A stretch of 64,000 nt of DNA from NCBI GenBank assembly GCA_031315865.1, contig JALDRJ010000002.1, positions 3,322,001-3,386,000 on the forward strand. Reading direction: 5' to 3'. The first letter of the stretch is position 1, and each line of letters begins with the position of its first letter. The stretch comes from Nitrospirales bacterium. Its GTDB lineage: Bacteria; Nitrospirota; Nitrospiria; Nitrospirales; UBA8639. Below, in pieces: positions 1 through 64,000 of this stretch. The notes below the pieces were generated by a model. That model saw only the letters and a list, made by a program, of their open reading frames with translations. It had not been told where the DNA came from and did no database searches. The translations under genes and the position numbers were made by a program.

Positions 1-374
1 CAGAGCGAGGCACATCTTTTGGTTACAATAATCTAGTCGTTGATATGCGAGCTCTTCCCATCATGAGTGCGTTCGGTTACCCCATCGTGTTTGATGCCAC
101 TCATAGCGTGCAACTGCCAGGTGGAGGCGGGACTCGATCGTCCGGACAACGTGAGTTCGTCGCGCCATTGGCTCGAGCAGCGGCGGCAGTAGGCTGTCAC
201 GGATTTTTCATGGAAGTTCACCCAGATCCAGACTCGGCCCCATCAGACGGACCGAATATGGTGCGGCTATCAGAATTGCGCACCTTACTGGTAGAATTAC
301 TCGACATATGCAAAGCCAGAGCCGGAGCCAAAGTGGATTCAGCCCTGCCATCAGGCTCACGCGTTCGTGAATGA
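1..374 (+). CDS. kdsA: 3-deoxy-8-phosphooctulonate synthase, C-terminal part (cut by window edge)
   Basis: The frame is open from the left edge (codons start at base 3) and ends at a TGA at 372-374. About 124 residues are visible. They carry the C-terminal KdsA signatures: [14 protein letters not shown] near the edge, then [13 protein letters not shown], a GGxxSGxR-like loop and FMEVHPDPD. KdsA condenses arabinose-5-phosphate with phosphoenolpyruvate to give Kdo-8-phosphate for lipopolysaccharide, so the host makes an LPS-type outer membrane. The stop codon overlaps the pgsA start in an ATGA arrangement, which suggests translational coupling. The true start lies outside the window. Confidence 0.95.
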
Positions 375-1000
375 GTCGTGCCATGTCCACATCAGAAGCC
401 GTCAAAATCAAACATCCTTCGGAACATGCTCAGAGCAAGGAAACCTACCTAAATCTCCCTAATTCTCTGACCATATCGAGAATCCTTCTGATTCCGGTCT
501 TTGTCTACCTCTTTTCTAATCCCACAGAAGATCGATCTTTTGCGGCCGCGGTTGTCTTTGCCATCGCCGCGCTTACCGATCTGCTGGATGGGTATGTGGC
601 TCGCCGTCGTGGGGAAATTACCAACTTAGGCAAGCTGCTGGATCCCGTCGCTGATAAGCTGCTGGTAGCTGCCGGCTTGGTCCTTTTAGTCCAAGTCCAA
701 CGTGTCGAGGTTTGGCTGGTTATTGCGATCATTGCTCGCGAAATCATCGTAACCGGAGCGCGAGCGGTCGCAGCACGGGAAGGGTTCATCATCGAAGCCG
801 ATTCGCTGGGAAAAGTTAAAGTGATCGCTCAGATCATCGGCATTATTGCTTTGATCGTACAGGATATTTTCGTCTTGCCATTCGTCACATTACACAACCT
901 TGGGACCTGGATGCTCTGGGCAGCATTGTTCTTTGCGGTGGTTTCCGGCACAAAATACATCGTTGAAGTTTTGCGGAAAGTTGGCCCGCAGTACCTCTGA
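371..1000 (+). CDS. pgsA: CDP-diacylglycerol--glycerol-3-phosphate 3-phosphatidyltransferase
   Basis: This membrane enzyme makes phosphatidylglycerol phosphate from CDP-diacylglycerol and glycerol-3-phosphate. The CDP-alcohol phosphatidyltransferase signature DGxxARx8Gx3Dx3D is complete ([11 protein letters not shown], then GKLLDPVAD), and several hydrophobic spans follow. The family usually starts near [11 protein letters not shown], so the first 25 or so residues form an extra hydrophilic leader. An ATG at 383 is an alternative start; neither candidate has a strong Shine-Dalgarno sequence. The start at 371 overlaps the kdsA stop and is preferred for that reason. The next gene, plsY, also acts in glycerophospholipid synthesis. 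Confidence 0.93.
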
Positions 1001-1041
1001 CAGACTTCAGTATCCAAAACATCACGAGAGAGACTATCGAC

Positions 1042-1647
1042 ATGGAAGGGATGTCAGTTCTGGTCGGTTTTATAGGCGCGTACCTTATTGGCTCCATTCC
1101 CTTTGGGTTGCTTGCCTCGAAATTCTGTCATGCGAAAGATCCTCGAACCGCAGGAAGCGGCAATATCGGGTTTACCAATGTCTTGAGAATTTCCGGGAAA
1201 AAAGTTGGCATCCTGACGCTCATGGGAGATGCAGGAAAAGGCTTTCTCGTCGCATGGCTGGCCAGGCAATATTTCCAACATGAACATGAATATTTACTCA
1301 TTACAGTCGCAGTTGTGTTGGGCCATATCTTTTCAATCTTCCTGAAATTTCAAGGAGGAAAAGGTGTCGCGACGGCCCTGGCAGCCATCGGTGGATTGCA
1401 CCTGACGCTCGGACTGGCAGTCACCGGGATTTGGCTTGCGTTCGTCGCCATCTTTCGTTACTCATCCGGAGGAGCCATCGCTGCGTTTCTCGCGCTTCCA
1501 ATACTTTCGGCTACCGTATTTTCTGGGTCAGTGGCATTTAATCTTTTTGCGACCGGAATCAGTCTTTTGATACTTTTCAGACATCACGAGAATATCTCCA
1601 GATTGTTGTCGGGAACTGAAAGTAAGCTGAGCTCGAACTCTAGTTGA
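1042..1647 (+). CDS. plsY: Glycerol-3-phosphate acyltransferase PlsY
   Basis: PlsY is an integral membrane enzyme that transfers an acyl group from acyl-phosphate to glycerol-3-phosphate, the first step of phosphatidic acid synthesis. All three family motifs are visible: GSGNIGFTNVLR (the usual Ala of GATN is Phe here), GDAGKG, and KFQGGKGVATAL. A late RHHENISRLLSGTE segment is also typical. Length is 201 residues, normal for PlsY. An ATG three codons downstream (1051) would also be possible. It sits 41 bases after pgsA and is probably co-transcribed with it. Confidence 0.95.
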   Translation: MEGMSVLVGFIGAYLIGSIPFGLLASKFCHAKDPRTAGSGNIGFTNVLRISGKKVGILTLMGDAGKGFLVAWLARQYFQHEHEYLLITVAVVLGHIFSIFLKFQGGKGVATALAAIGGLHLTLGLAVTGIWLAFVAIFRYSSGGAIAAFLALPILSATVFSGSVAFNLFATGISLLILFRHHENISRLLSGTESKLSSNSS

Positions 1648-1672
1648 CATAATAGTTCTTATCAGACATTAA
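1644..1672 (+). promoter_or_regulatory. Weak candidate sigma-70 promoter for the DegQ-type protease
   Basis: TTGACA at 1644-1649 matches the -35 consensus exactly. With a 17-base spacer the -10 hexamer is CATTAA, only three of six positions. It lies just upstream of the protease start, so it is plausible but weak. Confidence 0.25.
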
Positions 1673-1696
1673 GGGTTGGTCAATGGAGACCAGGAT

Positions 1697-3091
1697 ATGA
1701 TGAAAATTTTCAGATTGTCCCTCAAAATTTCTTTGATATTGTTGTGCCTCATTTTGTCCTTACAGAGTGTGGAGGCTTCTGCGGGTGACGCGTCTACGAA
1801 AGAATCTGAAGAGCGAGGGCTCCAGTTCCTGGAAGATATTCAAAATTCGATTGCCGCCCTGGCTGAACGCGTAACGCCCACCGTGGTGAATATCGCGCCG
1901 ATAAAAAAAATCGGGAACTCGCGCGGATTGCGACAACGCCCTTCTCGTGTCGCCGGGACCGGCTCCGGAGTCATAATCAGCGAAGACGGACTGATCGTGA
2001 CCAATAACCATGTCGTCGGCGAAGACACGACAGAAGCCGAGATTCGCCTGTCCGACAAAACGAAAGCCTTCGCGCGGGTCGTCGGACGAGATAAGGATAC
2101 AGACATTGCTCTTCTGAAGATGAACATCGAACGGACTCTCCCCAAGGCCGAATTTGGAAAATCCTCAACCTTGAAGGTCGGACAATGGGTCTTAGCCGTA
2201 GGAAATCCGCTTGGCCTAGATCGGACTGTGACGCTTGGAGTGATTAGCGGCATCGGCCGGGAACGCTTGAATCTTTCGAAATATGAAAATTTCATCCAAA
2301 CCGATGCAGCGATCAACCCGGGGAATTCAGGAGGCCCGTTATTCAATTTACGTGGGGAAGTCGTCGGCATCAATACGGCGATTATTCATATGGCACAAGG
2401 AATCGGCTTCTCGATCCCTTCCGACATGGTGGCTCGTATTGTTCGACAACTTCAAGATCATGGGCGTGTGGTTCGTGGGTGGTTGGGAGTCGGGATTCAA
2501 CCCATGACGCCTGAACTGGCCAAAAAGTTTCAGGTCCAAGCCAATCACGGAGTGCTCGTCAACGAAGTGTTTGAAGATCAGCCTGCCCATCGCGCCGGGA
2601 TCAAACCCGGTGATATCATCAGCACCATTGGTGGCGCGCCGGTGAATACCCCGAATCAATTGTCTCGCCTGGTCGCGCTAGTGGGTCCTGGCGAAACCAC
2701 CATCGTCAAGGTCATTCGCGATGGCGTGGAAATGGACATTCCGGTCGCGATGGGAGAACGAGAAGAACAGCCAATCGTCGCCTCACTCCCCGCCGAACAG
2801 TCTGACGTTACGTTGGGCATCGATGTGCAGGGGCTTACGGCTGCCCTCGCAGAAAAATTCAGCTTGCAGGAGGATTCCGGCGTCTTGGTTTCTCGCGTGG
2901 AACGTGGAAGCTTAGCGCATTCGGAAGGAATAAAGGCCGGAGACCTGATCAAAGAAGTAAACCGGAAGGAAGTGCGAACGGTCAGTCAGTTCTCTGAAGC
3001 CCTAAAAAACATCACTCCAGGAGAAACCATTCTCTTACGAGTCATCCGCAAAGATCGAGCATTTTTTGTGGTGCTCAAACCTATTCCCTAA
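1697..3091 (+). CDS. degQ: Periplasmic serine protease of the DegP/DegQ (HtrA) family
   Basis: HtrA proteases degrade and help refold damaged envelope proteins. The start at 1697 is preferred because GGAG lies 8 bases upstream and the protein then begins with a signal peptide (MMKIFRLS, a hydrophobic core, then VEASA). A TTG at 1676 would add seven residues. The catalytic triad is complete: His105 in NNHVV, Asp136 in DTDIALLK and Ser211 in NPGNSGGP. Two PDZ domains follow (roughly residues 265-355 and 370-460), as in DegP/DegQ. Length is 464 residues. It is convergent with the EF-G-like gene across a hairpin. DegP, DegQ and MucD cannot be told apart from sequence alone, so the symbol is approximate. 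Confidence 0.92.
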   Translation: MMKIFRLSLKISLILLCLILSLQSVEASAGDASTKESEERGLQFLEDIQNSIAALAERVTPTVVNIAPIKKIGNSRGLRQRPSRVAGTGSGVIISEDGLIVTNNHVVGEDTTEAEIRLSDKTKAFARVVGRDKDTDIALLKMNIERTLPKAEFGKSSTLKVGQWVLAVGNPLGLDRTVTLGVISGIGRERLNLSKYENFIQTDAAINPGNSGGPLFNLRGEVVGINTAIIHMAQGIGFSIPSDMVARIVRQLQDHGRVVRGWLGVGIQPMTPELAKKFQVQANHGVLVNEVFEDQPAHRAGIKPGDIISTIGGAPVNTPNQLSRLVALVGPGETTIVKVIRDGVEMDIPVAMGEREEQPIVASLPAEQSDVTLGIDVQGLTAALAEKFSLQEDSGVLVSRVERGSLAHSEGIKAGDLIKEVNRKEVRTVSQFSEALKNITPGETILLRVIRKDRAFFVVLKPIP

Positions 3092-3094
3092 ATC

Positions 3095-3128
3095 CCGCCC
3101 CGTGCCTCTCTAGCACAGATGGGGGCGG
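3095..3128. terminator. Hairpin between convergent genes
   Basis: The 38-base gap between two convergent stops is almost filled by a nested inverted repeat. An outer stem CCGCCCC (3095-3101) pairs with GGGGCGG (3122-3128), and an inner stem GTGC (3102-3105) pairs with GCAC (3113-3116). No U-tract follows on either strand, so it may be a bidirectional terminator or an RNA-end stabiliser. Confidence 0.5.
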
Positions 3129-3129
3129 A

Positions 3130-5229
3130 TTAGGATGAAACGGCGACGAATTCTTTCTTGTGTTCTTCGATGATTTTATGCGTTTGCTCTTTCGGCACTT
3201 CTTCATAGCCTGAAAATTCCATCACATAACTGCCTTTCCCAGCCGTCATCGAAGTCAGGGCCGGCGCGTATTTAAGGATTTCTGCCAGAGGAATCAAGGC
3301 TTTGACGATCTGATGATGACCTTTCGTCGACATCCCTTGTATGCGCCCTCGTCTTGCATTCAAATCGCCAATGATGGTTCCGACCATGTCATCAGGTACA
3401 GTCACTTCCACATGCATAATCGGTTCAAGCAAGGTGGGCTGTGCCAGTTCCATGGCCTTTTTGAATCCCATGGACCCTGCGACCTTAAACGCCATTTCGG
3501 ATGAGTCGACGGGGTGATGCGACCCATCATAGACCGTCACCCGAAGATCCACAGCCGGAAATCCTGCGATCGTTCCATGAAGCATGGATTCCATCACGCC
3601 TTTTTCAACAGCAGGAATAAAGTTTCTCGGTATCACGCCCCCGACGATCTTATTCACAAATTCAAACCCTGTTCCGCGTGGGAGCGGATCGAGCTGAAGC
3701 CAGCAGTCGCCGTACTGACCATGCCCTCCCGTTTGCTTTTTGTATTTCCCCTGCGCTTGCGCCGGCCGTTGAATCGTTTCTTTGTAAGGAATTTTTGGCG
3801 TATGGAGATTCACCTCGACCCCATACTTTCGCTTTAACTTCTCCAGCGTGACGTCGATATGGGTTTGTCCGACTCCACTCAGGAGCATTTCTTTCGTTTC
3901 ATCATTCCGTAAAAACTCTAATGAAGGATCTTCTTCCACGAGTTTATGCAGCCCGACACTGACTTTGTCGATATCATTCTTGCTCTTGGGTTCAAGTGCG
4001 TACGACATGACCGGACGCACGAACTGCGGAGAGTCGAACTCAATCTGATGTTTTTCTTCAGCCAGCGTATCACCTGTTTGGGTGTCCTTGAGCTTTCCGA
4101 TGGCCGCGATATCCCCCGCTGATACTTTCTTGGTGGCCGTAAATTTTTTCCCGAGCGCGTAAAAAAGATGCCCGCCTTTTTCTTTGATCCGTTGAGTGAC
4201 GTTAAAAAAACCGGAATCGGCCTGCAACACCCCTGACTGGACTCGAATATATGTCAGACGACCCATAAACGGATCGATCGTCGTTTTAAATACCTTTCCT
4301 GAAAACGGTTCACTGTCCTGCACCTCTCGCGTGAGAGGCTCTCCAGTAAGAGGATCTTTTCCGTTGATGGGATGAACATGTGCCCAATCAGCTGGAGACG
4401 GCAGGTAGGTATGAACGGCATCCAACAACAAGGATGTCCCGATATTGTGAAGTGCCGAACCGCACAGAACAGGAATCAGTTTCCCTTCCAGCGTGCCAAA
4501 CGTCACCCCTTCAAGCATCTCCTCGGCAGTCAGCTCGCCATCAGTCAGGTACTTCTCTAAAAACTGATCATTCATCTCGGCAGCCCGCTCGATCACCTGC
4601 TTGCGCAGTTCTTCAGCTGGAGGTTGCAGCTCCAGGGGAATTTCATGTTGTTGCCATTTAGGAGAACTCGTATCGGACGTGATGGCAACCGATTGGATCA
4701 CATCGATGACCCCTGAAAGCTGTTGTTGCTGACGGAGAGGCATGGTGAGAGCGACTCCGTTGAGTTCCAGGGTTTGGCAGCATTCCTGAAAGGTTCTCGA
4801 GAAGTCCGCATGCTCTTTATCCAATCCATTGATAAAGAGGAGGCATGGCAACGACCGCTCTCGGATGTAATCCCAGGCTTTTTCGAGCTCGCTCTTTATG
4901 CCATCTCCGGCATCGACCACCAGGATGACACCATCGACAGCTAGCAAACATGACTTGACGTCGCTAAAAAAATCTAAAGAACCTGGCGTGTCAATAAAAT
5001 TGATCCTCGTTCCTTTCCACTCAAGTTGAAGAAGTGAAGAACTCACGGAATGATGACGATGAATTTCTTCGAGTTCAAAGTCTGAAATGGTGTTTCCTTT
5101 GCTGGTCGTGCCCATTGAGTCGACCGCTCGCGTGGTAAAGGCAAGCGCTTCACTCAAAATTGTTGTACCTGAACCAGGGGCAGAGACCAAGGCGACGTTA
5201 CGGAGGGCGGGTTGGCTAACATCGTTCAT
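3130..5229 (-). CDS. EF-G-like protein with altered GTPase motifs
   Basis: The 699-residue protein follows the EF-G domain plan (GTP-binding domain, domains II to V) and matches the EF-G-like branch often called FusA2. The start at 5229 is set by AGGAGG seven bases upstream; a longer reading to 5268 lacks this. The GTPase motifs are unusual. The P-loop reads SAPGSGTT near residues 16-23, with Thr where the GKT lysine belongs. DTPGH reads DTPGS, so the catalytic His is missing. NKxD reads NGLD. The C-terminal half is well conserved (KKQTGGHGQYGD, AFKVAGSMGFKKAM). Binding or hydrolysis of GTP may be lost. Its cellular role is not known. Confidence 0.85.
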   Translation of the reverse strand: MNDVSQPALRNVALVSAPGSGTTILSEALAFTTRAVDSMGTTSKGNTISDFELEEIHRHHSVSSSLLQLEWKGTRINFIDTPGSLDFFSDVKSCLLAVDGVILVVDAGDGIKSELEKAWDYIRERSLPCLLFINGLDKEHADFSRTFQECCQTLELNGVALTMPLRQQQQLSGVIDVIQSVAITSDTSSPKWQQHEIPLELQPPAEELRKQVIERAAEMNDQFLEKYLTDGELTAEEMLEGVTFGTLEGKLIPVLCGSALHNIGTSLLLDAVHTYLPSPADWAHVHPINGKDPLTGEPLTREVQDSEPFSGKVFKTTIDPFMGRLTYIRVQSGVLQADSGFFNVTQRIKEKGGHLFYALGKKFTATKKVSAGDIAAIGKLKDTQTGDTLAEEKHQIEFDSPQFVRPVMSYALEPKSKNDIDKVSVGLHKLVEEDPSLEFLRNDETKEMLLSGVGQTHIDVTLEKLKRKYGVEVNLHTPKIPYKETIQRPAQAQGKYKKQTGGHGQYGDCWLQLDPLPRGTGFEFVNKIVGGVIPRNFIPAVEKGVMESMLHGTIAGFPAVDLRVTVYDGSHHPVDSSEMAFKVAGSMGFKKAMELAQPTLLEPIMHVEVTVPDDMVGTIIGDLNARRGRIQGMSTKGHHQIVKALIPLAEILKYAPALTSMTAGKGSYVMEFSGYEEVPKEQTHKIIEEHKKEFVAVSS

Positions 5230-5705
5230 AATGAAGCCTCCTAATGTGGTTTCGTAAATTCTAGGCATCCGTTTTCAGGGAGTCAATGGACAGACCACAG
5301 AAAGCTGTCAAATACCACAACGCTTATGTTTGAACGTTGTCATGATTTCGACGAATCAGAATGTCAGGACCATGACATGTCGGCATTATTTTGGAGACAG
5401 ACCTCTGATTCACTGGGATAACTGCCAACTTCAAAGGGAGTATGACATGGACAGGGAAAAATCGGACATGGCATAGAGGTTGCTCTACTCCCGAACATCG
5501 CCTCAATTCTTCTTTCATTCCCTCTTAAGAAAACTGAGGCGAGTCAAGGCAAGCTCTACGAAGGCTTGCTGAGTATCCTGATTCACCGAATAACAACTCG
5601 TTCCTGATTCATGGCAGTCAACACTGCCGGTGGATGGGTTTTGTCAAAAACGCAAGTAGAAATAGCTAGTAAATTTTACAAACACTGAATGCATGAGGTG
5701 CGGCG
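5230..5705. other. Intergenic region without a recognised gene
   Basis: The 476 bases separate divergent genes. I see no convincing reading frame or RNA gene. Two short inverted repeats occur: CGCCTCA at 5499-5505 with TGAGGCG at 5535-5541, and GCAAGC at 5549-5554 with GCTTGC at 5564-5569. Promoters for both flanking genes should lie here, but no good consensus was found. Confidence 0.5.
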
Positions 5706-8033
5706 ATGAATTCCACGATTTCTCAACAGGCGTCTGAATCTCTTTCTCTCGTCAGCGGTGCAGCGAATCATCAGGCTTCCTATCTCAGGGTAAGCAAATC
5801 GGTAGAGAAATACCGATTGAACTGCGCGATCTCACTTCATGGGTCCGGTGCGAATTGGAAAGGAACGACTCATGAGTTCACCCGCTCAACCATGACAATC
5901 ATCATCGAGGGTTGTCCATTAGTCGTGGTCTCACAATCTCTCAAGCTCTGTTTCGATTCACCCCAATCACGTTTTGAAATTCAAGGATGCGTTCAACACG
6001 TCACTCCTATTGGTCATGACACTCAAGGTCGTTGGTCTCGCGTCAAACTCGATGTAGTGATTGAGGGCTTGGATGACCTGAAATGGCAACGTGTCAAGGC
6101 GTTCCTCAGAGGCATCGCGTCATCCTCTTCCCGTTCTTCGCTACAAGGCACCCTGGTTCCGTTGGACTCCGGAGATAACCTTTGGAATATAAAGTCGGTC
6201 CGGCTTTCAGATACTGATTCCTGTCAGGATTCCTCGCGCGCTCCCATTGCACGCGTCATTGAACCGCTGACGCAGAGTTTTCAAGCAGGCAGTCCGGAGA
6301 GCACGTCCTCAAACATATCTGTCGTGAGTACCGAGGTGATGTTTCCAAGCCAAGATGGACGAATGATTCGGGCGTATCATGATACTCCATCTATCGCCGT
6401 GTCTTCTGACAGCCCCGTGATCATTCTTTCTCCTGGTTACGGCGAAACCAAACGTGAGTACATCATGCTGTCGTACTACTTTGCGGTCAATGGATTTCAT
6501 GTTCTTCGGTATGATCACAGCAATCATGTGGGATCCAGTGATGGCGACCATCTGTACACGACACTGTCGACGATGCGAGAAGATCTTGTCGCCGTGCTGA
6601 ACTACGCCGCCTCACGGTGGCCTCTGAGCGCAAAAGGACTCGTCGCCACGAGCCTGAGCGCCCGAGTCGCGATCAAAACCCTCGCACACGAAGCCAAAGT
6701 GGATTTGTTATGTCTGCTGACGCCCATCGTTGACGTTCGCAGCACGCTTCAGTCCGTACATCAGGAAGATTTGATCGCGGCGTATTATCAACGACGACAC
6801 AAGGGGGTGACCAATGTGCTGGGATTTAATGTTGAACTGGATGATTGGCTGGCGGATGCTGTTACTGGTCAGTTTTCTGACCTGGAAACAACGTCTGATG
6901 ACATCGGCAAGATTCAAGCTCCGGTCGTGATCGTGAGTGCCGAACATGATGCATGGGTGGATTTGGGAAGTACCACAGCCGTGGTAGAAGGGTTGGGCGA
7001 ACACTTACAACAATGGACAGTCATTCCTCGCGGTCTGCATCGTGTGCTGGAAAACCCCAAACGCGCCAAGGCTGTCTATCGTGAGCTGATTCATTGTGCA
7101 CGACATACCTTGCTAGGAAAAGCAGGCAGGTCTGACGTCCAGGAACCGGTCAGGAAAGCCATCGGCTGTCAGAACAAGATTGAACGGGAGCAGAAGAAAG
7201 CGACGCAACCATCGCTCGAATTATCAGGGTTTTGGAAAGACTACCTGGATCACTTTCATTACATCGTCAATTTTTCGGATTACCAACAATTACTGGACCA
7301 CATGTTTCAACTACTCGGTCCCGTACAATCTGGAGATCGCATCTTAGATGCCGGCTGTGGAAATGGAAATTTCGGATCACTCATGCTTCATAAACAACAC
7401 GCAGCCTCACGCGCACCTCGCCAGGGTCAAGTGGACGACTTCCAATACGTAGGGATCGACTTCGTTCCGACCGCGTTAGCGCATGCACAACATCAATACC
7501 ACGCGACCTACAATACTTATTTTTCAGGACGTACATCAGACGGTTCAGAAAATGCTTCGGCGTTCCATTGTGTCGATCTCAATCAACCGCTCCCATTCAA
7601 AGATGGTTCATTCGATAAGGTTGTCTCGAATCTTGTTTTAGGGTATTTAGACAATCCTGCTGCCACCATCCAAGAACTGATGAGGGTTCTGGCCCCTGGG
7701 GGAACGCTTGTCTTATCCAATCTTAAACCCAACTCAGATCTATCGCGAATTTTCATGAATTTCGTAGGAGAAACATCTAAGACTGAAGAAGTCGAAGAAG
7801 CCAAACAATTGTTAAACAATTCTGGAAAAATTCGGGAAGCGGAAGGCGAAGGATTGTTTCATTTTCCTGACAGTGATGAATTAGAAGAACTCTTTCTCAC
7901 GGCCGGCAAGTCCGGCAAACTCAACATCTACAGCACATTCGCGAATCAAGCCTATATCGTAGAATTCCGCAAAGCAATGGCGCATGAAGGGCAATCTGAC
8001 ATTTCGTATAGTGAAGCCTTACGAGCGGCCTGA
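5706..8033 (+). CDS. Fusion protein: PilZ-like region, LuxD-like acyl hydrolase, SAM methyltransferase
   Basis: This 775-residue protein has three parts. Residues about 30-140 resemble a PilZ beta-barrel, but the RxxxR and (D/N)xSxxG motifs are not clear. Residues about 205-460 form an alpha/beta hydrolase closely resembling LuxD, the acyl-ACP thioesterase/transferase of bacterial bioluminescence: NGFHVLRYDHSNHVG and LVATSLSAR match LuxD landmarks, giving a likely triad of Ser316, Asp415 (EHDAW) and His445 (GLHRVLEN). Residues about 500-760 are a class I methyltransferase with motif I ILDAGCGNGNFG (546-557), LPFKDGSFDKVVSN and LAPGGTLVLSNL. No signal peptide is seen, so it should be cytoplasmic. 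Substrates are unknown; acyl-ester hydrolysis or transfer plus methylation is inferred. A membrane histidine kinase follows on the same strand. Confidence 0.8.
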   Translation: MNSTISQQASESLSLVSGAANHQASYLRVSKSVEKYRLNCAISLHGSGANWKGTTHEFTRSTMTIIIEGCPLVVVSQSLKLCFDSPQSRFEIQGCVQHVTPIGHDTQGRWSRVKLDVVIEGLDDLKWQRVKAFLRGIASSSSRSSLQGTLVPLDSGDNLWNIKSVRLSDTDSCQDSSRAPIARVIEPLTQSFQAGSPESTSSNISVVSTEVMFPSQDGRMIRAYHDTPSIAVSSDSPVIILSPGYGETKREYIMLSYYFAVNGFHVLRYDHSNHVGSSDGDHLYTTLSTMREDLVAVLNYAASRWPLSAKGLVATSLSARVAIKTLAHEAKVDLLCLLTPIVDVRSTLQSVHQEDLIAAYYQRRHKGVTNVLGFNVELDDWLADAVTGQFSDLETTSDDIGKIQAPVVIVSAEHDAWVDLGSTTAVVEGLGEHLQQWTVIPRGLHRVLENPKRAKAVYRELIHCARHTLLGKAGRSDVQEPVRKAIGCQNKIEREQKKATQPSLELSGFWKDYLDHFHYIVNFSDYQQLLDHMFQLLGPVQSGDRILDAGCGNGNFGSLMLHKQHAASRAPRQGQVDDFQYVGIDFVPTALAHAQHQYHATYNTYFSGRTSDGSENASAFHCVDLNQPLPFKDGSFDKVVSNLVLGYLDNPAATIQELMRVLAPGGTLVLSNLKPNSDLSRIFMNFVGETSKTEEVEEAKQLLNNSGKIREAEGEGLFHFPDSDELEELFLTAGKSGKLNIYSTFANQAYIVEFRKAMAHEGQSDISYSEALRAA

Positions 8034-8136
8034 CGCCCTATCCGAGCCAGACGTCCTCGGGATCTTAGAGAGGTATTTAGTGGAACAGTCAACATCCCCT
8101 CAAGATTATCTCACATGAACACCGACCAGTCCTTAC

Positions 8137-8171
8137 CTTTAGGGCTCTGAAAGATATTCAGGGTCCTAAAG
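8137..8171 (+). terminator. 15-bp hairpin after the fusion gene
   Basis: Arms at 8137-8151 and 8157-8171 pair over all 15 positions if two G-U pairs are allowed, with a 5-base loop (AGATA). There is no U-tract downstream, so it is either an imperfect terminator or a processing or stability element. The rest of the 428-base gap 8034-8461 shows no supported gene. Confidence 0.5.
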
Positions 8172-8461
8172 CGCTGCTTCACTCCTCCCCCTCCCCCATT
8201 GATCAATGAGCTGACGCTAGCTTTTTCACAAAGTCGTCAACCCAGCAGCCCCTATTTGCAAGGGATAGAAAGTAGTGGTAATCTTGGGCTTTATACGTTT
8301 TCATCTTCCATTATCACTACCGTTTATTTCTTCGCCATTCTCCTTAATCGGGCTTTATCGTCCTTTTTTCGTTCTCGACAATTCAGTGTTCCCCTGAAAA
8401 CAGAACGTTGACACTCGAAATGGTCAACGGCAGATCCGTGAATGTGTAGAGAGGATCATAG

Positions 8462-10615
8462 ATGAACTTTTATGCCTTTAGTGGCTTGATTAATGGTTTC
8501 ATCAGTTCGGGGCTCGGACTATTCATTTTTTCTCGAGCCCCCAAAAACGCCAAACATCAAACGTATGGGCTGTATTGCTTAAGCTTGTCTATTTGGAGTT
8601 ACGCCTACTACTTTTGGCATATCCAGAATGACCCCGATTCCGCATTATTTCTTACCCGCGCCTTGATGGCCGGCGCCATCCTCATTCCGATTACACACAT
8701 TCAACATGTGGTGACATTGCTCGGCATTCAACAGCGTCATCGCGTGCTCCTCTGGTTTGGATATGTCCTGACGGGAGGCTTCCTCCTGAGTGATATGACG
8801 ACCCTTTTCGTTTCAGAGGTCAAGCCTATCGCAGAATTTCCGTATTGGCCTGTTCCCGGCCCAGCCTTTTCTTTGTACCTGGCTTGGTTTATTTTTTCCA
8901 TTGGGTATGCAGCCTATCTGTTCGGGAGCGAATATCGGAAGGCCACAGGCATTCGGCGAACCCAGTATTTGTACCTCTTGGTGGGTTCACTCGCCGGTTA
9001 TCTTGGGGGGGCGACGAACTTTCCGTTGTGGTACGGGGTGCCAATCATGCCCTATGGCACGATCCTCGTCAGCCTCTATGTCGTGGCGGTTGCGTACACG
9101 CTGGTTCGCTACCGGATGTTGGATTTTTCAATTGCCGTCGAACGAAGCCTCACATTCTTATTCTTACTGGTTGCGCTCTCCATTCCCGCCCTAGGCGTCT
9201 TACTCTATCTCGAGCAGATTTATTTAGGGCAGGTGAACATTCAGTTCACCGTTCTACTCTTGTTGGTGGCCTCCATCTTAGTCGCGTTAGCGTACCGGAT
9301 GATGGAAGGCATGCAGGCTGCCGTCTCGAAAGCGCTCTTTCGGGAACGACATGACATGTACCAAGCGCTGTCGACGTTCTCAAAATCCCTCGTCACGAAT
9401 TTAAAACTGAAGCCGCTCGCACACGAGATTGTCCACATGCTCGGGCAAGTCATGGGCATTCAGCATGTCGTGTTATTTATCTTGGACAAGGAGCGAAAAG
9501 AATATGCCCCGATTTCTCAATTCGGGTTAACGACTGACATTGAGCAGATCCCGAAACCGACGCTCAACGATCCCCTGCCCAGGCACCTCACTGCCTCTCA
9601 ATCACTCATTATTCGTGATGAGCTTGAAGATACGGCTGATTCCTCATCGATCCTGAGCAGCCTCAAGGCTACGATGGAATCCATGGGGATTGATCTGTGC
9701 CTACCCTTGATCAACAAACGACGTCTTCTGGGGTTTTGCGTCCTTGGCCCTAAAACCTCGACGGCTGCATTTACCTCGTTGGATATTGATCTCTTGACGA
9801 CCTTATCGCATGAAGCGGCGATCGCCATCGATAATGCCATGCTCTACGAGGAGCTCAAGAGATCCCAAGCTCTGGTTCGACGAACGGATCGTTTACGAAG
9901 CTTGGAAACCATGGCGGGAGGGCTAGCGCATGAAATTCGAAATCCCCTGACATCGATTAAAGCATTCGTGGATCTCGTCCCCGAACGAGCGACCGATGAG
10001 TCGTTTTTATTACGGTTTGGACAAGTCGTCAAAGATGACGTCTTGAGGATTGAACGCTTGACGAAGGAAATTTTGGACTACGCACGTCCGGCAGAACCGT
10101 TCTTGAAACTCGAAGACGTGAATGAGATCGTCGAATCGTGTTTGTATGCTCTCCGGATTAGGGCATCGCATCAAATCGTAGTGATTGAGACTGATTTGGC
10201 CAACGGCCTGCCGGCGGTCTACGTCGATCGACAACAACTCAAACAAGTCTTCCTGAATCTATTTTTAAATGCGACTGAATCGATGGCTGAGAAAGGGGGA
10301 ACGCTGACCGTTCGAAGTTCTGCCATCCTTCAGCAAAACGGAGACCGCAGGGTCAGAGTCGAGGTTCGCGATACGGGAGGAGGGATCGCTCAGGAAGATC
10401 TTGAGCATATTTTTGACCCCTTTTTCACGACCAAGCACCATAGCGAGGAACATGAAGGCACAGGATTAGGCCTCGCGATCGCCCATCAGATCATCCAGGA
10501 ACATAAGGGGCATGTCGAAGTCAAAAGCGAGTTGGGAAAAGGGGCCATCTTTATCGTCGACTTGCCGGCGCAGAACCGCTCATCACCATTGCTTGAGGAT
10601 GTGTTGTCTGTGTGA
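8462..10615 (+). CDS. Membrane sensor histidine kinase with GAF domain
   Basis: The 717-residue protein has an N-terminal block of about nine hydrophobic spans (residues 1-290), a GAF-like domain (about 310-460), then HisKA and HATPase domains. The phospho-acceptor His490 sits in LAHEIRNPLTS. ATP-binding boxes are clear: N-box NLFLNATESM, DTGGGIA (from residue 637), FDPFFTTK and GTGLGLAIA. A GAGAGGA-like ribosome site precedes the start. The layout resembles PrsK, the kinase of PEP-CTERM/exosortase systems, but no exosortase or response regulator lies next to it. The signal sensed is unknown. It may be co-regulated with the upstream fusion protein, although a hairpin lies between them. Confidence 0.9.
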   Translation: MNFYAFSGLINGFISSGLGLFIFSRAPKNAKHQTYGLYCLSLSIWSYAYYFWHIQNDPDSALFLTRALMAGAILIPITHIQHVVTLLGIQQRHRVLLWFGYVLTGGFLLSDMTTLFVSEVKPIAEFPYWPVPGPAFSLYLAWFIFSIGYAAYLFGSEYRKATGIRRTQYLYLLVGSLAGYLGGATNFPLWYGVPIMPYGTILVSLYVVAVAYTLVRYRMLDFSIAVERSLTFLFLLVALSIPALGVLLYLEQIYLGQVNIQFTVLLLLVASILVALAYRMMEGMQAAVSKALFRERHDMYQALSTFSKSLVTNLKLKPLAHEIVHMLGQVMGIQHVVLFILDKERKEYAPISQFGLTTDIEQIPKPTLNDPLPRHLTASQSLIIRDELEDTADSSSILSSLKATMESMGIDLCLPLINKRRLLGFCVLGPKTSTAAFTSLDIDLLTTLSHEAAIAIDNAMLYEELKRSQALVRRTDRLRSLETMAGGLAHEIRNPLTSIKAFVDLVPERATDESFLLRFGQVVKDDVLRIERLTKEILDYARPAEPFLKLEDVNEIVESCLYALRIRASHQIVVIETDLANGLPAVYVDRQQLKQVFLNLFLNATESMAEKGGTLTVRSSAILQQNGDRRVRVEVRDTGGGIAQEDLEHIFDPFFTTKHHSEEHEGTGLGLAIAHQIIQEHKGHVEVKSELGKGAIFIVDLPAQNRSSPLLEDVLSV

Positions 10616-10650
10616 TGCGACATCTCACGTGTCCTTGGCCCATCTGAATG

Positions 10651-11649
10651 TTATAGTGATCCCTGGATTAACCTACCCTCCCAATCTCCTGTGCCTTTTT
10701 TGAGTTTGACCATTCCCTGTTTTCGGTATCCAGCTTTCTTCAGCCAAGCTTGAACGTCCGTGGCCTGGTACGTATTGCCGGATTCGGTGAACAATAACAT
10801 GGTCACGGCAAAAAGATTGGATTCGGCAGGCCGGCTGCCGGCACGATCCACTAAAAAGGTGTCTTGAATCAAAAGACGGCCGCCAGGATTGAGATGGGGG
10901 CGCAGGCGTCTGAATAATTTGAGATTCTCCGCTGCAGAATAAATATGAATGACATTCGACAACCACATGACGTCATATTTCCTCTGAATCGGATCCATCA
11001 AAAAATCCCCGGCCATATACGATACTCGCGCATGAGATCGACGAGTTTGAGCAATTTCCCTGGCCACATCCAAGGCCTCAGGCCGATCAAAGATCGTGGC
11101 GCGCAGTGAGGGATTCTTATCCAGGAATTCCAGCGCATAGGTCCCTGGCCCTCCCCCGACATCTAAGAGAGATGTTGCGGTTTTCAGGTTCAGCTGTCCG
11201 GCCACCTGCCGGGCGACGTCCAATGATCGTTCATGCATGGCCCAGCTAAAACTCCGGCGATACTCAGGCGTCCCAGGCCCTTGGGGCTCGATCGGTTTTC
11301 CAGTTTTAACAGCCTGCGTCAGGCTCGCCCAATCGCTCCATTGTCGTTGGATCAAATCGAGATACGCGCCACGATAATCTTCGCTGTGTCGATTGAGAAG
11401 GCGTCGGGCAAACGGACTATTTTGATAGCGGGCCCCATCCTTGCGAAGGAGTCCGGCGCTCAGCAAATTCCGGCAGAGTATGTCGAGGCCGCGTTGACTC
11501 ACCCGTAAGGTCTTGGCCAAAGCGCGAATCGTCCACTTCTGACCGTTCATGACGGTGAAGAGTTCAAGCTCAAGGGCCGTCAAAAGAATGCGAGGCAATC
11601 GAAACTGAAAAACGGCCTCACGAAAATCTCCAAATTTGTGAATACTCAT
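10651..11649 (-). CDS. O-methyltransferase of the plant COMT/CrtF-like family
   Basis: The 332-residue protein has a winged-helix dimerisation domain at the N terminus (about residues 10-100, LRVSQRGLDILCRNLLSAGLL) and a Rossmann methyltransferase domain with motif I LLDVGGGPGTYAL, then LSNVIHIYSAAEN and LNPGGRLLIQD. This layout is typical of SAM-dependent O-methyltransferases acting on aromatic or polyketide hydroxyls, and of hydroxyneurosporene methyltransferase. A GAGGGGG ribosome site lies just upstream of the start. It faces the histidine kinase gene, with ends 35 bases apart. The substrate cannot be read from the sequence. Confidence 0.85.
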   Translation of the reverse strand: MSIHKFGDFREAVFQFRLPRILLTALELELFTVMNGQKWTIRALAKTLRVSQRGLDILCRNLLSAGLLRKDGARYQNSPFARRLLNRHSEDYRGAYLDLIQRQWSDWASLTQAVKTGKPIEPQGPGTPEYRRSFSWAMHERSLDVARQVAGQLNLKTATSLLDVGGGPGTYALEFLDKNPSLRATIFDRPEALDVAREIAQTRRSHARVSYMAGDFLMDPIQRKYDVMWLSNVIHIYSAAENLKLFRRLRPHLNPGGRLLIQDTFLVDRAGSRPAESNLFAVTMLLFTESGNTYQATDVQAWLKKAGYRKQGMVKLKKGTGDWEGRLIQGSL

Positions 11650-11694
11650 TACACCCCCTCAGCAAACGTTTCGTCTTGATTGAAGGAATGGAAA

Positions 11695-12150
11695 TTAGGT
11701 GCGAGAATTGGAAAACTGGGAACGATATTGTTGAATAGTGATCTCAAGGGATGAAAGGTCCTCAAAGTCGACCGGTCGCTCAAACATCATGGCCACGTAT
11801 TCATCATTCATCTCCGTCCGTTCCGAAAAGCCTGCAACCTGCAATCGTTTCCGGTATTTCGACACCGTTTGTTGCAGGTAGAATTTCGCCTGTTTCGCTA
11901 ATTCATCTGACCCTAGATCCTCGGCTGTTCCATCGGACAAGATACTCTGCATGTCTTCGAGCATATAACCGGCTTGGCACACGAGCTTTCCATCCGGAGT
12001 AATTTCCAACAGCCAATCTTCATCATCAAGCTGCATGGTCAGCGATTCATCAACCGATCCAGGCAGCCAACCCGAAACATGTTCGAGCAAGTACGTTCGG
12101 ACATGCTGCCAAGATGGCGGATGGAGTGATGGTTGGCTCATCAACAACAC
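11695..12150 (-). CDS. Hypothetical acidic protein
   Basis: About 150 residues, soluble, with no signal peptide and no family I recognise. The composition is acidic in the middle (MQLDDEDWLLEI, then ILSDGTAEDLGSDE). The frame overlaps the stop of the upstream TPR gene: a GTG at 12150 lies about four bases after GGAAG, and an ATG at 12141 is the other candidate. That tight junction supports translation with the TPR protein, and the two may work together. Confidence 0.65.
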   Translation of the reverse strand: MLLMSQPSLHPPSWQHVRTYLLEHVSGWLPGSVDESLTMQLDDEDWLLEITPDGKLVCQAGYMLEDMQSILSDGTAEDLGSDELAKQAKFYLQQTVSKYRKRLQVAGFSERTEMNDEYVAMMFERPVDFEDLSSLEITIQQYRSQFSNSRT

Positions 12151-12938
12151 TATTCTTCCCGCGAGTGACGCTCACGAAGATGCTTGAGACGTTCAGTATT
12201 CTCCAGAAGCTTTGGCAGGTCGTATTTTTGGTCAACACGCACGACACGCTCAAGATACTGTATGGCTTCTTGCCAATATCCCTTTCCTTCATGGCTGCTG
12301 GCCAACACGTACCAGGCGCCACCCATGCGAAGCTCGTCTTGAAGCCGTTCCGCCATAGCCAGGCTCGTCTGGGCGCAAGCGATCGCTTCATCGTACCGCC
12401 GTTGGGCCAGGTATAGTCGCGCCATCATCCGATAGACGTCAGCTTGTCCGGCCTGATTACCGACTCTTCGCATGAGAAAAAGCGACTCTTGGTAATACTG
12501 AAACGCCAGGTCATACTGTCCGGTTTCACGAGCGACGAGGCCGAGGTCCGACAGCAAGATCGCTTTGCCTGCGTAGTCACCGGTATCGTTCATCAAGTCT
12601 AGGGCTTCTAAATAAAAGGCGCGCGCGCGCTCCCAGTCGCCAGCATCAGCTGATAAATTCCCCAAGTTGGCGAGGGTCGTGCTAATCCCGCGTTCATCCC
12701 CTAAAATTTTTTGAATTTCCAGCACCTCATGATAGTACGTTTGCGCTTGCATGCGTCGCCCACTGACCGCACAGATATTTCCTAAATTTCCCAACGTCAT
12801 AGCCAGGGCCCGCTGATCTCCACTCTTGCGATCGGTTTCTAACGCTTGAGCATAACAATGATACGCATCCGTATAGAACCCACGAGAAAAGTGTTCATTC
12901 CCAAGACGGTTTAACTGTGTCGATCGTGATTCATGCAT
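12150..12938 (-). CDS. Tetratricopeptide-repeat protein
   Basis: About 262 residues made of six or so TPR units, recognised by repeated patterns such as LGNLGNIC..G....A..YY.EVLEI and LANLGNLSADAGDWERARAFYLEAL. Each is close to 40 residues, as in the TPR_12 type often used as a protein-interaction scaffold. No signal peptide or catalytic domain is visible. The ATG at 12938 is preferred; a TTG at 12956 overlaps the stop of the upstream metallo-beta-lactamase-fold gene and would add six residues. It ends in the start region of the next gene, so 13788-11695 looks like one transcription unit. Confidence 0.82.
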   Translation of the reverse strand: MHESRSTQLNRLGNEHFSRGFYTDAYHCYAQALETDRKSGDQRALAMTLGNLGNICAVSGRRMQAQTYYHEVLEIQKILGDERGISTTLANLGNLSADAGDWERARAFYLEALDLMNDTGDYAGKAILLSDLGLVARETGQYDLAFQYYQESLFLMRRVGNQAGQADVYRMMARLYLAQRRYDEAIACAQTSLAMAERLQDELRMGGAWYVLASSHEGKGYWQEAIQYLERVVRVDQKYDLPKLLENTERLKHLRERHSREE

Positions 12939-12952
12939 GGACGGATACAGGA

Positions 12953-13552
12953 TCAAGGTGTCTCGACGACTTCCTCGACAACGGCCTTAGCATTGGTGAG
13001 AATAGAGGTGCCGTCACCCACAAGCAGTGCGTCAAATTGATACTTGAGAAGACGGCCGAGTCCCTCACGAGCTTTGGCAGGATCAGGATACTTTTCGGGG
13101 GGCAGGAGACTGAGAGAGCCAGCGGGCTTCCCGATGAGGGCATCACCGACGAGTAAGATGCCTTTTCCTTGCTGCACAAACAGCGCGCTTTCCCCGGCTG
13201 ATTTCTGGCCAGTCAGTTGAATGACCCATATACCGCCCGGTAAAAGCTCACCATCTTTGAAGGTTTTATCGGCCTCCACTGACATATCTGGAGCATCCTT
13301 GTCAGGAACGAATAGTTGACAACCGAATTCAGTCTTATATGTCTGAGCCTCTCGTTCATGGTCACGATTCGTCAGGATGATGTAATCAACAGGATCACCT
13401 TGACGGATTCGCGCGATATCCGTGGAGGACAACAGTGGAGGATCGACCAGGATGCGATGTTCGCCGACCTCCAGCAGATGGCCGTTAAAGTCTAGTTGCT
13501 TCTCATCGGAAAACCATTGCCATTCCCAGATTCGAGGCAGAACTTGTTTCAT
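12953..13552 (-). CDS. Metallo-beta-lactamase-fold protein without metal ligands
   Basis: The 199-residue protein follows the MBL fold: HLLEVGEHRILVDPP at the start, a strand ending in YIILTNRDHERE where the metal motif THxHxDH should be, then GILLVGDALIG and ALLVGDGTSIL. The metal-binding motif reads TNRDHER, so the usual His and Asp ligands are absent, and the last GH motif is GDG. It is therefore probably not a standard zinc hydrolase. The start codon overlaps the stop of the 79-residue gene upstream (ATGA), which indicates coupling. Confidence 0.75.
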   Translation of the reverse strand: MKQVLPRIWEWQWFSDEKQLDFNGHLLEVGEHRILVDPPLLSSTDIARIRQGDPVDYIILTNRDHEREAQTYKTEFGCQLFVPDKDAPDMSVEADKTFKDGELLPGGIWVIQLTGQKSAGESALFVQQGKGILLVGDALIGKPAGSLSLLPPEKYPDPAKAREGLGRLLKYQFDALLVGDGTSILTNAKAVVEEVVETP

Positions 13553-13788
13553 AACGACCCGATCGCTTCTTTAAGCATCGTGGCGGTTTTTCCAACGACC
13601 GTTTCTTCATGGGGGAGATCAAGCACATCATCCTCTGGGACCGTGATAAATTTTCGATTACCCCCCTTCGTGAGGGATATCAGGAAAAGATTGTTCGAGG
13701 GTGTCGTCGGAATCACCACATCGACCGTCGCATCGATGCCTTGAACGATTTCCAGGAACTTTTGTTTTCCCTCTTCTAATTCATCCAT
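13549..13788 (-). CDS. Small conserved-looking hypothetical protein
   Basis: A 79-residue soluble protein that I do not recognise. It is preceded by GGGGA five bases before the ATG and overlaps the next start by four bases, so it is very likely translated. The middle forms alternating beta-strand patterns (VDVVIPTT, LFLISLTKGGNRKFITVPEDDVLDL). It is the first gene of the apparent four-gene unit that also holds the MBL-fold, TPR and acidic proteins. Confidence 0.7.
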   Translation of the reverse strand: MDELEEGKQKFLEIVQGIDATVDVVIPTTPSNNLFLISLTKGGNRKFITVPEDDVLDLPHEETVVGKTATMLKEAIGSL

Positions 13789-13871
13789 ACGTCCCCTTTA
13801 GTGTGTGAATTACATGTTTGAGATGATTTCGATGCAGTATGTGCTAAAACATGCCCGAGGCCGTCTCAGGC

Positions 13872-14417
13872 TTATAATGAAGAAGACTCACTTGAACTCA
13901 AGAGTTTATTGACTTCATTCAGAATGATTTCATGCCCGGCCATATTGAAATTTCCGACACGTTGCCATCGGATGATTCCTTGTTGATCGATAATATACAC
14001 GTTGGGGATAAACTTTCCCCCTCCATACAATTTGTCCGTCACTTGTTCGGGATCGAGAAGATACGGATAGGTCACCTTGCTGGGAAACGTCCCAAGAAAA
14101 TCGAGCACATGCTGTTTCGAATCTCCTGACGAATTGACCCCGAGTACAACCACGTTTTTCCCTTGTGTCGCTTCATGAACTTTTTGAAGATTCGACCCTT
14201 GAATCAGGCAAGGTTCGCAAATGTGAAAAAGACCTAGGACGACAACCTTACCTCGAAACGCCTCGAGGTTTATGGGCTCATCGGTCAATGAGGTCAGAGA
14301 AAAAGTTGGGGCGGTTTCCCCTACTTTGAAAAAGCCAGCGGCATGGGCCAAGACACCAACTCCCCCAACTATCAACATAGTCACGAACAAGACCTTGATC
14401 GTATCCCACCGTTTCAT
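13872..14417 (-). CDS. Exported TlpA/ResA-like thioredoxin-fold protein
   Basis: A 181-residue protein with an N-terminal hydrophobic segment (IKVLFVTMLIVGGVGVLAHA) and an AhpC/TSA-redoxin domain. The active-site motif is CEPC in LGLFHICEPCL. Typical family features follow: VGETAPTFSLTSL and a cis-Pro region KFIPNVYIID. It probably acts as a periplasmic thiol-disulfide oxidoreductase, for example in cytochrome or cofactor maturation; the partner is unknown. The start at 14417 is preferred over one ten codons upstream because a G-rich ribosome site lies just before it. Confidence 0.85.
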   Translation of the reverse strand: MKRWDTIKVLFVTMLIVGGVGVLAHAAGFFKVGETAPTFSLTSLTDEPINLEAFRGKVVVLGLFHICEPCLIQGSNLQKVHEATQGKNVVVLGVNSSGDSKQHVLDFLGTFPSKVTYPYLLDPEQVTDKLYGGGKFIPNVYIIDQQGIIRWQRVGNFNMAGHEIILNEVNKLLSSSESSSL

Positions 14418-14522
14418 GTCACCCCCCTTTCCGACGAGAAGAACCATAATCCATCCTCTCGCTCGTTAGCTTAGCATAGGAAAATTTTCTGCAGCAACAC
14501 AGAGAAATACGCGTGAGGCGGC

Positions 14523-15977
14523 TTATGGACTAGAAGTTGGAACAGTCTCGAAAAGACCAAGCTGAAGTTGTTCCGCACGTGTGAAGGAAATTGGGTATTG
14601 GTCGGTAAAGCAGGCACTGCAATAATGGCCGGCTTGTTCCGGCGCCACGCCGAGCATCCCCTCCAAGCTTAAATACCCAAGGCTATCCGCGGTAATGTAC
14701 CGGCGTATCTGGTCGAGACTTTGGCGAGCCCCGATAAGTTCCTTTTGAGTTGGGGTATCAATGCCGTAAAAACACGGAGCGACAACGGGGGGAGAACTGA
14801 TGCGCATGTGCACCTCTTTAGCCCCAGCCTGTCGAATCATTTTCACGATTTTTCGGCTCGTGGTGCCCCGGACGAGTGAATCGTCTACCACAACCACACG
14901 TTTACCCTGTAAAATATCTGGAACGACGTTGAGTTTGAGTTTCACGCCAAAATGCCGAATGCTTTGCTCCGGTTCGATGAATGTCCTACCGACATAATGA
15001 TTACGGGTGAGTCCAATCTCAAAGGGAATCATCGCACCTTCCGAATAGCCTAAGGCAGCCGGCACACCGGAGTCCGGAACAGGAATGACCACATCGGCTT
15101 CAATGGGACATTCCTTCGCCAGTTGACGCCCTAACGCTTTGCGTATGGGATAAACGGCATGGCCTCCAAAAATCTTCGAATCCGGTCGGGAGAAGTAGAC
15201 ATATTCAAAGATACATTGGGCAGGCGTTTTTTCGGAAAAGGGATGGAAACTTCTAAGGCCGGACTGATCGATCACGACGACCTCGCCAGGGTCGATCTCT
15301 CGCAAAAACTCCGCCCCCATCAGATCAAACGCACATGTCTCCGAGGCCACCACCCAACTGCCCTTATACCGCCCCAAACAGAGTGGGCGAAAGCCATGCG
15401 GATCTCGCGATGCGACCAAACACTCATCCGTTAATATTAATAAAGAATAGGCCCCCCGAATCAGCCCCAACGCTTCGATAATCCGATCGAGTAAGGTATC
15501 GCCGTGGGAGTGGGCAATCAGGTGGACGATGACTTCGCTATCGGAATCGGATTGAAAAATAGCGCCATAGGCTTCCAGCTCGCCACGAAGCATCGAGGCA
15601 TTAATGAGATTGCCATTGTGTGCAAGAGCAAGATTACCGAAGGCAAAGTTCACAGTCAGCGGTTGTACGTTTTTCATATCGCTCTCTCCTGCTGTCGAGT
15701 AGCGATTATGACCGATGGATTTTGTACCGGTTAACCCCTTGAGTATTTTTTTTGAGTAAATATCCGCGACCAGTCCCATGCCTTTTCGTTGATATAATCG
15801 TTCGCCATCCGAAGAGACGATGCCGGAACCTTCTTGCCCCCGGTGTTGCAGGGCATACAACCCCAAATACGTCAAATTGGCGGCTTCGCGATGGCCATAG
15901 ACTCCAAACACCGCACATTCTTCTTGAAATTTATCAGGAGCTGTTCGGAGCGTTTCTTCAGGGATGAATGTCATCAT
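14523..15977 (-). CDS. purF: Amidophosphoribosyltransferase
   Basis: PurF makes phosphoribosylamine from PRPP and glutamine, the committed step of purine synthesis. The nucleophile Cys21 follows a short propeptide (QEECAVFGVYG), so the enzyme should be matured by cleavage as in Bacillus. Cys residues in AQCIFEYVYF, APCFYGID and HYCSACF fit the [4Fe-4S] ligands of the Bacillus-type enzyme. The PRPP loop VVVVDDSLVRGTT is present. Length is 484 residues. It is the last gene of the pur series, 23 bases after purL. An ATG one codon later (15974) is equally possible. Confidence 0.97.
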   Translation of the reverse strand: MMTFIPEETLRTAPDKFQEECAVFGVYGHREAANLTYLGLYALQHRGQEGSGIVSSDGERLYQRKGMGLVADIYSKKILKGLTGTKSIGHNRYSTAGESDMKNVQPLTVNFAFGNLALAHNGNLINASMLRGELEAYGAIFQSDSDSEVIVHLIAHSHGDTLLDRIIEALGLIRGAYSLLILTDECLVASRDPHGFRPLCLGRYKGSWVVASETCAFDLMGAEFLREIDPGEVVVIDQSGLRSFHPFSEKTPAQCIFEYVYFSRPDSKIFGGHAVYPIRKALGRQLAKECPIEADVVIPVPDSGVPAALGYSEGAMIPFEIGLTRNHYVGRTFIEPEQSIRHFGVKLKLNVVPDILQGKRVVVVDDSLVRGTTSRKIVKMIRQAGAKEVHMRISSPPVVAPCFYGIDTPTQKELIGARQSLDQIRRYITADSLGYLSLEGMLGVAPEQAGHYCSACFTDQYPISFTRAEQLQLGLFETVPTSSP

Positions 15978-16000
15978 GTGGCTTTCTGGAAGTCCTATGT

Positions 16001-18247
16001 TTATTCTACCTGTTCTTCAAGTGACATGTTCCAGGCCGTCCCGAGGGCTTGAAGAGAGACATCCAAGAGACGCGACGCGGGTTGCGTACGAGAGGTCCGG
16101 ATAATTTGAAGAGAATCGCCCCCGACCGTCCCAATGAGGGAAGCTGGAACTCCATGTGTCTCGGCTATGTGAAGGACCTGTTCAACATGTTGGGGAGAAA
16201 CGCTTACGACGGCTCGTGAAGGACTTTCTCCAAATAAGAGCGCGTCCAGACGAAGATCGTACGCATCAAGTTCGATGGACGCACCGCATGGTTGAGATGG
16301 ATGTGTCAGACAACACTCTGCTAGTGTAACGGCTAAACCGCCTTCCGAGCAATCGTGAGCGGACTGAATGAACCCTTGACGAATCATCGTTAGGAGCGAT
16401 CGATGTAGGGCACGTTCCTGCTCGAGATCAAGCCATGGAGGAGTACCCTGTTCACGGAAATGGACGACTTTTAAGTATTCCGTCCCACCCAGATCTTCTT
16501 TGGTTTCCCCTAAAAGAATAACCTGATCGCCGTCTTGTTGGAACCATTGGGTTGTCGCAAGATGAGCGGGTTCAATGAGTCCCACCATTCCCAGCACGGG
16601 AGTGGGATAAATTGACAGTCCATTGGTTTCATTATAAAAACTCACGTTTCCACTCACGACAGGAACCTCAAAATGCCGACAAGCGTCGCTGATGCCTTCA
16701 AGAGCCGCGATAAATTGCCACATGATGTCTGGACGCTCCGGATTGCCAAAATTCAAACAATCCGTGACGCCGATCGGTTCTGCCCCTGAACAGATTAAGT
16801 TCCTGGCCGCCTCTGCCACGGCCAACATGCCTCCCATGTAGGGGTTCAGGAGACAGTACCGGCTGTTCCCATCCGTCGTGAGCGCCAGGGCTTTATCGGT
16901 TCCTTTGATTCGCACGACGGCCGCATCAGAACCTGGTCGTACGATCGTATTCGTTCCCACCATATGATCATACTGACGAAAAACCCATCGCTTGCTCGCA
17001 AGCGTGGGGGAACGCAAGAGACGCAACAAGACCTCTGAAGCCTCTTTGACATCCGGAAGATTTTCCACCATGAGCGATTGAAGCATCTCTTGATATTGTG
17101 GGGCTTCGGCCGGCCGTTCATACCGTGGCCCTTCTTCGGCGAGTGCCTTAGCCGGAATTTCGGCCACGACCTTCTCGTGCTCTTTCACTCGCAACATCCC
17201 ATCATCAGTGACCGTTCCGATGATGGCGGCATCGATACCCCATTTCCGGCAAATGGCCAGGACCTCATCTTGTTTGCCGGGTTTTGCGACTAACAGCATG
17301 CGTTCTTGTGACTCGGATAACAGCATCTCATAGGGAGTCATGTTCGGCTCCCGACATGGAACATGCTTCACATCAATCTCAATCCCGGAGTTCGATCGAG
17401 AAGCCATTTCACAGGATGAACTGGTGAGACCCGCCGCGCCCATGTCTTGAATACCGACAAGTAAATCTTTTTCCATGAATTCCAGGCACACTTCCAAGAG
17501 TAATTTTTCCAAGAAGGGATCTCCGACCTGCACGTTTGGACGCTTGGCCTCGGAATGATCGTCGAAACTATCCGAAGCCATGGTCGCGCCATGGATCCCG
17601 TCCCTTCCTGTCTTGGCCCCTATATACAAGACAGGGTTCCCTACGCCTTGCGCCAATCCACGCAGAAGCTTGTCTTTCTCCACGATGCCGAGACAAAACA
17701 CATTCACGAGTGGATTTTTGGAATAGATATCGTTAAACGTAATTTCTCCTCCAACCGTCGGCACTCCAATACAGTTTCCATACCAGGCAATGCCGGAAAC
17801 GACGCCTTTCAGGAGGTGCCGGTTCTTGGGCACATCCAACTCTCCGAATCGAAGCGAATTGAGCAAGGCAATCGGTCGTGCCCCCATGGTAAAAATATCG
17901 CGAAGAATCCCGCCAACTCCGGTGGCCGCCCCTTGAAAGGGCTCAATATACGAGGGATGGTTGTGAGACTCGATCTTGAAAACGGCCGCTAACCCGTCTC
18001 CGATATCGATAGCCCCAGCATTCTCCCCGGGACCTTGGACCACACGTGTCCCGTCGGTCGGTAATCGTTTAAGGTGCACTCGAGAGCTTTTGTAACTGCA
18101 GTGCTCGCTCCACATCACAGAAAAAATACCTAACTCCGTCACATTTGGCTCGCGCCCCAGGCATGTGATGATTTGCCGGTATTCCTCCTCGGACAAACCA
18201 TGCTGCGCGATCAATTCTTTTGTATTCATGGATTCAGCCGATGACAT
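16001..18247 (-). CDS. purL: Phosphoribosylformylglycinamidine synthase, large subunit
   Basis: This is the short form of PurL (about 748 residues), which works with separate PurQ and PurS; both are encoded just upstream. It converts FGAR to FGAM with ATP and ammonia from PurQ. Clear signatures are [40 protein letters not shown] and [13 protein letters not shown]. The start is uncertain: ATG at 18247 is used here; a TTG at 18259 and an ATG at 18229 are in frame and none has a strong ribosome site. A DUF433 gene is inserted between purQ and purL. Confidence 0.96.
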
Positions 18248-18265
18248 GTGACGAAGCAATTGCTC

Positions 18266-18493
18266 TTACCGGGAGGGCATGCGTAGTGGAAGATGATCGG
18301 TCACGTACGACGCATATCGTAATGCAGTGAGGACCTGTTCGTAAGTCAACTGAAATGCCTCTTGAATATCTTGAAAGCTTTGTCCGGTCCCAAGAGCGCC
18401 GACGACTGTCGCGACATCCACGGTGGTTCCCGTCACGCAGGGTTTACCCGAACAAACTTGAGCATTCATAGAAATTCCAGGGAACACTTCCAA
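18266..18493 (-). CDS. DUF433 small protein
   Basis: About 75 residues matching the DUF433 helix-turn-helix-like domain often found as an antitoxin component: MNAQVCSGKPCVTGTTVDVATVVGAL in outline, then IQEAFQLTYEQVLTALRYA. The TTG at 18493 is preferred because GGGAGG lies seven bases before it; other in-frame starts up to 18511 or at the internal ATG are possible. No toxin gene of the VapC/DUF5615 type lies beside it. It sits between purQ and purL and must share their transcript, so a house-keeping or regulatory role is possible. Confidence 0.8.
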   Translation of the reverse strand: MEVFPGISMNAQVCSGKPCVTGTTVDVATVVGALGTGQSFQDIQEAFQLTYEQVLTALRYASYVTDHLPLRMPSR

Positions 18494-18512
18494 CAATTTT
18501 CCTCCCGTCAAC

Positions 18513-19214
18513 CTACGTGACAGTCTGTTTCATGGTAGACAGAAGTGAAGAAAAAATCTTCAAGCCATCGGTATTTCCGAATAGATCCTCGGCGCATCGC
18601 TCAGGGTGAGGCATCATCCCCAGAATATTGCCCCTGCGGTTTCGGATGCCGGCGATATTTCCTGTGGAGCCGTTGGGATTCGCCTCACGTGAAATATTTC
18701 CTTCGTGATCACAATAGCGAAACATGATTTGCCCGTGAGCCTCTAATGTTTCGAGTGTAGAGGAATCGGCATAGTAATTCCCTTCTGCATGAGCGATCGG
18801 GATCGTGAGGATTTGCCCAGGCTCGCATTGATTCGTGAAGGCGGTATCAGCCTGTTCGACTTTGATGTGCACATCTTCACAGATAAAAGCCAGACGGCTG
18901 TTTCGTAACATGGCTCCCGGCAAAAGTCCGATTTCCAGCAGGATTTGAAACCCATTACAGATTCCGAGGACTATCCCCCCCGATTCAGCAAAAGCGGTTA
19001 CCGCCGTCATGATCGGTGAGAATCTTGCGATAGACCCAGTGCGAAGGTAATCCCCGTATGAAAACCCTCCCGGCAAAATGACGCAGTCGATATCGGCAAG
19101 CGAGGTATCTTGGTGCCAAATGAATCTGACTTCCTGTCGCAAGACTTCGGCGATCACGTGATAGCAATCTCGATCGCAATTGGAACCGGGAAATGTCACA
19201 ATACCGAATTTCAA
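18513..19214 (-). CDS. purQ: Phosphoribosylformylglycinamidine synthase, glutaminase subunit
   Basis: PurQ is a class I glutamine amidotransferase that supplies ammonia to PurL. The catalytic Cys is in GICNGFQ, and the His/Glu pair in MMPHPER. The start MKFGIVTFPGSNCD is typical for the family but the codon is TTG (19212-19214), supported by GGAGT about nine bases upstream. Length is 233 residues. It follows purS by 66 bases. Confidence 0.96.
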   Translation of the reverse strand: MKFGIVTFPGSNCDRDCYHVIAEVLRQEVRFIWHQDTSLADIDCVILPGGFSYGDYLRTGSIARFSPIMTAVTAFAESGGIVLGICNGFQILLEIGLLPGAMLRNSRLAFICEDVHIKVEQADTAFTNQCEPGQILTIPIAHAEGNYYADSSTLETLEAHGQIMFRYCDHEGNISREANPNGSTGNIAGIRNRRGNILGMMPHPERCAEDLFGNTDGLKIFSSLLSTMKQTVT

Positions 19215-19280
19215 GGAAATAGGACTCCGTCAATGCCTTGAGGCGTATGAGGGCGACTCACGAGCCCTAGTGCCTCGAAA

Positions 19281-19523
19281 TTAGGGTGATACCTCAAATC
19301 GGTAATCTTCGATGACTGGATTGGTGAGAAGTTTGTCACACATGGATTGAATCGCGGCTTCAGCTTTCCCTTGATCGGTTTCTTGTAGGTCAATCTCGAG
19401 GAGTTTTCCCATACGCACGCCACTGACGCTCTCGAATCCCAGGGTCGCGAGTGATTGTCGGATCGCATGCCCTTGGGGATCATGAATGCCTGGTTTGAGG
19501 GTGACATAAATCGTGGCTTTCAT
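19281..19523 (-). CDS. purS: Phosphoribosylformylglycinamidine synthase, PurS subunit
   Basis: An 80-residue protein with the PurS pattern: MKATIYVTLKPGIHDPQGHAI, GFESVSGVRMGK, then a C-terminal NPVIEDYRFEV. PurS forms a dimer that joins PurQ to PurL in the three-part FGAM synthase. It lies between purC and purQ on the same strand. Confidence 0.96.
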   Translation of the reverse strand: MKATIYVTLKPGIHDPQGHAIRQSLATLGFESVSGVRMGKLLEIDLQETDQGKAEAAIQSMCDKLLTNPVIEDYRFEVSP

Positions 19524-19547
19524 TCAGCGTGATCCAATCTGTTGTGT

Positions 19548-20252
19548 TCAAGCACAGACTCGTTTTAAGACTTCTTGATAGGTTTCTTCGAGTCGTCCGA
19601 GATCTTTGCGGAACCGATCTTTATCCATTCGTTCGCCTGTCTGAATATCCCAAAATCGACAGGTGTCCGGAGAGATCTCATCCGCCAGAATCAGTTGACC
19701 GTCAGAGTCGCCAAATTCCAGTTTGAAATCCACGAGCATCATGCCACGCTCCTTGAAAAACGGGAGAAGGACTTCATTGATTCGCAACGCGACGCGACGC
19801 AGTTCGGCGACTTGTGCATCCGTCGCGAGTTGTAATAAACGGACATGGTCTTCGGTAATTAATGGATCGCCAAGGGGGTCGTTTTTGTAGAAGAATTCAA
19901 CGAGCGGCGGATCAAGGATCATGCCTTCTTCGAACCCCAACCGTTTGACCAGACTACCCGTGGCCCGGTTTCGGACAACGACTTCAATTTGGATAATCTT
20001 CAGATGTTTGGTGCGCATTTCACGATCACTCAATTCTTCGATGAAATGAGTCGGAATACCGGCTTCTTCAAGCAGGCGAAACAGTCTGATCGAGATCTTG
20101 TTGTTGACGATGCCTTTGTTGAAGATCGTTCCCTTTTTTTCTGCGTTAAATGCGGTCGCGTCATCCTTGAAGTATTGAATGACCTGCGCAGGGTCTGGAG
20201 TGGAGTAAACTTTCTTGGCTTTGCCTTCGTAAAGTAGGGTTCCTTGTTCCAT
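19548..20252 (-). CDS. purC: Phosphoribosylaminoimidazole-succinocarboxamide synthase
   Basis: PurC (SAICAR synthetase) joins aspartate to CAIR. Signatures include LLYEGKAKKVYST, FKDDATAFN, VVVRNRATGSLVKR and LVDFKLEFG, followed by ADEISPDTCRFWD. The start at 20252 places the protein at the usual beginning (MEQGTLLYEGKAKK) with AAGGAAAG upstream; a longer reading would overlap purB. Length is 234 residues. Only five bases separate it from the purB stop. Confidence 0.97.
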   Translation of the reverse strand: MEQGTLLYEGKAKKVYSTPDPAQVIQYFKDDATAFNAEKKGTIFNKGIVNNKISIRLFRLLEEAGIPTHFIEELSDREMRTKHLKIIQIEVVVRNRATGSLVKRLGFEEGMILDPPLVEFFYKNDPLGDPLITEDHVRLLQLATDAQVAELRRVALRINEVLLPFFKERGMMLVDFKLEFGDSDGQLILADEISPDTCRFWDIQTGERMDKDRFRKDLGRLEETYQEVLKRVCA

Positions 20253-20257
20253 GGGGC

Positions 20258-21631
20258 TTATACTTTCCTTGATCGAGATGATTGATGGATATTCCGTCGT
20301 TTCGCGGTTGGCGGAGTGACGCGTGCCCTTCGTGGTTGGCGCCCAAACACTCGTGAAAAGACCAGATTTTGATGACGAAGATACGATTTTGGTTCGAAGC
20401 AAGAGGCAATCTGTCCGGGAGAAAGATATTTTTTAATGTATGGGTCCTGTGCGATCAATTGTTGAAAGGTGCCCTGTTTCTTCCAAGATGTCATGGCATG
20501 TCGCTGAACGACTTCATAGGACTCTTTTCGCGTGGCGCCTTGTTCGACAAGAGCCAGTAAGAGTCGCTGAGAATATACAAGCCCGCCCGTGAGGTTCAAA
20601 TTGTGAAGCATCCGGTCGGGGTACACATCGAGGTGTTTCAAAATTTTGTTCAACCGCACGAGCATATAGTCGATTAAAATCGTACTGTCTGGAAAAATGA
20701 TCCGTTCAACGGATGAGTGACTAATGTCGCGCTCATGCCAGAGCGCGACATTTTCTAAAGCAGCCAGACTATGGCCACGAATCACTCTGGCCAAACCACT
20801 CAGATTTTCTGATCCAACGGGATTCCGCTTGTGAGGCATGGCGGATGAGCCTTTTTGACCTTCTTCAAAATGTTCCTCCGCTTCCAGGACCTCCGTCCGC
20901 TGAAGGTGCCGGATCTCAACCGCGACCTTTTCGATGCTCGCGGCGAGGAGGGCTAACGTCGAAAGATAGGCGGCGTGACGATCACGTTGAATGACTTGAT
21001 TGGAAATGGGTGCCGGTTTCAGCCCTAATTTGGCGCAGACTCGTCGCTCGACGGATGGCGAGAGATGCGCAAAGGTTCCCATCGCCCCAGAGAGTTTTCC
21101 GACGGCGATATCCTTTCTGGCTATGAGAAGCCGTTCTCGCTGTCGGCTAAATTCCTGGTACCAAATCGCGAGTTTCCATCCGAATGAAATGGGTTCCCCA
21201 TGAATCCCATGCGAGCGGCCGACCATGATCGTGTCCTGATGTTGCAAAGCCCGAGTCTGAATTGTGCTCAAGAGATCGGAAAGATCGTTTAAGATCACGT
21301 CCGTTGCCTCGCAGATTTGCAGGGCAAGCGACGTGTCAAGAACATCCGAAGAGGTGAGGCCGGCGTGAAGATGACGCGCGTCTTTTCCGGCCTGTTCCGT
21401 GATGGATTCTAAAAAGGCAATGACATCATGTTTGACGACCTGTTCGATCTCATCAATCCGTGTTGGGTCAATCTTGACCCTTTTGCGGACACGCGCCGCA
21501 ATGCCCTTCGGCACACGCCCCTGCTCTTCCATTACTTCACAAGCCGCAAGCTCGACCCGCATCCACGACTCATACTTCCGTCTTGGGCTCCAAATGTCAG
21601 ACATGGCTTGCCTGGAGTACCTGGCGATCAT
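20258..21631 (-). CDS. purB: Adenylosuccinate lyase
   Basis: PurB splits SAICAR and adenylosuccinate, releasing fumarate. The fumarase-superfamily signature GSSAMPHKRNP is present, with TSSDVLDTS and GRSHGIHGEP. Length is 457 residues, about 20-25 longer than the common bacterial form, because of a basic C-terminal tail (FGRQPRRARVTPP and beyond). The tail may be an extension of no function or a consequence of a shifted stop. Confidence 0.96.
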   Translation of the reverse strand: MIARYSRQAMSDIWSPRRKYESWMRVELAACEVMEEQGRVPKGIAARVRKRVKIDPTRIDEIEQVVKHDVIAFLESITEQAGKDARHLHAGLTSSDVLDTSLALQICEATDVILNDLSDLLSTIQTRALQHQDTIMVGRSHGIHGEPISFGWKLAIWYQEFSRQRERLLIARKDIAVGKLSGAMGTFAHLSPSVERRVCAKLGLKPAPISNQVIQRDRHAAYLSTLALLAASIEKVAVEIRHLQRTEVLEAEEHFEEGQKGSSAMPHKRNPVGSENLSGLARVIRGHSLAALENVALWHERDISHSSVERIIFPDSTILIDYMLVRLNKILKHLDVYPDRMLHNLNLTGGLVYSQRLLLALVEQGATRKESYEVVQRHAMTSWKKQGTFQQLIAQDPYIKKYLSPGQIASCFEPKSYLRHQNLVFSRVFGRQPRRARVTPPTAKRRNIHQSSRSRKV

Positions 21632-21665
21632 GGGAACGTTCGTCCTGTTCGTTGGCCGTCGGCAG

Positions 21666-22160
21666 TCATTCCCGAGGGCTCATCATTTCTGCGCGTTTCG
21701 TCTCTAATCGCGAATCACTTTGAAGAATGCGATCCAAAAGGCCATTGACGAATCGTTTGCTTTCATCGTCTGCGAACCGTTTGGCCAGTTCAATCGCTTC
21801 ATTGATCGTCACTTTCGCGGGAATATCCGGAAGCCAGAGAAGTTCAAAGAGTGCGCAACGCAAAATATTTCGATCAACGACCGGCATCCGATTCAATGAC
21901 CATTCCGTCGCGAAACGATTGATCAGCGCATCTAGTTCTTCTTGATGAGTCTGAACACCTTCAACAATGTTACTGGAATACAGACGAACATCATCAGAAG
22001 CCTTTTGTGTCATCCAGAATTCCTCCAAGAGAGCTGGATTCATTTCTTGAAACTCCTCTTGGAAAAGGATCTGGAGCGCAAGTTGACGCGCCGAGCGGCG
22101 GGAGCGATGCTGAGAAGACTTATTAGTCGTGGTCACGTTGTACGGAATTGAAGAAACCAT
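21666..22160 (-). CDS. nusB: Transcription antitermination protein NusB
   Basis: NusB binds boxA RNA with NusE in rRNA antitermination. The 164-residue protein shows RRSARQLALQILFQEEF at the start and VVDRNILRCALFELLW, VTINEAIELAKRFADDESKRFVNGLLD near the end, all in separate short runs typical of NusB. About 20 extra residues precede the usual start. The ribH-nusB pairing is common in bacteria. Confidence 0.94.
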   Translation of the reverse strand: MVSSIPYNVTTTNKSSQHRSRRSARQLALQILFQEEFQEMNPALLEEFWMTQKASDDVRLYSSNIVEGVQTHQEELDALINRFATEWSLNRMPVVDRNILRCALFELLWLPDIPAKVTINEAIELAKRFADDESKRFVNGLLDRILQSDSRLETKRAEMMSPRE

Positions 22161-22240
22161 GGAAGAGTAATTTGTTCGACCCGGGACATCCCCAATGTAG
22201 CGGAGTTGGGCGAGACGATCAATTGGTCTTTTGGCTCATA

Positions 22241-22777
22241 TTACCAACATTCTAAGGGGTCGATTTCTTCTGGGGTTGAGACACGGGAAGGTGAAGGTGG
22301 CACATTGGCCTGAAGAAGCGGATGTTTCATGAGATTAGCCATTTCGATGGCGGTGCGAGCGGCATCGGCACCACGATTTCGCTCTAGCGCACCCGACCGC
22401 TCCAATGCCTGGTCCACGGTATTGGTGGTCAAAACGCCAAAGATGATGGGGGTGTTCGTCTCAAGGGTTGCCTGCGAGATACCCCGTGCCGTTTCCGTAC
22501 AAATATAGTCAAAATGCGGCGTGTCGCCTCGAATGACAGCCCCTAAGCAAATGATCGCGCTAAACTGCTGAGAGGCTGCCAACTGGCGTGCGATGAGTGG
22601 AATTTCAAAGGCGCCTGGGACGCGAACGATTTGGATATGTTCTTCGCGGGTCCCATGCTGCTGAAGGATGTCAAGCGCACCGGTGAGTAAGCGGGAGGTA
22701 ACGAATTCGTTGAATTTACTGACGACAAGCCCAAAATGAAGATCTTGGGCTGTCATGCCGCCTTCGACAGGTTCCAT
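22241..22777 (-). CDS. ribH: 6,7-dimethyl-8-ribityllumazine synthase
   Basis: RibH makes the direct precursor of riboflavin. Family landmarks are VVSKFNEFVTSRLL, VPGAFEIPLIA, CLGAVIRGDTPHFDYIC and FGVLTTNTVDQALER. Length is 178 residues, with a C-terminal tail of about 25 residues beyond the usual end. An ATG at 22756, preceded by GAAGG, is an alternative start. It lies 150 bases after ribBA; the gap shows no hairpin or gene. Confidence 0.96.
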   Translation of the reverse strand: MEPVEGGMTAQDLHFGLVVSKFNEFVTSRLLTGALDILQQHGTREEHIQIVRVPGAFEIPLIARQLAASQQFSAIICLGAVIRGDTPHFDYICTETARGISQATLETNTPIIFGVLTTNTVDQALERSGALERNRGADAARTAIEMANLMKHPLLQANVPPSPSRVSTPEEIDPLECW

Positions 22778-22927
22778 GATGATCAGAGACTATTCAGAGC
22801 GCCAAGAGGCGCAAGGGAAGAATATCGTGTGCCATGCTGGCCATTGGAAGATTACGAGGGGACATTGACCTTTTTACCGGAAAGTCTGCATTCCTAACAT
22901 CAGAAAACATAACGAAACTGAATGGAC

Positions 22928-24133
22928 CTACACATTATTGAGAATATGACCCAACTTGGTTTTCTTCGTCCTTAAATAATGGACATTGGATTCTTGGGGG
23001 ATCATTTCGATAGGGATGCGTTCGACAACGTTTAAGCCGTACCCCTCGATACCGACTATTTTCCTTGGATTATTCGTGATCAGTTTAATTTTTCGCAGAC
23101 CAAGATTGACGAGAATTTGGGCCCCGATTCCGTAATCACGCAGATCGGCCTTGAACCCTAATTTCAAGTTAGCTTCGACGGTATCACTGCCCTCATCTTG
23201 CAGATGATACGCGCGAATCTTATTAAGGAGCCCGATCCCTCGTCCCTCCTGATTTAAATAGAGCAACACTCCCCTCCCCTCTTTCTCGATCATTTTCATG
23301 GCATGATGGAGTTGTTCGCGGCAGTCACAGCGCAATGACCCGAAGACATCGGACGTCAAACAGCCGGAATGCACTCGCACCAGCGTGGGGGTTTCGTCTA
23401 TGACTCCCTTTGTCAGAGCAATATGGGTTCCGCTGTCGAGTTCATTCTCAAACACGACCGCTTCAAACTGACCAAAAATCGTCGGCATTTTGGCCTTTTC
23501 AACAGATCGGACAAACGTTTCCCTGTGAAGCCTGTACTGAATGAGATCCTTGATCGTGATGATTTTGAGTTTGTGGTGCTGAGCAAATGCCAGAAGCTCT
23601 GGCACACGTGCCATTGTCCCATCATCATTCATGATTTCACAGATCACTCCGGCTGGATATAGGCCGGCGAGTTTGGCCAAATCGACCGAACCTTCCGTCT
23701 GCCCGGCTCGCTTGAGCACTCCCCCTTTATGGGCTTTGAGAGGAAACACATGTCCCGGGCGAGCAAAGTCCGTGGCTTGGCATTCAGGATTCACGGCCAT
23801 TTTGATCGTCATCGCACGGTCAGCCGCCGAAATCCCCGTCGTGATATCGCGGCCGGCGTCGATGGAAACGGTAAAGGCCGTACCGAAGGGCGCTGTGTTT
23901 TCCGTGGCTTGAGGGGGAAGCTTCAATTCATCGACGCGCTCAGGCGTCAAGGCCAGACAGATTAGCCCCCGTCCATATTTCGCCATGAAATTTATGTCTT
24001 CGGCTGTGACCTTCTCAGCGGCCATGACCAGATCGCCTTCATTTTCTCGATCTTCATCATCGACCAGGATAATGGATTTCCCTGCCTTGATATCTTCAAG
24101 AGCCTCTTCAACAGTATCGAATTGATCGGTCAT
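22928..24133 (-). CDS. ribBA: Bifunctional DHBP synthase / GTP cyclohydrolase II
   Basis: The N-terminal half is 3,4-dihydroxy-2-butanone-4-phosphate synthase ([16 protein letters not shown], then [10 protein letters not shown] and [12 protein letters not shown]). The C-terminal half is GTP cyclohydrolase II, with zinc cysteines in [16 protein letters not shown] and the GTP-binding NQEGRGIGL. Together they give both riboflavin precursors. Length is 401 residues, normal for RibBA. I saw no FMN riboswitch in the 73 bases upstream. Confidence 0.97.
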
Positions 24134-24206
24134 CAGTAGATATTCGGGTTATTGGAATAGTTCAAATGCCTGAATCCCCGAGTCCATTCTAGCATACATA
24201 CTCATT

Positions 24207-25415
24207 CTAACCAGACTGTGGAACGGAAAACTCTCTTGAACGCTGTATCACAAGAATGCTGACGCTGGCAAAGCCGGCGATACAGGCGAGCACCCAGAAC
24301 CCGCTCGCAAACGTGCCGGTCAAATCCTTGAGTATCCCGAACCATGCGGGTAAGAGAAAGCCGCCGAGAGCCCCAGCGGCCCCTATCAGACCCGAAGCCG
24401 TTCCCATATTGTTCCTGAAACGCAGTGAGGCTACCTGGAATACGACCCCGTTGCCAAACCCTAAGAGCAGGAGAACACTGACCGACAGGGGAAAAGCCCA
24501 TGACGGTGGTAAGAGCTGGCCAAGTCCGATACAGAGGATTGTCACGACGGGAAAGACGCCTTGGAGCAGCTGGAGCCCCCCTTTACGGTCAGCGAGATGT
24601 CCGCCGAAGGGCCTGGCCAGACTCCCAGCCAACCCGCAGAAAGCGGTCATAGTTCCCGCCATCACCATACTGACGTCATATTGATCATGAAAAAAAATCG
24701 GCAGAAAGCTTGAGAGCCCGACGAACCCGCCAAATGTCACTCCATACAAAAAACACAACCAATACATGAATTTCCTCGATAGTGCCTCACGTAAGAGTTG
24801 CCATGGAGAAGACGAGCGTCGCATTCCAGCAGATTGGCTTCCGGGAAGGACCGTGACCCAGAAGACGACCGCAGTAAGAATCACAGGCAGCATCATGAAG
24901 CCGAATGTATTCCGCCACCCAAACCCTTCAGCCAATCGAGGAGCGAGAAATGTCGCCAATAAGACCCCGCTATTCCCAACGGCTGCGACTCCCATCGCGA
25001 GTCCTTGATGGGCTGGAGGATAGGCCTGACTCGCGATCGGAAGCGCGATCGCAAAGCTTGCCCCGGCAAATCCAAAGAGAAGACCGACTCCAAGAAGCAT
25101 CAGATAATTGGTGGACCAAAGCCACGCAAAGGCAAGGGCAATTACTTCCAGGAGTAAGATGAGCAGGCCGATAACTTTGGGGCCATGATGATCAGCCAAT
25201 GGTCCGATGAAGATGCGAAGCACGCTTCCACCCAACAATGGCGTAGCGACCAAGAACCCTTTCTGTGTGGCTGACAGCCCAAATTCTTGAGATATGGCAA
25301 TCCCTAATGCTCCCATCAAGACCCAGATCATGAAACTTACCTCAAAATGGAGCCAGGCTCCCACCAAAGAAGGCCAATATCCGAGCTTGAGTGCTTGAAT
25401 TCCGCTACGAATCAT
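24207..25415 (-). CDS. narK: NarK-type nitrate/nitrite transporter (major facilitator)
   Basis: A 402-residue protein with about twelve membrane spans. NarK-family marks are present: an Arg in GSVLRIFIGPLAD and another in GSLARPFGGHLADRKGG (the pair that binds nitrate or nitrite), and glycine-rich signatures GVAAVGNSGVL and LLGFGNGVVFQ. The start at 25415 (MIRSGIQALKLGYWPSLVGA) fits the family better than one 16 codons upstream. In a nitrite oxidiser such a carrier could import nitrite or export nitrate. It heads the minus-strand rib-pur series, 73 bases before ribBA, and is divergent from the sigma-factor gene. Confidence 0.9.
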   Translation of the reverse strand: MIRSGIQALKLGYWPSLVGAWLHFEVSFMIWVLMGALGIAISQEFGLSATQKGFLVATPLLGGSVLRIFIGPLADHHGPKVIGLLILLLEVIALAFAWLWSTNYLMLLGVGLLFGFAGASFAIALPIASQAYPPAHQGLAMGVAAVGNSGVLLATFLAPRLAEGFGWRNTFGFMMLPVILTAVVFWVTVLPGSQSAGMRRSSSPWQLLREALSRKFMYWLCFLYGVTFGGFVGLSSFLPIFFHDQYDVSMVMAGTMTAFCGLAGSLARPFGGHLADRKGGLQLLQGVFPVVTILCIGLGQLLPPSWAFPLSVSVLLLLGFGNGVVFQVASLRFRNNMGTASGLIGAAGALGGFLLPAWFGILKDLTGTFASGFWVLACIAGFASVSILVIQRSREFSVPQSG

Positions 25416-25606
25416 TGAAAAATTCCCGAGACTGGCAGAGCAAGTCAATGGGTAGCAGGTCATATTTCATTCGATACATGACCGATGATGTTTCATGTTG
25501 AACTATAGTTGAGGGCTCGAAGAGGGTGCAATTACATCTCAAGCAGGCAAGATTGAAGGGATTTACGGAAGGGTCGGCTCACTGTTACCGTCCTGAGTGT
25601 GGTAAT

Positions 25607-25636
25607 AATGACTTTGTCGTTCTCCTGAAAGTCATT
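25607..25636. repeat. 9-bp inverted repeat between narK and the sigma-factor gene
   Basis: AATGACTTT (25607-25615) and AAAGTCATT (25628-25636) form perfect arms around 12 bases. It lies in the 340-base divergent intergenic region 25416-25755, which holds no supported gene. It could be an operator or a hairpin; nothing more can be said. Confidence 0.4.
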
Positions 25637-25755
25637 ACAATACCTGAATGTAGCTGGTGGAGAATATGGAGATCATCTATTGGAACCAGAGACATCCAGG
25701 CAATTCAACCTTGAGACATGTTGAAAAGGACTCGAAGCAACTCGTTAGGTAATTC

Positions 25756-26796
25756 ATGAGTGTGAATAACCCAGACATGAATGAACTCGACCAAGAGCCA
25801 TTCGACCAAGATTGGCCTCTGGATATCGATGTGGACGTGGAAGATGCTGAAATTCTCCCCCCTGATGAGGAGTCCAGCGCTCCCCATCCTGATACTCTTT
25901 CTGATAATGAGACAATAAGTACTCCATGGGAGGTTGTTTCAACCGCCCTTGTTCCGACAACGACACTTGACCGTTATCTTGCTGAAGTCCGCCGCTATCC
26001 GTTCTTGACGAAAGAAGAAGAGGTCCGCCTCTTTCACGAATATCAAGTGAAAGGAAAAGAAGATGCTGCCGTCAAGCTCATCTTAGCGAACTTGCGCATA
26101 TCTGTGGCCATCGCCAGCGAATACGGTAATGTCGGTATGGACCAGATGGATCTCATCCAAGAAGGCAACGTGGGGCTCCTTCAAGCCATGAAAAAATTTG
26201 ACCCAACCAGGAACGTCCGTTTTTACGCCTATGCGGCCTGGTGGGTCCGCGCGTATATCTTAAGGTATCTTCTGAACAATTTCCGTCTCGTCAAGATAGG
26301 CACCACTCAAGACCAACGGAAATTGTTTTTTAATTTAAAAAAAGAAAAGGCCAGGCTTGAGCAGCAAGGCTTCGTTCCAGACCCGAAACTTATCGCAGAC
26401 CGCCTGCAAGTTCGCGAACGAGATGTCATCGAAATGGACCAACGGCTCGGAAGTTGGGAATTGTCGCTCGATCAACCGCTCACCGATGATAGTGAAGGGA
26501 CATTGTATGACCTCTTCCCCTCCACCCAGCCAGGAGTTGATGAAGAGATCGAAAATAATCAGTTGCGTGTCCTTTTTCGAAAAAAGTTAGGCGAATTTGC
26601 CAAGACTCTCAATGAGAGGGAAGAAGATATTCTCAGGAATCGACTGCTTGCTGAAACACCGCTCACACTCGAAGAATTAGGGAAAAAGTATTCAATCTCC
26701 AAAGAGCGCGCGCGGCAAGTCGAATCAAAAATAATCAAGAATTTACAGATATTTATGAAGAAAAACTTAAAGGACTTCGAACACATTCAACTGTAA
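25756..26796 (+). CDS. rpoH: RpoH-like (sigma-32) alternative sigma factor
   Basis: A 346-residue sigma-70-family protein. Region 1.2/2 begins at TTLDRYLAEVRRYPFLTKEEE; region 2 has DLIQEGNVGLLQAMKKFDP and YAAWWVRAYI; region 4 ends with LEELGKKYSISKERARQVE. The RpoH-box-like QRKLFFNLKKEK separates it from RpoD and RpoS and supports a heat-shock sigma. About 70 acidic residues precede region 1.2, which is unusual for RpoH (commonly about 285 residues). The position just upstream of groES-groEL fits the role. The assignment to RpoH rather than another group 2/3 sigma is likely but not certain. Confidence 0.85.
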   Translation: MSVNNPDMNELDQEPFDQDWPLDIDVDVEDAEILPPDEESSAPHPDTLSDNETISTPWEVVSTALVPTTTLDRYLAEVRRYPFLTKEEEVRLFHEYQVKGKEDAAVKLILANLRISVAIASEYGNVGMDQMDLIQEGNVGLLQAMKKFDPTRNVRFYAYAAWWVRAYILRYLLNNFRLVKIGTTQDQRKLFFNLKKEKARLEQQGFVPDPKLIADRLQVRERDVIEMDQRLGSWELSLDQPLTDDSEGTLYDLFPSTQPGVDEEIENNQLRVLFRKKLGEFAKTLNEREEDILRNRLLAETPLTLEELGKKYSISKERARQVESKIIKNLQIFMKKNLKDFEHIQL

Positions 26797-26880
26797 GCAT
26801 CCCCCCCCCAATCCCATCGTTCAGCCTGTAAGCGAGTCACTCACTTTCAGAGTTTTTTAAAATATATATTTGACAACCTC

Positions 26881-26908
26881 TTGACTTGCCTCAGAAAGGG
26901 TTTATCTA
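26881..26908 (+). promoter_or_regulatory. Candidate promoter for groES-groEL
   Basis: TTGACT (26881-26886), a 16-base spacer and TATCTA (26903-26908) resemble a sigma-70 promoter. The -35 box is preceded by C (CTTGACTT), loosely like the sigma-32 -35 box, but no CCCCAT-type -10 is seen. No CIRCE element (TTAGCACTC-N9-GAGTGCTAA) was found between 26797 and 27009. Confidence 0.45.
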
Positions 26909-26937
26909 TGGATCAGTCTTGTGAGTATAGTAGCCAG

Positions 26938-26954
26938 GTGGTCGTTATGACCAC
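26938..26954 (+). promoter_or_regulatory. Small palindrome in the groES leader
   Basis: GTGGTC (26938-26943) and GACCAC (26949-26954) are perfect arms around GTTAT. It lies downstream of the candidate promoter and about 55 bases before the groES start, so it could be an operator or an RNA thermosensor-like hairpin. No known repressor site was matched. Confidence 0.4.
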
Positions 26955-27009
26955 GGGATAGTCAAAATATAATAGTCGATTTGTCATAAACAAAGGAGGA
27001 GGTTTTCAC

Positions 27010-27333
27010 ATGGCAGCATCAACGAAAGAGAAAAAAGAGAAAGAAGAAAAATCTGGTAGCAGCGCCAAAGGGTTTCGTCCCCTGGGTGATCGAGTGTTCG
27101 TGACATACACGGAAGAACTCGAGCGTACGGCTGGTGGAATTTACGTGCCTGATTCAGCCCGTGAAAAGCCACAACGCGGTACGATTGAAGCTGCTGGTCC
27201 AGATGTGGAAAACGTGAAAGTCGGCGATCAAGTGTTATTCGATAAATATTCCGGGACCAAAATTAAGATTGAAAATGACGATTGTCTCATCCTGAAAGAA
27301 GAAGACATCCTCGGTGTCTTTGAAACCAATTAA
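27010..27333 (+). CDS. groES: Co-chaperonin GroES
   Basis: GroES caps the GroEL cage. The core is typical: FRPLGDRVFV, the mobile-loop region ELERTAGGIYVPDSA, EKPQRGTIEAAG and VLFDKYSGTKIK. The protein has 107 residues because about 20 Lys/Glu/Ser-rich residues precede the normal start. A strong AAGGAGGAGG lies seven to eight bases before the ATG at 27010, so the extension is translated. groEL follows after 83 bases. Confidence 0.97.
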   Translation: MAASTKEKKEKEEKSGSSAKGFRPLGDRVFVTYTEELERTAGGIYVPDSAREKPQRGTIEAAGPDVENVKVGDQVLFDKYSGTKIKIENDDCLILKEEDILGVFETN

Positions 27334-27401
27334 TCAACATCAATATATTTCCCCAAAAACTTGAAACCTGGAATGTAGGCCCAATGGCTTACAAGACGTG
27401 A

Positions 27402-29063
<1,662 letters not shown>

Positions 29064-29100
29064 GATAGTCAGTCAACGCTCACTTAATAGATTTTTTAGG

Positions 29101-29141
29101 AAGGCCTGGGGAAATTATGCTTCCCAGGCCTTCTTTTTTAA
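29101..29141 (+). terminator. Rho-independent terminator of groESL
   Basis: AAGGCCTGGG (29101-29110) pairs with CCCAGGCCTT (29123-29132), followed by CTTTTTTTA-type T-rich sequence. This is a GC-rich stem with a U-tract directly after it and is the clearest terminator in the window. Confidence 0.9.
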
Positions 29142-29151
29142 GGCTTACAGT

Positions 29152-30201
29152 TCATTCCCGCTTTGTTTCAACCCTCTGAGTAAAGTCTTCACGACTCATG
29201 TGAAACGAGGACTGCAGATTACTCCACGTATAAAACGCAGGATAAGGCACTCGCTCTTTATTCATGAGCCCCCATGCCGATTCGACTGGCTGTCCACTTT
29301 GTTCAGCTTTCCAAGGCAATGAAAATGCCTCAAAAGAAGTGGCGAACGAAACCCATACTTGAGAATCAACTTGAGAATACACCAGTCGTTTTTCTTTCAG
29401 ATACATGTCCCAGAATTTCTTTTGCGACTGAGGCGTAAAATGTCGTTCTCCAGCTTGAGGAAATCCGGTTTCTTTCACTAGCACAGGTTTGTGTGCTTTT
29501 TCCATTAATCCAATGGCCTGGTTACGCGTCCAGAAGACCGCATCTTTAGGCGGAAGAGCAGGCTTTTCCCATACCGGATGAATATTCGGGGCCAGAAAGT
29601 CCCCGAAACGATAGAGGGCGACGTCACGATACTGGCTCATCGGCTCACTCGTGGTGATGGGAACCGAAAGATCAGGACCGAGCTGCATTTGCAGAAAATT
29701 TTTGGCCAGAACCAGATCGTCCATCGTATAACGATGAAAGTACAGACCTTCATTACCTAGGCATATAGCCAGGGCCATCTCATCGGCATATTGATGAACG
29801 AGCGTGATGACGCCTTGAATTTCTCTCGTCGAACGAGCGCCCCAAATTCCGAGAATGACTGCGCGAAAACCAAGCGACTTGGCTTTTTCCAGAATGATCG
29901 GAGTCACTCTTGGGTGATAACTATAGACCACCAACCCGTCGAAGACGGATCGAAGAGCGAGGAGGTCCTTTTCAATCGAAAGCGGTGAGGGCAAATGAAA
30001 GTTTTCCCCATGACGGGGATCAAAATCAGAAGGTGAATAATCGATCAGCACCGGTGGCCGTTTTGCATCGGTTAGATACGAAAAAAATGGAACATTTTTC
30101 GTACCAGAGGCTCTTTCGCCATAGGCCTGGTCTGTGAGTGCCAGTGTCGTACATTGAAAGACCAGAAAAAACCAAACAATCAGTCTGTATACCCGTTTCA
30201 T
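29152..30201 (-). CDS. Exported GH17-like glycosidase/transglycosylase, paralogue 1
   Basis: A 349-residue protein with a signal peptide (MKRVYRLIVWFFLVFQ, cleavage probably near DQAYG). The TIM-barrel pattern fits glycoside hydrolase family 17: the likely acid/base Glu151 in CLGNEGLYF and the likely nucleophile Glu244 in VKETGFPQ, matching the NE and E-GWP motifs of beta-1,3-glucanases. AGGAG lies nine bases before the ATG at 30201. It shares the same landmarks with the 305-residue protein at 37119-38036 and is probably its paralogue. It stands outside the six-gene glucan-type series but close to it. Hydrolysis or remodelling of a beta-glucan is inferred. Confidence 0.8.
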   Translation of the reverse strand: MKRVYRLIVWFFLVFQCTTLALTDQAYGERASGTKNVPFFSYLTDAKRPPVLIDYSPSDFDPRHGENFHLPSPLSIEKDLLALRSVFDGLVVYSYHPRVTPIILEKAKSLGFRAVILGIWGARSTREIQGVITLVHQYADEMALAICLGNEGLYFHRYTMDDLVLAKNFLQMQLGPDLSVPITTSEPMSQYRDVALYRFGDFLAPNIHPVWEKPALPPKDAVFWTRNQAIGLMEKAHKPVLVKETGFPQAGERHFTPQSQKKFWDMYLKEKRLVYSQVDSQVWVSFATSFEAFSLPWKAEQSGQPVESAWGLMNKERVPYPAFYTWSNLQSSFHMSREDFTQRVETKRE

Positions 30202-30442
30202 GACATTTCTCCTGATCGAAACAACCCATGGAAGATCCATAGGCTTTTTCGGCTGCGTTACAGGAGAAATGAACTGACATTAGGGCGATACAATCATGGT
30301 TTCTCTATCTATATGATTGCATTCATTGACATTAATTACGCGATGTGGATAGTTTGTGAGATTGGGCATGGAAGAGCCATGCATGACGTGAGGGATGGCC
30401 TGAAGGGATGATCGAACAGCAACGTACGAGAGGAACACCCAC

Positions 30443-32893
30443 GTGACACAGATAGCGTTTTACATCGGGTTGTTCTTGATTACGTCATGTACGTTGATGT
30501 TGCAGGTCATTCAGACCAGGATACTTTCGGTCGTGACGTGGTACCACCTGGCTTTTTTTTCCATCAGCATGGCGATGTTTGGCCTTACGGCCGGAGCCGT
30601 TTGGGTCTATGTCCGTCGTGATCGCTTTACGGAAAACACACTTTCCTTTGACCTTTCCTACTATAGTGCTGCGTTTGCGGTCACGACAGCCTTGTGCTTC
30701 ATGATTCAGATGACCTTGGCTCCTGTTGTGTGGTACTCGATCAATTCAATTTGGACATGGATCGAGTTAGCTCTCTGCTTGGCCTTGCCTTTCGTGTGCT
30801 CAGGGATAGTCGTAAGCCTGGCTCTGACTCGAAGTCCGTTTCCCCTCGGCCGTGTATACGGCGTAGATCTAGCGGGAGCTGCAGTTGGTTGCCTTGGAGT
30901 CTTGTTTGTACTTGATCAGATCGATGCCCCATCGGCTGTCCTGTGGGTATCTGTCGTGGCAGCGTTAGGGGCATTGTGTTTCCGCAGCTCCGGCATGGGA
31001 ACAGCTCCTCAAATACTTCCACCGTTTTATGCCATCTTCCGACATCGGACAGTCATCTTTTCGGTACTTTTTCTCTGTGCCGTGTTCAATGGACTCACTG
31101 AGTATGGATTTCAACCTCTCGTCATCAAAGGCAGATTTGAAGGTCCACAGGACCCCATTTTCTTGAAATGGAACAGTCTTTCTCGAGTCGCGGTTTATCC
31201 AATGGGGGAAACCACCCCATATTTATGGGGACCTTCTCCCACACTTCCACACGCGAAGTATGCCGTTGAACAACGAAGACTATATATTGATGGAGATGCT
31301 GGGACTGTCGCGACTCGTTTTACCGGAGATCTTGATGAGGTAAGGTATTTACAATACGACATCACGAACCTTGCCTATCATTTGCCAGATCGAAGCCGTA
31401 CCGCCATCATCGGAATTGGAGGAGGACGAGAAATTTTATCTGCGGCCGTGTTTGGATATCGACAGATCGTCGGCATTGAAACAAACCCCATTTTCATTGA
31501 CCTGTTGACCCAAGAACCGAATTTTTCCGATTTCACCAACATCACGAAATTGAACGGCGTGACACTCATCATGAGCGAAGCGCGCAGTTGGTTTTTACAA
31601 ACAGAACAAACCTTCGACGTGATTCAGCTAACATTGAACGATACATGGACGGCCACCAATGCCGGAGCTCTTTCTTTGAGTGAAAACGGCCTCTATACGG
31701 TCGAAGCATGGAAAATTTTCATGAATCGATTGCGTCCACAGGGAGCGTTGTCCGTCAGCCGCTGGTATGATCCAAAGACACCCGATGAAGCGGCACGTCT
31801 GCTCAGTCTAGCTTCTGCCACCTTACTTGACATGGGAGTGAAAGAGCCTTTTCGCCACATTTTCATGGCAAAATCTGAAAACATCGCAACTCTGATCGTA
31901 GCTCGTGAGCCCTTTTCTTTTCATGATCTCACGGCACTGAACCAGACTATCCTTCGATACCAGTACGGAATGTTCGTTCACCCTTCATCGGAATCCAGCT
32001 TTCGCATCTTTGAAAGCATCGTGACCGCTCATGATCGTAAGGAATTGGAAGAGTTGACTTCCCGTCAAGAGTTTGATCTCACGCCAGCCACCGATGACCG
32101 TCCGTTCTTTTTCAATCAGCTCCCGTTAAGGAATCCATTCGAGACCTTCTCGCTCGCCAGACGTCTGCTCGACGAAAAAAACAAGGACCATGGCATCCGT
32201 TATGGAAATCTTGTCGCGACTGCAACATTGATCTTTCTCTTTATCGTCTCTCTGATCTTGGTGCTGTTGACGATCGTGATGCCTTTGCGAGGAGCCCTTA
32301 CAAACACGGGTAGAAAATTTGTGATGAATGGGACCTTATACTTTCTACTTATTGGCATCGGATTTATGGTGGTCGAGATCAGTTTACTCCAGAGACTAAG
32401 CATCTTTTTGGGACAGACGGTCTCGCTCAGTGTGGTGTTATTTACACTCATCCTATTCAATGGGATCGGAAGCCTTTTTTCGGATAGTATCACGCTTGAT
32501 CGCAGTTGGAAGTTTGCGACTTGGTCACTGCTGACGGGAGGATATCTTATGGCCCTTCCCATGTGGCTACCTGATGTATTGTTGATGTTCGGCAATCATA
32601 GCCTGTCACACAGAGCTATGCTATCTATCATTGTCATCGCTCCGGCAGGATTGCTCATGGGATTCGGGTTCCCAACCGGGATGCGGGCGATCGCTTCGAT
32701 CGATCGAACCCCAACGGCGTGGTTTTGGGGAATCAGTGGTGCAGCGGGCGTGCTGGCCTCTGTCGTTGCCGTTTCGACAAGTATCGCGTTTGGAATCAGC
32801 ACGACCTTAACGATCGGAGCATTGTGTTATGTGTTGCTCTTTCCAATCATTCTTTCCTCTGTTCGGGCGCCAGATCTAAAAAGAGCCTACTAA
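30443..32893 (+). CDS. Polytopic membrane protein with spermidine-synthase-like domain
   Basis: An 816-residue protein with three parts: about seven membrane spans at the N terminus (residues 1-200), a soluble spermidine-synthase-like methyltransferase-fold domain with AIIGIGGGREIL near residue 320 and VVGIETNP-like spacing after it, and six or so further spans at the C terminus (about 590-810). Fused permease/spermidine-synthase proteins of this kind are known but their function is not established. The start is GTG with AGAGGA about eight bases upstream. It is not clearly linked to polyamine genes here. Its position next to the glucan-type locus may mean a role in envelope modification, but that is a guess. 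Confidence 0.75.
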   Translation: MTQIAFYIGLFLITSCTLMLQVIQTRILSVVTWYHLAFFSISMAMFGLTAGAVWVYVRRDRFTENTLSFDLSYYSAAFAVTTALCFMIQMTLAPVVWYSINSIWTWIELALCLALPFVCSGIVVSLALTRSPFPLGRVYGVDLAGAAVGCLGVLFVLDQIDAPSAVLWVSVVAALGALCFRSSGMGTAPQILPPFYAIFRHRTVIFSVLFLCAVFNGLTEYGFQPLVIKGRFEGPQDPIFLKWNSLSRVAVYPMGETTPYLWGPSPTLPHAKYAVEQRRLYIDGDAGTVATRFTGDLDEVRYLQYDITNLAYHLPDRSRTAIIGIGGGREILSAAVFGYRQIVGIETNPIFIDLLTQEPNFSDFTNITKLNGVTLIMSEARSWFLQTEQTFDVIQLTLNDTWTATNAGALSLSENGLYTVEAWKIFMNRLRPQGALSVSRWYDPKTPDEAARLLSLASATLLDMGVKEPFRHIFMAKSENIATLIVAREPFSFHDLTALNQTILRYQYGMFVHPSSESSFRIFESIVTAHDRKELEELTSRQEFDLTPATDDRPFFFNQLPLRNPFETFSLARRLLDEKNKDHGIRYGNLVATATLIFLFIVSLILVLLTIVMPLRGALTNTGRKFVMNGTLYFLLIGIGFMVVEISLLQRLSIFLGQTVSLSVVLFTLILFNGIGSLFSDSITLDRSWKFATWSLLTGGYLMALPMWLPDVLLMFGNHSLSHRAMLSIIVIAPAGLLMGFGFPTGMRAIASIDRTPTAWFWGISGAAGVLASVVAVSTSIAFGISTTLTIGALCYVLLFPIILSSVRAPDLKRAY

Positions 32894-33046
32894 GATGACA
32901 AGTATCGATTTCGAAAAATATAGCGGTAGGAGTTTTAGCCACTAGAGCTTTCAGTTTCGTGCCTGGAGGAAATTTCAAATCCATGGCCTCTGAGCTATGA
33001 TAAAGTCATCATGCGAAAAGCAGACTGAACATTGGAGAAGTTGAAC

Positions 33047-33472
33047 ATGAGGATATGGAGTGTAATTTGGTGCCTCTTGTGGCTCACGTTGCTGGCTCTG
33101 CCTGCCATGGCCGATGATGGTCAGGGAGAATCGATCGTTTCAGTACGTATCGATCAGCCCGCGAATGGAGATTTAGGCGAGTGGAGGACAAAAGTCTCGG
33201 GGACCGTCTCAAACTCCTTGGCCAAGATTTGGGTCGTGGTTCGTCCTCTGGAAACAAGAGACTTCTGGGTTCAACCTCGGACGACAGTGGAGGCGAATGG
33301 AGAATGGGAAACACTTATCTATTTAGGCGGAGAAGACTCTTCACACGCAGGAAAAATATTTGATGTGCAGGCGATAGCGAACCCAGAATATCCTTTAAAT
33401 GAAGGACTAATCTTGCCGGGTTGGCCAAGAGCAGAGGGCAAGTCCAATGTCGTAAGAGTCGTGCGAAAGTAA
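33047..33472 (+). CDS. Small secreted protein with Ig-like beta-sandwich
   Basis: About 141 residues with a clear signal peptide (MRIWSVIWCLLWLTLLALPAMA). The mature part looks like a single Ig-like domain: IDQPANGDLG, a KVSGTV strand, then KIWVVVRPLETRDFWVQP and GEWETLIYLGG. The ATG at 33047 is preferred, with GGAGAAG six bases before it; an upstream TTG adds five residues. The same layout is seen in the N-terminal module of the exported methyltransferase on the opposite strand (33510-34859). Function unknown; probably a binding module. Confidence 0.75.
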   Translation: MRIWSVIWCLLWLTLLALPAMADDGQGESIVSVRIDQPANGDLGEWRTKVSGTVSNSLAKIWVVVRPLETRDFWVQPRTTVEANGEWETLIYLGGEDSSHAGKIFDVQAIANPEYPLNEGLILPGWPRAEGKSNVVRVVRK

Positions 33473-33509
33473 CTGCAGGCACAGTTCTGGCTTGGTAGAG
33501 GGTGAGCCG

Positions 33510-34859
33510 CTATTTAGTTAACCACACATTAAAATTTCCAAACCCCTCTTTGGCAGGATTATGGGAATGGCTAAATCGTTTAATCGTAAATCCTGCTTCT
33601 TGAACCACAGCCTTTAACTCCTCAGTGTTATAATGCCAGATGTGATCGTCAGTCCACTCAGCCTTTTCGTTCAGTCGTGGCAAATCCGATAGTTGTTGAT
33701 AATATTTATAATTACGTCCCCAGCCAATATCGGCATCAGGCGTCGAGAGAAAGAAAGACCCACCTGGCTCGAGCGCGTCATAAATTTTCTTTAACGTTGG
33801 GACAGGCTGAAAATTGAGATGCTCCATGACTTCGGTCATGATGATGACGCTGAATTGTTTGTCGTCCGGTAACCGCCCCCGTTCGATATCGCCTTGAACA
33901 TGCGTGAGGTGATATTTCTCGTTAAAGCTATTGATGCCATACGCGCCAAAATAATCATGTATATCAAAACAAATTCCTTCCGCCCCGTAGATGGTCGTGG
34001 CATACGCCAGTAATGTCCCAAACCCACAACCCAGGTCAAGTATGCGTTTCACCGGCTTATTTTTGGTATAAATCCGATCAATGACATCAACAGCCATCCA
34101 GCCGGCTATTTCAGACCAAAAATAGACCTCATTCTTGCTGTATTTATCCTTATAATATGAAAATCCAGTTTTCGACTCTTCTTGCGCAAGATCATCCTGA
34201 ATCCTCTTGACTAAGGGAATAAGCTGGAGTGGCTGGTGTTTTGAATCTTTTGAGACACTAATTCTCTGTCGCTCAACCAGGCCTTCAGGAAGGTTGGTCT
34301 GTGAAATCCCTTGATAAATTTGTCCCTGACTAGTTGTGTGTTGATATTGTTGTTGAAGGAACAACGACGCCACCTTTGTCGCCGTATAAATCACGATCTC
34401 GTAACGTTGAGGAGGATCACCGAAATGAGCGTTGACCGACCAATGCCCCCGGTCTTTGTTCGCAGGAGCGGCAACGTGAGAATCTCCATACTGTGGCCAG
34501 CCTACGCCTTTGGTCTTTTCTGGCCAAATCATGACCCAAATATCGTCCCCCAGAGATTCAGCGTAAGTTCCCAGGAGGGTCACGTCATCGCCGACGATGG
34601 AACCATTTTTTGGATACGTCATCTCGACAAGTTTGTTCCTGACCCCTTTGTCTGTGTCCGTATAGCCATGAAAATGTCCCGCATCGTTCTCTGCCCAGGC
34701 ATACCCAGAGAAAAGACCGACAAGTATCCATAACAGAATCACAGGGAGGAGGCTTGGAAGCCATGTGGCCACCTTGAGAGATTTGCAGGCAGAAGGTTTT
34801 TCCCTCCTGATAAGGAAGAACATATACTGAAGTCTGATCATCGTCCATATATTGTTCAT
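33510..34859 (-). CDS. Exported SAM-dependent methyltransferase with Ig-like module
   Basis: A 449-residue protein. Residues 1-56 hold a positively charged start (RREKPSACKSLK), one hydrophobic segment and a signal-peptidase-like end (SGYAWA). Residues about 78-160 form an Ig-like module (MTYPKNGSIVGDD, DIWVMIWPE). The rest is a class I methyltransferase: ILDLGCGFGTLLAY, FDIHDY, VIIMTEVMEHLNF and ALEPGGSFFLSTPD. The topology places the enzyme in the periplasm or on the membrane's outer face, where SAM is not expected. GGGAG lies six bases before the ATG. It is the last gene of the minus-strand glucan-type series, 32 bases after the glycosyltransferase. It may modify the polymer; alternatively the hydrophobic segment is misread and it stays inside. 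Confidence 0.8.
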   Translation of the reverse strand: MNNIWTMIRLQYMFFLIRREKPSACKSLKVATWLPSLLPVILLWILVGLFSGYAWAENDAGHFHGYTDTDKGVRNKLVEMTYPKNGSIVGDDVTLLGTYAESLGDDIWVMIWPEKTKGVGWPQYGDSHVAAPANKDRGHWSVNAHFGDPPQRYEIVIYTATKVASLFLQQQYQHTTSQGQIYQGISQTNLPEGLVERQRISVSKDSKHQPLQLIPLVKRIQDDLAQEESKTGFSYYKDKYSKNEVYFWSEIAGWMAVDVIDRIYTKNKPVKRILDLGCGFGTLLAYATTIYGAEGICFDIHDYFGAYGINSFNEKYHLTHVQGDIERGRLPDDKQFSVIIMTEVMEHLNFQPVPTLKKIYDALEPGGSFFLSTPDADIGWGRNYKYYQQLSDLPRLNEKAEWTDDHIWHYNTEELKAVVQEAGFTIKRFSHSHNPAKEGFGNFNVWLTK

Positions 34860-34891
34860 GAAATCTCCCTTATACCGTATGGTGGATCACG

Positions 34892-36415
34892 CTATTTCAA
34901 CGAAGCGATGAGAAAGGCAGGAACCAACAGAAGTCCCCAGGTATCAAACCATCCAAAAACCCATCCTTCTGTAAAATAAAACGCAATAAACAGAACACAA
35001 ACTGAAAAGTTCACGACCCGGACAGTGGCTGAGGCACTGGTCAATGGACCCACCTGATAACGCAGAAATTTGGGCGTCCGAAACCAGTCAAGCCTAGCCC
35101 CGAACAAACCTTTCATGTTCGCGGCGATGTACGTCAGCATCACGCTCCAGCCATACCATAGAACCATCGGAAAATGGAACAAATCTCTGTAGGAATGACG
35201 TTTGAAGACCACCATCACGAATGGCTGAATCAGGTTTGACGCCAAGCAAATGCCAATCGCAATTACGAATGGAATCTCCACAAAACTCAAGAGGTAGAGG
35301 TAATATTCGACCTCATATGAATTCCATCCGGTTGCCAGCCACCAGACCGTCATGATACCCAACACGATGACCGCGCCCGTAAGCAGGGGGGTCGCATAGT
35401 AGGCGTTTTGTCGAATCGCGGAGCACTTCTCCGCAACACTCAAGTTTGAGGAGGTGACGATCTTCCAGAAATACTCCCGCAGAACTCGTGCCGTGCCGGC
35501 ACACCAGCGTTCTTGTTGTCGGCGAAAATGGTCATGGGAAAACGGGACTTCTCCATGATTCACCACGCTACCTAAATAGGTGCCCTTCCACCCTGCAAGC
35601 CAAAGTCGGTTGGTGAGATCAATGTCTTCCGTCAAATGACCAGGCGTAAACCCACCCACTCGTTCGATGGCCGACAAACGAAGCATGGTACAACAGCCAG
35701 AGAAAAGTGTTGGATGGTTGAGAACCTGACGTCCTTCAAAATCCACGTAATAACATCCCTCTTCAGACAAGGCGACATATTTTTGAAAGACATTCATGCC
35801 ATAGGGAAAAGCCACTCGTTTTGTTTGAACAAACGCCACATTCTCTTGGGCCTCCAACACTTCAAGGGTTCGTTCTAATGCGTCTGGCTGTGGTTTCCAG
35901 TCTGCATCGAGCAGATACATGTACTCGGTCCCACGCTGTTTCAGGTAGGCCTGAAGTTTTCGTAAACTTCCGGCTTTGAACCCCTGTTTGCAAGGACGGT
36001 GAAAAAGCACGAATTCATCGGATTCCCATATTTCAATCGGAACCTCCTTCACTTCTCCGTTTTCCGATTGAACCTCCTGGACAAACGGATGATCAACGAG
36101 CTGCGTACATCCACGGGCGATGGCAAATTGACGAATTTGGTGAATGATTTCAGGATCCGTTGAATCGTCCGCTAACACCGTAAACCGATTAGGATACGTT
36201 AAACGCTCGCACCCCCGAATGGTCCGTTCCAACACATACTTTTCATTATAGGAGACGATCACGACAGCGACTTCTTTCCCACTATGTCGCGTCCGAGGAA
36301 TCGAAGGCTTGCGGAGGCTCGCGAAGGCATAGAGATAGTTATAAAACGCAAAGGCAAAAAACGCCACAAGGCACGTGAGTTGAAGGATGAATATCAGAGA
36401 GGCTGACCAAACCAT
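34892..36415 (-). CDS. Processive family 2 glycosyltransferase (cellulose/curdlan synthase-like)
   Basis: A 507-residue membrane protein. One hydrophobic segment comes first, then a GT-A domain with the processive GT2 motifs: D83/D84 in LADDSTD, D170 and D172 in LLDADWKP, TED at 262-264, and QQERW at 300-304. Five or so membrane spans follow. These are the marks of enzymes that polymerise and extrude a beta-glycan using a UDP-sugar. No PilZ domain is fused. The neighbours include GH17 proteins, a pairing known from beta-1,3-glucan systems such as NdvB/NdvC, so a beta-glucan product is likely; cellulose cannot be excluded. GTG starts at 36424 or 36421, overlapping the upstream stop, are alternatives. 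Confidence 0.88.
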   Translation of the reverse strand: MVWSASLIFILQLTCLVAFFAFAFYNYLYAFASLRKPSIPRTRHSGKEVAVVIVSYNEKYVLERTIRGCERLTYPNRFTVLADDSTDPEIIHQIRQFAIARGCTQLVDHPFVQEVQSENGEVKEVPIEIWESDEFVLFHRPCKQGFKAGSLRKLQAYLKQRGTEYMYLLDADWKPQPDALERTLEVLEAQENVAFVQTKRVAFPYGMNVFQKYVALSEEGCYYVDFEGRQVLNHPTLFSGCCTMLRLSAIERVGGFTPGHLTEDIDLTNRLWLAGWKGTYLGSVVNHGEVPFSHDHFRRQQERWCAGTARVLREYFWKIVTSSNLSVAEKCSAIRQNAYYATPLLTGAVIVLGIMTVWWLATGWNSYEVEYYLYLLSFVEIPFVIAIGICLASNLIQPFVMVVFKRHSYRDLFHFPMVLWYGWSVMLTYIAANMKGLFGARLDWFRTPKFLRYQVGPLTSASATVRVVNFSVCVLFIAFYFTEGWVFGWFDTWGLLLVPAFLIASLK

Positions 36416-36417
36416 CG

Positions 36418-37122
36418 TCACCACTCATGCAATCTCGAGGTTTTATGAATATACCGGGACAACGCTCCAAGCAGGATAAAACAGGCAATTCCCAAGAGCG
36501 ACGGGAGAAGGCCCCAAGAAATTTCTCCGCCCATGAGTGTCCGCGCCGACGTTACCTGAGGAGAATGAGAAACGACGGAATCAACTAACGACGGGTTAAC
36601 GAGCCAATAAAAACCCAGATGGCGTACCGAAAATATTCGAAACGTTTCAGCCTGTTCTGCACCCGACCAATGTTGGTCTACCGCAAGCTCTTGAGAAAAA
36701 TGTTTCTCCCATACTCCCTTCACGTTCTCCAGCAGCACAAGACTTTCATGCAAGCCCGCCGTGTATAGTGTTGCGCGCTGGACGCGGGATTGGATTTCAT
36801 CGGGAGCCGTGAGCAGTAATGTTTGTCTCCCATCTCGGGTCAGCAATTCTCGAAGGATGAGATGCCCCTCGGAAAGACCTGGAGCATAAACGGTGATCAT
36901 TTTCACGAACGCATGTTGTGGTCGTGCAACCAATACATTGCCTGACTTTTCTAATTTTACGAATTCACGAACCGCCGTTGACGATCCTCCCTGGGTAAAC
37001 AGTGGACCACCCTGTGTCACGCCGCCCATGGTTCCCAGGACTACGGAGGAACAAAGTAGAACCGATGAGCAAATAATCAAGAGACTGATGGAAAGGGTCT
37101 TGAACATCATCGGTCTTCTCAT
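36418..37122 (-). CDS. Bitopic exported membrane protein of the glucan-type locus
   Basis: A 234-residue protein that I do not recognise. It begins with a signal-like segment (FKTLSISLLIICSSVLLCSSVVL) and ends with one membrane span (LLPSLLGIACFILLGALSRYI) and a short basic tail. The part between should lie in the periplasm. The start overlaps the GH17 stop by four bases (ATGA), and the stop abuts the glycosyltransferase start, so the three genes are tightly coupled. A role as an accessory subunit of the synthase, comparable in layout to a BcsB-like partner, is only inferred. Confidence 0.72.
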   Translation of the reverse strand: MRRPMMFKTLSISLLIICSSVLLCSSVVLGTMGGVTQGGPLFTQGGSSTAVREFVKLEKSGNVLVARPQHAFVKMITVYAPGLSEGHLILRELLTRDGRQTLLLTAPDEIQSRVQRATLYTAGLHESLVLLENVKGVWEKHFSQELAVDQHWSGAEQAETFRIFSVRHLGFYWLVNPSLVDSVVSHSPQVTSARTLMGGEISWGLLPSLLGIACFILLGALSRYIHKTSRLHEW

Positions 37123-38036
37123 GGAGCAATCGACTCGACAGCCGGCTTGGGTCGACCTTGAGCATCATGTAGTCCCCAATGTCCCTCAGCTTCTGGTTGG
37201 TTAAACATCTCATGTTTCCAGGGCTGATCAAAGGCTTCAAAGTACACGAACTTTACGCCAGTCGATCGCAGTGTCTCAAAGAATTTTTTTTGCATTTCTT
37301 CGCTGCGGGGGTGATTCGTTTTGGAAGGCAGCCCCGTTTCTTTCAGGATGATTTTTTGTCCGGTTGCCGCTTCCAAATAGTCGGATCGAGCGACGACCCA
37401 ATCGACCGCTTCTTGGTAATGCGTTTTCCCCCCCCAAAAGGGATGCGTGTTAGGAAAGAGCCAATCGGAATGCTCCCACAACCATTTGCGGTAAGGTCCT
37501 TCAAGATAGCTATCAATCGGCTCACCCGTGGTGACCGGTTTCTTTGTAGCGTTTCGCAATGCCGACATCTGCTCTTCCAGTTCATCTACGGTGTATCGCA
37601 GGAAAAAAAGTCCCTCATTTCCCAAACAGTACCCATCAACATATTCTCGTTGAGCCAGAGCATTGTTCCACTCCTCATCCGAGTAAATATCCCAAATTCC
37701 CATGATGATCATCCCGGAAAACCCGACGGACCTCGCGATCTTGGGAATGGCCCCCATCGCTCCCCGCGCTCCATACGTGACAAGGCTCTCAAATCCAAGC
37801 TCATGCAATTGTCTGAGTTCGTGACTGATTTGATCCCGTGCAGAAGGTTGAAACTCAGACCCCGGGAAAAAACCGCGAGGTTGATAGGCAATGCCAGGAG
37901 GAACGAACGCTTGAAGAATGTCTTCGCTTTTGGAAGCGACGGCCTTCTCGATAGGCAGAGAAAAGATAAGGCAGATCAGCACTCCGCTAAACCATACGAT
38001 GAGGCACCGCGTCATATGTTGAGTGGAATGAGTCAT
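37119..38036 (-). CDS. Exported GH17-like glycosidase/transglycosylase, paralogue 2
   Basis: A 305-residue protein with a signal peptide (CLIVWFSGVLICLIFSLP, cleavage near KAVAS). The GH17-like active site is visible: Glu141 in YCLGNEGLFF and Glu233 in LKETGLPSK. The motif order and spacing match the paralogue at 29152-30201. In known bacterial systems GH17 domains act as beta-1,3-glucanosyltransferases that branch or cyclise the chain. The position directly before the membrane protein and GT2 genes supports a role on the nascent polymer. An ATG at residue 8 is an alternative start. Confidence 0.82.
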   Translation of the reverse strand: MTHSTQHMTRCLIVWFSGVLICLIFSLPIEKAVASKSEDILQAFVPPGIAYQPRGFFPGSEFQPSARDQISHELRQLHELGFESLVTYGARGAMGAIPKIARSVGFSGMIIMGIWDIYSDEEWNNALAQREYVDGYCLGNEGLFFLRYTVDELEEQMSALRNATKKPVTTGEPIDSYLEGPYRKWLWEHSDWLFPNTHPFWGGKTHYQEAVDWVVARSDYLEAATGQKIILKETGLPSKTNHPRSEEMQKKFFETLRSTGVKFVYFEAFDQPWKHEMFNQPEAEGHWGLHDAQGRPKPAVESIAP

Positions 38037-38060
38037 GGTCTATCACCGGGTGAACAACCG

Positions 38061-40772
38061 TCATGGTTGAGAGTTGGAGGGGGTACCGAACCAGATATCA
38101 TCTAGGTAGAGTGTGCCCGACATTTGCTCCCATTCAAATACGACTTGCAACGTCTCCAAATGAGTCAAGTCCACGCCATGTTGAGCAAAGGCCTCGAGAG
38201 GAATCGCCACGGATTGCCATTCCGTGGATACAGTCATGTAATCCTCAAGATTCACGCCCCACCGAACGTTGCCATCATCAAGGTAAATGTTGGGTCTCTC
38301 TCCACCTTCTCCTCCCCGGACACGAAATGACACCCTGGAACATCGAGAACAATCAACCCCCCCCAAATCGGTCGCCCAACCGGCATAGGTCAAGAGATCG
38401 CTGGCGTAGGCATTGATGGCGCCGATGTTTCCACCGTACGAAAGCCGATACAACCCATTGGGTGATCCCCTCGTGTACGTACCATTGATGGCAGCCGCAC
38501 CATTCGCGAAAGTCCGGTGTTCGCCGCCTAGTAAATTTTTCCCATGCCATTGTTCAAAACTGTCCACATGATACGCACGCACATGTTTGTGAAATTGAAT
38601 ATCATCGAGAAGAATGGTGCCTTTGGACTTTGTACTCATATGGGCAAAGGAAAAACTGACATTTTCAACCGCTCCCCAATTGAGTTCAGAACCAAAGACC
38701 GTCAGAGGGATCTCGATCCGCTTCCAATCCGTATCGAGCCTTTCTGGATGATAGGTACTGAGAAGAATTTTTCGTTCTTGACCGGATGAATCCCGAATCC
38801 CGACAAACATGTCCTGATTCAAGTCCGCACTTTTGACGGAAAAACTCAAGGCATAAAACCCGCGAAGGTCAAGACGTGGGAGGGTCGTGGCATACCCGCT
38901 GTATGTCTTGGGCCTGGAAACATCATACGAAAGAACGAGTGAATGCCCACGCCCTGAAGCATCATCAGAGGCAAAGGCTATTGTAATGATGCCACTAGCA
39001 GGATTGGATGGATTTTGAAACGTAAACATTGGACGTCGAAAATGATTTCTTCCTTTTTTTTGATTGAAATTGTCAACCACAAGAACATCTTCATTCGGAT
39101 GGAGACCCGCCTCAATTTCTCGACTAATCCCAAAGTTATCGATGTAATACGTGGCTCCAGCAGGGTTGTGTCCATACTGAAGTCGCATGTATCCCGTGAC
39201 ATCCCAGTCTGCCATGATCAATTCATCAACGATGAAATTTCCGGTTTTCGTACGCAACATGTCATAGAAGTTGAATTGCGTCGCATGCCATTCCCCATCA
39301 GCCACAATATCCGGCACAGTGCCGATCTGTGCGATATTCACGCGTTTGTGTAGAAGTTCCATGGGATCATCGGTCAACCTGACTTGATACCATCTTCCTG
39401 ACACTTTCGCGTATAGATTGGTCTTCACCCCTGGGTCCATTCGATAATCAAACTCAATGATGGGAAATTCGCGGGCGCTGAAAGGTGTTGTCCTAATATT
39501 GACAGCAAAATTGCCTCCGGGTTGGGAGTTCACAATTTTCAAAGCTTTCGTTCCGTCAAATGTGGAGGCCCCATCGATACTGACGGTCGCTCCCGCTTGA
39601 CCGTCACGGTTGGACCATGATCCGACTCCCTTCTCAAAATCTTCCTGAACAAGATAATGTTGGGAAGTTGGCACTCCGGCATTGACCTGATGAATTGTTT
39701 TGGTCCAAGAATTAACAGGGATGGGATCGGACCCTTCCCCTACCCGATTCGTAGACATCACGGCATACAATGCATGTAATCGCCTGACACGGGTGAACAG
39801 GGCACCCGATTCGATTTCCTGTTGAAATGTGGGGAGATGGACCCACTCCTGAATCGCAGGATCGTATCCGTAAATGGCCATACGCTCTCGTTCAGAATGG
39901 TGAAGATTTTCCGGGATTTTTATTTCTAGAACGGCGCTTTTGGTAAACCTCTCACCTGGTTCTTTGACCTCATACACATCACCAATAAGTTGTCGGCCAT
40001 GACCAGATATCTTGGGTCTCTGATTCGTCGATTGAATAAGGATGAGTCTAAATGGGGCGGTAATAGACTGCTCCTGGATCGATAGCCTCACCTGCTCATC
40101 GGGGCTGATCACCTGCCCACCCCAAGCATTGGGTATCACATTCGCTACATGAACCGTGACTCGATCCTCGATGCGTTGTCCATCCGTCGAGATAACAACC
40201 AGGCGAATGGTGTAGGTTCCCTTTAAATTAATCGGATGATCTGGAGGGTGAGTCGGGAGATAGACATAATTTTTCAGCCCCGTATCCCAGGTACCAAGAT
40301 TGCCTTCGATGGAAAGGTCCGCGGACAGATAGAGGGGATTGGGAGTCACATTCTGGGTTTGAGGAGTGGTTGATCGGCGCAAAAGTTCCCAATGGGTTGG
40401 ATTGGAGCCTTGGCCATATTCGACTCGATATTCTTTGAACTTTTTCCCGTGGGCTTTACCAAAAATTGGCACATTTGCCCGAACTAACGCCTGATGGGTT
40501 GGAATAAAAATCTCTGCTGTTAATGCGTCGGGTTGACCCTGGGCACTAACCCTGGATAACACTGGAGTCTTTTCTGTAGAGACTTGGATAAATGTCGGGT
40601 CAGTGCTGATAATATCCTCTTGACACCCTCCACCGAGCGCGCAAGGAAATTGCTCCATTTGCATTTCGCTACCCACTCTTTCAGAAAATGGGCTGACTTG
40701 AGCCATTACCATCAACTGACTTGATAGCATCACGCTTGTGACAAAACCCGTCAGCATTGTTTGAACCTTCAT
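38061..40772 (-). CDS. Large exported protein with three carbohydrate-binding-like modules
   Basis: A 903-residue protein with a signal peptide (MKVQTMLTGFVTSVMLSSQL). A beta-sandwich with the pattern VEYGQGSNPTHWELL follows at about 100-150. The C-terminal half has three jelly-roll modules of about 160 residues, starting near VQEDFEKGVGSW, VVDNFNQKKGRN and HVDSFEQWHGKN, and ending in YIDNFG, LLDDIQF and YLDDIWFG. This is the CBM4/9/11-like layout found in glycan-binding proteins. GGGGAGGG lies just before the start. It stands 24 bases before the GH17 gene. It probably binds the polymer in the periplasm or at the surface; no catalytic domain was recognised. Confidence 0.75.
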   Translation of the reverse strand: MKVQTMLTGFVTSVMLSSQLMVMAQVSPFSERVGSEMQMEQFPCALGGGCQEDIISTDPTFIQVSTEKTPVLSRVSAQGQPDALTAEIFIPTHQALVRANVPIFGKAHGKKFKEYRVEYGQGSNPTHWELLRRSTTPQTQNVTPNPLYLSADLSIEGNLGTWDTGLKNYVYLPTHPPDHPINLKGTYTIRLVVISTDGQRIEDRVTVHVANVIPNAWGGQVISPDEQVRLSIQEQSITAPFRLILIQSTNQRPKISGHGRQLIGDVYEVKEPGERFTKSAVLEIKIPENLHHSERERMAIYGYDPAIQEWVHLPTFQQEIESGALFTRVRRLHALYAVMSTNRVGEGSDPIPVNSWTKTIHQVNAGVPTSQHYLVQEDFEKGVGSWSNRDGQAGATVSIDGASTFDGTKALKIVNSQPGGNFAVNIRTTPFSAREFPIIEFDYRMDPGVKTNLYAKVSGRWYQVRLTDDPMELLHKRVNIAQIGTVPDIVADGEWHATQFNFYDMLRTKTGNFIVDELIMADWDVTGYMRLQYGHNPAGATYYIDNFGISREIEAGLHPNEDVLVVDNFNQKKGRNHFRRPMFTFQNPSNPASGIITIAFASDDASGRGHSLVLSYDVSRPKTYSGYATTLPRLDLRGFYALSFSVKSADLNQDMFVGIRDSSGQERKILLSTYHPERLDTDWKRIEIPLTVFGSELNWGAVENVSFSFAHMSTKSKGTILLDDIQFHKHVRAYHVDSFEQWHGKNLLGGEHRTFANGAAAINGTYTRGSPNGLYRLSYGGNIGAINAYASDLLTYAGWATDLGGVDCSRCSRVSFRVRGGEGGERPNIYLDDGNVRWGVNLEDYMTVSTEWQSVAIPLEAFAQHGVDLTHLETLQVVFEWEQMSGTLYLDDIWFGTPSNSQP

Positions 40773-40843
40773 GACCCTCCCCTCACGATATGAAACTCAC
40801 TGGATACATGACTTGCAGGTTAAAATGTTTCATGCGTCCTCTA

Positions 40844-41605
40844 TCAGGGAAACGTCACTCCGACAAGACGGCTCTGTCGATCATAACTATACTTGCTGGT
40901 GATCCCATTAGCATTGGTTACTGAAACTAAATTACCGACACTGTCATGCTCATACGAGACGGAACGACCCCGGCCGTCACGTATTGTCCGTATACGGTGG
41001 GTTTCTTGATCATAATAAAAGGTAATAATGTTTCCTTCAGCATCACTGATGGATTCCAAATAGCCATCTGCTCCGTAGGCCAGCGAAATCTTGTTCCCAT
41101 ATTGATTACCTTGGATATGGGTGAGTCTGCCTTTACGACTAAACTCAAACATCGTACCTGCTTCGTCAAGAAATTTGTGCAGCCCCTCTCCGTCACTCTT
41201 GATCAGACGTGAATCCTTCTCGTCTCCAGTCGATAAGGTTCCCGACTCCGTTTTAGTAAAAACGGTATTCTGACCCTTACCATCAAATAATTGAATTCTC
41301 CTATCAGAAGTATTACGTATATGCATCAAATAATTATGTGTCCATCGCTTCCCTACAGGGCTATCAATTCTGGTATGTGAAAGATAGCTCCTGACAATTT
41401 CGATCTGGACGCCCTTTCCATGAAAGCCAATATCAATAGCTGAATCGTTTCCTCTTGGTCCCACCCACCAGCCAAACTTATGAGGAGATGCTTCTTGTAA
41501 CGGCTCACTACGACTACCCCCAGATATCGTACATCCGGCCAGGAACGTGAGCATCACAACGAACACTACCAAGGTGTCTTTCCGAAATACGCGTCGTCCA
41601 AGCAC
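40844..41605 (-). CDS. RHS/YD-repeat lipoprotein
   Basis: A 253-residue lipoprotein. The lipobox is FLAGC near residue 24. The rest follows the N-terminal part of RHS proteins: SPVGKRWTHNYLMHI, LFDGKGQNTVF, then YD-type repeats such as LAYGADGYLESISDAEGNIITFYYD and VSYEHDSVGNLVSVTNANG, split over several units. There is no RHS core or toxin tip, so this is a short shell segment, not a toxin. The GTG at 41605 is well supported by GGAGAG six bases upstream. It is the first gene of the minus-strand series. YD repeats often bind carbohydrate, which fits the setting. Confidence 0.8.
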   Translation of the reverse strand: MLGRRVFRKDTLVVFVVMLTFLAGCTISGGSRSEPLQEASPHKFGWWVGPRGNDSAIDIGFHGKGVQIEIVRSYLSHTRIDSPVGKRWTHNYLMHIRNTSDRRIQLFDGKGQNTVFTKTESGTLSTGDEKDSRLIKSDGEGLHKFLDEAGTMFEFSRKGRLTHIQGNQYGNKISLAYGADGYLESISDAEGNIITFYYDQETHRIRTIRDGRGRSVSYEHDSVGNLVSVTNANGITSKYSYDRQSRLVGVTFP

Positions 41606-42263
41606 TCAATGCTCTCCAATTTACAATCGCTCTCCACCTCATCAAAAAGGTGCTCTCGCTTCTACAAAAGTTTTCTCTAAAACGATGTGCCCGTAGATAA
41701 GGTTGGATATCTATGAGTTTTTTCTCAATTTAGCCACACACATTCTCTCTCACGTAGAAAAGACTGAGCATAGTATACGGGGCTAAACAATAGGATTACA
41801 ACCGGCCAATATGTCAAAATGTTCAACAATTACAAAGTGTTCTGCGTTCTTACGTTGAAAGTCAAAGAGTTCCTGATTGGTAGAGTCCTCCAGGCTGTCC
41901 TACCCTTGAGGCCAGTCTATGGGTAGTACCGGCACTCTTACGGTCCCATGGTCCTGGCCTTGCCTTATTGATTCTACCGGTAGCTCTAAGGTAGACTCCC
42001 TCGATTTTTCAAGGTTTTCATCATTTTTATGTACTAGCTGCCTCCTGGAAAATTTAGTATTTTCCATCAGCCTTCATCTTCAGTCATTTATTTCTTCATA
42101 CTTTATTTGTACCGGTCTCAACCAATATTCCAACACTCGATTTTCAATTGATGTCATGTCATTACCGTTAACATGCAACATGACTTTCTCAACGTGAGTA
42201 AATCTGTTTGAAGGCCATCATTTTCATGTTTCGAGCCTGACATCTACCAAAAGGAGCAGAACA
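41606..42263. other. Long divergent intergenic region
   Basis: These 658 bases separate the RHS lipoprotein and beta-barrel genes and hold no supported gene. TACCGG occurs three times (41927, 41975, 42111), the second inside the perfect palindrome CTACCGGTAG (41974-41983). CTACCC (41900-41905) and GGGTAG (41921-41926) form an inverted repeat. The region probably carries the promoters and regulatory sites of both units. I could not match it to a known riboswitch. Confidence 0.5.
41773..41802 (-). promoter_or_regulatory. Candidate promoter for the glucan-type series
   Basis: On the minus strand TTGTAA (41802-41797), an 18-base spacer and TATACT (41778-41773) resemble a sigma-70 promoter, four and five of six positions. 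It would leave a leader of about 160 bases before the RHS lipoprotein start. Confidence 0.35.
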
Positions 42264-44126
42264 TTGTCTGGTATAGCCATGCGCACAGCAATCGATAGTT
42301 CAATCATGAATCAGGCGGAACAGTGCTCTATGCTGTGGAAACGCGCAGGGTTAGGGCTTTTCGTATTTCTTCTGAACCTGCCTCTTTCTTTGGCAACTGC
42401 CGCAGAACGAATAGATCCACATGCCTGCTCCTGGTATGCAGGAAAAGTTTCACCCTCAGACTATCAGGAGGAAATCGAACGCCGCATTGCAACTCCACTC
42501 GCGGAAGATTCGCCTGAATATCCTTACCGGCTCTGTATCATCGCCGAACTCATGAAACGGAATGGTGATGCACGCGCCACTTCTTACTATGAACAAGCGA
42601 TTGCACTCCATCCTGAGGAACCCGGCCTAGAACTCATATATGGTGAATATTTGCAATGGATGCGGGGGGTAAAAAACGGCGGAATGGTCGTCGAAGCGAA
42701 AGAACATTACAGACTGGCGCAAGAAAAAATCGCGAGCCTCAAGGCTCAAGATCGATGGGGAGCGCGCAATGATGAAAAAACCAGCGATGACATCAAGAAA
42801 GCCATTTTCTACCTCAACCAAGCCAATGGGGTAGGCATAGCCGTCGGAGGCAAGGAACCAACCGTATTTTTCAGTACGATTACGGAAACACGGAATGATA
42901 CGGTGGCCTTTGAATATCAATGGGTTGACAGTCGGTCCTTTAACTCAGAGGCACTCTATTCCCAAAGCAGGAATAAGCTTGCGAGACCGCTGACAAAAGA
43001 TGAATTGAAAGGCATTGCCCGGCATAAACTGAGCGTGGTGACCTCAAATCGCCTACGAATTCAGCTTGGAAAGTTACGCGCGCTAGATTTCACATATCGT
43101 TACTTACGCTTTAACGATGCCAAAATTCCCAATTATAACGAACCCAAAAGAAACGTAAATGATGTTGGCCATGAATATGGAGTCTCTCTCTCTAACGACT
43201 TTCAACTGCCTATGGCCATTGACTTATTCGTTCAGGCAGGGGCCAAGTTTATTCGCCGGACGACATCTGCAGAAGGATTTAATGATCGCAAGGAGGATTC
43301 TCAATTGTTCAATTTGCTTTTGGGTGCTTCAAAGCTGATTGGACAAGGAAAAATGACTGGAGAACTTGAATACAGGCATCAATTGTGGGATCCAGGGTAC
43401 AATTGGGAATCAATCGATACAATCCAGGGCAATCTTCTTTACCAATCTCGTCTGTTTGGAACCGATCGTTGGATCCTCGATGGAACATACGTGTACCAAT
43501 TTGTAGATCAAAGTTCATACAATCCATTCAACGACAATATGAAATCTTTCATCGTGCAGGCAACCTACGTCTTTACCGTCCCGCAATTTATAAGAGATCG
43601 TGTAGGCGGAGGAGATGTCTTTGGGGGGTATGCGGATGCTTCGACACTCATTGCCTCGCAATCGGAAAACGAGGTAAAAAAACGCCAATTTTTCGGAGGT
43701 TTTGCGCTGCGACGAATTGATCTGGCGCCATCACTCAATCCATTTGATATCCACTTTCGCAGTTCGTACTACATTAGCGATGTGAGACAAGACTCCTCAC
43801 AAGACCATTCTCAGTGGAGAAACGAATTGACATTTGGCTACCGTCTCGTCGAGAACCGTCAAGTGCAATGGCTCCCGAATAGGAATAGCATGATTCAACC
43901 TGCCTTACTGAACCTCGAAGTGCCAGTTCGTCATGACGGCTCCGTCGAAGGGCTCAGAGAATACGCCAATTATCGCGTAGGCTTACAATTAAAAGGCGAT
44001 TTTATCTACTCGCAACATAACGTATCCTTCCCCTTCTATGGCACGATAGGATACGCCTTTGAACGGTTCTACCATCTGAAAGAAAATTTCCACATCTTCC
44101 TTTTTCGACTCGGAACGGGTTTCTAG
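42264..44126 (+). CDS. Outer-membrane beta-barrel protein with N-terminal TPR-like part
   Basis: A 620-residue protein. A signal peptide (LGLFVFLLNLPLSLATAA) is followed by a helical, TPR-like part (about residues 60-180, with ATSYYEQAIALHPEEPGLELIYGEYL). The remaining 400 residues show alternating amphipathic strands and the chain ends in Phe (FRLGTGF), as in outer-membrane barrels. The TPR-plus-barrel layout resembles polysaccharide exporters such as BcsC or AlgK/AlgE. The start is TTG, supported by AGGAG seven bases upstream. It is divergent from the glucan-type series, so export of that polymer is a fair inference. Confidence 0.78.
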   Translation: MSGIAMRTAIDSSIMNQAEQCSMLWKRAGLGLFVFLLNLPLSLATAAERIDPHACSWYAGKVSPSDYQEEIERRIATPLAEDSPEYPYRLCIIAELMKRNGDARATSYYEQAIALHPEEPGLELIYGEYLQWMRGVKNGGMVVEAKEHYRLAQEKIASLKAQDRWGARNDEKTSDDIKKAIFYLNQANGVGIAVGGKEPTVFFSTITETRNDTVAFEYQWVDSRSFNSEALYSQSRNKLARPLTKDELKGIARHKLSVVTSNRLRIQLGKLRALDFTYRYLRFNDAKIPNYNEPKRNVNDVGHEYGVSLSNDFQLPMAIDLFVQAGAKFIRRTTSAEGFNDRKEDSQLFNLLLGASKLIGQGKMTGELEYRHQLWDPGYNWESIDTIQGNLLYQSRLFGTDRWILDGTYVYQFVDQSSYNPFNDNMKSFIVQATYVFTVPQFIRDRVGGGDVFGGYADASTLIASQSENEVKKRQFFGGFALRRIDLAPSLNPFDIHFRSSYYISDVRQDSSQDHSQWRNELTFGYRLVENRQVQWLPNRNSMIQPALLNLEVPVRHDGSVEGLREYANYRVGLQLKGDFIYSQHNVSFPFYGTIGYAFERFYHLKENFHIFLFRLGTGF

Positions 44127-44368
44127 TCCATGCCGTCACAGTCTTCAGTGAACTTGGGTCGGATGGCCCCATAGCTGAGCTTGGGCTCGACATCCCTCAT
44201 CATATTCCATGCCTCCACATTTTGTCCTTCCATTTCAGGTCGGTTTTTCGATAATTTGAACTTGCAGGTGTTTCTGGCAAATCGGTAGACCGAATGATAT
44301 GTTCATCCGCCGGACATTCTTCTTTGGGACATAGCTTGAGTCTGAACTGATCGCGGGAGAATTTGAGC

Positions 44369-44944
44369 ATGCGATGGATTTCTCGAACTCTTATCCTTTT
44401 TTATGCTGGTCTTGTCGGATGTTCCTCCGCCTTAACCTGGGTGCCAGACCACCAGTCTCATCAACCTTCCTGTGTCCCTGACAGACTGCCTTCGTGGGAA
44501 GATTTCTCCAAACGAGAGACCCCCACGGCTACTCCGGCAGCACAGACGGCCATTCGGTTTCTCCTCCATGATTCACCGCCTTACCTTATCGCGAAATTCG
44601 ACCATGAGCATTCATGGGTTAAACCTCAACCGGCCAATCCTGAGTCGCCAGCAGAGTGGATCGCCTCACAAAAATTATTGGCGCATGAACAGGTTCATTT
44701 CCTCATCAGCTGCCTTCTGGTTCGACAAGCCAATCGTGTGACCCATACTGAAGAAAACCCACGAAAAATGCTGGAGTTAGTCAAATCGGTTGCTCAACGG
44801 GTGAATGTCCAATATGATACCGACACGAAACATGGCACTGATGAGAAGGCCCAAATGACCTGGGAAACGCAAGTCCAAGAGCAATTCGAAGAAGTGACCG
44901 CGCAACCCAGTGAAGCATTCGGCACACAGGAAAAACCTCGGTAA
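44369..44944 (+). CDS. Lipoprotein with HExxH motif (DUF922-like)
   Basis: A 191-residue lipoprotein with lipobox LVGC near residue 18. The central LLAHEQVHFLISCLLVRQANR contains HEQVH, the zinc-protease-type HExxH motif, in a setting like the DUF922 family (HEQxHF). The second metal ligand is not obvious. The ATG at 44369, with GGGAGAA upstream, is preferred over a TTG two codons earlier. The downstream gene is on the same strand. Protease activity is possible but not shown. Confidence 0.7.
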   Translation: MRWISRTLILFYAGLVGCSSALTWVPDHQSHQPSCVPDRLPSWEDFSKRETPTATPAAQTAIRFLLHDSPPYLIAKFDHEHSWVKPQPANPESPAEWIASQKLLAHEQVHFLISCLLVRQANRVTHTEENPRKMLELVKSVAQRVNVQYDTDTKHGTDEKAQMTWETQVQEQFEEVTAQPSEAFGTQEKPR

Positions 44945-45042
44945 GGGAGCGATGTTTTCTTTCAAAGAATTCCTTGTGTTATAAGCAGGGTGACATTGGA
45001 TATATCCGTAGATTCGGTCTTTTATCAATCATTGAGGTGATC

Positions 45043-45435
45043 ATGATTCGATTTCAATACATTGCGATATGTTCCCTGAGTGTTATTTTTTTTGTCATTC
45101 ATTTCCTGTTATCTCCAGAAGCTTTTGGCCAAGCCCGAACGGAGACGAATTGCAATTTCGGCATGGTGAAAGGACAGGAAGTTGGCAGTTGCAATGTCCC
45201 AATTCCTTCCAGCTGCACTGTTGCGCAAATTCCCGGCTTTGATAAGCCCTGGGCTGACATATCCAAAGGCGGAAACACCAATTGTCAATTTGACGAAAAA
45301 CAATCTGACTGGGAAACTACGATCGTCGGAACGTGCGATACTTGCAAAACCGATCACTGTTCAGCTCGGTTTAGCGTGATGTTTAATTGTTCGAGTACAA
45401 CCACTCCGCCCAACATGCAACGTCAAGCTCACTAA
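45043..45435 (+). CDS. Small secreted cysteine-rich protein
   Basis: A 130-residue protein with a signal peptide (FQYIAICSLSVIFFVIHFLL, cleavage near EAFGQA). The mature part has eight Cys residues (for example TNCNFGMVKGQEVGSC, GTCDTCKTDHC, FNCS), so several disulfides are likely. GAGGTG precedes the ATG at 45043; a longer reading upstream lacks support. I do not recognise the family. It follows the HExxH lipoprotein by about 100 bases. Confidence 0.7.
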   Translation: MIRFQYIAICSLSVIFFVIHFLLSPEAFGQARTETNCNFGMVKGQEVGSCNVPIPSSCTVAQIPGFDKPWADISKGGNTNCQFDEKQSDWETTIVGTCDTCKTDHCSARFSVMFNCSSTTTPPNMQRQAH

Positions 45436-45466
45436 AATCTGGCCCCATCGTTGCCCCGTTCTGCCG

Positions 45467-46480
45467 ATGTCGCTTACCGCTACGATCAAGTCCGAGGCAT
45501 TGCAGGCTGGCTTCGATGCCGTCGGAATCATTCAGCTTCCTCTTACCCCATCTCCGGCTCACCCCCCTGATATCCGCGATGTGCCTTCTGACGCTTCAAC
45601 CACTAATACACTATACCTGCGTTTACAAGAATGGCTCCAACAAGGATTTCACGCCACGATGGACTGGATGACCCGGTCTCCGCACAAACGCAGTCATCCA
45701 ACGCTTGTGCTCCCTGGTTGCCGATCAATCATTTCTCTCGCCATCAATTACTTTATTGACGAGCTGCCTGACGAAAGACCGGGAAATGGTCGAATTGCTC
45801 GCTACGCATGGGGGAAAGACTACCACCATCTCTTTAAGCGGCGCCTCAAAAAACTCAACGCCATCATTCACCGGCTGGCTCCCGAAGCTCAAACCAAATG
45901 GTATGCCGATACAGGCCCTATCATGGAAAAAGCCTGGGCGCAAGAAGCAGGCCTGGGGTGGATTGGCAAACATTCCAACCTCGTGTCTTCGGAGTATGGG
46001 TCTTGGCTGTTGTTGGGCGAAATCTTGACGACGTTGGAACTTGAGAGGGATCTTCCTGGCACGGACCTTTGCGGTTCTTGCACATTGTGCATCAACGCCT
46101 GTCCAACCGGAGCGATCGTGGAACCCTACGTGGTCAACGCAGAAAAATGCATTTCGTACATTACGATCGAACACCGGGGAGCAGAAGAAACCATTTCACC
46201 TGAAGTCAGGAAAAATATCGGCAATCGAATTTTTGGTTGCGATGATTGTCTGGATATCTGTCCATTTAATCACCGAAGTGTGCCCACCGCTGAATCTACG
46301 TTTCAACCCTCGGAGGTCACGATTGCGCCAAAGCTGTCAGCGTTGCAGACCCTTTCACCTGAATGTTTTTCCATGATGTTTCAAAACAGCCCCATTCGAC
46401 GTGCAAAACATGAAGGCTTTATCCGAAACATTCGCATGGCCCAAGAGCCAACGCACGTTACCGCAGTGAAACCACAGTAG
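45467..46480 (+). CDS. queG: Epoxyqueuosine reductase
   Basis: QueG reduces epoxyqueuosine to queuosine in tRNA, using a cobalamin cofactor and two [4Fe-4S] clusters. The cluster motifs CGSCTLCINACP and GCDDCLDICPFN are complete. Other family marks are YADTGPIMEKAWAQEAGLGWIGKH and CISYITIEHRG. Length is 337 residues, slightly short of some QueG proteins that carry a C-terminal HEAT-like part. Its 3' end overlaps that of mutS2 by 23 bases on opposite strands. Confidence 0.95.
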   Translation: MSLTATIKSEALQAGFDAVGIIQLPLTPSPAHPPDIRDVPSDASTTNTLYLRLQEWLQQGFHATMDWMTRSPHKRSHPTLVLPGCRSIISLAINYFIDELPDERPGNGRIARYAWGKDYHHLFKRRLKKLNAIIHRLAPEAQTKWYADTGPIMEKAWAQEAGLGWIGKHSNLVSSEYGSWLLLGEILTTLELERDLPGTDLCGSCTLCINACPTGAIVEPYVVNAEKCISYITIEHRGAEETISPEVRKNIGNRIFGCDDCLDICPFNHRSVPTAESTFQPSEVTIAPKLSALQTLSPECFSMMFQNSPIRRAKHEGFIRNIRMAQEPTHVTAVKPQ

Positions 46481-48884
46481 CTCCATCTCCACCCTCTCCA
46501 CGTTCACCAGGACGGTAGGTCAACACATAGGGCGATGCTGAACACAGTGTTCGTAACGCGGCTTTGAGCTTTCCTGTGCCATGACCATGAATGACGAGAA
46601 TAGCTTGATGGCCCTGCAGGACGGCATGGTCAAATGCAGCCTCTGTGCTCTCGATCGCTTCATCTACCGACTTTCCCCGAAGGTCAATAGTCAAAGATGG
46701 CGTGACCGACTGAAGAACATGGCCACCCGAGTTCTCGGAGACAAAATCTTTCTTAGCCTTCCCTTTCATGTTCATGCGTTGTGATGACGCAGAAACTTGA
46801 GGCGTCGCTGAAGCATGAATGCTTCGTAATAATTGCGCATCAACGGAAATGATTTTTTCGCCAACCTGAACTTTGACGCGCGGGCTAGCGTCGATGGGCT
46901 CCAAGAGTATTCCGTGCGTCCCCAGATCTTTGATTGCCACCATCTCGCCCACCGAGGCATGACGAAGCGGTCCGGTCTCGCCATCATCCAATAGTGCCTC
47001 GCTCTGTTGTTGTAACTGAACGATCTTTTGTCGGGTAGACTTCACCTGAAACAGCGTCCGGTGGCTCTTGAGTTCTTCCATCATCGTATGGAGCTCACGC
47101 TTCACATGCGCGAGTTCGGCTTGAAGATTCTTACGGACTTTTTGGCGCTCCTGACGTTCGGATTGGCACACACGCTCTTTCACCTCTCGGGCTTCCTGAT
47201 GAAACCGTTCAGCTTCGACGCGCAAGGATTGAGCCTGACGCAATTCATGATCCAACCGATGTTGTGTATTCTGTAATTCTTGAAACATGAATTCGAGATC
47301 CCGTTCCTGACCTTGCAACAATGTTGAGGCATGCGACAGGACCAGAGGATCTAACCCCAGTTGACCGGCAATCTCGAGAGCTGACGATCCCCCAGGAAGA
47401 CCTTCGATTAAACGATACGTTGGCGACATGGTGACTAAGTCGAATTCATGACTTGCGTTCATAAATCCGGGCTTGCGTAGTGGCATGGTTTTGAGAGAAT
47501 GATAATGGGTCGTGACTATGACCTTGAACCCCTGTTCATGCAAACGACAGAGGAGGGCTTCGGCAATAGCGGCTCCTTCCGCCGGGTCTGTAGCATTCCC
47601 GATTTCGTCCAGTAACACGAGGGAGGGAGGGAACGCTTCGGGGCGGCTCGAAAGGGTATCATTCATGATCGCGATCATGTTCGTGATATGCGCAGAAAAA
47701 CTCGATAAATCTCGCTCTAGGTCTTGGGCGTCTCCGATGTCGGCATAGATTCGTTCAAAAATAGCCATTTCTGAACTCTCATGACACGGCAGATGCAAAC
47801 CAGCCCGAACCATCAACGCAAACATCCCTAAGAGTTTGAGAGTCGCCGTTTTCCCTCCCGTATTCGGACCTGACACGATGCAGACAGGGGTTTCATACGG
47901 AAGATGTATGTCGTTTGCCACGACGTCCCGTTTATTCATGACAAGAAGCGGATGTCGGGCTTCTTTTAACATGACATGTTGCCGTCGATTCAAAGAAACG
48001 GGATTGGCCCGCATGGTGATGCTGAGCCGAGCTTTTGCGCCCAAACAGTCCAATTGCCGGAGGGTCTGAAAATTCTGAAGAAGAATCGTTACATGAGAGG
48101 CCACCAAGCTAGAAAGATCTTGCAAAATCCGACCGATCTCTTGCTTTACCTGAAGGTCCGCGACTTTAATCGCATTGTTTAATTCGATGAAGTCGCGTGG
48201 CTCGATGAATACGGTTGCGCCGCTTCCGGAAATGTCATGCACGATCCCGGAAATATGATGTTGCTTGTCCGATTTGACCGGAATCACATAACGTTCCCCT
48301 CGCTGGGCAAAATACTGCCCTTGGAGCAGCTCTTCAAACTCATGAGAGGACAGCAATCGCTCAAGCCGTTGTCGAATTTGTTGCCGAAGTTGATGGAGAT
48401 GCTGGACGAGTTGAGACAATTCTGGAGTTGCCGATTCTTGAATGTTCCCTTCATGGTCAACGCACTGGACAATTGCTTCATACACTCTGGAGAGGGGATC
48501 TAACGTATATGCCAGGACAGAGATCGTAGGGCAGGACTCTTCAAAGTCCATGATTGCCCGACTCACTTCAGCACATAGGTCCAACAGTACCGACACGGAG
48601 TACAGTTCTACCCCTTCAAGCTGCGCACCTTTTGCTGATCGATTTAACAGATCCTCGATATCGTCGAACGCCAGAATCGGAAATGAACGTGCACATTCCA
48701 ATATCATCCGCATCTCAGTTGTTTCTTGTAGACGCATCGCGGCAGTCGGTAAATTTGTTTCTAAGGGCAACTGCAAACAAGCCCTCGCGCCTGGTTTTGA
48801 CTGTGCGTACCTCGCCAAAACGCTGAGGAGTTGCTCCCATTCTAAAGCCTGTCTCGCTTGCAACTGTAGAGAGTCCTGTGACAT
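46458..48884 (-). CDS. mutS2: Endonuclease MutS2
   Basis: An 808-residue MutS2. The ATPase has Walker A GPNTGGKTATLK and Walker B LVLLDEIGNATDP. It lacks the mismatch-recognition domain of MutS and ends in a Smr nuclease-like domain (IDLRGKSVDEAIEST, IHGHGTGKLKAALR). A coiled-coil stretch rich in Gln, Glu and Arg precedes the Smr domain. MutS2 proteins suppress recombination or act on stalled ribosomes, depending on the species. It ends inside the queG 3' end. Confidence 0.96.
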   Translation of the reverse strand: MSQDSLQLQARQALEWEQLLSVLARYAQSKPGARACLQLPLETNLPTAAMRLQETTEMRMILECARSFPILAFDDIEDLLNRSAKGAQLEGVELYSVSVLLDLCAEVSRAIMDFEESCPTISVLAYTLDPLSRVYEAIVQCVDHEGNIQESATPELSQLVQHLHQLRQQIRQRLERLLSSHEFEELLQGQYFAQRGERYVIPVKSDKQHHISGIVHDISGSGATVFIEPRDFIELNNAIKVADLQVKQEIGRILQDLSSLVASHVTILLQNFQTLRQLDCLGAKARLSITMRANPVSLNRRQHVMLKEARHPLLVMNKRDVVANDIHLPYETPVCIVSGPNTGGKTATLKLLGMFALMVRAGLHLPCHESSEMAIFERIYADIGDAQDLERDLSSFSAHITNMIAIMNDTLSSRPEAFPPSLVLLDEIGNATDPAEGAAIAEALLCRLHEQGFKVIVTTHYHSLKTMPLRKPGFMNASHEFDLVTMSPTYRLIEGLPGGSSALEIAGQLGLDPLVLSHASTLLQGQERDLEFMFQELQNTQHRLDHELRQAQSLRVEAERFHQEAREVKERVCQSERQERQKVRKNLQAELAHVKRELHTMMEELKSHRTLFQVKSTRQKIVQLQQQSEALLDDGETGPLRHASVGEMVAIKDLGTHGILLEPIDASPRVKVQVGEKIISVDAQLLRSIHASATPQVSASSQRMNMKGKAKKDFVSENSGGHVLQSVTPSLTIDLRGKSVDEAIESTEAAFDHAVLQGHQAILVIHGHGTGKLKAALRTLCSASPYVLTYRPGERGEGGDGATVVSLR

Positions 48885-49139
48885 ACAACGGAGTCTACTA
48901 TGTTTTCACGTTAAAAATGTAGCGAACATGCAGAGCACCGGGTTTTAACGGTCCAATATAGGGCACGCTTCTCATGTGAGAACGCCGATATAAAACACAG
49001 CCAATGTGAGAGAACGTAGATCCGGTATGGCCTGTTCGCGACACTATACCTTGGAAGATTCGCAACAAGAACATTCATCGGAAAAAGTTGAGCAAGCTTG
49101 TACGAGCTTTGGAGAGGTGATGAGAGGGGGCGCAACGGC

Positions 49140-49595
49140 TCAGGGCGATGGCATATATTGAGAAAGAGACTGTTCAAAGTTTTCCATCATCTTGAGGATA
49201 TTCTCTCGAACATCTTTCCACTTATTTTCTCCGCTGTTTTGCAGGTCCTCCATTTTCGAGAGAAGTTTTTGCTTTTGATCATTTAACTTTTCAAGTCTGT
49301 CGTTGAATTGAGACTTGGTCGTTTCATGAAGGTTCGAGCTTTTCTCCCTGAGAGCTTCGACTTTATCTTCGATGAGCTTGAGTTGCGTTCGGACATAGTT
49401 TTCGAATTTTTGCTTCTCCTTGACGGCTGAATCTAAATTTTTCTTTAAAACTGTTGATGCCTCAGTTGAGATAGGTGTAGAACCTTTTTCGTCTGCCCGG
49501 GCCTGATATGGAAGCAAACACCAAATACTAACGGTGAACATCATGAATAACCCAACTCGATCACTCCATTTGGTGGAAGCGAAAAATCCTGACAT
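49140..49595 (-). CDS. Exported coiled-coil protein
   Basis: A 151-residue protein with a signal peptide (VGLFMMFTVSIWCLLPYQARA). The mature part is a long amphipathic helix rich in Lys, Glu and Gln, with heptad-like spacing (LKLIEDKVEALREKSSNLH, RLEKLNDQKQKLLSKMEDL). The ATG at 49595 is preferred over one 16 codons upstream because of a G-rich site just before it. Function unknown; such proteins often act as periplasmic scaffolds. Confidence 0.7.
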   Translation of the reverse strand: MSGFFASTKWSDRVGLFMMFTVSIWCLLPYQARADEKGSTPISTEASTVLKKNLDSAVKEKQKFENYVRTQLKLIEDKVEALREKSSNLHETTKSQFNDRLEKLNDQKQKLLSKMEDLQNSGENKWKDVRENILKMMENFEQSLSQYMPSP

Positions 49596-49743
49596 AATAG
49601 GCCCCCGGGAAGAAGATATATAAAGGAAACCTCGACATTTCATGATATCATACCCATCTAACCTTGCATAGAATAATGGATTTTATCATGATTCCGACAG
49701 CACTCATGCTTCAAGCCTTCTGTGTAAGAGAAAGGTAGTAATA

Positions 49744-50982
49744 ATGACCCAAGAAGAAGCCAGATCGTACCTCCATTATCTCTTGACCTTACATCTCCGG
49801 CGAGAAGAAGCATTCGGTCCTCTCGCACTTGCGTTCATTAAAGAACAAAACCTGGGTGACTTGGGACTCACGCCGGAGGAACGATTTAATCTAATGATGG
49901 CCACGGCACAGGTCCTGGCCACAGAACCCAAACGTTATACGCTGAAACTCGAGCTACTCCAAAAAGCGCTCAAGCTCCTCCCGGAAACCCGCTACAATGA
50001 CCCAGCCTTGGCACAAGAGCTCGGACATGGGATTCGGAAAACACAGGCAGACCTCGGCATCTACAACGAAGCCATGAAAACGTCTCGCTCTCAGAGCGAT
50101 CGTCAACGTCTCATCGTGGAGTCAGATGCGCCACAATATTTTCTCGATATCGCACAAAAGCGTGCCTCTTCCTATTATCAAAACAAATATCGCCTGTCGA
50201 AAGAAGCTAAAACGGCTCAGAATTTTGGCGGTTCTCCCAAAAAGTTTCAGCCAGATAATGCAGACATCCATACCGAATTTCCGGGAGCCTGTGCGCCATT
50301 CATGGCTGTCCGGAGTAATGCCTTTCATATGATGTTGCCCTTCGACCTCAAAATCAGCCGCGACCCCAGCGACCCTCTTGAGGCCGGAGTCAGAATCTTT
50401 TATGGCAAGATGGGATATTCTTTTCCGCTTCGGTACGAAATGGGGAAACTGTGCAGCTATCATGATGGCGAAGTACTTGATATCGACCTACGAGATCCAA
50501 ACCTCATTTTTGTTTCGGCCTCTCGTGTGCAAGACCAAGAGTTTCAGTCGTACACACGATCAGATGATCCGAATATTCCACCAGAATTCGCTTACCCAGT
50601 GGCAATTCTCGAACATACTGGAAGCCTTGGCCCATTTATTCAAATAGCCTGTAACTTTAAAGTTTGGTTTGATGCATCCATGGTATCGCTCCTGATTCAA
50701 GGGGCCCCAGATTTACATGAATATGGCCTTCAGGGGGGAGCGGGGCTCATGACGAGAAGCTATGCTTCAGACAAGGTCGAAACCTATGCGGAATCTCGTT
50801 CACAGCCATGGCAAGAAGGTTTAAGCTTTAATTTTGTCAATCTTCACCTACAGCTTGCGTCTGGAGTCACGACGGCTTTGATTCCGCACAGTACACCTAT
50901 TTTTAGCATCTTTCCTGTTTTGAATCGTCAAAATTTTCGATTTGAAGATCGTGGTCGCATGGAGCGAGGCAATGGTCATTAA
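49744..50982 (+). CDS. Hypothetical protein of 412 residues
   Basis: No family is recognised. The first 110 residues are helical with TPR-like patterns (LELLQKALKLLPETRYND). The rest has beta-rich stretches (GVRIFYGKMGYSFPLRYEMG, FIQIACNFKVWFDASM). No signal peptide or membrane span is visible, so it should be cytoplasmic. A GAGAAAGG site precedes the ATG. The reading frame is long and regular, so the gene is very likely real. Confidence 0.7.
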   Translation: MTQEEARSYLHYLLTLHLRREEAFGPLALAFIKEQNLGDLGLTPEERFNLMMATAQVLATEPKRYTLKLELLQKALKLLPETRYNDPALAQELGHGIRKTQADLGIYNEAMKTSRSQSDRQRLIVESDAPQYFLDIAQKRASSYYQNKYRLSKEAKTAQNFGGSPKKFQPDNADIHTEFPGACAPFMAVRSNAFHMMLPFDLKISRDPSDPLEAGVRIFYGKMGYSFPLRYEMGKLCSYHDGEVLDIDLRDPNLIFVSASRVQDQEFQSYTRSDDPNIPPEFAYPVAILEHTGSLGPFIQIACNFKVWFDASMVSLLIQGAPDLHEYGLQGGAGLMTRSYASDKVETYAESRSQPWQEGLSFNFVNLHLQLASGVTTALIPHSTPIFSIFPVLNRQNFRFEDRGRMERGNGH

Positions 50983-51329
50983 CGAAAAATATTCACGCAA
51001 GACTTTAATATTTAACGATAAATTGCTGATTTCCATAAATCTTCTTGAACCATTACCCCATGAATTTCAAGTATTTATTTTTCAGCCGTACGTACTTCCT
51101 TACTTAAAGCAGATTTCAATTGCCAGAAACCACATGCATATGATAGCCTAATGACTATTGATGGATGACGATGAACCTAGACCAAAGGTTTTGTCAAAGC
51201 AACTGAGCACGAATATTAACCCCGCATCACTTTCCCTGTTTATCCTTCCCCATATAACCACAAGTTTTCAAGAATTGGGCTTGTCCCATGTACATTCATC
51301 TGCCGTGTTGAATCGTCCCTGATACGATT
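50983..51329. other. Intergenic region without a recognised gene
   Basis: The 347 bases are AT-rich compared with the flanks. No supported coding frame, tRNA or clear terminator was seen. Confidence 0.5.
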
Positions 51330-52601
51330 ATGGATATCTTCGCAGTTCTAGTCTGTTTAGGGCTTTCTGCATTTTTCTCTGGTGCAGAGATTGCTTTTTT
51401 CTCGATCTCGGAAAGCAAGCTCAGAACGATGGCTGAGGAAGGGAAAAAAGCGGCAAACCTTGCCCTGAGGCTCCGGGCGAACCCACAACGCCTGCTTTCA
51501 ACAATCCTTATTGGCAATAACTTGGTCAATATTTCGGCAACCACGTTGACAACTCTCATTGCCCAACGGTTATTCGGAATCGAGGCAGTGGCAATCGCGA
51601 CGGGAATTTTAATCTTTGTCGTGCTGATGTTTGGTGAAATCGTTCCTAAATCACTCAGTCAAAAGCATGCAGAGACTGCCGTGCAACTGATGGCCTACCC
51701 TGTCTATTGGTTCGAACAAGCCTTTTCCCCCCTACTCTTTGTCCTTGAACCATTCATTTTGAAAATGACGGGCGGTCGCTCTCTTTCGTTGCACTATGCG
51801 ACTGAAGAAGAGCTCAAACTCATGCTTGATGCTGGGGATAAAGCTGGAGTTCTTGAGACAGAAGAAGTCAAGATGATCAAGAACGTGTTCGAATTTACAG
51901 ATTTGACAGCAGAAGACGTGATGACACCTCGGATCTACATGTTCGGGTTGGATGGCAATGAAACGCTCGAAGAAGCACGCGATGAACTTTTCAAATCTAA
52001 GTTTTCGCGAATTCCGGTCTATGATGACGACCTTGATAACATCACCGGTATCATGTACCGCAGTCACGCATTAATGGAACTGGCCCAAAATCAGACCACG
52101 ACACTCATAAAAGACATTTCCAAACCCGCTCTCTTCGTTCCCGCGAGCAAACCGGCTGATGACCTGTTAAAACAATTCCAGCAAGAAAAGCGTCATATTG
52201 CCATCGTCGTGAATGAATTCGGCGGGGTACTCGGCTTGGTAACGGCAGAAGATCTTCTAGAAGAAGTCGTCGGCGAAATCCTTGATGAAGGTGATGTCAC
52301 AGAAGAATTGATCAAAAGAACAGGTAAAAATCAGATCTTGGTTGATGGAAGGACTGAAGTCCGAAAAATTAATGAATTCCTGAAGGTCGAGTTGGATGAG
52401 GAACAGAACACGATCAGTGGACTGATTCTTGATGAGCTAGGACATATCCCTGGCATTGGAGAACGCGTTTTCACCGACCACTGCCACCTTGTGGTTCGTG
52501 ATGCCGATGAAAAGTCCATCAAAAGCGTTCAAATTATTAAAGAAGAAATCGTACCTGATCCTCCCGCCCAAACACCGTCGCCTGTCGGACAATCTACGTA
52601 A
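51330..52601 (+). CDS. CNNM/CorC-type membrane protein (hemolysin-family transporter)
   Basis: A 423-residue protein with a DUF21/CNNM membrane part (residues about 1-170, FFSGAEIAFFSISESKLR, FGEIVPKSLSQKHAE), two CBS domains (DVMTPRIYMF, FSRIPVYDDDLDNITGI, FGGVLGLVTAEDLLEE) and a C-terminal CorC/HlyC domain (DELGHIPGIGERV). Family members are linked to magnesium or cobalt efflux. The name hemolysin is historic. Not clearly in an operon with its neighbours. Confidence 0.92.
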   Translation: MDIFAVLVCLGLSAFFSGAEIAFFSISESKLRTMAEEGKKAANLALRLRANPQRLLSTILIGNNLVNISATTLTTLIAQRLFGIEAVAIATGILIFVVLMFGEIVPKSLSQKHAETAVQLMAYPVYWFEQAFSPLLFVLEPFILKMTGGRSLSLHYATEEELKLMLDAGDKAGVLETEEVKMIKNVFEFTDLTAEDVMTPRIYMFGLDGNETLEEARDELFKSKFSRIPVYDDDLDNITGIMYRSHALMELAQNQTTTLIKDISKPALFVPASKPADDLLKQFQQEKRHIAIVVNEFGGVLGLVTAEDLLEEVVGEILDEGDVTEELIKRTGKNQILVDGRTEVRKINEFLKVELDEEQNTISGLILDELGHIPGIGERVFTDHCHLVVRDADEKSIKSVQIIKEEIVPDPPAQTPSPVGQST

Positions 52602-52664
52602 CGCCTTCACATCCCTCTCCAATGGGGCAAGCAGTTTGACGCATTCCTCCGGAAAGTCACTTCC

Positions 52665-53597
52665 TTAATAAAACAATTTACCCTCTGCCACCATCACGAC
52701 TTGTCCACCAACTTTGACAGCTTGGATCACGTCATCGTCGGAAAACACCTGAATGAAAATTTTCGATGGTCGATCCATTTCATAGCCTTGCTCTGCCACA
52801 ATTTCAGTCGTTGGTCTCACCTCGACAACGCCGTTTTTGACCAGATAGGCTCCCAAGGCCCCACTTGCACTCCCTGTCGCCGGATCTTCGTCGATACCAA
52901 TCGGGGCTGCGAACATTCGGGTATGGACGGTTGAATAATCGTCGACCGTCATCGTACTGAAAACCATCATGCCATTGGAACCATATCTTTGACAAACGTC
53001 AGTGATGGCTGCCTGGTCAGGCTGGATTGATTTGACTGCCGTCAATGTTCGCGCTGGAATAATCATGACCGGTAGCCCCGTCGAGACAACTTCCACGGGA
53101 AACGGAGATGGGGCAATGTCAGATCGATTGAGCCCCAACGCTCGCGCTACTTCAAAGAGTTCTTCCCCGTTTTTTACCGTTTCGATGAATTGTGGCGAGG
53201 GCTGGCCCATCTCAACACGATCAATCGCCCCCTTGAGAACATAGAGCTCTGCAGAGAATACGCCAATGTTACATTCGTACTGAATATGGGTAATAGGCTC
53301 ATGAATGGGGAAATGGCCTAATTTGCCTAAAACATAACAGGTTCCCAGAACAGGATGCCCAGCAAATGGAAGTTCATGGGTTGGGGTAAAGATGCGCAAT
53401 TTTATCCTGACGTCAGAATGGGACGAAGGAAGCACAAACACCGTCTCTGACAGGTTCATTTCATTCGCAATTTGTTGAAATTCTGAGTTGGATAAATCCG
53501 GTGCATTCGGGAAGACAGCGACAGGATTACCGCCGAACACTACATCAGTAAAGACATCAGCTTGATAGAAGGAAAGATGGCGGGTGGTCAAGTCCAT
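52665..53597 (-). CDS. PhzF-family isomerase-like protein
   Basis: A 310-residue protein of the PhzF/diaminopimelate-epimerase fold. Marks are YQADVFTDVVFGGNPVAVF, the catalytic Glu in MNLSETVFV, TPTHELPFAGHPVLGT and DEDPATGSASGALGAYL. PhzF itself isomerises a phenazine precursor, but no other phenazine gene is present, so the substrate is unknown. It is convergent with the CNNM gene. Confidence 0.92.
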   Translation of the reverse strand: MDLTTRHLSFYQADVFTDVVFGGNPVAVFPNAPDLSNSEFQQIANEMNLSETVFVLPSSHSDVRIKLRIFTPTHELPFAGHPVLGTCYVLGKLGHFPIHEPITHIQYECNIGVFSAELYVLKGAIDRVEMGQPSPQFIETVKNGEELFEVARALGLNRSDIAPSPFPVEVVSTGLPVMIIPARTLTAVKSIQPDQAAITDVCQRYGSNGMMVFSTMTVDDYSTVHTRMFAAPIGIDEDPATGSASGALGAYLVKNGVVEVRPTTEIVAEQGYEMDRPSKIFIQVFSDDDVIQAVKVGGQVVMVAEGKLFY

Positions 53598-53682
53598 CGT
53601 GGACCGAGAAGAAATGATATGAAAATATTATGAGAGAAAATGCTCAATACCTATCGACAGGCTTGCTGGTCATCATACAGCA

Positions 53683-54921
53683 TTATGCGGAATGCGGCAA
53701 AGCTTCATAGGAGCGAGCCATGGGATTTCTGACATAATCCTCCACAAAATTCTTTAAAGTGCCATTTCGGTACAGGCGAGCATTCGCAAACTTCGTATCG
53801 ATTTTACGTAATACTTTGACCGTAACCTTTGTTTTTCTGGTGAATTCTTCCAAAGTCACTCCGGTAATGTCCATATTCTGCCCGCGTCCAGATTCCATGA
53901 CAGATTTCGGGATGTGAATAATCTTTTCATCGGTAAGCCGCTTGGCAATATCCTCAAACGTGAGTAAGACGGTACAGTCCGAATCGCCACCCAGCATTGC
54001 GTTTGGAACATGGAGGTAGCGCGCGCGTTTTTTTCGAAAAGTATTGAGTATCTTATAGACGCTTCCCGCCATCACCACATGGTCTTTCTTGTCCAATTCC
54101 AGTGAGTCAAAGAGGCTCACGATTCGCCTGCGATTCAAGAACGCCGTGACATAAGCCTCGGTATGGATCGTCGTAAGGTTTGGCAATCCAGCATCATAAA
54201 TACGTTCCGCTTCAATTCCCAAATACCGTCTCCCCTTTCTCATCAATTCTGCCGTCGACTGCTTCAACCCGCGAACCGGCGTTAAACACCCCATCCATAA
54301 GACACATTGCTGATTGAGGTTGGAAATCATTTTTGCATCGTCGGACATCGTATGTTGGTCAAAGGCATAGAAGTTGGCGGATGAAACGGCTGGACCATCC
54401 AGGACTTTCATCACATGTTTCAAGGACGGCGCATGAGGCATGAGTTGCTGTCGGTAGGCTCCCAGGGTAATGACTGATAGCTCAAAATTGATTCGCCCTG
54501 GATATTTAGCGGCAAGCTGGTGAATTTTGGGGACGTGCACAAAACCAACGGTAAAGAACTGTATGCTTTTGTCGGTATACTGCAAAAAGTCTTCGACCCA
54601 TTCCATGGCCTTGGGGTGCAGAAAGAGATCCGTCCATTCCATATATTCATTGCCCCCTAAACACCAGAATTGCATCGGATCAGTCGGTTTGCTGTTGATA
54701 TAATTCAAGATAAATTCCCAATCATCTTGAGTCGTTTTTGGGGGATCGAGGGTTTCGCGGTAGGAGTGATCGATTTCGTAGCAAAACTCACACTTCACCG
54801 GACAATTTTTCCCAAGACTGATGGGGATTTTCCCGGCATCCATTTCTCGCCTTAAGACTTCACGATAGTCTTTTCCTTCCAGCACCTTCGTCTGCTCCAA
54901 CATCGGAATGCTCCGGCTCAC
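53683..54921 (-). CDS. Radical SAM protein of unknown function
   Basis: A 412-residue protein with the radical SAM cluster motif Cx3Cx2C: Cys40, Cys44 and Cys47 in KNCPVKCEFCYE. A barrel-like region follows (FWCLGGNEYMEW, INFELSVITLGAYRQQLM, GCLTPVRGLKQSTAELM). The C-terminal part includes a domain resembling DUF512 (VVMAGSVYKILNTF). The start is GTG at 54921 with a GAGGTGAGG site. The gene is divergent from the J-like gene and near two B12-binding radical SAM genes. Substrate unknown. Confidence 0.85.
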   Translation of the reverse strand: MSRSIPMLEQTKVLEGKDYREVLRREMDAGKIPISLGKNCPVKCEFCYEIDHSYRETLDPPKTTQDDWEFILNYINSKPTDPMQFWCLGGNEYMEWTDLFLHPKAMEWVEDFLQYTDKSIQFFTVGFVHVPKIHQLAAKYPGRINFELSVITLGAYRQQLMPHAPSLKHVMKVLDGPAVSSANFYAFDQHTMSDDAKMISNLNQQCVLWMGCLTPVRGLKQSTAELMRKGRRYLGIEAERIYDAGLPNLTTIHTEAYVTAFLNRRRIVSLFDSLELDKKDHVVMAGSVYKILNTFRKKRARYLHVPNAMLGGDSDCTVLLTFEDIAKRLTDEKIIHIPKSVMESGRGQNMDITGVTLEEFTRKTKVTVKVLRKIDTKFANARLYRNGTLKNFVEDYVRNPMARSYEALPHSA

Positions 54922-55001
54922 AATGTTGCCTCACCTCGTTGAAGATTCGTAGGCCCATCTCTATTTCGATTCGCGAGAGACTTTCAACTCATGAACGACT
55001 C

Positions 55002-55310
55002 ATGCTACAACAGTTTAAGCCTCTTACTCATCGTATCGTTTGCCCATACCGTATGTCAGAAACGAACCATTCAGAAGCTCTTATCTTATTCGAATTATCC
55101 GAGCCCTATAGCTTGCAAGAATTGAATATTCGCTATAAAAAGCTCTTACATACCTGGCACCCGGCCCGATACGCCAGCCTAACGAATAACCCCAAAAAAT
55201 ACATGGAAATGTACAAGAAAGGCGAAGGAAAAACGAAGGAAATTCATTCTTCCTACCAAGTCCTTCTCGATCGCGTCGATGGGCAAGACGAGACAGTTAC
55301 GAACCCGTAA
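55002..55310 (+). CDS. J-like domain protein lacking the HPD Asp
   Basis: About 102 residues. The second half resembles a DnaJ J domain (YSLQELNIRYKKLLHTWHPARYA, then KTKEIHSSYQVLLDRV). The HPD motif is HPA, so standard stimulation of DnaK is doubtful. The start is uncertain: ATG at 55002 is used; a TTG at 54939 and ATG at 55053 are in frame and none has a strong ribosome site. It sits between radical SAM genes and ends eight bases from the convergent B12-binding gene. Confidence 0.6.
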   Translation: MLQQFKPLTHRIVCPYRMSETNHSEALILFELSEPYSLQELNIRYKKLLHTWHPARYASLTNNPKKYMEMYKKGEGKTKEIHSSYQVLLDRVDGQDETVTNP

Positions 55311-55318
55311 CCGACATC

Positions 55319-57286
55319 TTACGGTGTGGCATGGCTAACAACCCGGCTCATGCCTGTTTCTTTATCTTTGCTCGATGATTCCGCATTAGCCATAGGCCAC
55401 GTGATAAGTCCCTGAACACCGTCAGTCCGTGGAAGCTCTTTTCCGGCTTTGGTCGCGTAAATTTGAGGAAGCGAGTTGGTACCGAATTTGGAGATATAGA
55501 GAAACACATGCTCGCGAGCGTTCACGCGTACCGCCCACGGCTCAAAGTCATTCTGGTAGAATTCTTCACACAGCTGCATCGCCTCTAAACAACTGATGCC
55601 CGTGGGTTCATTCAGCGTGTAGTAGTAGTCGAGAGGCATGTCATATTCATCCTGTTTGTGTATGGTAATGCCGAATTTTTCAGGATTCCTGACCATGGGA
55701 GTATGTCGGTAGGCCACAAAATAAAATAACTCTGTGGAATGGATGTAGCGTTTATTGTCGATCAAAAATCGCCTGGTGTCTTCGGCCTCCTGGCGGGTTT
55801 CGCCGGGAAATCCATAAAAGGCCATGACATGATTCCAGATGCCGGCCTTGGCGGCTTCACGAAGATTATTCTCGATGACACTCTTCCTGGCATGTTTGTC
55901 CATGAGCTCGAGCACCCGTTCATTCGCCGACTCCATACCATAGTACAATGTACAGCACCCTGCTTTGACTGCCTGCTTCCAAATTTCCGGATCTTGTAAC
56001 GTTTCCTCAAACCGGATTAATGTAGTCCATTTAATCCCGACGTTCTCTTCGACAAGAAGATTGATCACCTTTTTGAACAACGCCGGTGGATAAGACTCAT
56101 CGGCGAACAAAAAGTGTTGGGCCTGGTACCGTTCTTTGAGTGCAGCGATTTCACGAACCACCTCGCCGGCCGGCTTCCCGCGATACTGATCAAAATATCC
56201 TTGTCCATGATCACAGAAGGTACATCGCCCCCAGTAACAACCGCGGGTAGCGAGATATGGAAGGATACGAACAGGGACAAAATACGAATCGAGAGGCAGG
56301 CCTTCGAAATCTGGCAAGGGAAGCGACGTCGTTTTCTCTGTGTAAATTTCCTGGCTGACCTGAACGATGCCTTGATCCCGGTACATCAGATTAGGAACCT
56401 GACTCCACGTACGTTCACCGGCAAGCGCTTCGAGTAACCAGAGTAAAGCATGTTCCCCCTCGTACATGATCGCCGAGTCAAAGAGCATGGCAAAAAACTC
56501 TTCTTTCTTGGGGATTTCTTCTTGCAGCCGTGTAATAACATTGCCTCCGACAGTAATATGGATATCGGGGAAGGTGGCCTTGATCATTTTACAGAATGTC
56601 AGACCAGCCATCAGTTGCATTTGAGTGCCAATTGAGACTCCGACGACATCCGGCCGCTCTTTATGCACGGCAGGAAGAACGAGTTGCTGACAGACATCCC
56701 GATAGACATTGACTTGTTCGTCTTCCAAGCAAGCAAACACTTCTTTGGAAACACCAGACCGATACCCTAAATTACTTTCCATCGGATAAAAAACCAGAGA
56801 AGCGGGGTAGTAAGCCGCAGAGATAAAGTGCATGACTTCCCGGAATACATTCAGCGCCTGTTCTAATTTTTCGGCGTCATAAAATTCCTCACCACGAGTG
56901 ACGGCCTTAGCCCATTCTGCACGTTCTGCTAAATCCATCACATCAACGTCAACCTTTGCGAACAAACAGGCTAGTTGATTCCTCTCGGCATCGGTCAACG
57001 GAACTCCAGACTGTTCTTTTTCTTGCAGGATTTTCCGTTGTCGATCCATACGAATTTTGACCCAGATCAAAAATGTATCACTAAAGAACCAGTCATACAT
57101 CTCGATATTGATGTCTTTTTGGATGACTTCATGGCCATGTTCCCGAAGGACCGCGGTGAGACTGGGCAGCGCAAGATAGGGGGCCGTAGGCACCCATTCG
57201 GGCGGAAACAACAACATGGTCTTGAACTTTTTCCTGGATTCTTTGGTTACCGAGGGCGTATCAACTTGGATGAGGCCTGATGACAT
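55319..57286 (-). CDS. B12-binding radical SAM protein, paralogue 1
   Basis: A 655-residue protein with an N-terminal cobalamin-binding-like part (LLFPPEWVPTAPYLALPSLTAVL) and a Radical SAM domain. The cluster Cys350, Cys355 and Cys358 lie in RGCYWGRCTFCDHG, a Cx4Cx2C pattern. DESYPPALFKKVINLLVEE and MAFYGFPGETRQEAEDTRRFL follow. Members of this class methylate unactivated carbons or rearrange rings, but the substrate here is unknown. It is very similar in layout to the next gene and lies 62 bases after it, so both are probably co-transcribed. Confidence 0.87.
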   Translation of the reverse strand: MSSGLIQVDTPSVTKESRKKFKTMLLFPPEWVPTAPYLALPSLTAVLREHGHEVIQKDINIEMYDWFFSDTFLIWVKIRMDRQRKILQEKEQSGVPLTDAERNQLACLFAKVDVDVMDLAERAEWAKAVTRGEEFYDAEKLEQALNVFREVMHFISAAYYPASLVFYPMESNLGYRSGVSKEVFACLEDEQVNVYRDVCQQLVLPAVHKERPDVVGVSIGTQMQLMAGLTFCKMIKATFPDIHITVGGNVITRLQEEIPKKEEFFAMLFDSAIMYEGEHALLWLLEALAGERTWSQVPNLMYRDQGIVQVSQEIYTEKTTSLPLPDFEGLPLDSYFVPVRILPYLATRGCYWGRCTFCDHGQGYFDQYRGKPAGEVVREIAALKERYQAQHFLFADESYPPALFKKVINLLVEENVGIKWTTLIRFEETLQDPEIWKQAVKAGCCTLYYGMESANERVLELMDKHARKSVIENNLREAAKAGIWNHVMAFYGFPGETRQEAEDTRRFLIDNKRYIHSTELFYFVAYRHTPMVRNPEKFGITIHKQDEYDMPLDYYYTLNEPTGISCLEAMQLCEEFYQNDFEPWAVRVNAREHVFLYISKFGTNSLPQIYATKAGKELPRTDGVQGLITWPMANAESSSKDKETGMSRVVSHATP

Positions 57287-57348
57287 GACAGCATTCCCAC
57301 TACATTTAGAATCAATAACGTCGGTTCTTCATCATATGCGATCCTCTA

Positions 57349-59247
57349 TCATGAGGCTGATGCCAGAGCCTGAGGGTTGTCTTGAGAGGCTATTTTAAAT
57401 TGTAACGCCGGAAGTTTATTCGTACCAAAATGGGCGACGTACAGAAAAACGTATTCACGAATGAACACCCTGAGATCCCATCCTTCATAATGGTCTCGTT
57501 CAAACTCTTCAAACACCCGCTCGGCATCCTCCACGCCTAGCCCGTCCCTTACCGTAAAGTAATAGTCCAGGGCCAAATCCCATTCCGGATTCTTATAAAA
57601 CGTCACTCCAAATTTTTCGGGGTTCTTCGCCACAGGAGTATGTTTACTCAAATCAAAGGTCCCGAAGCCAATAGAGTGCACATGTTCTTTATTCTCTTCG
57701 AGTAACTGCGTTGAGACCTTGGCATCTTCATATCGTTCTCCGGGAAACCCAAAGAATCCCATGATATGATTCCAGACGCCATGCCGGGAAGAAAGCTCCA
57801 AGCTTCGCTGAATGACATCTCGGGTCGTGGCCTTATCCATCAACTTCAAGACGCGTTCACTCCCCGATTCATAGCCCATATGCAGGTATTTGCATCCCGC
57901 CTGTTGCGCCGTTTTCCAGACATCATCGTCGAGTAGACTTTTTTCAAAGCGGATGTGCGTGGTCCAGGCAATGTCCAGCTGATGTTCGACCAAAGCATTC
58001 GTGAGTTTGCGAAACAAGGCCGGAGGATAGGACTCATCGGTGAAGTGGAAATGCCGCGCGTGATATTTGTCTTTCAGATAGGAAATATCTTTGATGATCT
58101 CTTGAATCTTTTTGGTGCGATAGCCTGCCGTGTACCCCTCGCCATGATCACAGAACTCGCAACGTCCCCAGTAGCATCCCCGCGTCGCAAGGTAGGGCAA
58201 CACCCGATCGGGAACGAAATATTTTTCCAGTGGAAGTCCATCAAAATCAGGAGGCGGTAATTCAGCCATATTTTCCGCATAGGTGGCGGAATTGACATGT
58301 ATGCCATCGGCATCCCGGTAGAGAAGATTGGGGACCTCTGAAAGATCGCCACTACCCCCCACTGCTTCGATAAGTCGAAGAAACGCCGTTTCGCCTTCAT
58401 ACACGACGGCGCTGTCAAACAATGAAAATAAATTCGTCGCTTGGGGCAAGACATCGCGTAGACGCGTGACGGTATTCCCGCCTATCGTGACATGAATGTT
58501 CGGGAAATGTTGCTTGATCAGGGCACAGAAGGTCATTGATGAGAAGAGTTGTTGCTGCAACACGATGGAGAGACCGATAATTTCAGGCTGCTCGGCTTCA
58601 ATGGCTGGCTTCAGAATGTGGTCAAATACCTCTCGATACACATTGACCTGCGTGTCTTCAACCGCTTCCAGAATTTCTGAAGACATAAAGACTTTATAAG
58701 ACAGGTCGGTTTCCATCGGAGGCATACAGATTCGTGCCGGGGCATAGACCAAAGAAATGGTCGCAGTGACTTCGCGAAAGATTTGGATCGCCCACTCCAG
58801 CTTATCGATATCGTATAATTCCTGGCTGCGTACGATGCGTTTCGCTTCTTCGGCCTTTTCCGACAATGCAGCGATTCGACTGCGGGTACACTCACACAGA
58901 GCCAGTTGCAATTCTATTTCTGACTCCGTGAGATCGCGAATCCTCGATAGTTTCTTGAGACGATCTAATTGCTGCGGGACTCGCTTGAGGACCCGACGAA
59001 GAAAGTCATGACTAAAATACCAGTCATACATCTCAAGATTGACATCTTTTTGGATGACTTCATGTCCGGCGGCACGGATAAAAGCGGTCAGAGTTGGAAG
59101 ACTCAGATACGGCTCCGAAGGAAACCAGTCCGGAGGGAAAACCAACATGACCTTTCTTTTTTCCTTGGAAAGTCCCGTGTCCCTTAGACCTTCAGGCTGT
59201 ATCAAGTCCGGACTAATCAACCCTCCTTTATTGTAATCAATTTTCAT
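57349..59247 (-). CDS. B12-binding radical SAM protein, paralogue 2
   Basis: A 632-residue protein with the same layout: LVFPPDWFPSEPYLSLPTLTAFI at the start and RGCYWGRCEFCDHGEGY for the iron-sulfur site. It shares with paralogue 1 the DESYPPALF, WTT.IRFE, ERVLxLMDK, GFPGE and NPEKFG segments, which points to a tandem duplication. AAGGA lies seven bases before the ATG. It is the first gene of the pair on the minus strand. Substrate unknown. Confidence 0.87.
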   Translation of the reverse strand: MKIDYNKGGLISPDLIQPEGLRDTGLSKEKRKVMLVFPPDWFPSEPYLSLPTLTAFIRAAGHEVIQKDVNLEMYDWYFSHDFLRRVLKRVPQQLDRLKKLSRIRDLTESEIELQLALCECTRSRIAALSEKAEEAKRIVRSQELYDIDKLEWAIQIFREVTATISLVYAPARICMPPMETDLSYKVFMSSEILEAVEDTQVNVYREVFDHILKPAIEAEQPEIIGLSIVLQQQLFSSMTFCALIKQHFPNIHVTIGGNTVTRLRDVLPQATNLFSLFDSAVVYEGETAFLRLIEAVGGSGDLSEVPNLLYRDADGIHVNSATYAENMAELPPPDFDGLPLEKYFVPDRVLPYLATRGCYWGRCEFCDHGEGYTAGYRTKKIQEIIKDISYLKDKYHARHFHFTDESYPPALFRKLTNALVEHQLDIAWTTHIRFEKSLLDDDVWKTAQQAGCKYLHMGYESGSERVLKLMDKATTRDVIQRSLELSSRHGVWNHIMGFFGFPGERYEDAKVSTQLLEENKEHVHSIGFGTFDLSKHTPVAKNPEKFGVTFYKNPEWDLALDYYFTVRDGLGVEDAERVFEEFERDHYEGWDLRVFIREYVFLYVAHFGTNKLPALQFKIASQDNPQALASAS

Positions 59248-59428
59248 AAAAAATCCTTATGAAACAATTACTTAATAAGCATTTACCCATTAGATTTTTT
59301 CAAACCGATCTTTTCAGAAACCCTTAAGTGGTGAGCATTCCAAAATTCTACTAACGGGCCATTCTATGCCCCAGTAAAATCCGTGGTCAAGCTTTCATAA
59401 GTCCTGAACATACATGAAGAAAACTGCA

Positions 59429-59457
59429 TTGACAGACTAAGCCTGTCTCTATATAAT
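59429..59457 (+). promoter_or_regulatory. Exact consensus sigma-70 promoter
   Basis: TTGACA (59429-59434), a 17-base spacer and TATAAT (59452-59457) match the consensus at all 12 positions. The spacer and -35 carry an inverted repeat, GACAG (59431-59435) and CTGTC (59443-59447), which could be an operator. Transcription should start near 59464 and give a leader of about 125 bases before the gene at 59590. The rest of the 342-base gap 59248-59589 has no supported gene. Confidence 0.8.
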
Positions 59458-59589
59458 TAAAGATTGTGAATGGCTAATTGACGGATGTGCTTGTCTCCTC
59501 AGTCCTGCCAACTTATTTCCCGTTTTCCCTAATCCTATAACCATCCCTTCCAGACTCCTGGCAAAGGGGAAACTTGTGAGGATTCACCC

Positions 59590-60108
59590 ATGATGACATG
59601 TGTTGAGAAGAAACCAAAAAATTGGATGTCGTATCTCGTTGATTCTCTCATAAATTCAGGTGCTCTACCCAGTTGGGAGGCATTGGAATACGTGACCATG
59701 AATCTCACAGGCGAGTCTCCCAATCCAAATCTACATGATTCAAAGTCGCCCTATGAAGCGATACAACAGTTTTTGCATCGCGTATACGGCCCCATTGTGG
59801 AAGCGGCTTCCCGTACCATGGAGTTGCCTGCCTCTGGCATGATTCATATGTTCACGGATATTAGCTTGATCGGAAAGTCTGCGGTACTGGTTGTCTATTT
59901 CCCTGGGAACAATCAACCCCATCAATTGTTGCTCCTGGATTCGGCTCCGGCCTGGGACCTCGTTTTCGACTCTGATGCCGCGTTTAATGCCTGGGCACAA
60001 GAACGTTATCAGTGGATTGCCGAAGCTCTTCAGAGCATCACAAGGAATCCAACAAACGTTACGGTGACTGCTGAGGAAAGATCGTTAGCTGGTGTCCATA
60101 TCCAATAA
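59590..60108 (+). CDS. Hypothetical protein behind a consensus promoter
   Basis: A 172-residue soluble protein with no recognised family. GAGGA lies seven bases before the ATG. The sequence has a helical first half (YEAIQQFLHRVYGPIVEAA) and beta-like stretches (AVLVVYFPGN, QLLLLDSAPAWDLVFDSD). No signal peptide is visible. It is divergent from the B12-binding radical SAM pair and probably strongly expressed. Confidence 0.7.
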   Translation: MMTCVEKKPKNWMSYLVDSLINSGALPSWEALEYVTMNLTGESPNPNLHDSKSPYEAIQQFLHRVYGPIVEAASRTMELPASGMIHMFTDISLIGKSAVLVVYFPGNNQPHQLLLLDSAPAWDLVFDSDAAFNAWAQERYQWIAEALQSITRNPTNVTVTAEERSLAGVHIQ

Positions 60109-60443
60109 ACATATCCCTGGCTATAGAAGATATTCATTCACATTTTCGGATGTGGTTGCTGAATCACGCCTTACTTCTTCCCTCATTTTTCCTTATCGAA
60201 GTTTTGCGAATTTCTCATGATAAAAGTCCGTGAATAAGGCGATTTCCCTTTTCCCTATCTTCTTCCCCAACGCCAACGTCGAAGGAAATGTAGATTGCAT
60301 AAGTCCCTCTCACCATACACATTGACCAACGAACTCCATGCCATAACATATAGAAGTTATAGGAAACGGCTCTAGACGGGGGTAGGACAAGTATCGTAGG
60401 GTAACTGATTATCCAAATAAATTCACGACAGTGGAGAATGATC

Positions 60444-60656
60444 ATGGCAATCAATGCGTTGAAAAAGAAGACGGCGCGTGGAAATGGCCCACCGACAATA
60501 GAGGCGAGCAATAGAGGGGGCGGCGAGGAAGTGTCTGCTGAATCGAAAGAGAAGGAATCGGAACTTGCCGCCCAGGAAATCGAGGCGATGTGGGAATCTC
60601 AAGAAGTCGGCATCACACGTTGGTCAGAGAGCGATGGACAACGATACGCGGATTAG
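60444..60656 (+). CDS. Small hypothetical hydrophilic protein
   Basis: About 70 residues, rich in Glu, Lys, Ser and Gly (GGGEEVSAESKEKESELAAQEIEAMWESQ). GGAG lies seven bases before the ATG at 60444; an ATG two codons earlier is possible. No family recognised. The 335-base stretch 60109-60443 before it holds nothing else that I can support. Confidence 0.5.
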   Translation: MAINALKKKTARGNGPPTIEASNRGGGEEVSAESKEKESELAAQEIEAMWESQEVGITRWSESDGQRYAD

Positions 60657-60683
60657 TCATCATTTCGTACTCGTACCATTTTC

Positions 60684-61829
60684 TTAAAATTTATACGTCA
60701 ACTCAAAAAGATTGACGTCGACACCTCGGTTATCAGATCCCCAGATCCCCGCATCTGAAATATGATGGAAGCGCCAGCCCAATCCAATGTGATCCGTCAC
60801 ATAATACGTGAGGCCACCCTGACCGACGATTTGAATCGGGCCTCCTAAATCTTGCTCACCGTACTTTTCCCGACTCACAAAGGCAACTCCCGGTCCGCCA
60901 TTGATACTGATATTCCATTTAGGATACCAAAACACGATCCCTGGAACAATGGTTGCGATAAACCCCAACTCACCGGCACCTCTCAAGACACCCATTGACC
61001 CATTCATGCGAAACCGAATTTCCCACCCAGAGTCATAATTGTACCGTTTTGGAAATCCTATAGCCCCGAAAAGCGCGATATGTTGAAAATCCTCCTTTTC
61101 CGTCGGAGGAATGGCCACATATTTCGCGTTAAATCCTCCCTGAATGCCAATGACTTCGAGTGGAAGGCCTAACCAACTGTTCTTGCTTGACTCGTTTATT
61201 TTCTTATGTGAATCCGAGAATATGGGCTCATGCGCTATCTCACTTTCTCTTGTCATAGATGATTCGGCATCGACGAATGGCTGTTCGGGCTCCATTGCAA
61301 CCAGATCATTCTCAGAACCGTCTTGATCTATTTCGATAGATCGTGGCGAGACTATCACATCGCTCTCAATGAGCTCCTTGTCTGGTCCCATACCTCTACG
61401 GATTGAATCGTTTGACGATTCTTTGATTCTGGCAACACCGTGCGATGAAGTCCTCGTCACACCCTTTGGCACATCTTCGTTAAATTCCAACACTTTGTTT
61501 GACCGTTCATAGGCATGATGGGCCGATGCTTCGAAGGAATCCGTGACAGGGTTGCTCGCCCTGCGCGAAATATCCTGACTATCAGCATCCGAGCTTGTCG
61601 AGAACGATAGTTCATGTGGCCTGATAGCCTTCCGTCCATCGAGCGGAGCAGTTTGAGCATAGGCTTCCGCTGGCTTATCAAGTTTCGACATTTGTTCTCT
61701 AGGTTGAAGGTCCGCAGTTCGCTCAACCAATGCCGGCTCCGATATTGTGTTGTTGTTTTCCGTGCCAATCCAGACAAGTGCGCTAATGCCCACAAGACTA
61801 GCCAAACCTATGAGTATATATTTAGCCAT
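60684..61829 (-). CDS. Membrane-anchored PagL-like outer-membrane protein
   Basis: A 381-residue protein. An N-terminal hydrophobic segment (MAKYILIGLASLVGISALVW) is followed by about 190 residues of low-complexity, Ser/Glu-rich linker, then a beta-barrel-like domain. The end, RFHHISDAGIWGSDNRG and FELTYKF, resembles the active-site region of PagL, the lipid A 3-O-deacylase (HxSNA, then NxGxE). His and Ser are kept, while the Glu position appears to be Asp (NRGVD). Lipid A deacylation is possible but not certain. The N-terminal anchor plus linker is not usual for PagL. An ATG at 61847 is an alternative start. Confidence 0.7.
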   Translation of the reverse strand: MAKYILIGLASLVGISALVWIGTENNNTISEPALVERTADLQPREQMSKLDKPAEAYAQTAPLDGRKAIRPHELSFSTSSDADSQDISRRASNPVTDSFEASAHHAYERSNKVLEFNEDVPKGVTRTSSHGVARIKESSNDSIRRGMGPDKELIESDVIVSPRSIEIDQDGSENDLVAMEPEQPFVDAESSMTRESEIAHEPIFSDSHKKINESSKNSWLGLPLEVIGIQGGFNAKYVAIPPTEKEDFQHIALFGAIGFPKRYNYDSGWEIRFRMNGSMGVLRGAGELGFIATIVPGIVFWYPKWNISINGGPGVAFVSREKYGEQDLGGPIQIVGQGGLTYYVTDHIGLGWRFHHISDAGIWGSDNRGVDVNLFELTYKF

Positions 61830-62243
61830 CAGCGTAATGGGAACCATCCTTTCAGTGGTGAAATGGCCCGCACGATATCCATAGATATTGCGAGCGTATT
61901 TGTTTCATGAAGGAATTTCATCCACATGTCTAGACCACAACTCGATTTCATCTCGTTCGAGCATGTAAAACATTTAATGTAGGATTGCCAAAAAATAAGG
62001 GAGGAGGTGTTAATGACAAGTCGGAGAGGCAAATAAGTTTTGTCTTATCTCTTTTTCCTAGAATTTCTTATCTTATTAATCTTAACAGTGCTATGCGCTT
62101 GCGACAACCAGAGAATCCTTTGAAAAATCACTATTCACAGGAGAACAGAACGATAGACGAATTTAATCTCCCTCCTACTGATTCAACGTATGGGCAATAC
62201 AGAGTCCCAATACATTCATAACAGTTGAGAAAGCGCAGACCCA
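61830..62243. other. Intergenic region without a recognised gene
   Basis: The 414 bases between the PagL-like gene start and the metH stop show no supported gene, RNA or clear terminator. Confidence 0.5.
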
Positions 62244-64000
62244 TTACTCGGGGTCATAGCATAAATTCGGTGATAACCACCGCTCCACTTCGTCGAGCTT
62301 CATGCTTTTCCTCGCAGCATAGTCTTCAACTTGATCTCTATCGATTTTTCCAACACCGAAATATTTGGCTTGGGGATGTGAAAAATACAGGCCACTGACC
62401 GACGCAGCTGGGTACATGGCGTATGTTTCGGTAAGCTTGATGCCCGTATGCTTTTCGGCTTCCAACAAGTCAAACAAGATTTTCTTTTCCGTGTGATCGG
62501 GGCTGGCAGGATAACCCGGGGCTGGGCGAATGCCTTGGTATTCCTCACGAATCAACTGTTCATTCGAGAGATCTTCTTCTAGACCATACCCCCACTCCAT
62601 TCTCACCTCACGGTGAAGCCATTCGGCGAAAGCTTCGGCTAGACGATCGGCCAGAGCTTTGGCCATGATGGAATTGTAATCATCATGATCCTTTTCGAAT
62701 CGTTCACAGAGTGCTTCAATCCCGATTCCTGCCGTGATCGCAAACCCACCGATATAATCTGCCACCCCAGTTGATTTCGGCGCGACAAAGTCGGACAGTG
62801 CATAGTTCTTGTCGCCCTGAGGTTTCTCCATCTGCTGACGAAGGGTATGAAACGTCGTGAGAATGTGGGCTCGCGACTCATCTGTGTAAACGTCTATATC
62901 ATCTTCCATACTGTTGGCCGGGAAGAAGCCATAGATACCTTTTGCCTTCAGCAATCTTTTTTCGATGATTTCCTGCAACAGGGTTTGAGCATCGTTGTAG
63001 AGTTCCTGAGCCTTACTCCCAACAGTTGCGTCGGACAAAATTTTTGGATACCGGCCTTTCAGTTCCCATGCTTGAAAAAAAGGCGTCCAATCGATGACTG
63101 GCAACAAATCATTCAAGGGCATATCGTCAAGTACGCGAGTCCCGAGAAAGTGTGGTCTTGCGATCTCTGATGTTTCCCATTCGATCGCCACTCGTCGTTT
63201 TCGCGCTTCCTGGATCGGCACCAACGTTTTCGTCGTCTTCTTGTTCCGGTGAGCTTCACGAATCGCAGCCTGCTGCTGTCTGACCTTTTCGACGAATGCG
63301 CTCTTGGCATCCGGACTCAGTAATTGTCGAACGACATTTACGGCTAATGATGCGTCAAGTACATGCACGACAGGTTCGTTATACCCGGGCGCAATCTTGA
63401 CCGCTGTGTGCGCTTTACTCGTCGTGGCTCCCCCGATTAACAAGGGAATATTCATGCCTTCGCGATTCATTTCTTTCGCATTGTGAACCATTTCATCGAG
63501 TGAAGGAGTGATCAATCCGCTGAGGCCAATCATGTCAACATTTTCATCGCGAGCGGTTTGCAAAATTTTGTCGCAGGATACCATGACACCCAAATCGAGC
63601 ACTTCGTAGTTATTACAACCCAGGACCACGCCCACGATATTTTTCCCAATGTCATGAACATCTCCTTTAACGGTGGCCATCAGCACTTTCCCTTGGGCAT
63701 GGCCACCCGTTTCTTGTTTTTCTTTTTCCATGAACGGCAACAAATACGCCACAGCTTTTTTCATCACCCGCGCACTCTTGACAACTTGAGGAAGAAACAT
63801 TTTGCCTGCCCCAAATAGATCTCCGACGATATTCATGCCATCCATGAGAGGACCTTCAATAATGAGCAGCGGTTTGTCATACTGCTGGCGCGCCTCCTCC
63901 ACATCGACGTCAATATATTCGACGATACCTTTGACCAGGGCATGCGAAAGACGCTCTTCCACCGTTCCTTTCCGCCAGGCTTCATCCTTGACGATCGTCT
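62244..64000 (-). CDS. metH: Cobalamin-dependent methionine synthase, C-terminal part (cut by window edge)
   Basis: The frame is open to the right edge, so the start lies outside. Visible are the cap region ([14 protein letters not shown]), the B12-binding domain with DVHDIGKN (the axial His codon is at 63654-63656), [11 protein letters not shown] and [14 protein letters not shown], and the SAM-binding reactivation domain ([31 protein letters not shown]). MetH transfers a methyl group from methyltetrahydrofolate to homocysteine via methylcobalamin. The chain ends normally ([10 protein letters not shown]). Together with queG and the radical SAM pair this shows the cell relies on cobalamin. Confidence 0.97.

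Follow-up and report, generated by a model that had tools for sequence, protein, structure and literature searches.

LuxD releases acyl chains from ACP. The DSF system is built from an acyl synthase (RpfF), a sensor kinase (RpfC) and a REC-HD phosphodiesterase linked to c-di-GMP (RpfG). BioHC carries a hydrolase followed by a methyltransferase in one chain, and PrsK, the histidine kinase of the PEP-CTERM system, has a membrane-GAF-HisKA layout. In Ralstonia, the methyltransferase PhcB makes 3-hydroxy fatty acid methyl esters, which the kinase PhcS is believed to sense, as described in the accessible part of PMC6989110. Communication among nitrite oxidisers such as Nitrospira marina is open, because no LuxI/LuxR homologs are reported for that organism in the accessible part of PMC8115632. 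Within the accessible portions of the open-access literature, some of the term sets that we searched returned no paper, and others known quorum-sensing papers.

We analysed a window of 64,000 nucleotides from a Nitrospirales bacterium with a genome of 3.78 Mb, focusing on a fusion gene and the histidine kinase gene downstream of it. Compared by description, the pair resembles PhcB/PhcS in its gene order, a methyltransferase gene immediately followed by one for a sensor kinase, and in its putative fatty-acyl chemistry; the accessible part of PMC6989110 describes PhcB as a methyltransferase and mentions no LuxD part, whereas the fusion has one. PhcB/PhcS is the closest known logic to the fusion-kinase pair. 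The Rpf system follows the same three-component logic, but its synthase has a crotonase fold and the present system has a sigma-54 regulator. The layout of PrsK resembles that of the window kinase, although the kinase scored 131.5 bits on the PrsK model TIGR02916, below its cut-off of 300.

An earlier note, made from the letters of the window alone, had claimed a three-part fusion in one chain. The open reading frame, the Pfam matches and a PilZ profile comparison all bear this out (Table 1).

Table 1. Positions in the window of the fusion gene, its kinase partner and their predicted parts.
Feature	Position	Strand	Evidence or remark
PilZ-like / LuxD-like / methyltransferase fusion, 775 aa	5706..8033	+	single ORF, ATG to stop
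PilZ domain, degenerate and without c-di-GMP motifs, residues about 36-155	5811..6170	+	hhalign, motif scan, identity
LuxD-type alpha/beta hydrolase, residues about 206-472	6321..7121	+	PF02273, PDB profile, fold Z 30.2 to 1tht
Predicted nucleophile Ser316 codon	6651..6653	+	triad alignment
Triad Asp415 codon	6948..6950	+	triad alignment
Triad His445 codon	7038..7040	+	triad alignment
Class I SAM methyltransferase, residues about 505-757, motif I LDAGCGNGN intact	7218..7976	+	Pfam, fold
7TM-GAF-HisKA-HATPase histidine kinase, conserved downstream partner	8462..10615	+	Pfam, neighbourhood, membrane segments
7TM sensor region of kinase, residues about 1-284	8462..9313	+	part lost alongside pseudoenzyme form

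The central hydrolase matched the Pfam family Acyl_transf_2 (the LuxD family, PF02273) at 80.9 bits (cut-off 20.3) over residues 216-422, and the fusion protein is the only PF02273 match in the genome. A profile of 18 LuxD-methyltransferase cores gave 57 PDB hits, led by LuxD (myristoyl-ACP thioesterase / acyltransferase, 1tht) at 129.6 bits; a MHETase followed at 51.7 bits, and monoglyceride lipases scored 24-30 bits. For the predicted fold, modelled from 31 aligned sequences with a mean pLDDT of 81.6, 1tht was again the top match, both in Foldseek (E 3.3e-16) and in VIA (Z 30.2 over 284 residues, rmsd 2.9; next match at Z 28.2). We conclude that no solved structure comes closer than LuxD in either sequence or fold and that lipases rank behind it; the same rankings ruled out a lysophospholipase or monoglyceride lipase identity. 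The domain is therefore LuxD-like and does not group with ordinary lipases, as the earlier note had proposed.

Besides the fold, the family and the triad, the fusion hydrolase shares with LuxD an ASLSAR-like nucleophile segment and an RYD..HVG landmark. The triad residues lie in the contexts GLVATSLSARV (Ser316), VSAEHDAWVDL (Asp415) and IPRGLHRVLEN (His445); their numbering in the note was exact, and the LuxD-type landmarks that it had reported are present. Its remark that no lux reductase gene is near extends to the whole genome, in which LuxC (PF05893) has no match. Unlike LuxD, then, the protein comes from a genome without LuxC, carries methyltransferase and PilZ parts, and scored 79.7 bits on the NCBIfam LuxD equivalog model, which has a cut-off of 420.

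In the C-terminal domain, Pfam models Methyltransf_11, Methyltransf_23 and Methyltransf_31 matched residues 529-734. The fold matches of the model were tied at the top and do not distinguish between C-, O-, N- and S-methylation. Carboxyl methylation of a released acyl group would be the simplest guess, and a fatty-acid methyl ester is a plausible guess for the product.

The N-terminal region gave no PilZ match in Pfam with the window protein. A profile of this region from 11 members of the window's family, compared by hhalign with the PilZ domains of relatives, gave a probability of 98.2% (E 3e-14), so the label "PilZ-like" was right. Scanning for the c-di-GMP motifs RxxxR and [DN]xSxxG found them absent in the window protein and in all 11 family members, and mean pairwise identity within the family is 25% in this domain against 49.5% and 48.6% in the other two. 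In many relatives outside the family, however, RxxxR..[DN]x[ST]xxG precedes the LuxD domain. Of the two options offered earlier, a link to c-di-GMP or a worn-out copy, the second describes the window's family, while the canonical motifs are kept in many relatives.

Homologs of the fusion (E 1e-10 or better, own genome included) are present in 31 of 59 near relatives and in 68 of 295 genomes across the phylum. We can exclude a chance arrangement, because relatives with a core identity of 34-67% keep the same domain order and the triad. A single-sequence scan of genome contigs with the window protein alone found no relative, and a plasmid search gave partial methyltransferase matches only, with none of 51 records reaching 80% coverage. 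The search for the same order in other genomes, which the note had suggested, found it with the LuxD and methyltransferase parts within one chain. Three separate genes were seen in none of the close relatives; the one part found as a separate ORF is the REC-PAS-PilZ part in L084. The L082 fusion ORF lacks the LuxD domain. L079 is a fragment of 403 aa whose start is overlapped by a 271-aa ORF, a split that is probably a frameshift. In-frame stops had been flagged in the f18 relatives, and the one in L069 proved to be the true gene end, with the kinase ORF starting 4 bases on.

Proteins of the window's family are about 750-800 aa long, like the window protein, and lack REC. Relatives at the order level have the forms PilZ-PilZ-LuxD-MTase (about 930 aa), REC-PAS-PilZ-PilZ-LuxD-MTase (about 1100 aa) and REC-PAS-...-PilZ-PilZ-LuxD-MTase (about 1400 aa). 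A distant member of the phylum has one canonical PilZ domain with the LuxD and methyltransferase parts in 672 aa, and an Opitutaceae contig encodes LuxD-MTase alone in 571 aa.

Across 61 fusion ORFs we scored the active site and the neighbours. A Ser-Asp-His triad is present in 33 of them; another three (L074-L076) have an aligned Ser and Asp with a His beside a gap, and we counted these as intact, for a total of 36. It reads Asn-Asp-His in 3/61. In 19/61, all 1196-1439 aa long, the triad is lost, the Ser position being Asp in 18 and Gly in one. The remaining three ORFs, fragments or without LuxD, fell outside the triad scoring. Methyltransferase motif I is also altered, to varying degree, in the 19 triad-less ORFs, which form one clade inside the intact members (support 91/73; 92% of 200 bootstrap trees).

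A histidine kinase gene lies directly next on the same strand in 53 of the 61 cases. The exceptions are accounted for as follows: a PilZ-ketosynthase III (KASIII) gene stands between fusion and kinase in L043 and L082; L084 is a split REC part; the ORFs of L044 and L051 end at contig ends; the kinase of L049 is soluble and was missed in ORF picking; in L036 a kinase belonging to this group lies on another contig (L234); and L083 has no kinase nearby. The pair also occurs on two Verrucomicrobia contigs, with a stop/start overlap of 4 bases in Opitutaceae. In G321 (L086:7383-12308, +), a single ORF of 1641 aa reads PilZ-PilZ-LuxD-MTase-7TM-GAF-HisKA-HATPase, with enzyme and sensor fused. Elsewhere in the neighbourhood, the window's family has an EF-G-like GTPase gene (window 3130-5268, minus strand) divergent from the fusion, and a gene for an O-methyltransferase with a dimerisation domain (window 10651-11649, minus strand) is convergent to the kinase, a position kept across that family.

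Other kinases of about 1000 aa (L039:11342-14350 among them) have 10-14 predicted membrane segments. The 7TM region of the window kinase is matched twice in them, once by the first 250 residues and again by the stretch that follows, so their sensor region is duplicated. The window's genome encodes a second 7TM protein outside the window (L225:7573-9816, minus strand, G000:C2), in which Pfam matched HisKA_7TM and neither a HisKA nor a HATPase model; it is possibly a receptor whose kinase part was lost. A HAD hydrolase gene lies upstream of it and a PAS-HisKA-HATPase-REC hybrid kinase gene after it, an order found in 7 loci.

The state of the enzyme and that of the kinase changed together. An adjacent kinase was found for 35 of the 36 intact-triad ORFs, all 35 with at least two membrane segments predicted by a simple hydropathy scan, which undercounts some; the full-length kinases beside intact enzymes have 3-14, and 2 of the 35 are cut at contig ends. 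Seventeen of the 19 triad-less ORFs have an adjacent kinase with no or one predicted segment, and the other two are L049 and L083. These soluble kinases align to the portion of the window kinase after the membrane region and form one clade among the 7TM operon kinases (100/99), matching the single pseudoenzyme clade. Among 59 genomes, all 22 that encode an intact enzyme have the 7TM domain, as against none of the 7 with the triad-less form only, 1 of the 2 with the Ser-to-Asn form only, and 2 of the 28 that lack the enzyme. The last two belong to the window's genus; one has a paralog only, and the other a kinase of 81% identity at a contig end. Fisher's test on 22/0 against 0/7 gives 6e-7, a value that is overstated, as the counts are not independent and come down to one event per tree. 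We conclude that each tree records the joint loss as one evolutionary event. Since catalysis and receptor region were lost together and the pair was kept across phyla, the pattern is the one expected of a synthase-receptor pair.

A second acyl enzyme can take the place before the 7TM kinase. Four genomes have a PilZ-ketosynthase III gene there: G045 (L043), G184 (L082), G175 (L135) and G222 (L134). A ketosynthase match was obtained in 57 of the 295 phylum genomes searched, and of these matches only the ones in G184, G175 and G222 extended over the PilZ part. All four proteins keep what we take, from motifs, to be the ketosynthase III positions Cys, His and Asn. An intact LuxD domain is found next to none of them: in L043 the Ser is Asn, in L082 the domain is missing, and in L134 and L135 no fusion is adjacent. 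This rule of KASIII in place of LuxD covers four genomes, one of which (L134) starts near a contig end. The f5 and f9 kinases, which follow LuxD-MTase, and the f6 and f10 kinases, which follow the ketosynthase, have common kinase parts and a REC-kinase neighbour. Judged from its domains, the protein encoded in L043 (7158-8756, minus strand) is a possible c-di-GMP-controlled condensing enzyme. Genes of acyl metabolism also lie upstream of some fusions, namely acyl-CoA dehydrogenase in L074 (by Pfam), L075 (by homology) and L076, FadL also in L076, and KASII in L077.

Four findings together suggest that the LuxD-methyltransferase and its kinase are an undescribed fatty-acid-based signalling system: the identity of the domains, predicted active sites that are intact, conservation of the gene pair, and the joint loss. 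We infer, at a probability of roughly 45%, that the fusion makes a methylated fatty-acyl signal that would be sensed by the 7TM kinase in the manner of PhcB/PhcS. Ser316 of the LuxD domain would accept the acyl chain of an acyl-ACP (or acyl-CoA) and then release it, and the fused methyltransferase with SAM would methylate the released group, most simply at the carboxyl. The lipophilic product could then be sensed within the membrane by the 7TM region, and phosphate would pass from the kinase to a sigma-54 (NtrC-type) regulator. In many order-level relatives a gene for such a regulator adjoins the kinase, together with a REC-HD phosphodiesterase gene; both follow the kinase in the pseudoenzyme group and in a few others, and the 25 sigma-54-type matches in the window's genome are candidates for the cognate regulator there. 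PilZ would tie the loading step to c-di-GMP in relatives, an input that would be worn out in the window's family. We favour signalling over plain ester formation because of the conserved 7TM kinase, the ketosynthase replacement and the pseudoenzyme clade, all of which the earlier note had missed. Against it, 7TM kinase paralogs occur away from any LuxD fusion, no exporter was identified, and the window genes are not tightly coupled, being 428 bases apart where other groups have tens of bases or an overlap.

The presence of REC on the enzyme in several order-level relatives also speaks against a signal, since it fits an enzyme acting as the kinase's output. Such an enzyme, under the control of the kinase (through REC where present) and of c-di-GMP, could release and methylate acyl chains and in this way remodel lipids of the envelope or membrane, with no extracellular signal. 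REC-PAS does stand ahead of the enzyme in the f2 relatives, in L082 and in the split L084, many relatives have PilZ domains with c-di-GMP motifs, and REC-HD proteins are encoded within the same gene cluster. However, the window's family has no REC, and where the catalytic residues are gone, the kinase, the sigma-54 regulator and the phosphodiesterase persist while the 7TM input is lost. Were the enzyme only an output, its loss would give no reason to expect a kinase stripped of its membrane part in an otherwise intact relay. We consider this role unlikely.

The 7TM kinase might alternatively read lipid order or chain composition, with the enzyme as a feedback effector on fatty-acid pools. In three loci (L229:7065-11891, L230 and L235) a 7TM kinase paralog adjoins a haem-oxygenase-like/TENA protein, here an oxidase, with a fatty acid desaturase on the other flank (typed in L229), which makes these loci another fatty-acid neighbourhood for this kinase type; FadL and acyl-CoA dehydrogenase lie upstream in f5. 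Desaturases occur at a minority of loci only, though, and a sensor of membrane state leaves the fused methyltransferase, the KASIII swap and the cross-phylum pairing unexplained, so we regard it as quite improbable.

A reversible device like BioH-BioC, in which the methyltransferase adds a methyl ester and the hydrolase removes it from the same substrate, has in its favour a domain order that is also that of BioHC. The BioC model scored 49-51 bits on the methyltransferase domain (50.7 in one scan), but its cut-off is 184.95, and none of its 26 matches in the window's genome lies above that. The hydrolase is LuxD-like, none of the 57 PDB hits is a chain named BioH, no biotin genes were recognised beside the fusion, and the neighbours are signalling genes; we hold this device to be very improbable. 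Least probable of all are ordinary esterase and methyltransferase domains without joint function in a passively inherited neighbourhood, for although the wider neighbourhood (the EF-G-like and other genes) is kept within the window's family, the kinase pair persists where all other neighbours differ, including in another phylum and as a single-chain fusion.

Returning to the signalling reading, we can extend it to a lipid quorum-sensing family in Nitrospirota and Verrucomicrobiota, in which an acyl synthase (LuxD-methyltransferase or PilZ-ketosynthase III) would feed a 7TM receptor kinase. In a large Nitrospirales clade, the synthase would have evolved into a regulatory pseudoenzyme that carries REC, PAS and two PilZ domains, its kinase would have shed the receptor region, and an extracellular circuit would have turned into an internal c-di-GMP/phosphorelay hub. 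Taken as a whole, this scenario is somewhat unlikely, and we offer it tentatively. The pseudoenzyme clade would then show a route from signal synthase to regulator. Intact, swapped and dead enzymes form a natural series on which the idea of a synthase and its receptor can be tested directly, and the locus provides one named gene pair in which a fatty-acyl signal can be sought in a globally important group of nitrite oxidisers.

Follow-up and report, generated by a model that had tools for sequence, protein, structure and literature searches.

Organisation of the locus

Six minus-strand genes and one divergent gene lie close together in the window, a 64,000-nt stretch from a Nitrospirales bacterium (3322001-3386000 of a contig in a 3.78-Mb, two-contig genome). 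The six encode an RHS-type lipoprotein (rhs), a secreted CBM protein (cbm), a GH17-like enzyme (gh17a), a bitopic membrane protein (bitop), a GT2 glycosyltransferase (gt2) and an exported methyltransferase-fold protein; the seventh encodes a probable TPR plus beta-barrel protein (tprbar). All seven open reading frames listed in a preliminary description of this DNA were confirmed (Table 1). The host is a marine nitrite-oxidising type of bacterium. As first described, the minus-strand genes are separated by short gaps or overlaps (71, 24, -4, -7 and 32 bases), and the frame of bitop overlaps both gh17a and gt2. The original span, 33510-44126, is too short, since a second GH17-like gene, gh17b, also belongs to the locus.

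Table 1 Features of the locus, in window coordinates
Feature	Position	Strand	Basis and remarks
GT2, processive membrane glycosyltransferase, 510 aa, core	34892..36424	-	PF13632/PF13641; without PilZ
Bitopic protein, 234 aa, core	36418..37122	-	15-row alignment; AlphaFold model; no Pfam family
GH17-like enzyme a (gh17a), exported, 305 aa, core	37119..38036	-	PDB GH17 profile; catalytic Glu pair
Secreted CBM protein, 903 aa	38061..40772	-	Pfam CBM11-/CBM30-like modules, weak ZU5-like part
RHS/YD-repeat lipoprotein, 253 aa	40844..41605	-	PF05593, PF20148; lipobox LAGC
Exported methyltransferase-fold protein, 449 aa, exchangeable accessory	33510..34859	-	PF13489; N-terminal signal segment
Small secreted protein, 146 aa, accessory slot	33032..33472	+	conserved in OFTM51 only
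Polytopic membrane protein, 816 aa, accessory slot, membership uncertain	30443..32893	+	conserved in OFTM51 only; ~14 TM segments
GH17-like enzyme b (gh17b), exported, 362 aa, outer border in genus	29152..30240	-	same place in 4 same-genus genomes
Probable TPR plus beta-barrel outer-membrane protein, 620 aa, divergent	42264..44126	+	conserved in 4 same-genus genomes

Comparison with the same-genus genomes NPIRA01, NPIRA02, NPIRA04 and OFTM51 gives the order tprbar (divergent), rhs, cbm, gh17a, bitop, gt2, a variable slot, gh17b and groEL. Adjoining groEL, gh17b is present in all four genomes of the genus that are readable at this point, the window's included; the NPIRA04 contig stops short of it. 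Promoter and terminator scans of the locus gave no signal above that of shuffled sequences.

The variable slot holds different genes in different species. Both the window and OFTM51 carry the methyltransferase, a small secreted protein and an 816-aa membrane protein. At the same place, NPIRA02 and NPIRA04 encode a small secreted protein, an AlgX-domain protein (E 2.7e-15) and an MBOAT acyltransferase (E 4e-31), and no gene was recognised in the slot of NPIRA01. The small secreted proteins of the two slot types resemble each other weakly (E 0.006). An N-terminal export signal and a SAM-type fold (PF13489, E 8.2e-21) bear out the earlier call of an exported methyltransferase, while the 816-aa protein looks spermidine-synthase-like by eye and has no match in Pfam or NCBIfam. 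Modification genes that replace one another in a single slot are the pattern expected if the polymer were decorated differently in each species. The gene set once described simply as unusual is real, and we recast it as a three-gene core (gh17a-bitop-gt2) to which a CBM/RHS partner and interchangeable decoration genes are added.

The gh17a-bitop-gt2 core

A scan of the genomes of 84,980 species with the GT2 alignment returned 15 loci. Counting the window, 16 of 16 loci have gh17a, bitop and gt2 side by side, in constant order and on the same strand. The preliminary description hinged on synteny in relatives, which these loci display; they support the interpretation of the region as a putative polysaccharide synthesis locus with conserved synteny. 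The carriers belong to Nitrospirota (among them Candidatus Manganitrophus and OFTM76, a more distant member of Nitrospirales), to Gammaproteobacteria and to metagenome-assembled genomes (MAGs) named Deltaproteobacteria. Because the scan was built on short conserved peptides, more distant members would be missed. When 396 Nitrospirota genomes from 169 genera were searched with a bitop profile, the window's genus alone matched; in the phylum of G415 (398 genomes) nothing but the query genome did. The module is therefore rare and patchy.

Pairwise identities of GT2, GH17a and the bitopic protein intercorrelate at r 0.79-0.93, as against 0.59-0.74 with rpoB (representatives). The window and OFTM76 share 62% amino-acid identity in GT2 and 86% in rpoB; the window and CSMAG_456, which rpoB (58%) places in another phylum, also share 62% in GT2. 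Within Gammaproteobacteria, nzgw582 is ~77% identical to the others in rpoB and 62% in GT2. Distances among the three core genes are thus more consistent with one another than with rpoB, and the core behaves like a unit that moves horizontally. We read this as transfer of the core between lineages as a block, with the caveat of MAG binning errors; linkage and naming are likewise limited by MAG contigs.

GT2 is the strongest PF13632 match in its genome (74.6 bits; motifs DDS, DAD, TED and QQERW). Its D, DxD, TED and QQERW motifs are invariant in all 15 sequences and, with its TM helices, provide the full signature of a processive synthase (D, DxD, TED, Q(Q/R)xRW). An internal ATG at residue 4 is conserved and may be the true start. 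The best solved relative is BcsA (profile E 7.6e-15). Scores against the Bcs model TIGR03030 (70.5 bits, cut-off 699) and the PgaC/IcaA model TIGR03937 (52.1 bits, cut-off 422.3) fall far below threshold, and the PilZ domain of Bcs synthases is absent. In two trees GT2 forms a separate clade (100/99 and 100/100) outside PgaC/IcaA, BcsA, BgsA-like proteins and NdvB. The preliminary description named a firm grouping with hyaluronan or N-acetylglucosamine synthases as counter-evidence; the trees, which were drawn without hyaluronan synthase and CrdS sequences, place GT2 apart from PgaC, IcaA and NodC. Approximately unbiased (AU) tests rejected none of three alternative groupings, with NdvB (p-AU 0.175), with all beta-glucan synthases (0.455) or with PgaC-type enzymes (0.214), so neither the sugar nor its linkage follows from the sequence.

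Scanned alone against Pfam at E 0.1, the window GH17a has no match. Homology to solved GH17 enzymes (phmmer E 6.8e-6; profile against PDB GH17 E 4.7e-11) and the catalytic pair Glu141 and Glu233 (GNE, KExG), invariant in 15, nevertheless place it in GH17; GH17b has the same invariant pair. PF00332 matches 14 of 15 orthologues at E up to 1 (best 6e-5), with the window member at 11.7 bits against a cut-off of 28.2, and a PF00332 search of its own genome returned nothing. The best plasmid match of GH17a is NdvB of P. aeruginosa. GH17a, GH17b and a prophage enzyme described below form one clade, split from NdvB-type GH17 at 100/100, and GH17a and GH17b have another residue in place of the W of the canonical GWP motif. 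The GH17-like enzymes thus form a clade beside that of NdvB, outside the NdvB-type branch.

Encoded between these two enzymes is a protein with a signal peptide, a beta-sandwich of ~125 residues and one C-terminal TM helix. An AlphaFold model places the beta-sandwich, which is expected to lie in the periplasm, at residues 50-175 (domain pLDDT ~90). The sequence matched no Pfam family, and Foldseek with the model gave no match below 0.001. The best VIA match is a dextranase beta-sandwich (Z 7.9, common-fold level); matches to this fold are weak and generic, and several are accessory beta-sandwiches of glycosidases. Homology to the ZU5-like part of the CBM protein was considered and rejected (hhalign probability 0.2%). 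Its strict place between gh17a and gt2, together with the frame overlaps of the window, suggests that the bitopic protein is a coupling subunit.

A beta-glucan is the likeliest product of such a core. Judged by sequence, we consider beta-1,3-glucan likely rather than certain, because GT2 and GH17 both belong to divergent lineages. The same architecture could instead make another polymer (of another hexose, an aminosugar or mixed), the specificity of the GH17-like enzymes having shifted along with it. We think this unlikely, though worth serious weight: the deep GT2 clade with its three unrejected groupings, the separate GH17-like clade with its altered GWP motif and the low PF00332 score of the window enzyme all speak for it, and against it stand the CBM11/CBM30-like modules described below and the fact that beta-glucan enzymes, BcsA and GH17, are the closest relatives of solved structure.

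Partner genes and the cell surface

A cbm gene lies near the core at 12 of 16 loci. In the window, the CBM protein scores 46.1 bits for CBM30 and 29.9 bits for CBM11 (cut-off 27 for both), families whose characterised members bind beta-glucans. Its neighbour carries RHS repeats (46.7 bits, cut-off 22) behind a LAGC lipobox. Both the RHS-type lipoprotein and the three-module glycan-binding-like protein reported initially are real, yet elsewhere they are halves of one protein: at L035, L038 and L046 the RHS repeats continue into the CBM11/CBM30 part within a single frame of 1691-2280 aa. The L035 and L046 frames read through and, by eye, carry a typical RHS-core C-terminal signature; L044 has thrombospondin-type repeats instead of RHS. 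The window's genus has a reduced N-terminal RHS part, a free-standing lipoprotein of ~250 aa separate from the CBM protein. Because four genomes share the split, it is a genuine fission and no artefact of assembly. With CBM modules in the RHS C-terminal slot, glycan-binding modules take the usual place of the toxin domain.

The TPR-barrel protein is conserved at 62-71% identity in four same-genus genomes and, among 135 sampled genera, occurs in the window's genus only (absent from the other 134). Its description as a TPR-plus-barrel outer-membrane protein holds in part. The gene is divergent, the N-half is helical, and many strands and a C-terminal Phe are predicted; the TPR signal is sub-threshold and seen in one relative, and the model (pLDDT 34, from 4 sequences) is too poor for a structure search. 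A PDB profile search was empty. The protein is a candidate outer-membrane exit in the genus and the weakest link of the scheme proposed below. Outside the window's genus, no exporter was recognised by eye beside the core.

A further lead comes from NPIRA02, in which contig G003:C28 contains a prophage with terminase, portal, major head, tape measure and J-type tail proteins. The gene immediately downstream of J encodes a GH17 enzyme that is 37% identical to gh17b and groups with it (100/99). A scan of viral contigs with this enzyme found no relative. The position of a host-type trimming enzyme where a tail depolymerase would be encoded suggests that the substrate of the prophage enzyme, and with it the glycan of the locus, lies at the cell surface.

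These observations bear on whether the product is instead a periplasmic or cyclic osmoregulatory glucan like that of NdvB, with no exported matrix and with the TPR-barrel and CBM/RHS proteins as mere neighbours. NdvB is the closest functional model, and the lack of a recognised exporter near the core outside the window's genus fits such a product. We nonetheless regard this reading as unlikely, given the linkage of the CBM/RHS protein across phyla, O-acetylation genes of a kind typical for exported polysaccharides, the tail-associated gh17b homologue and one genome (nzgw582) that has the module plus a separate NdvB-type fusion. That the GH17-like, CBM and RHS proteins degrade or scavenge external beta-glucan, with GT2 as a mere neighbour, is very hard to sustain: GH17 enzymes are reported from laminarin-use loci as well (PMC13188888), but gt2 and bitop stay beside gh17a at every one of the 16 loci, in the window even with frames that overlap, and no SusCD-like gene was recognised by eye in the readable flanks.

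Proposed function and relation to known systems

We favour, as the probable reading, a synthase-dependent polysaccharide module that makes a beta-linked glycan, most likely a glucan, and that includes coupling, trimming, display and decoration genes. GT2, to judge from its processive motifs, would polymerise the glycan at the inner membrane and extrude it. Anchored by its C-terminal TM helix, the bitopic protein would hold its periplasmic beta-sandwich beside the synthase and couple GT2 to GH17a, in the role of the anchored tail of BcsB or of PgaD. GH17a, by homology and catalytic residues, may cleave and re-join the emerging chain like the periplasmic GH17 domain of NdvB, and GH17b may trim or release the product. 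Exit through the outer membrane would, in the window's genus, fall to the candidate TPR-barrel protein, and this step is the weakest. The RHS lipoprotein and CBM protein could keep the product at the cell surface or organise it there, and the variable-slot genes would decorate it species by species, by MBOAT/AlgX O-acetylation or with the methyltransferase cassette.

A bolder possibility, which we offer tentatively, is a distinct, horizontally mobile class of synthase complex (GT2, bitopic coupler, separate GH17-like transglycosylase and RHS-CBM surface anchor) making an unknown, species-decorated surface glycan that nitrifier phages attack with a homologue of the host trimming enzyme. A literature search that included Nitrospirales genome papers found no description of the locus, which is apparently an undescribed, conserved variant of synthase-dependent polysaccharide systems. 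The GT2-GH17 pairing, known mainly as the NdvB fusion, is here resolved into a cassette of three genes, in which a candidate coupling protein of a new kind is encoded between gh17a and gt2. Linked across phyla to an RHS-type protein with glycan-binding modules in place of the toxin end, the cassette points to a possible non-toxin role for RHS proteins and offers a concrete, testable locus to those who study the surfaces and biofilms of marine nitrite oxidisers.

The BgsBA-type GT2 + HlyD loci (L059, L092 and L093), which we take to be mixed-linkage glucan synthase-like, share a BcsA-like GT2 but have an HlyD partner instead of GH17 and a bitopic protein, and their GT2 falls in a separate clade. 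Bcs systems contain the best solved relative of GT2 and a TM-anchored periplasmic partner, BcsB, but differ in having PilZ, and the models of BcsB, BcsC and BcsZ gave no match at the locus. Pga/Ica systems likewise combine a processive GT2 with a small membrane partner and, perhaps, a TPR-barrel protein, whereas the GT2 here lies outside the PgaC/IcaA clade and no deacetylase model matched at the locus. The MBOAT and AlgX-domain genes in the NPIRA02 and NPIRA04 slot recall alginate-type O-acetylation (AlgI-like MBOAT with AlgX/AlgJ), but are accessory only and absent from the window's locus.

The closest comparison is with NdvB ('Orphan') of Pseudomonas, a GH17-GT2 fusion for which cyclic beta-1,3-glucan synthesis has been proposed (PMC10237404). 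In that model, synthesis by GT2 is followed by periplasmic GH17 cleavage and cyclisation, and separate proteins are explicitly allowed (PMC10237404); the window locus is such a case by architecture, not by membership. In NdvB (reference L053), a GH17 domain in the periplasm shares the catalytic pair and accompanies a BcsA-like GT2 without PilZ. The two parts are fused there, whereas at all 16 loci they are separate genes with the bitopic gene between them; GH17 falls in a different clade from that of NdvB, GT2 forms its own clade although the AU test did not reject joining it to NdvB, and CBM/RHS, decoration and barrel genes are added. Since nzgw582 carries both the core module and a separate NdvB-like fusion, the two are not simple replacements of each other.

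Methyltransferase-type slot and barrel neighbourhood

In the decoration slot, between the processive GT2 gene and the second GH17-like gene (gh17b), the window's methyltransferase-fold gene is kept only in the same-genus MAG OFTM51. Its export signal makes the protein's donor or true location puzzling, since the periplasm would not be expected to contain SAM. The polytopic membrane protein gene, whose product has no match in Pfam or NCBIfam, is restricted to this methyltransferase-type slot. Beside the divergent TPR plus beta-barrel candidate, the small lipoprotein-like gene is duplicated in OFTM51. NPIRA01, carrier of the SGNH-like gene, is the genome whose slot is empty.

Coordinates of the features
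Feature	Position	Remarks
Methyltransferase-fold gene	window 33510-34859	SAM-methyltransferase fold preceded by export signal
Polytopic membrane protein	window 30443-32893	816 aa; spermidine-synthase-like look
Small lipoprotein-like gene	window 44363-44944; L026:502-1759	adjoins barrel gene
SGNH/non-GDSL-lipase-like gene	L027:729-1892	NPIRA01; far side of barrel gene
Prophage gh17b homologue and J-type tail protein gene	L088:5339-6301 and 6542-11296 (NPIRA02 contig G003:C28); also L103, L104	adjacent pair
Giant RHS proteins	L035:1245-8084; L038:11712-16784; L046:11560-17511	terminal CBM11/CBM30-like modules
NdvB-like GH17-GT2 fusion	L087:6353-9343	nzgw582; 996 aa

Prophage GH17 and giant RHS proteins

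The gh17b homologue (37% identity) adjoining a tail protein gene in the prophage of an NPIRA02-type genome is probably a tail-associated depolymerase acting on the glycan of the host itself. In the giant RHS proteins, the modules occupy the C-terminal end in place of a toxin domain.

Separate and fused GH17-GT2 genes

One gammaproteobacterial genome, nzgw582, carries both the separate-gene module (GH17-like enzyme, bitopic protein and GT2) and the canonical NdvB-like fusion.
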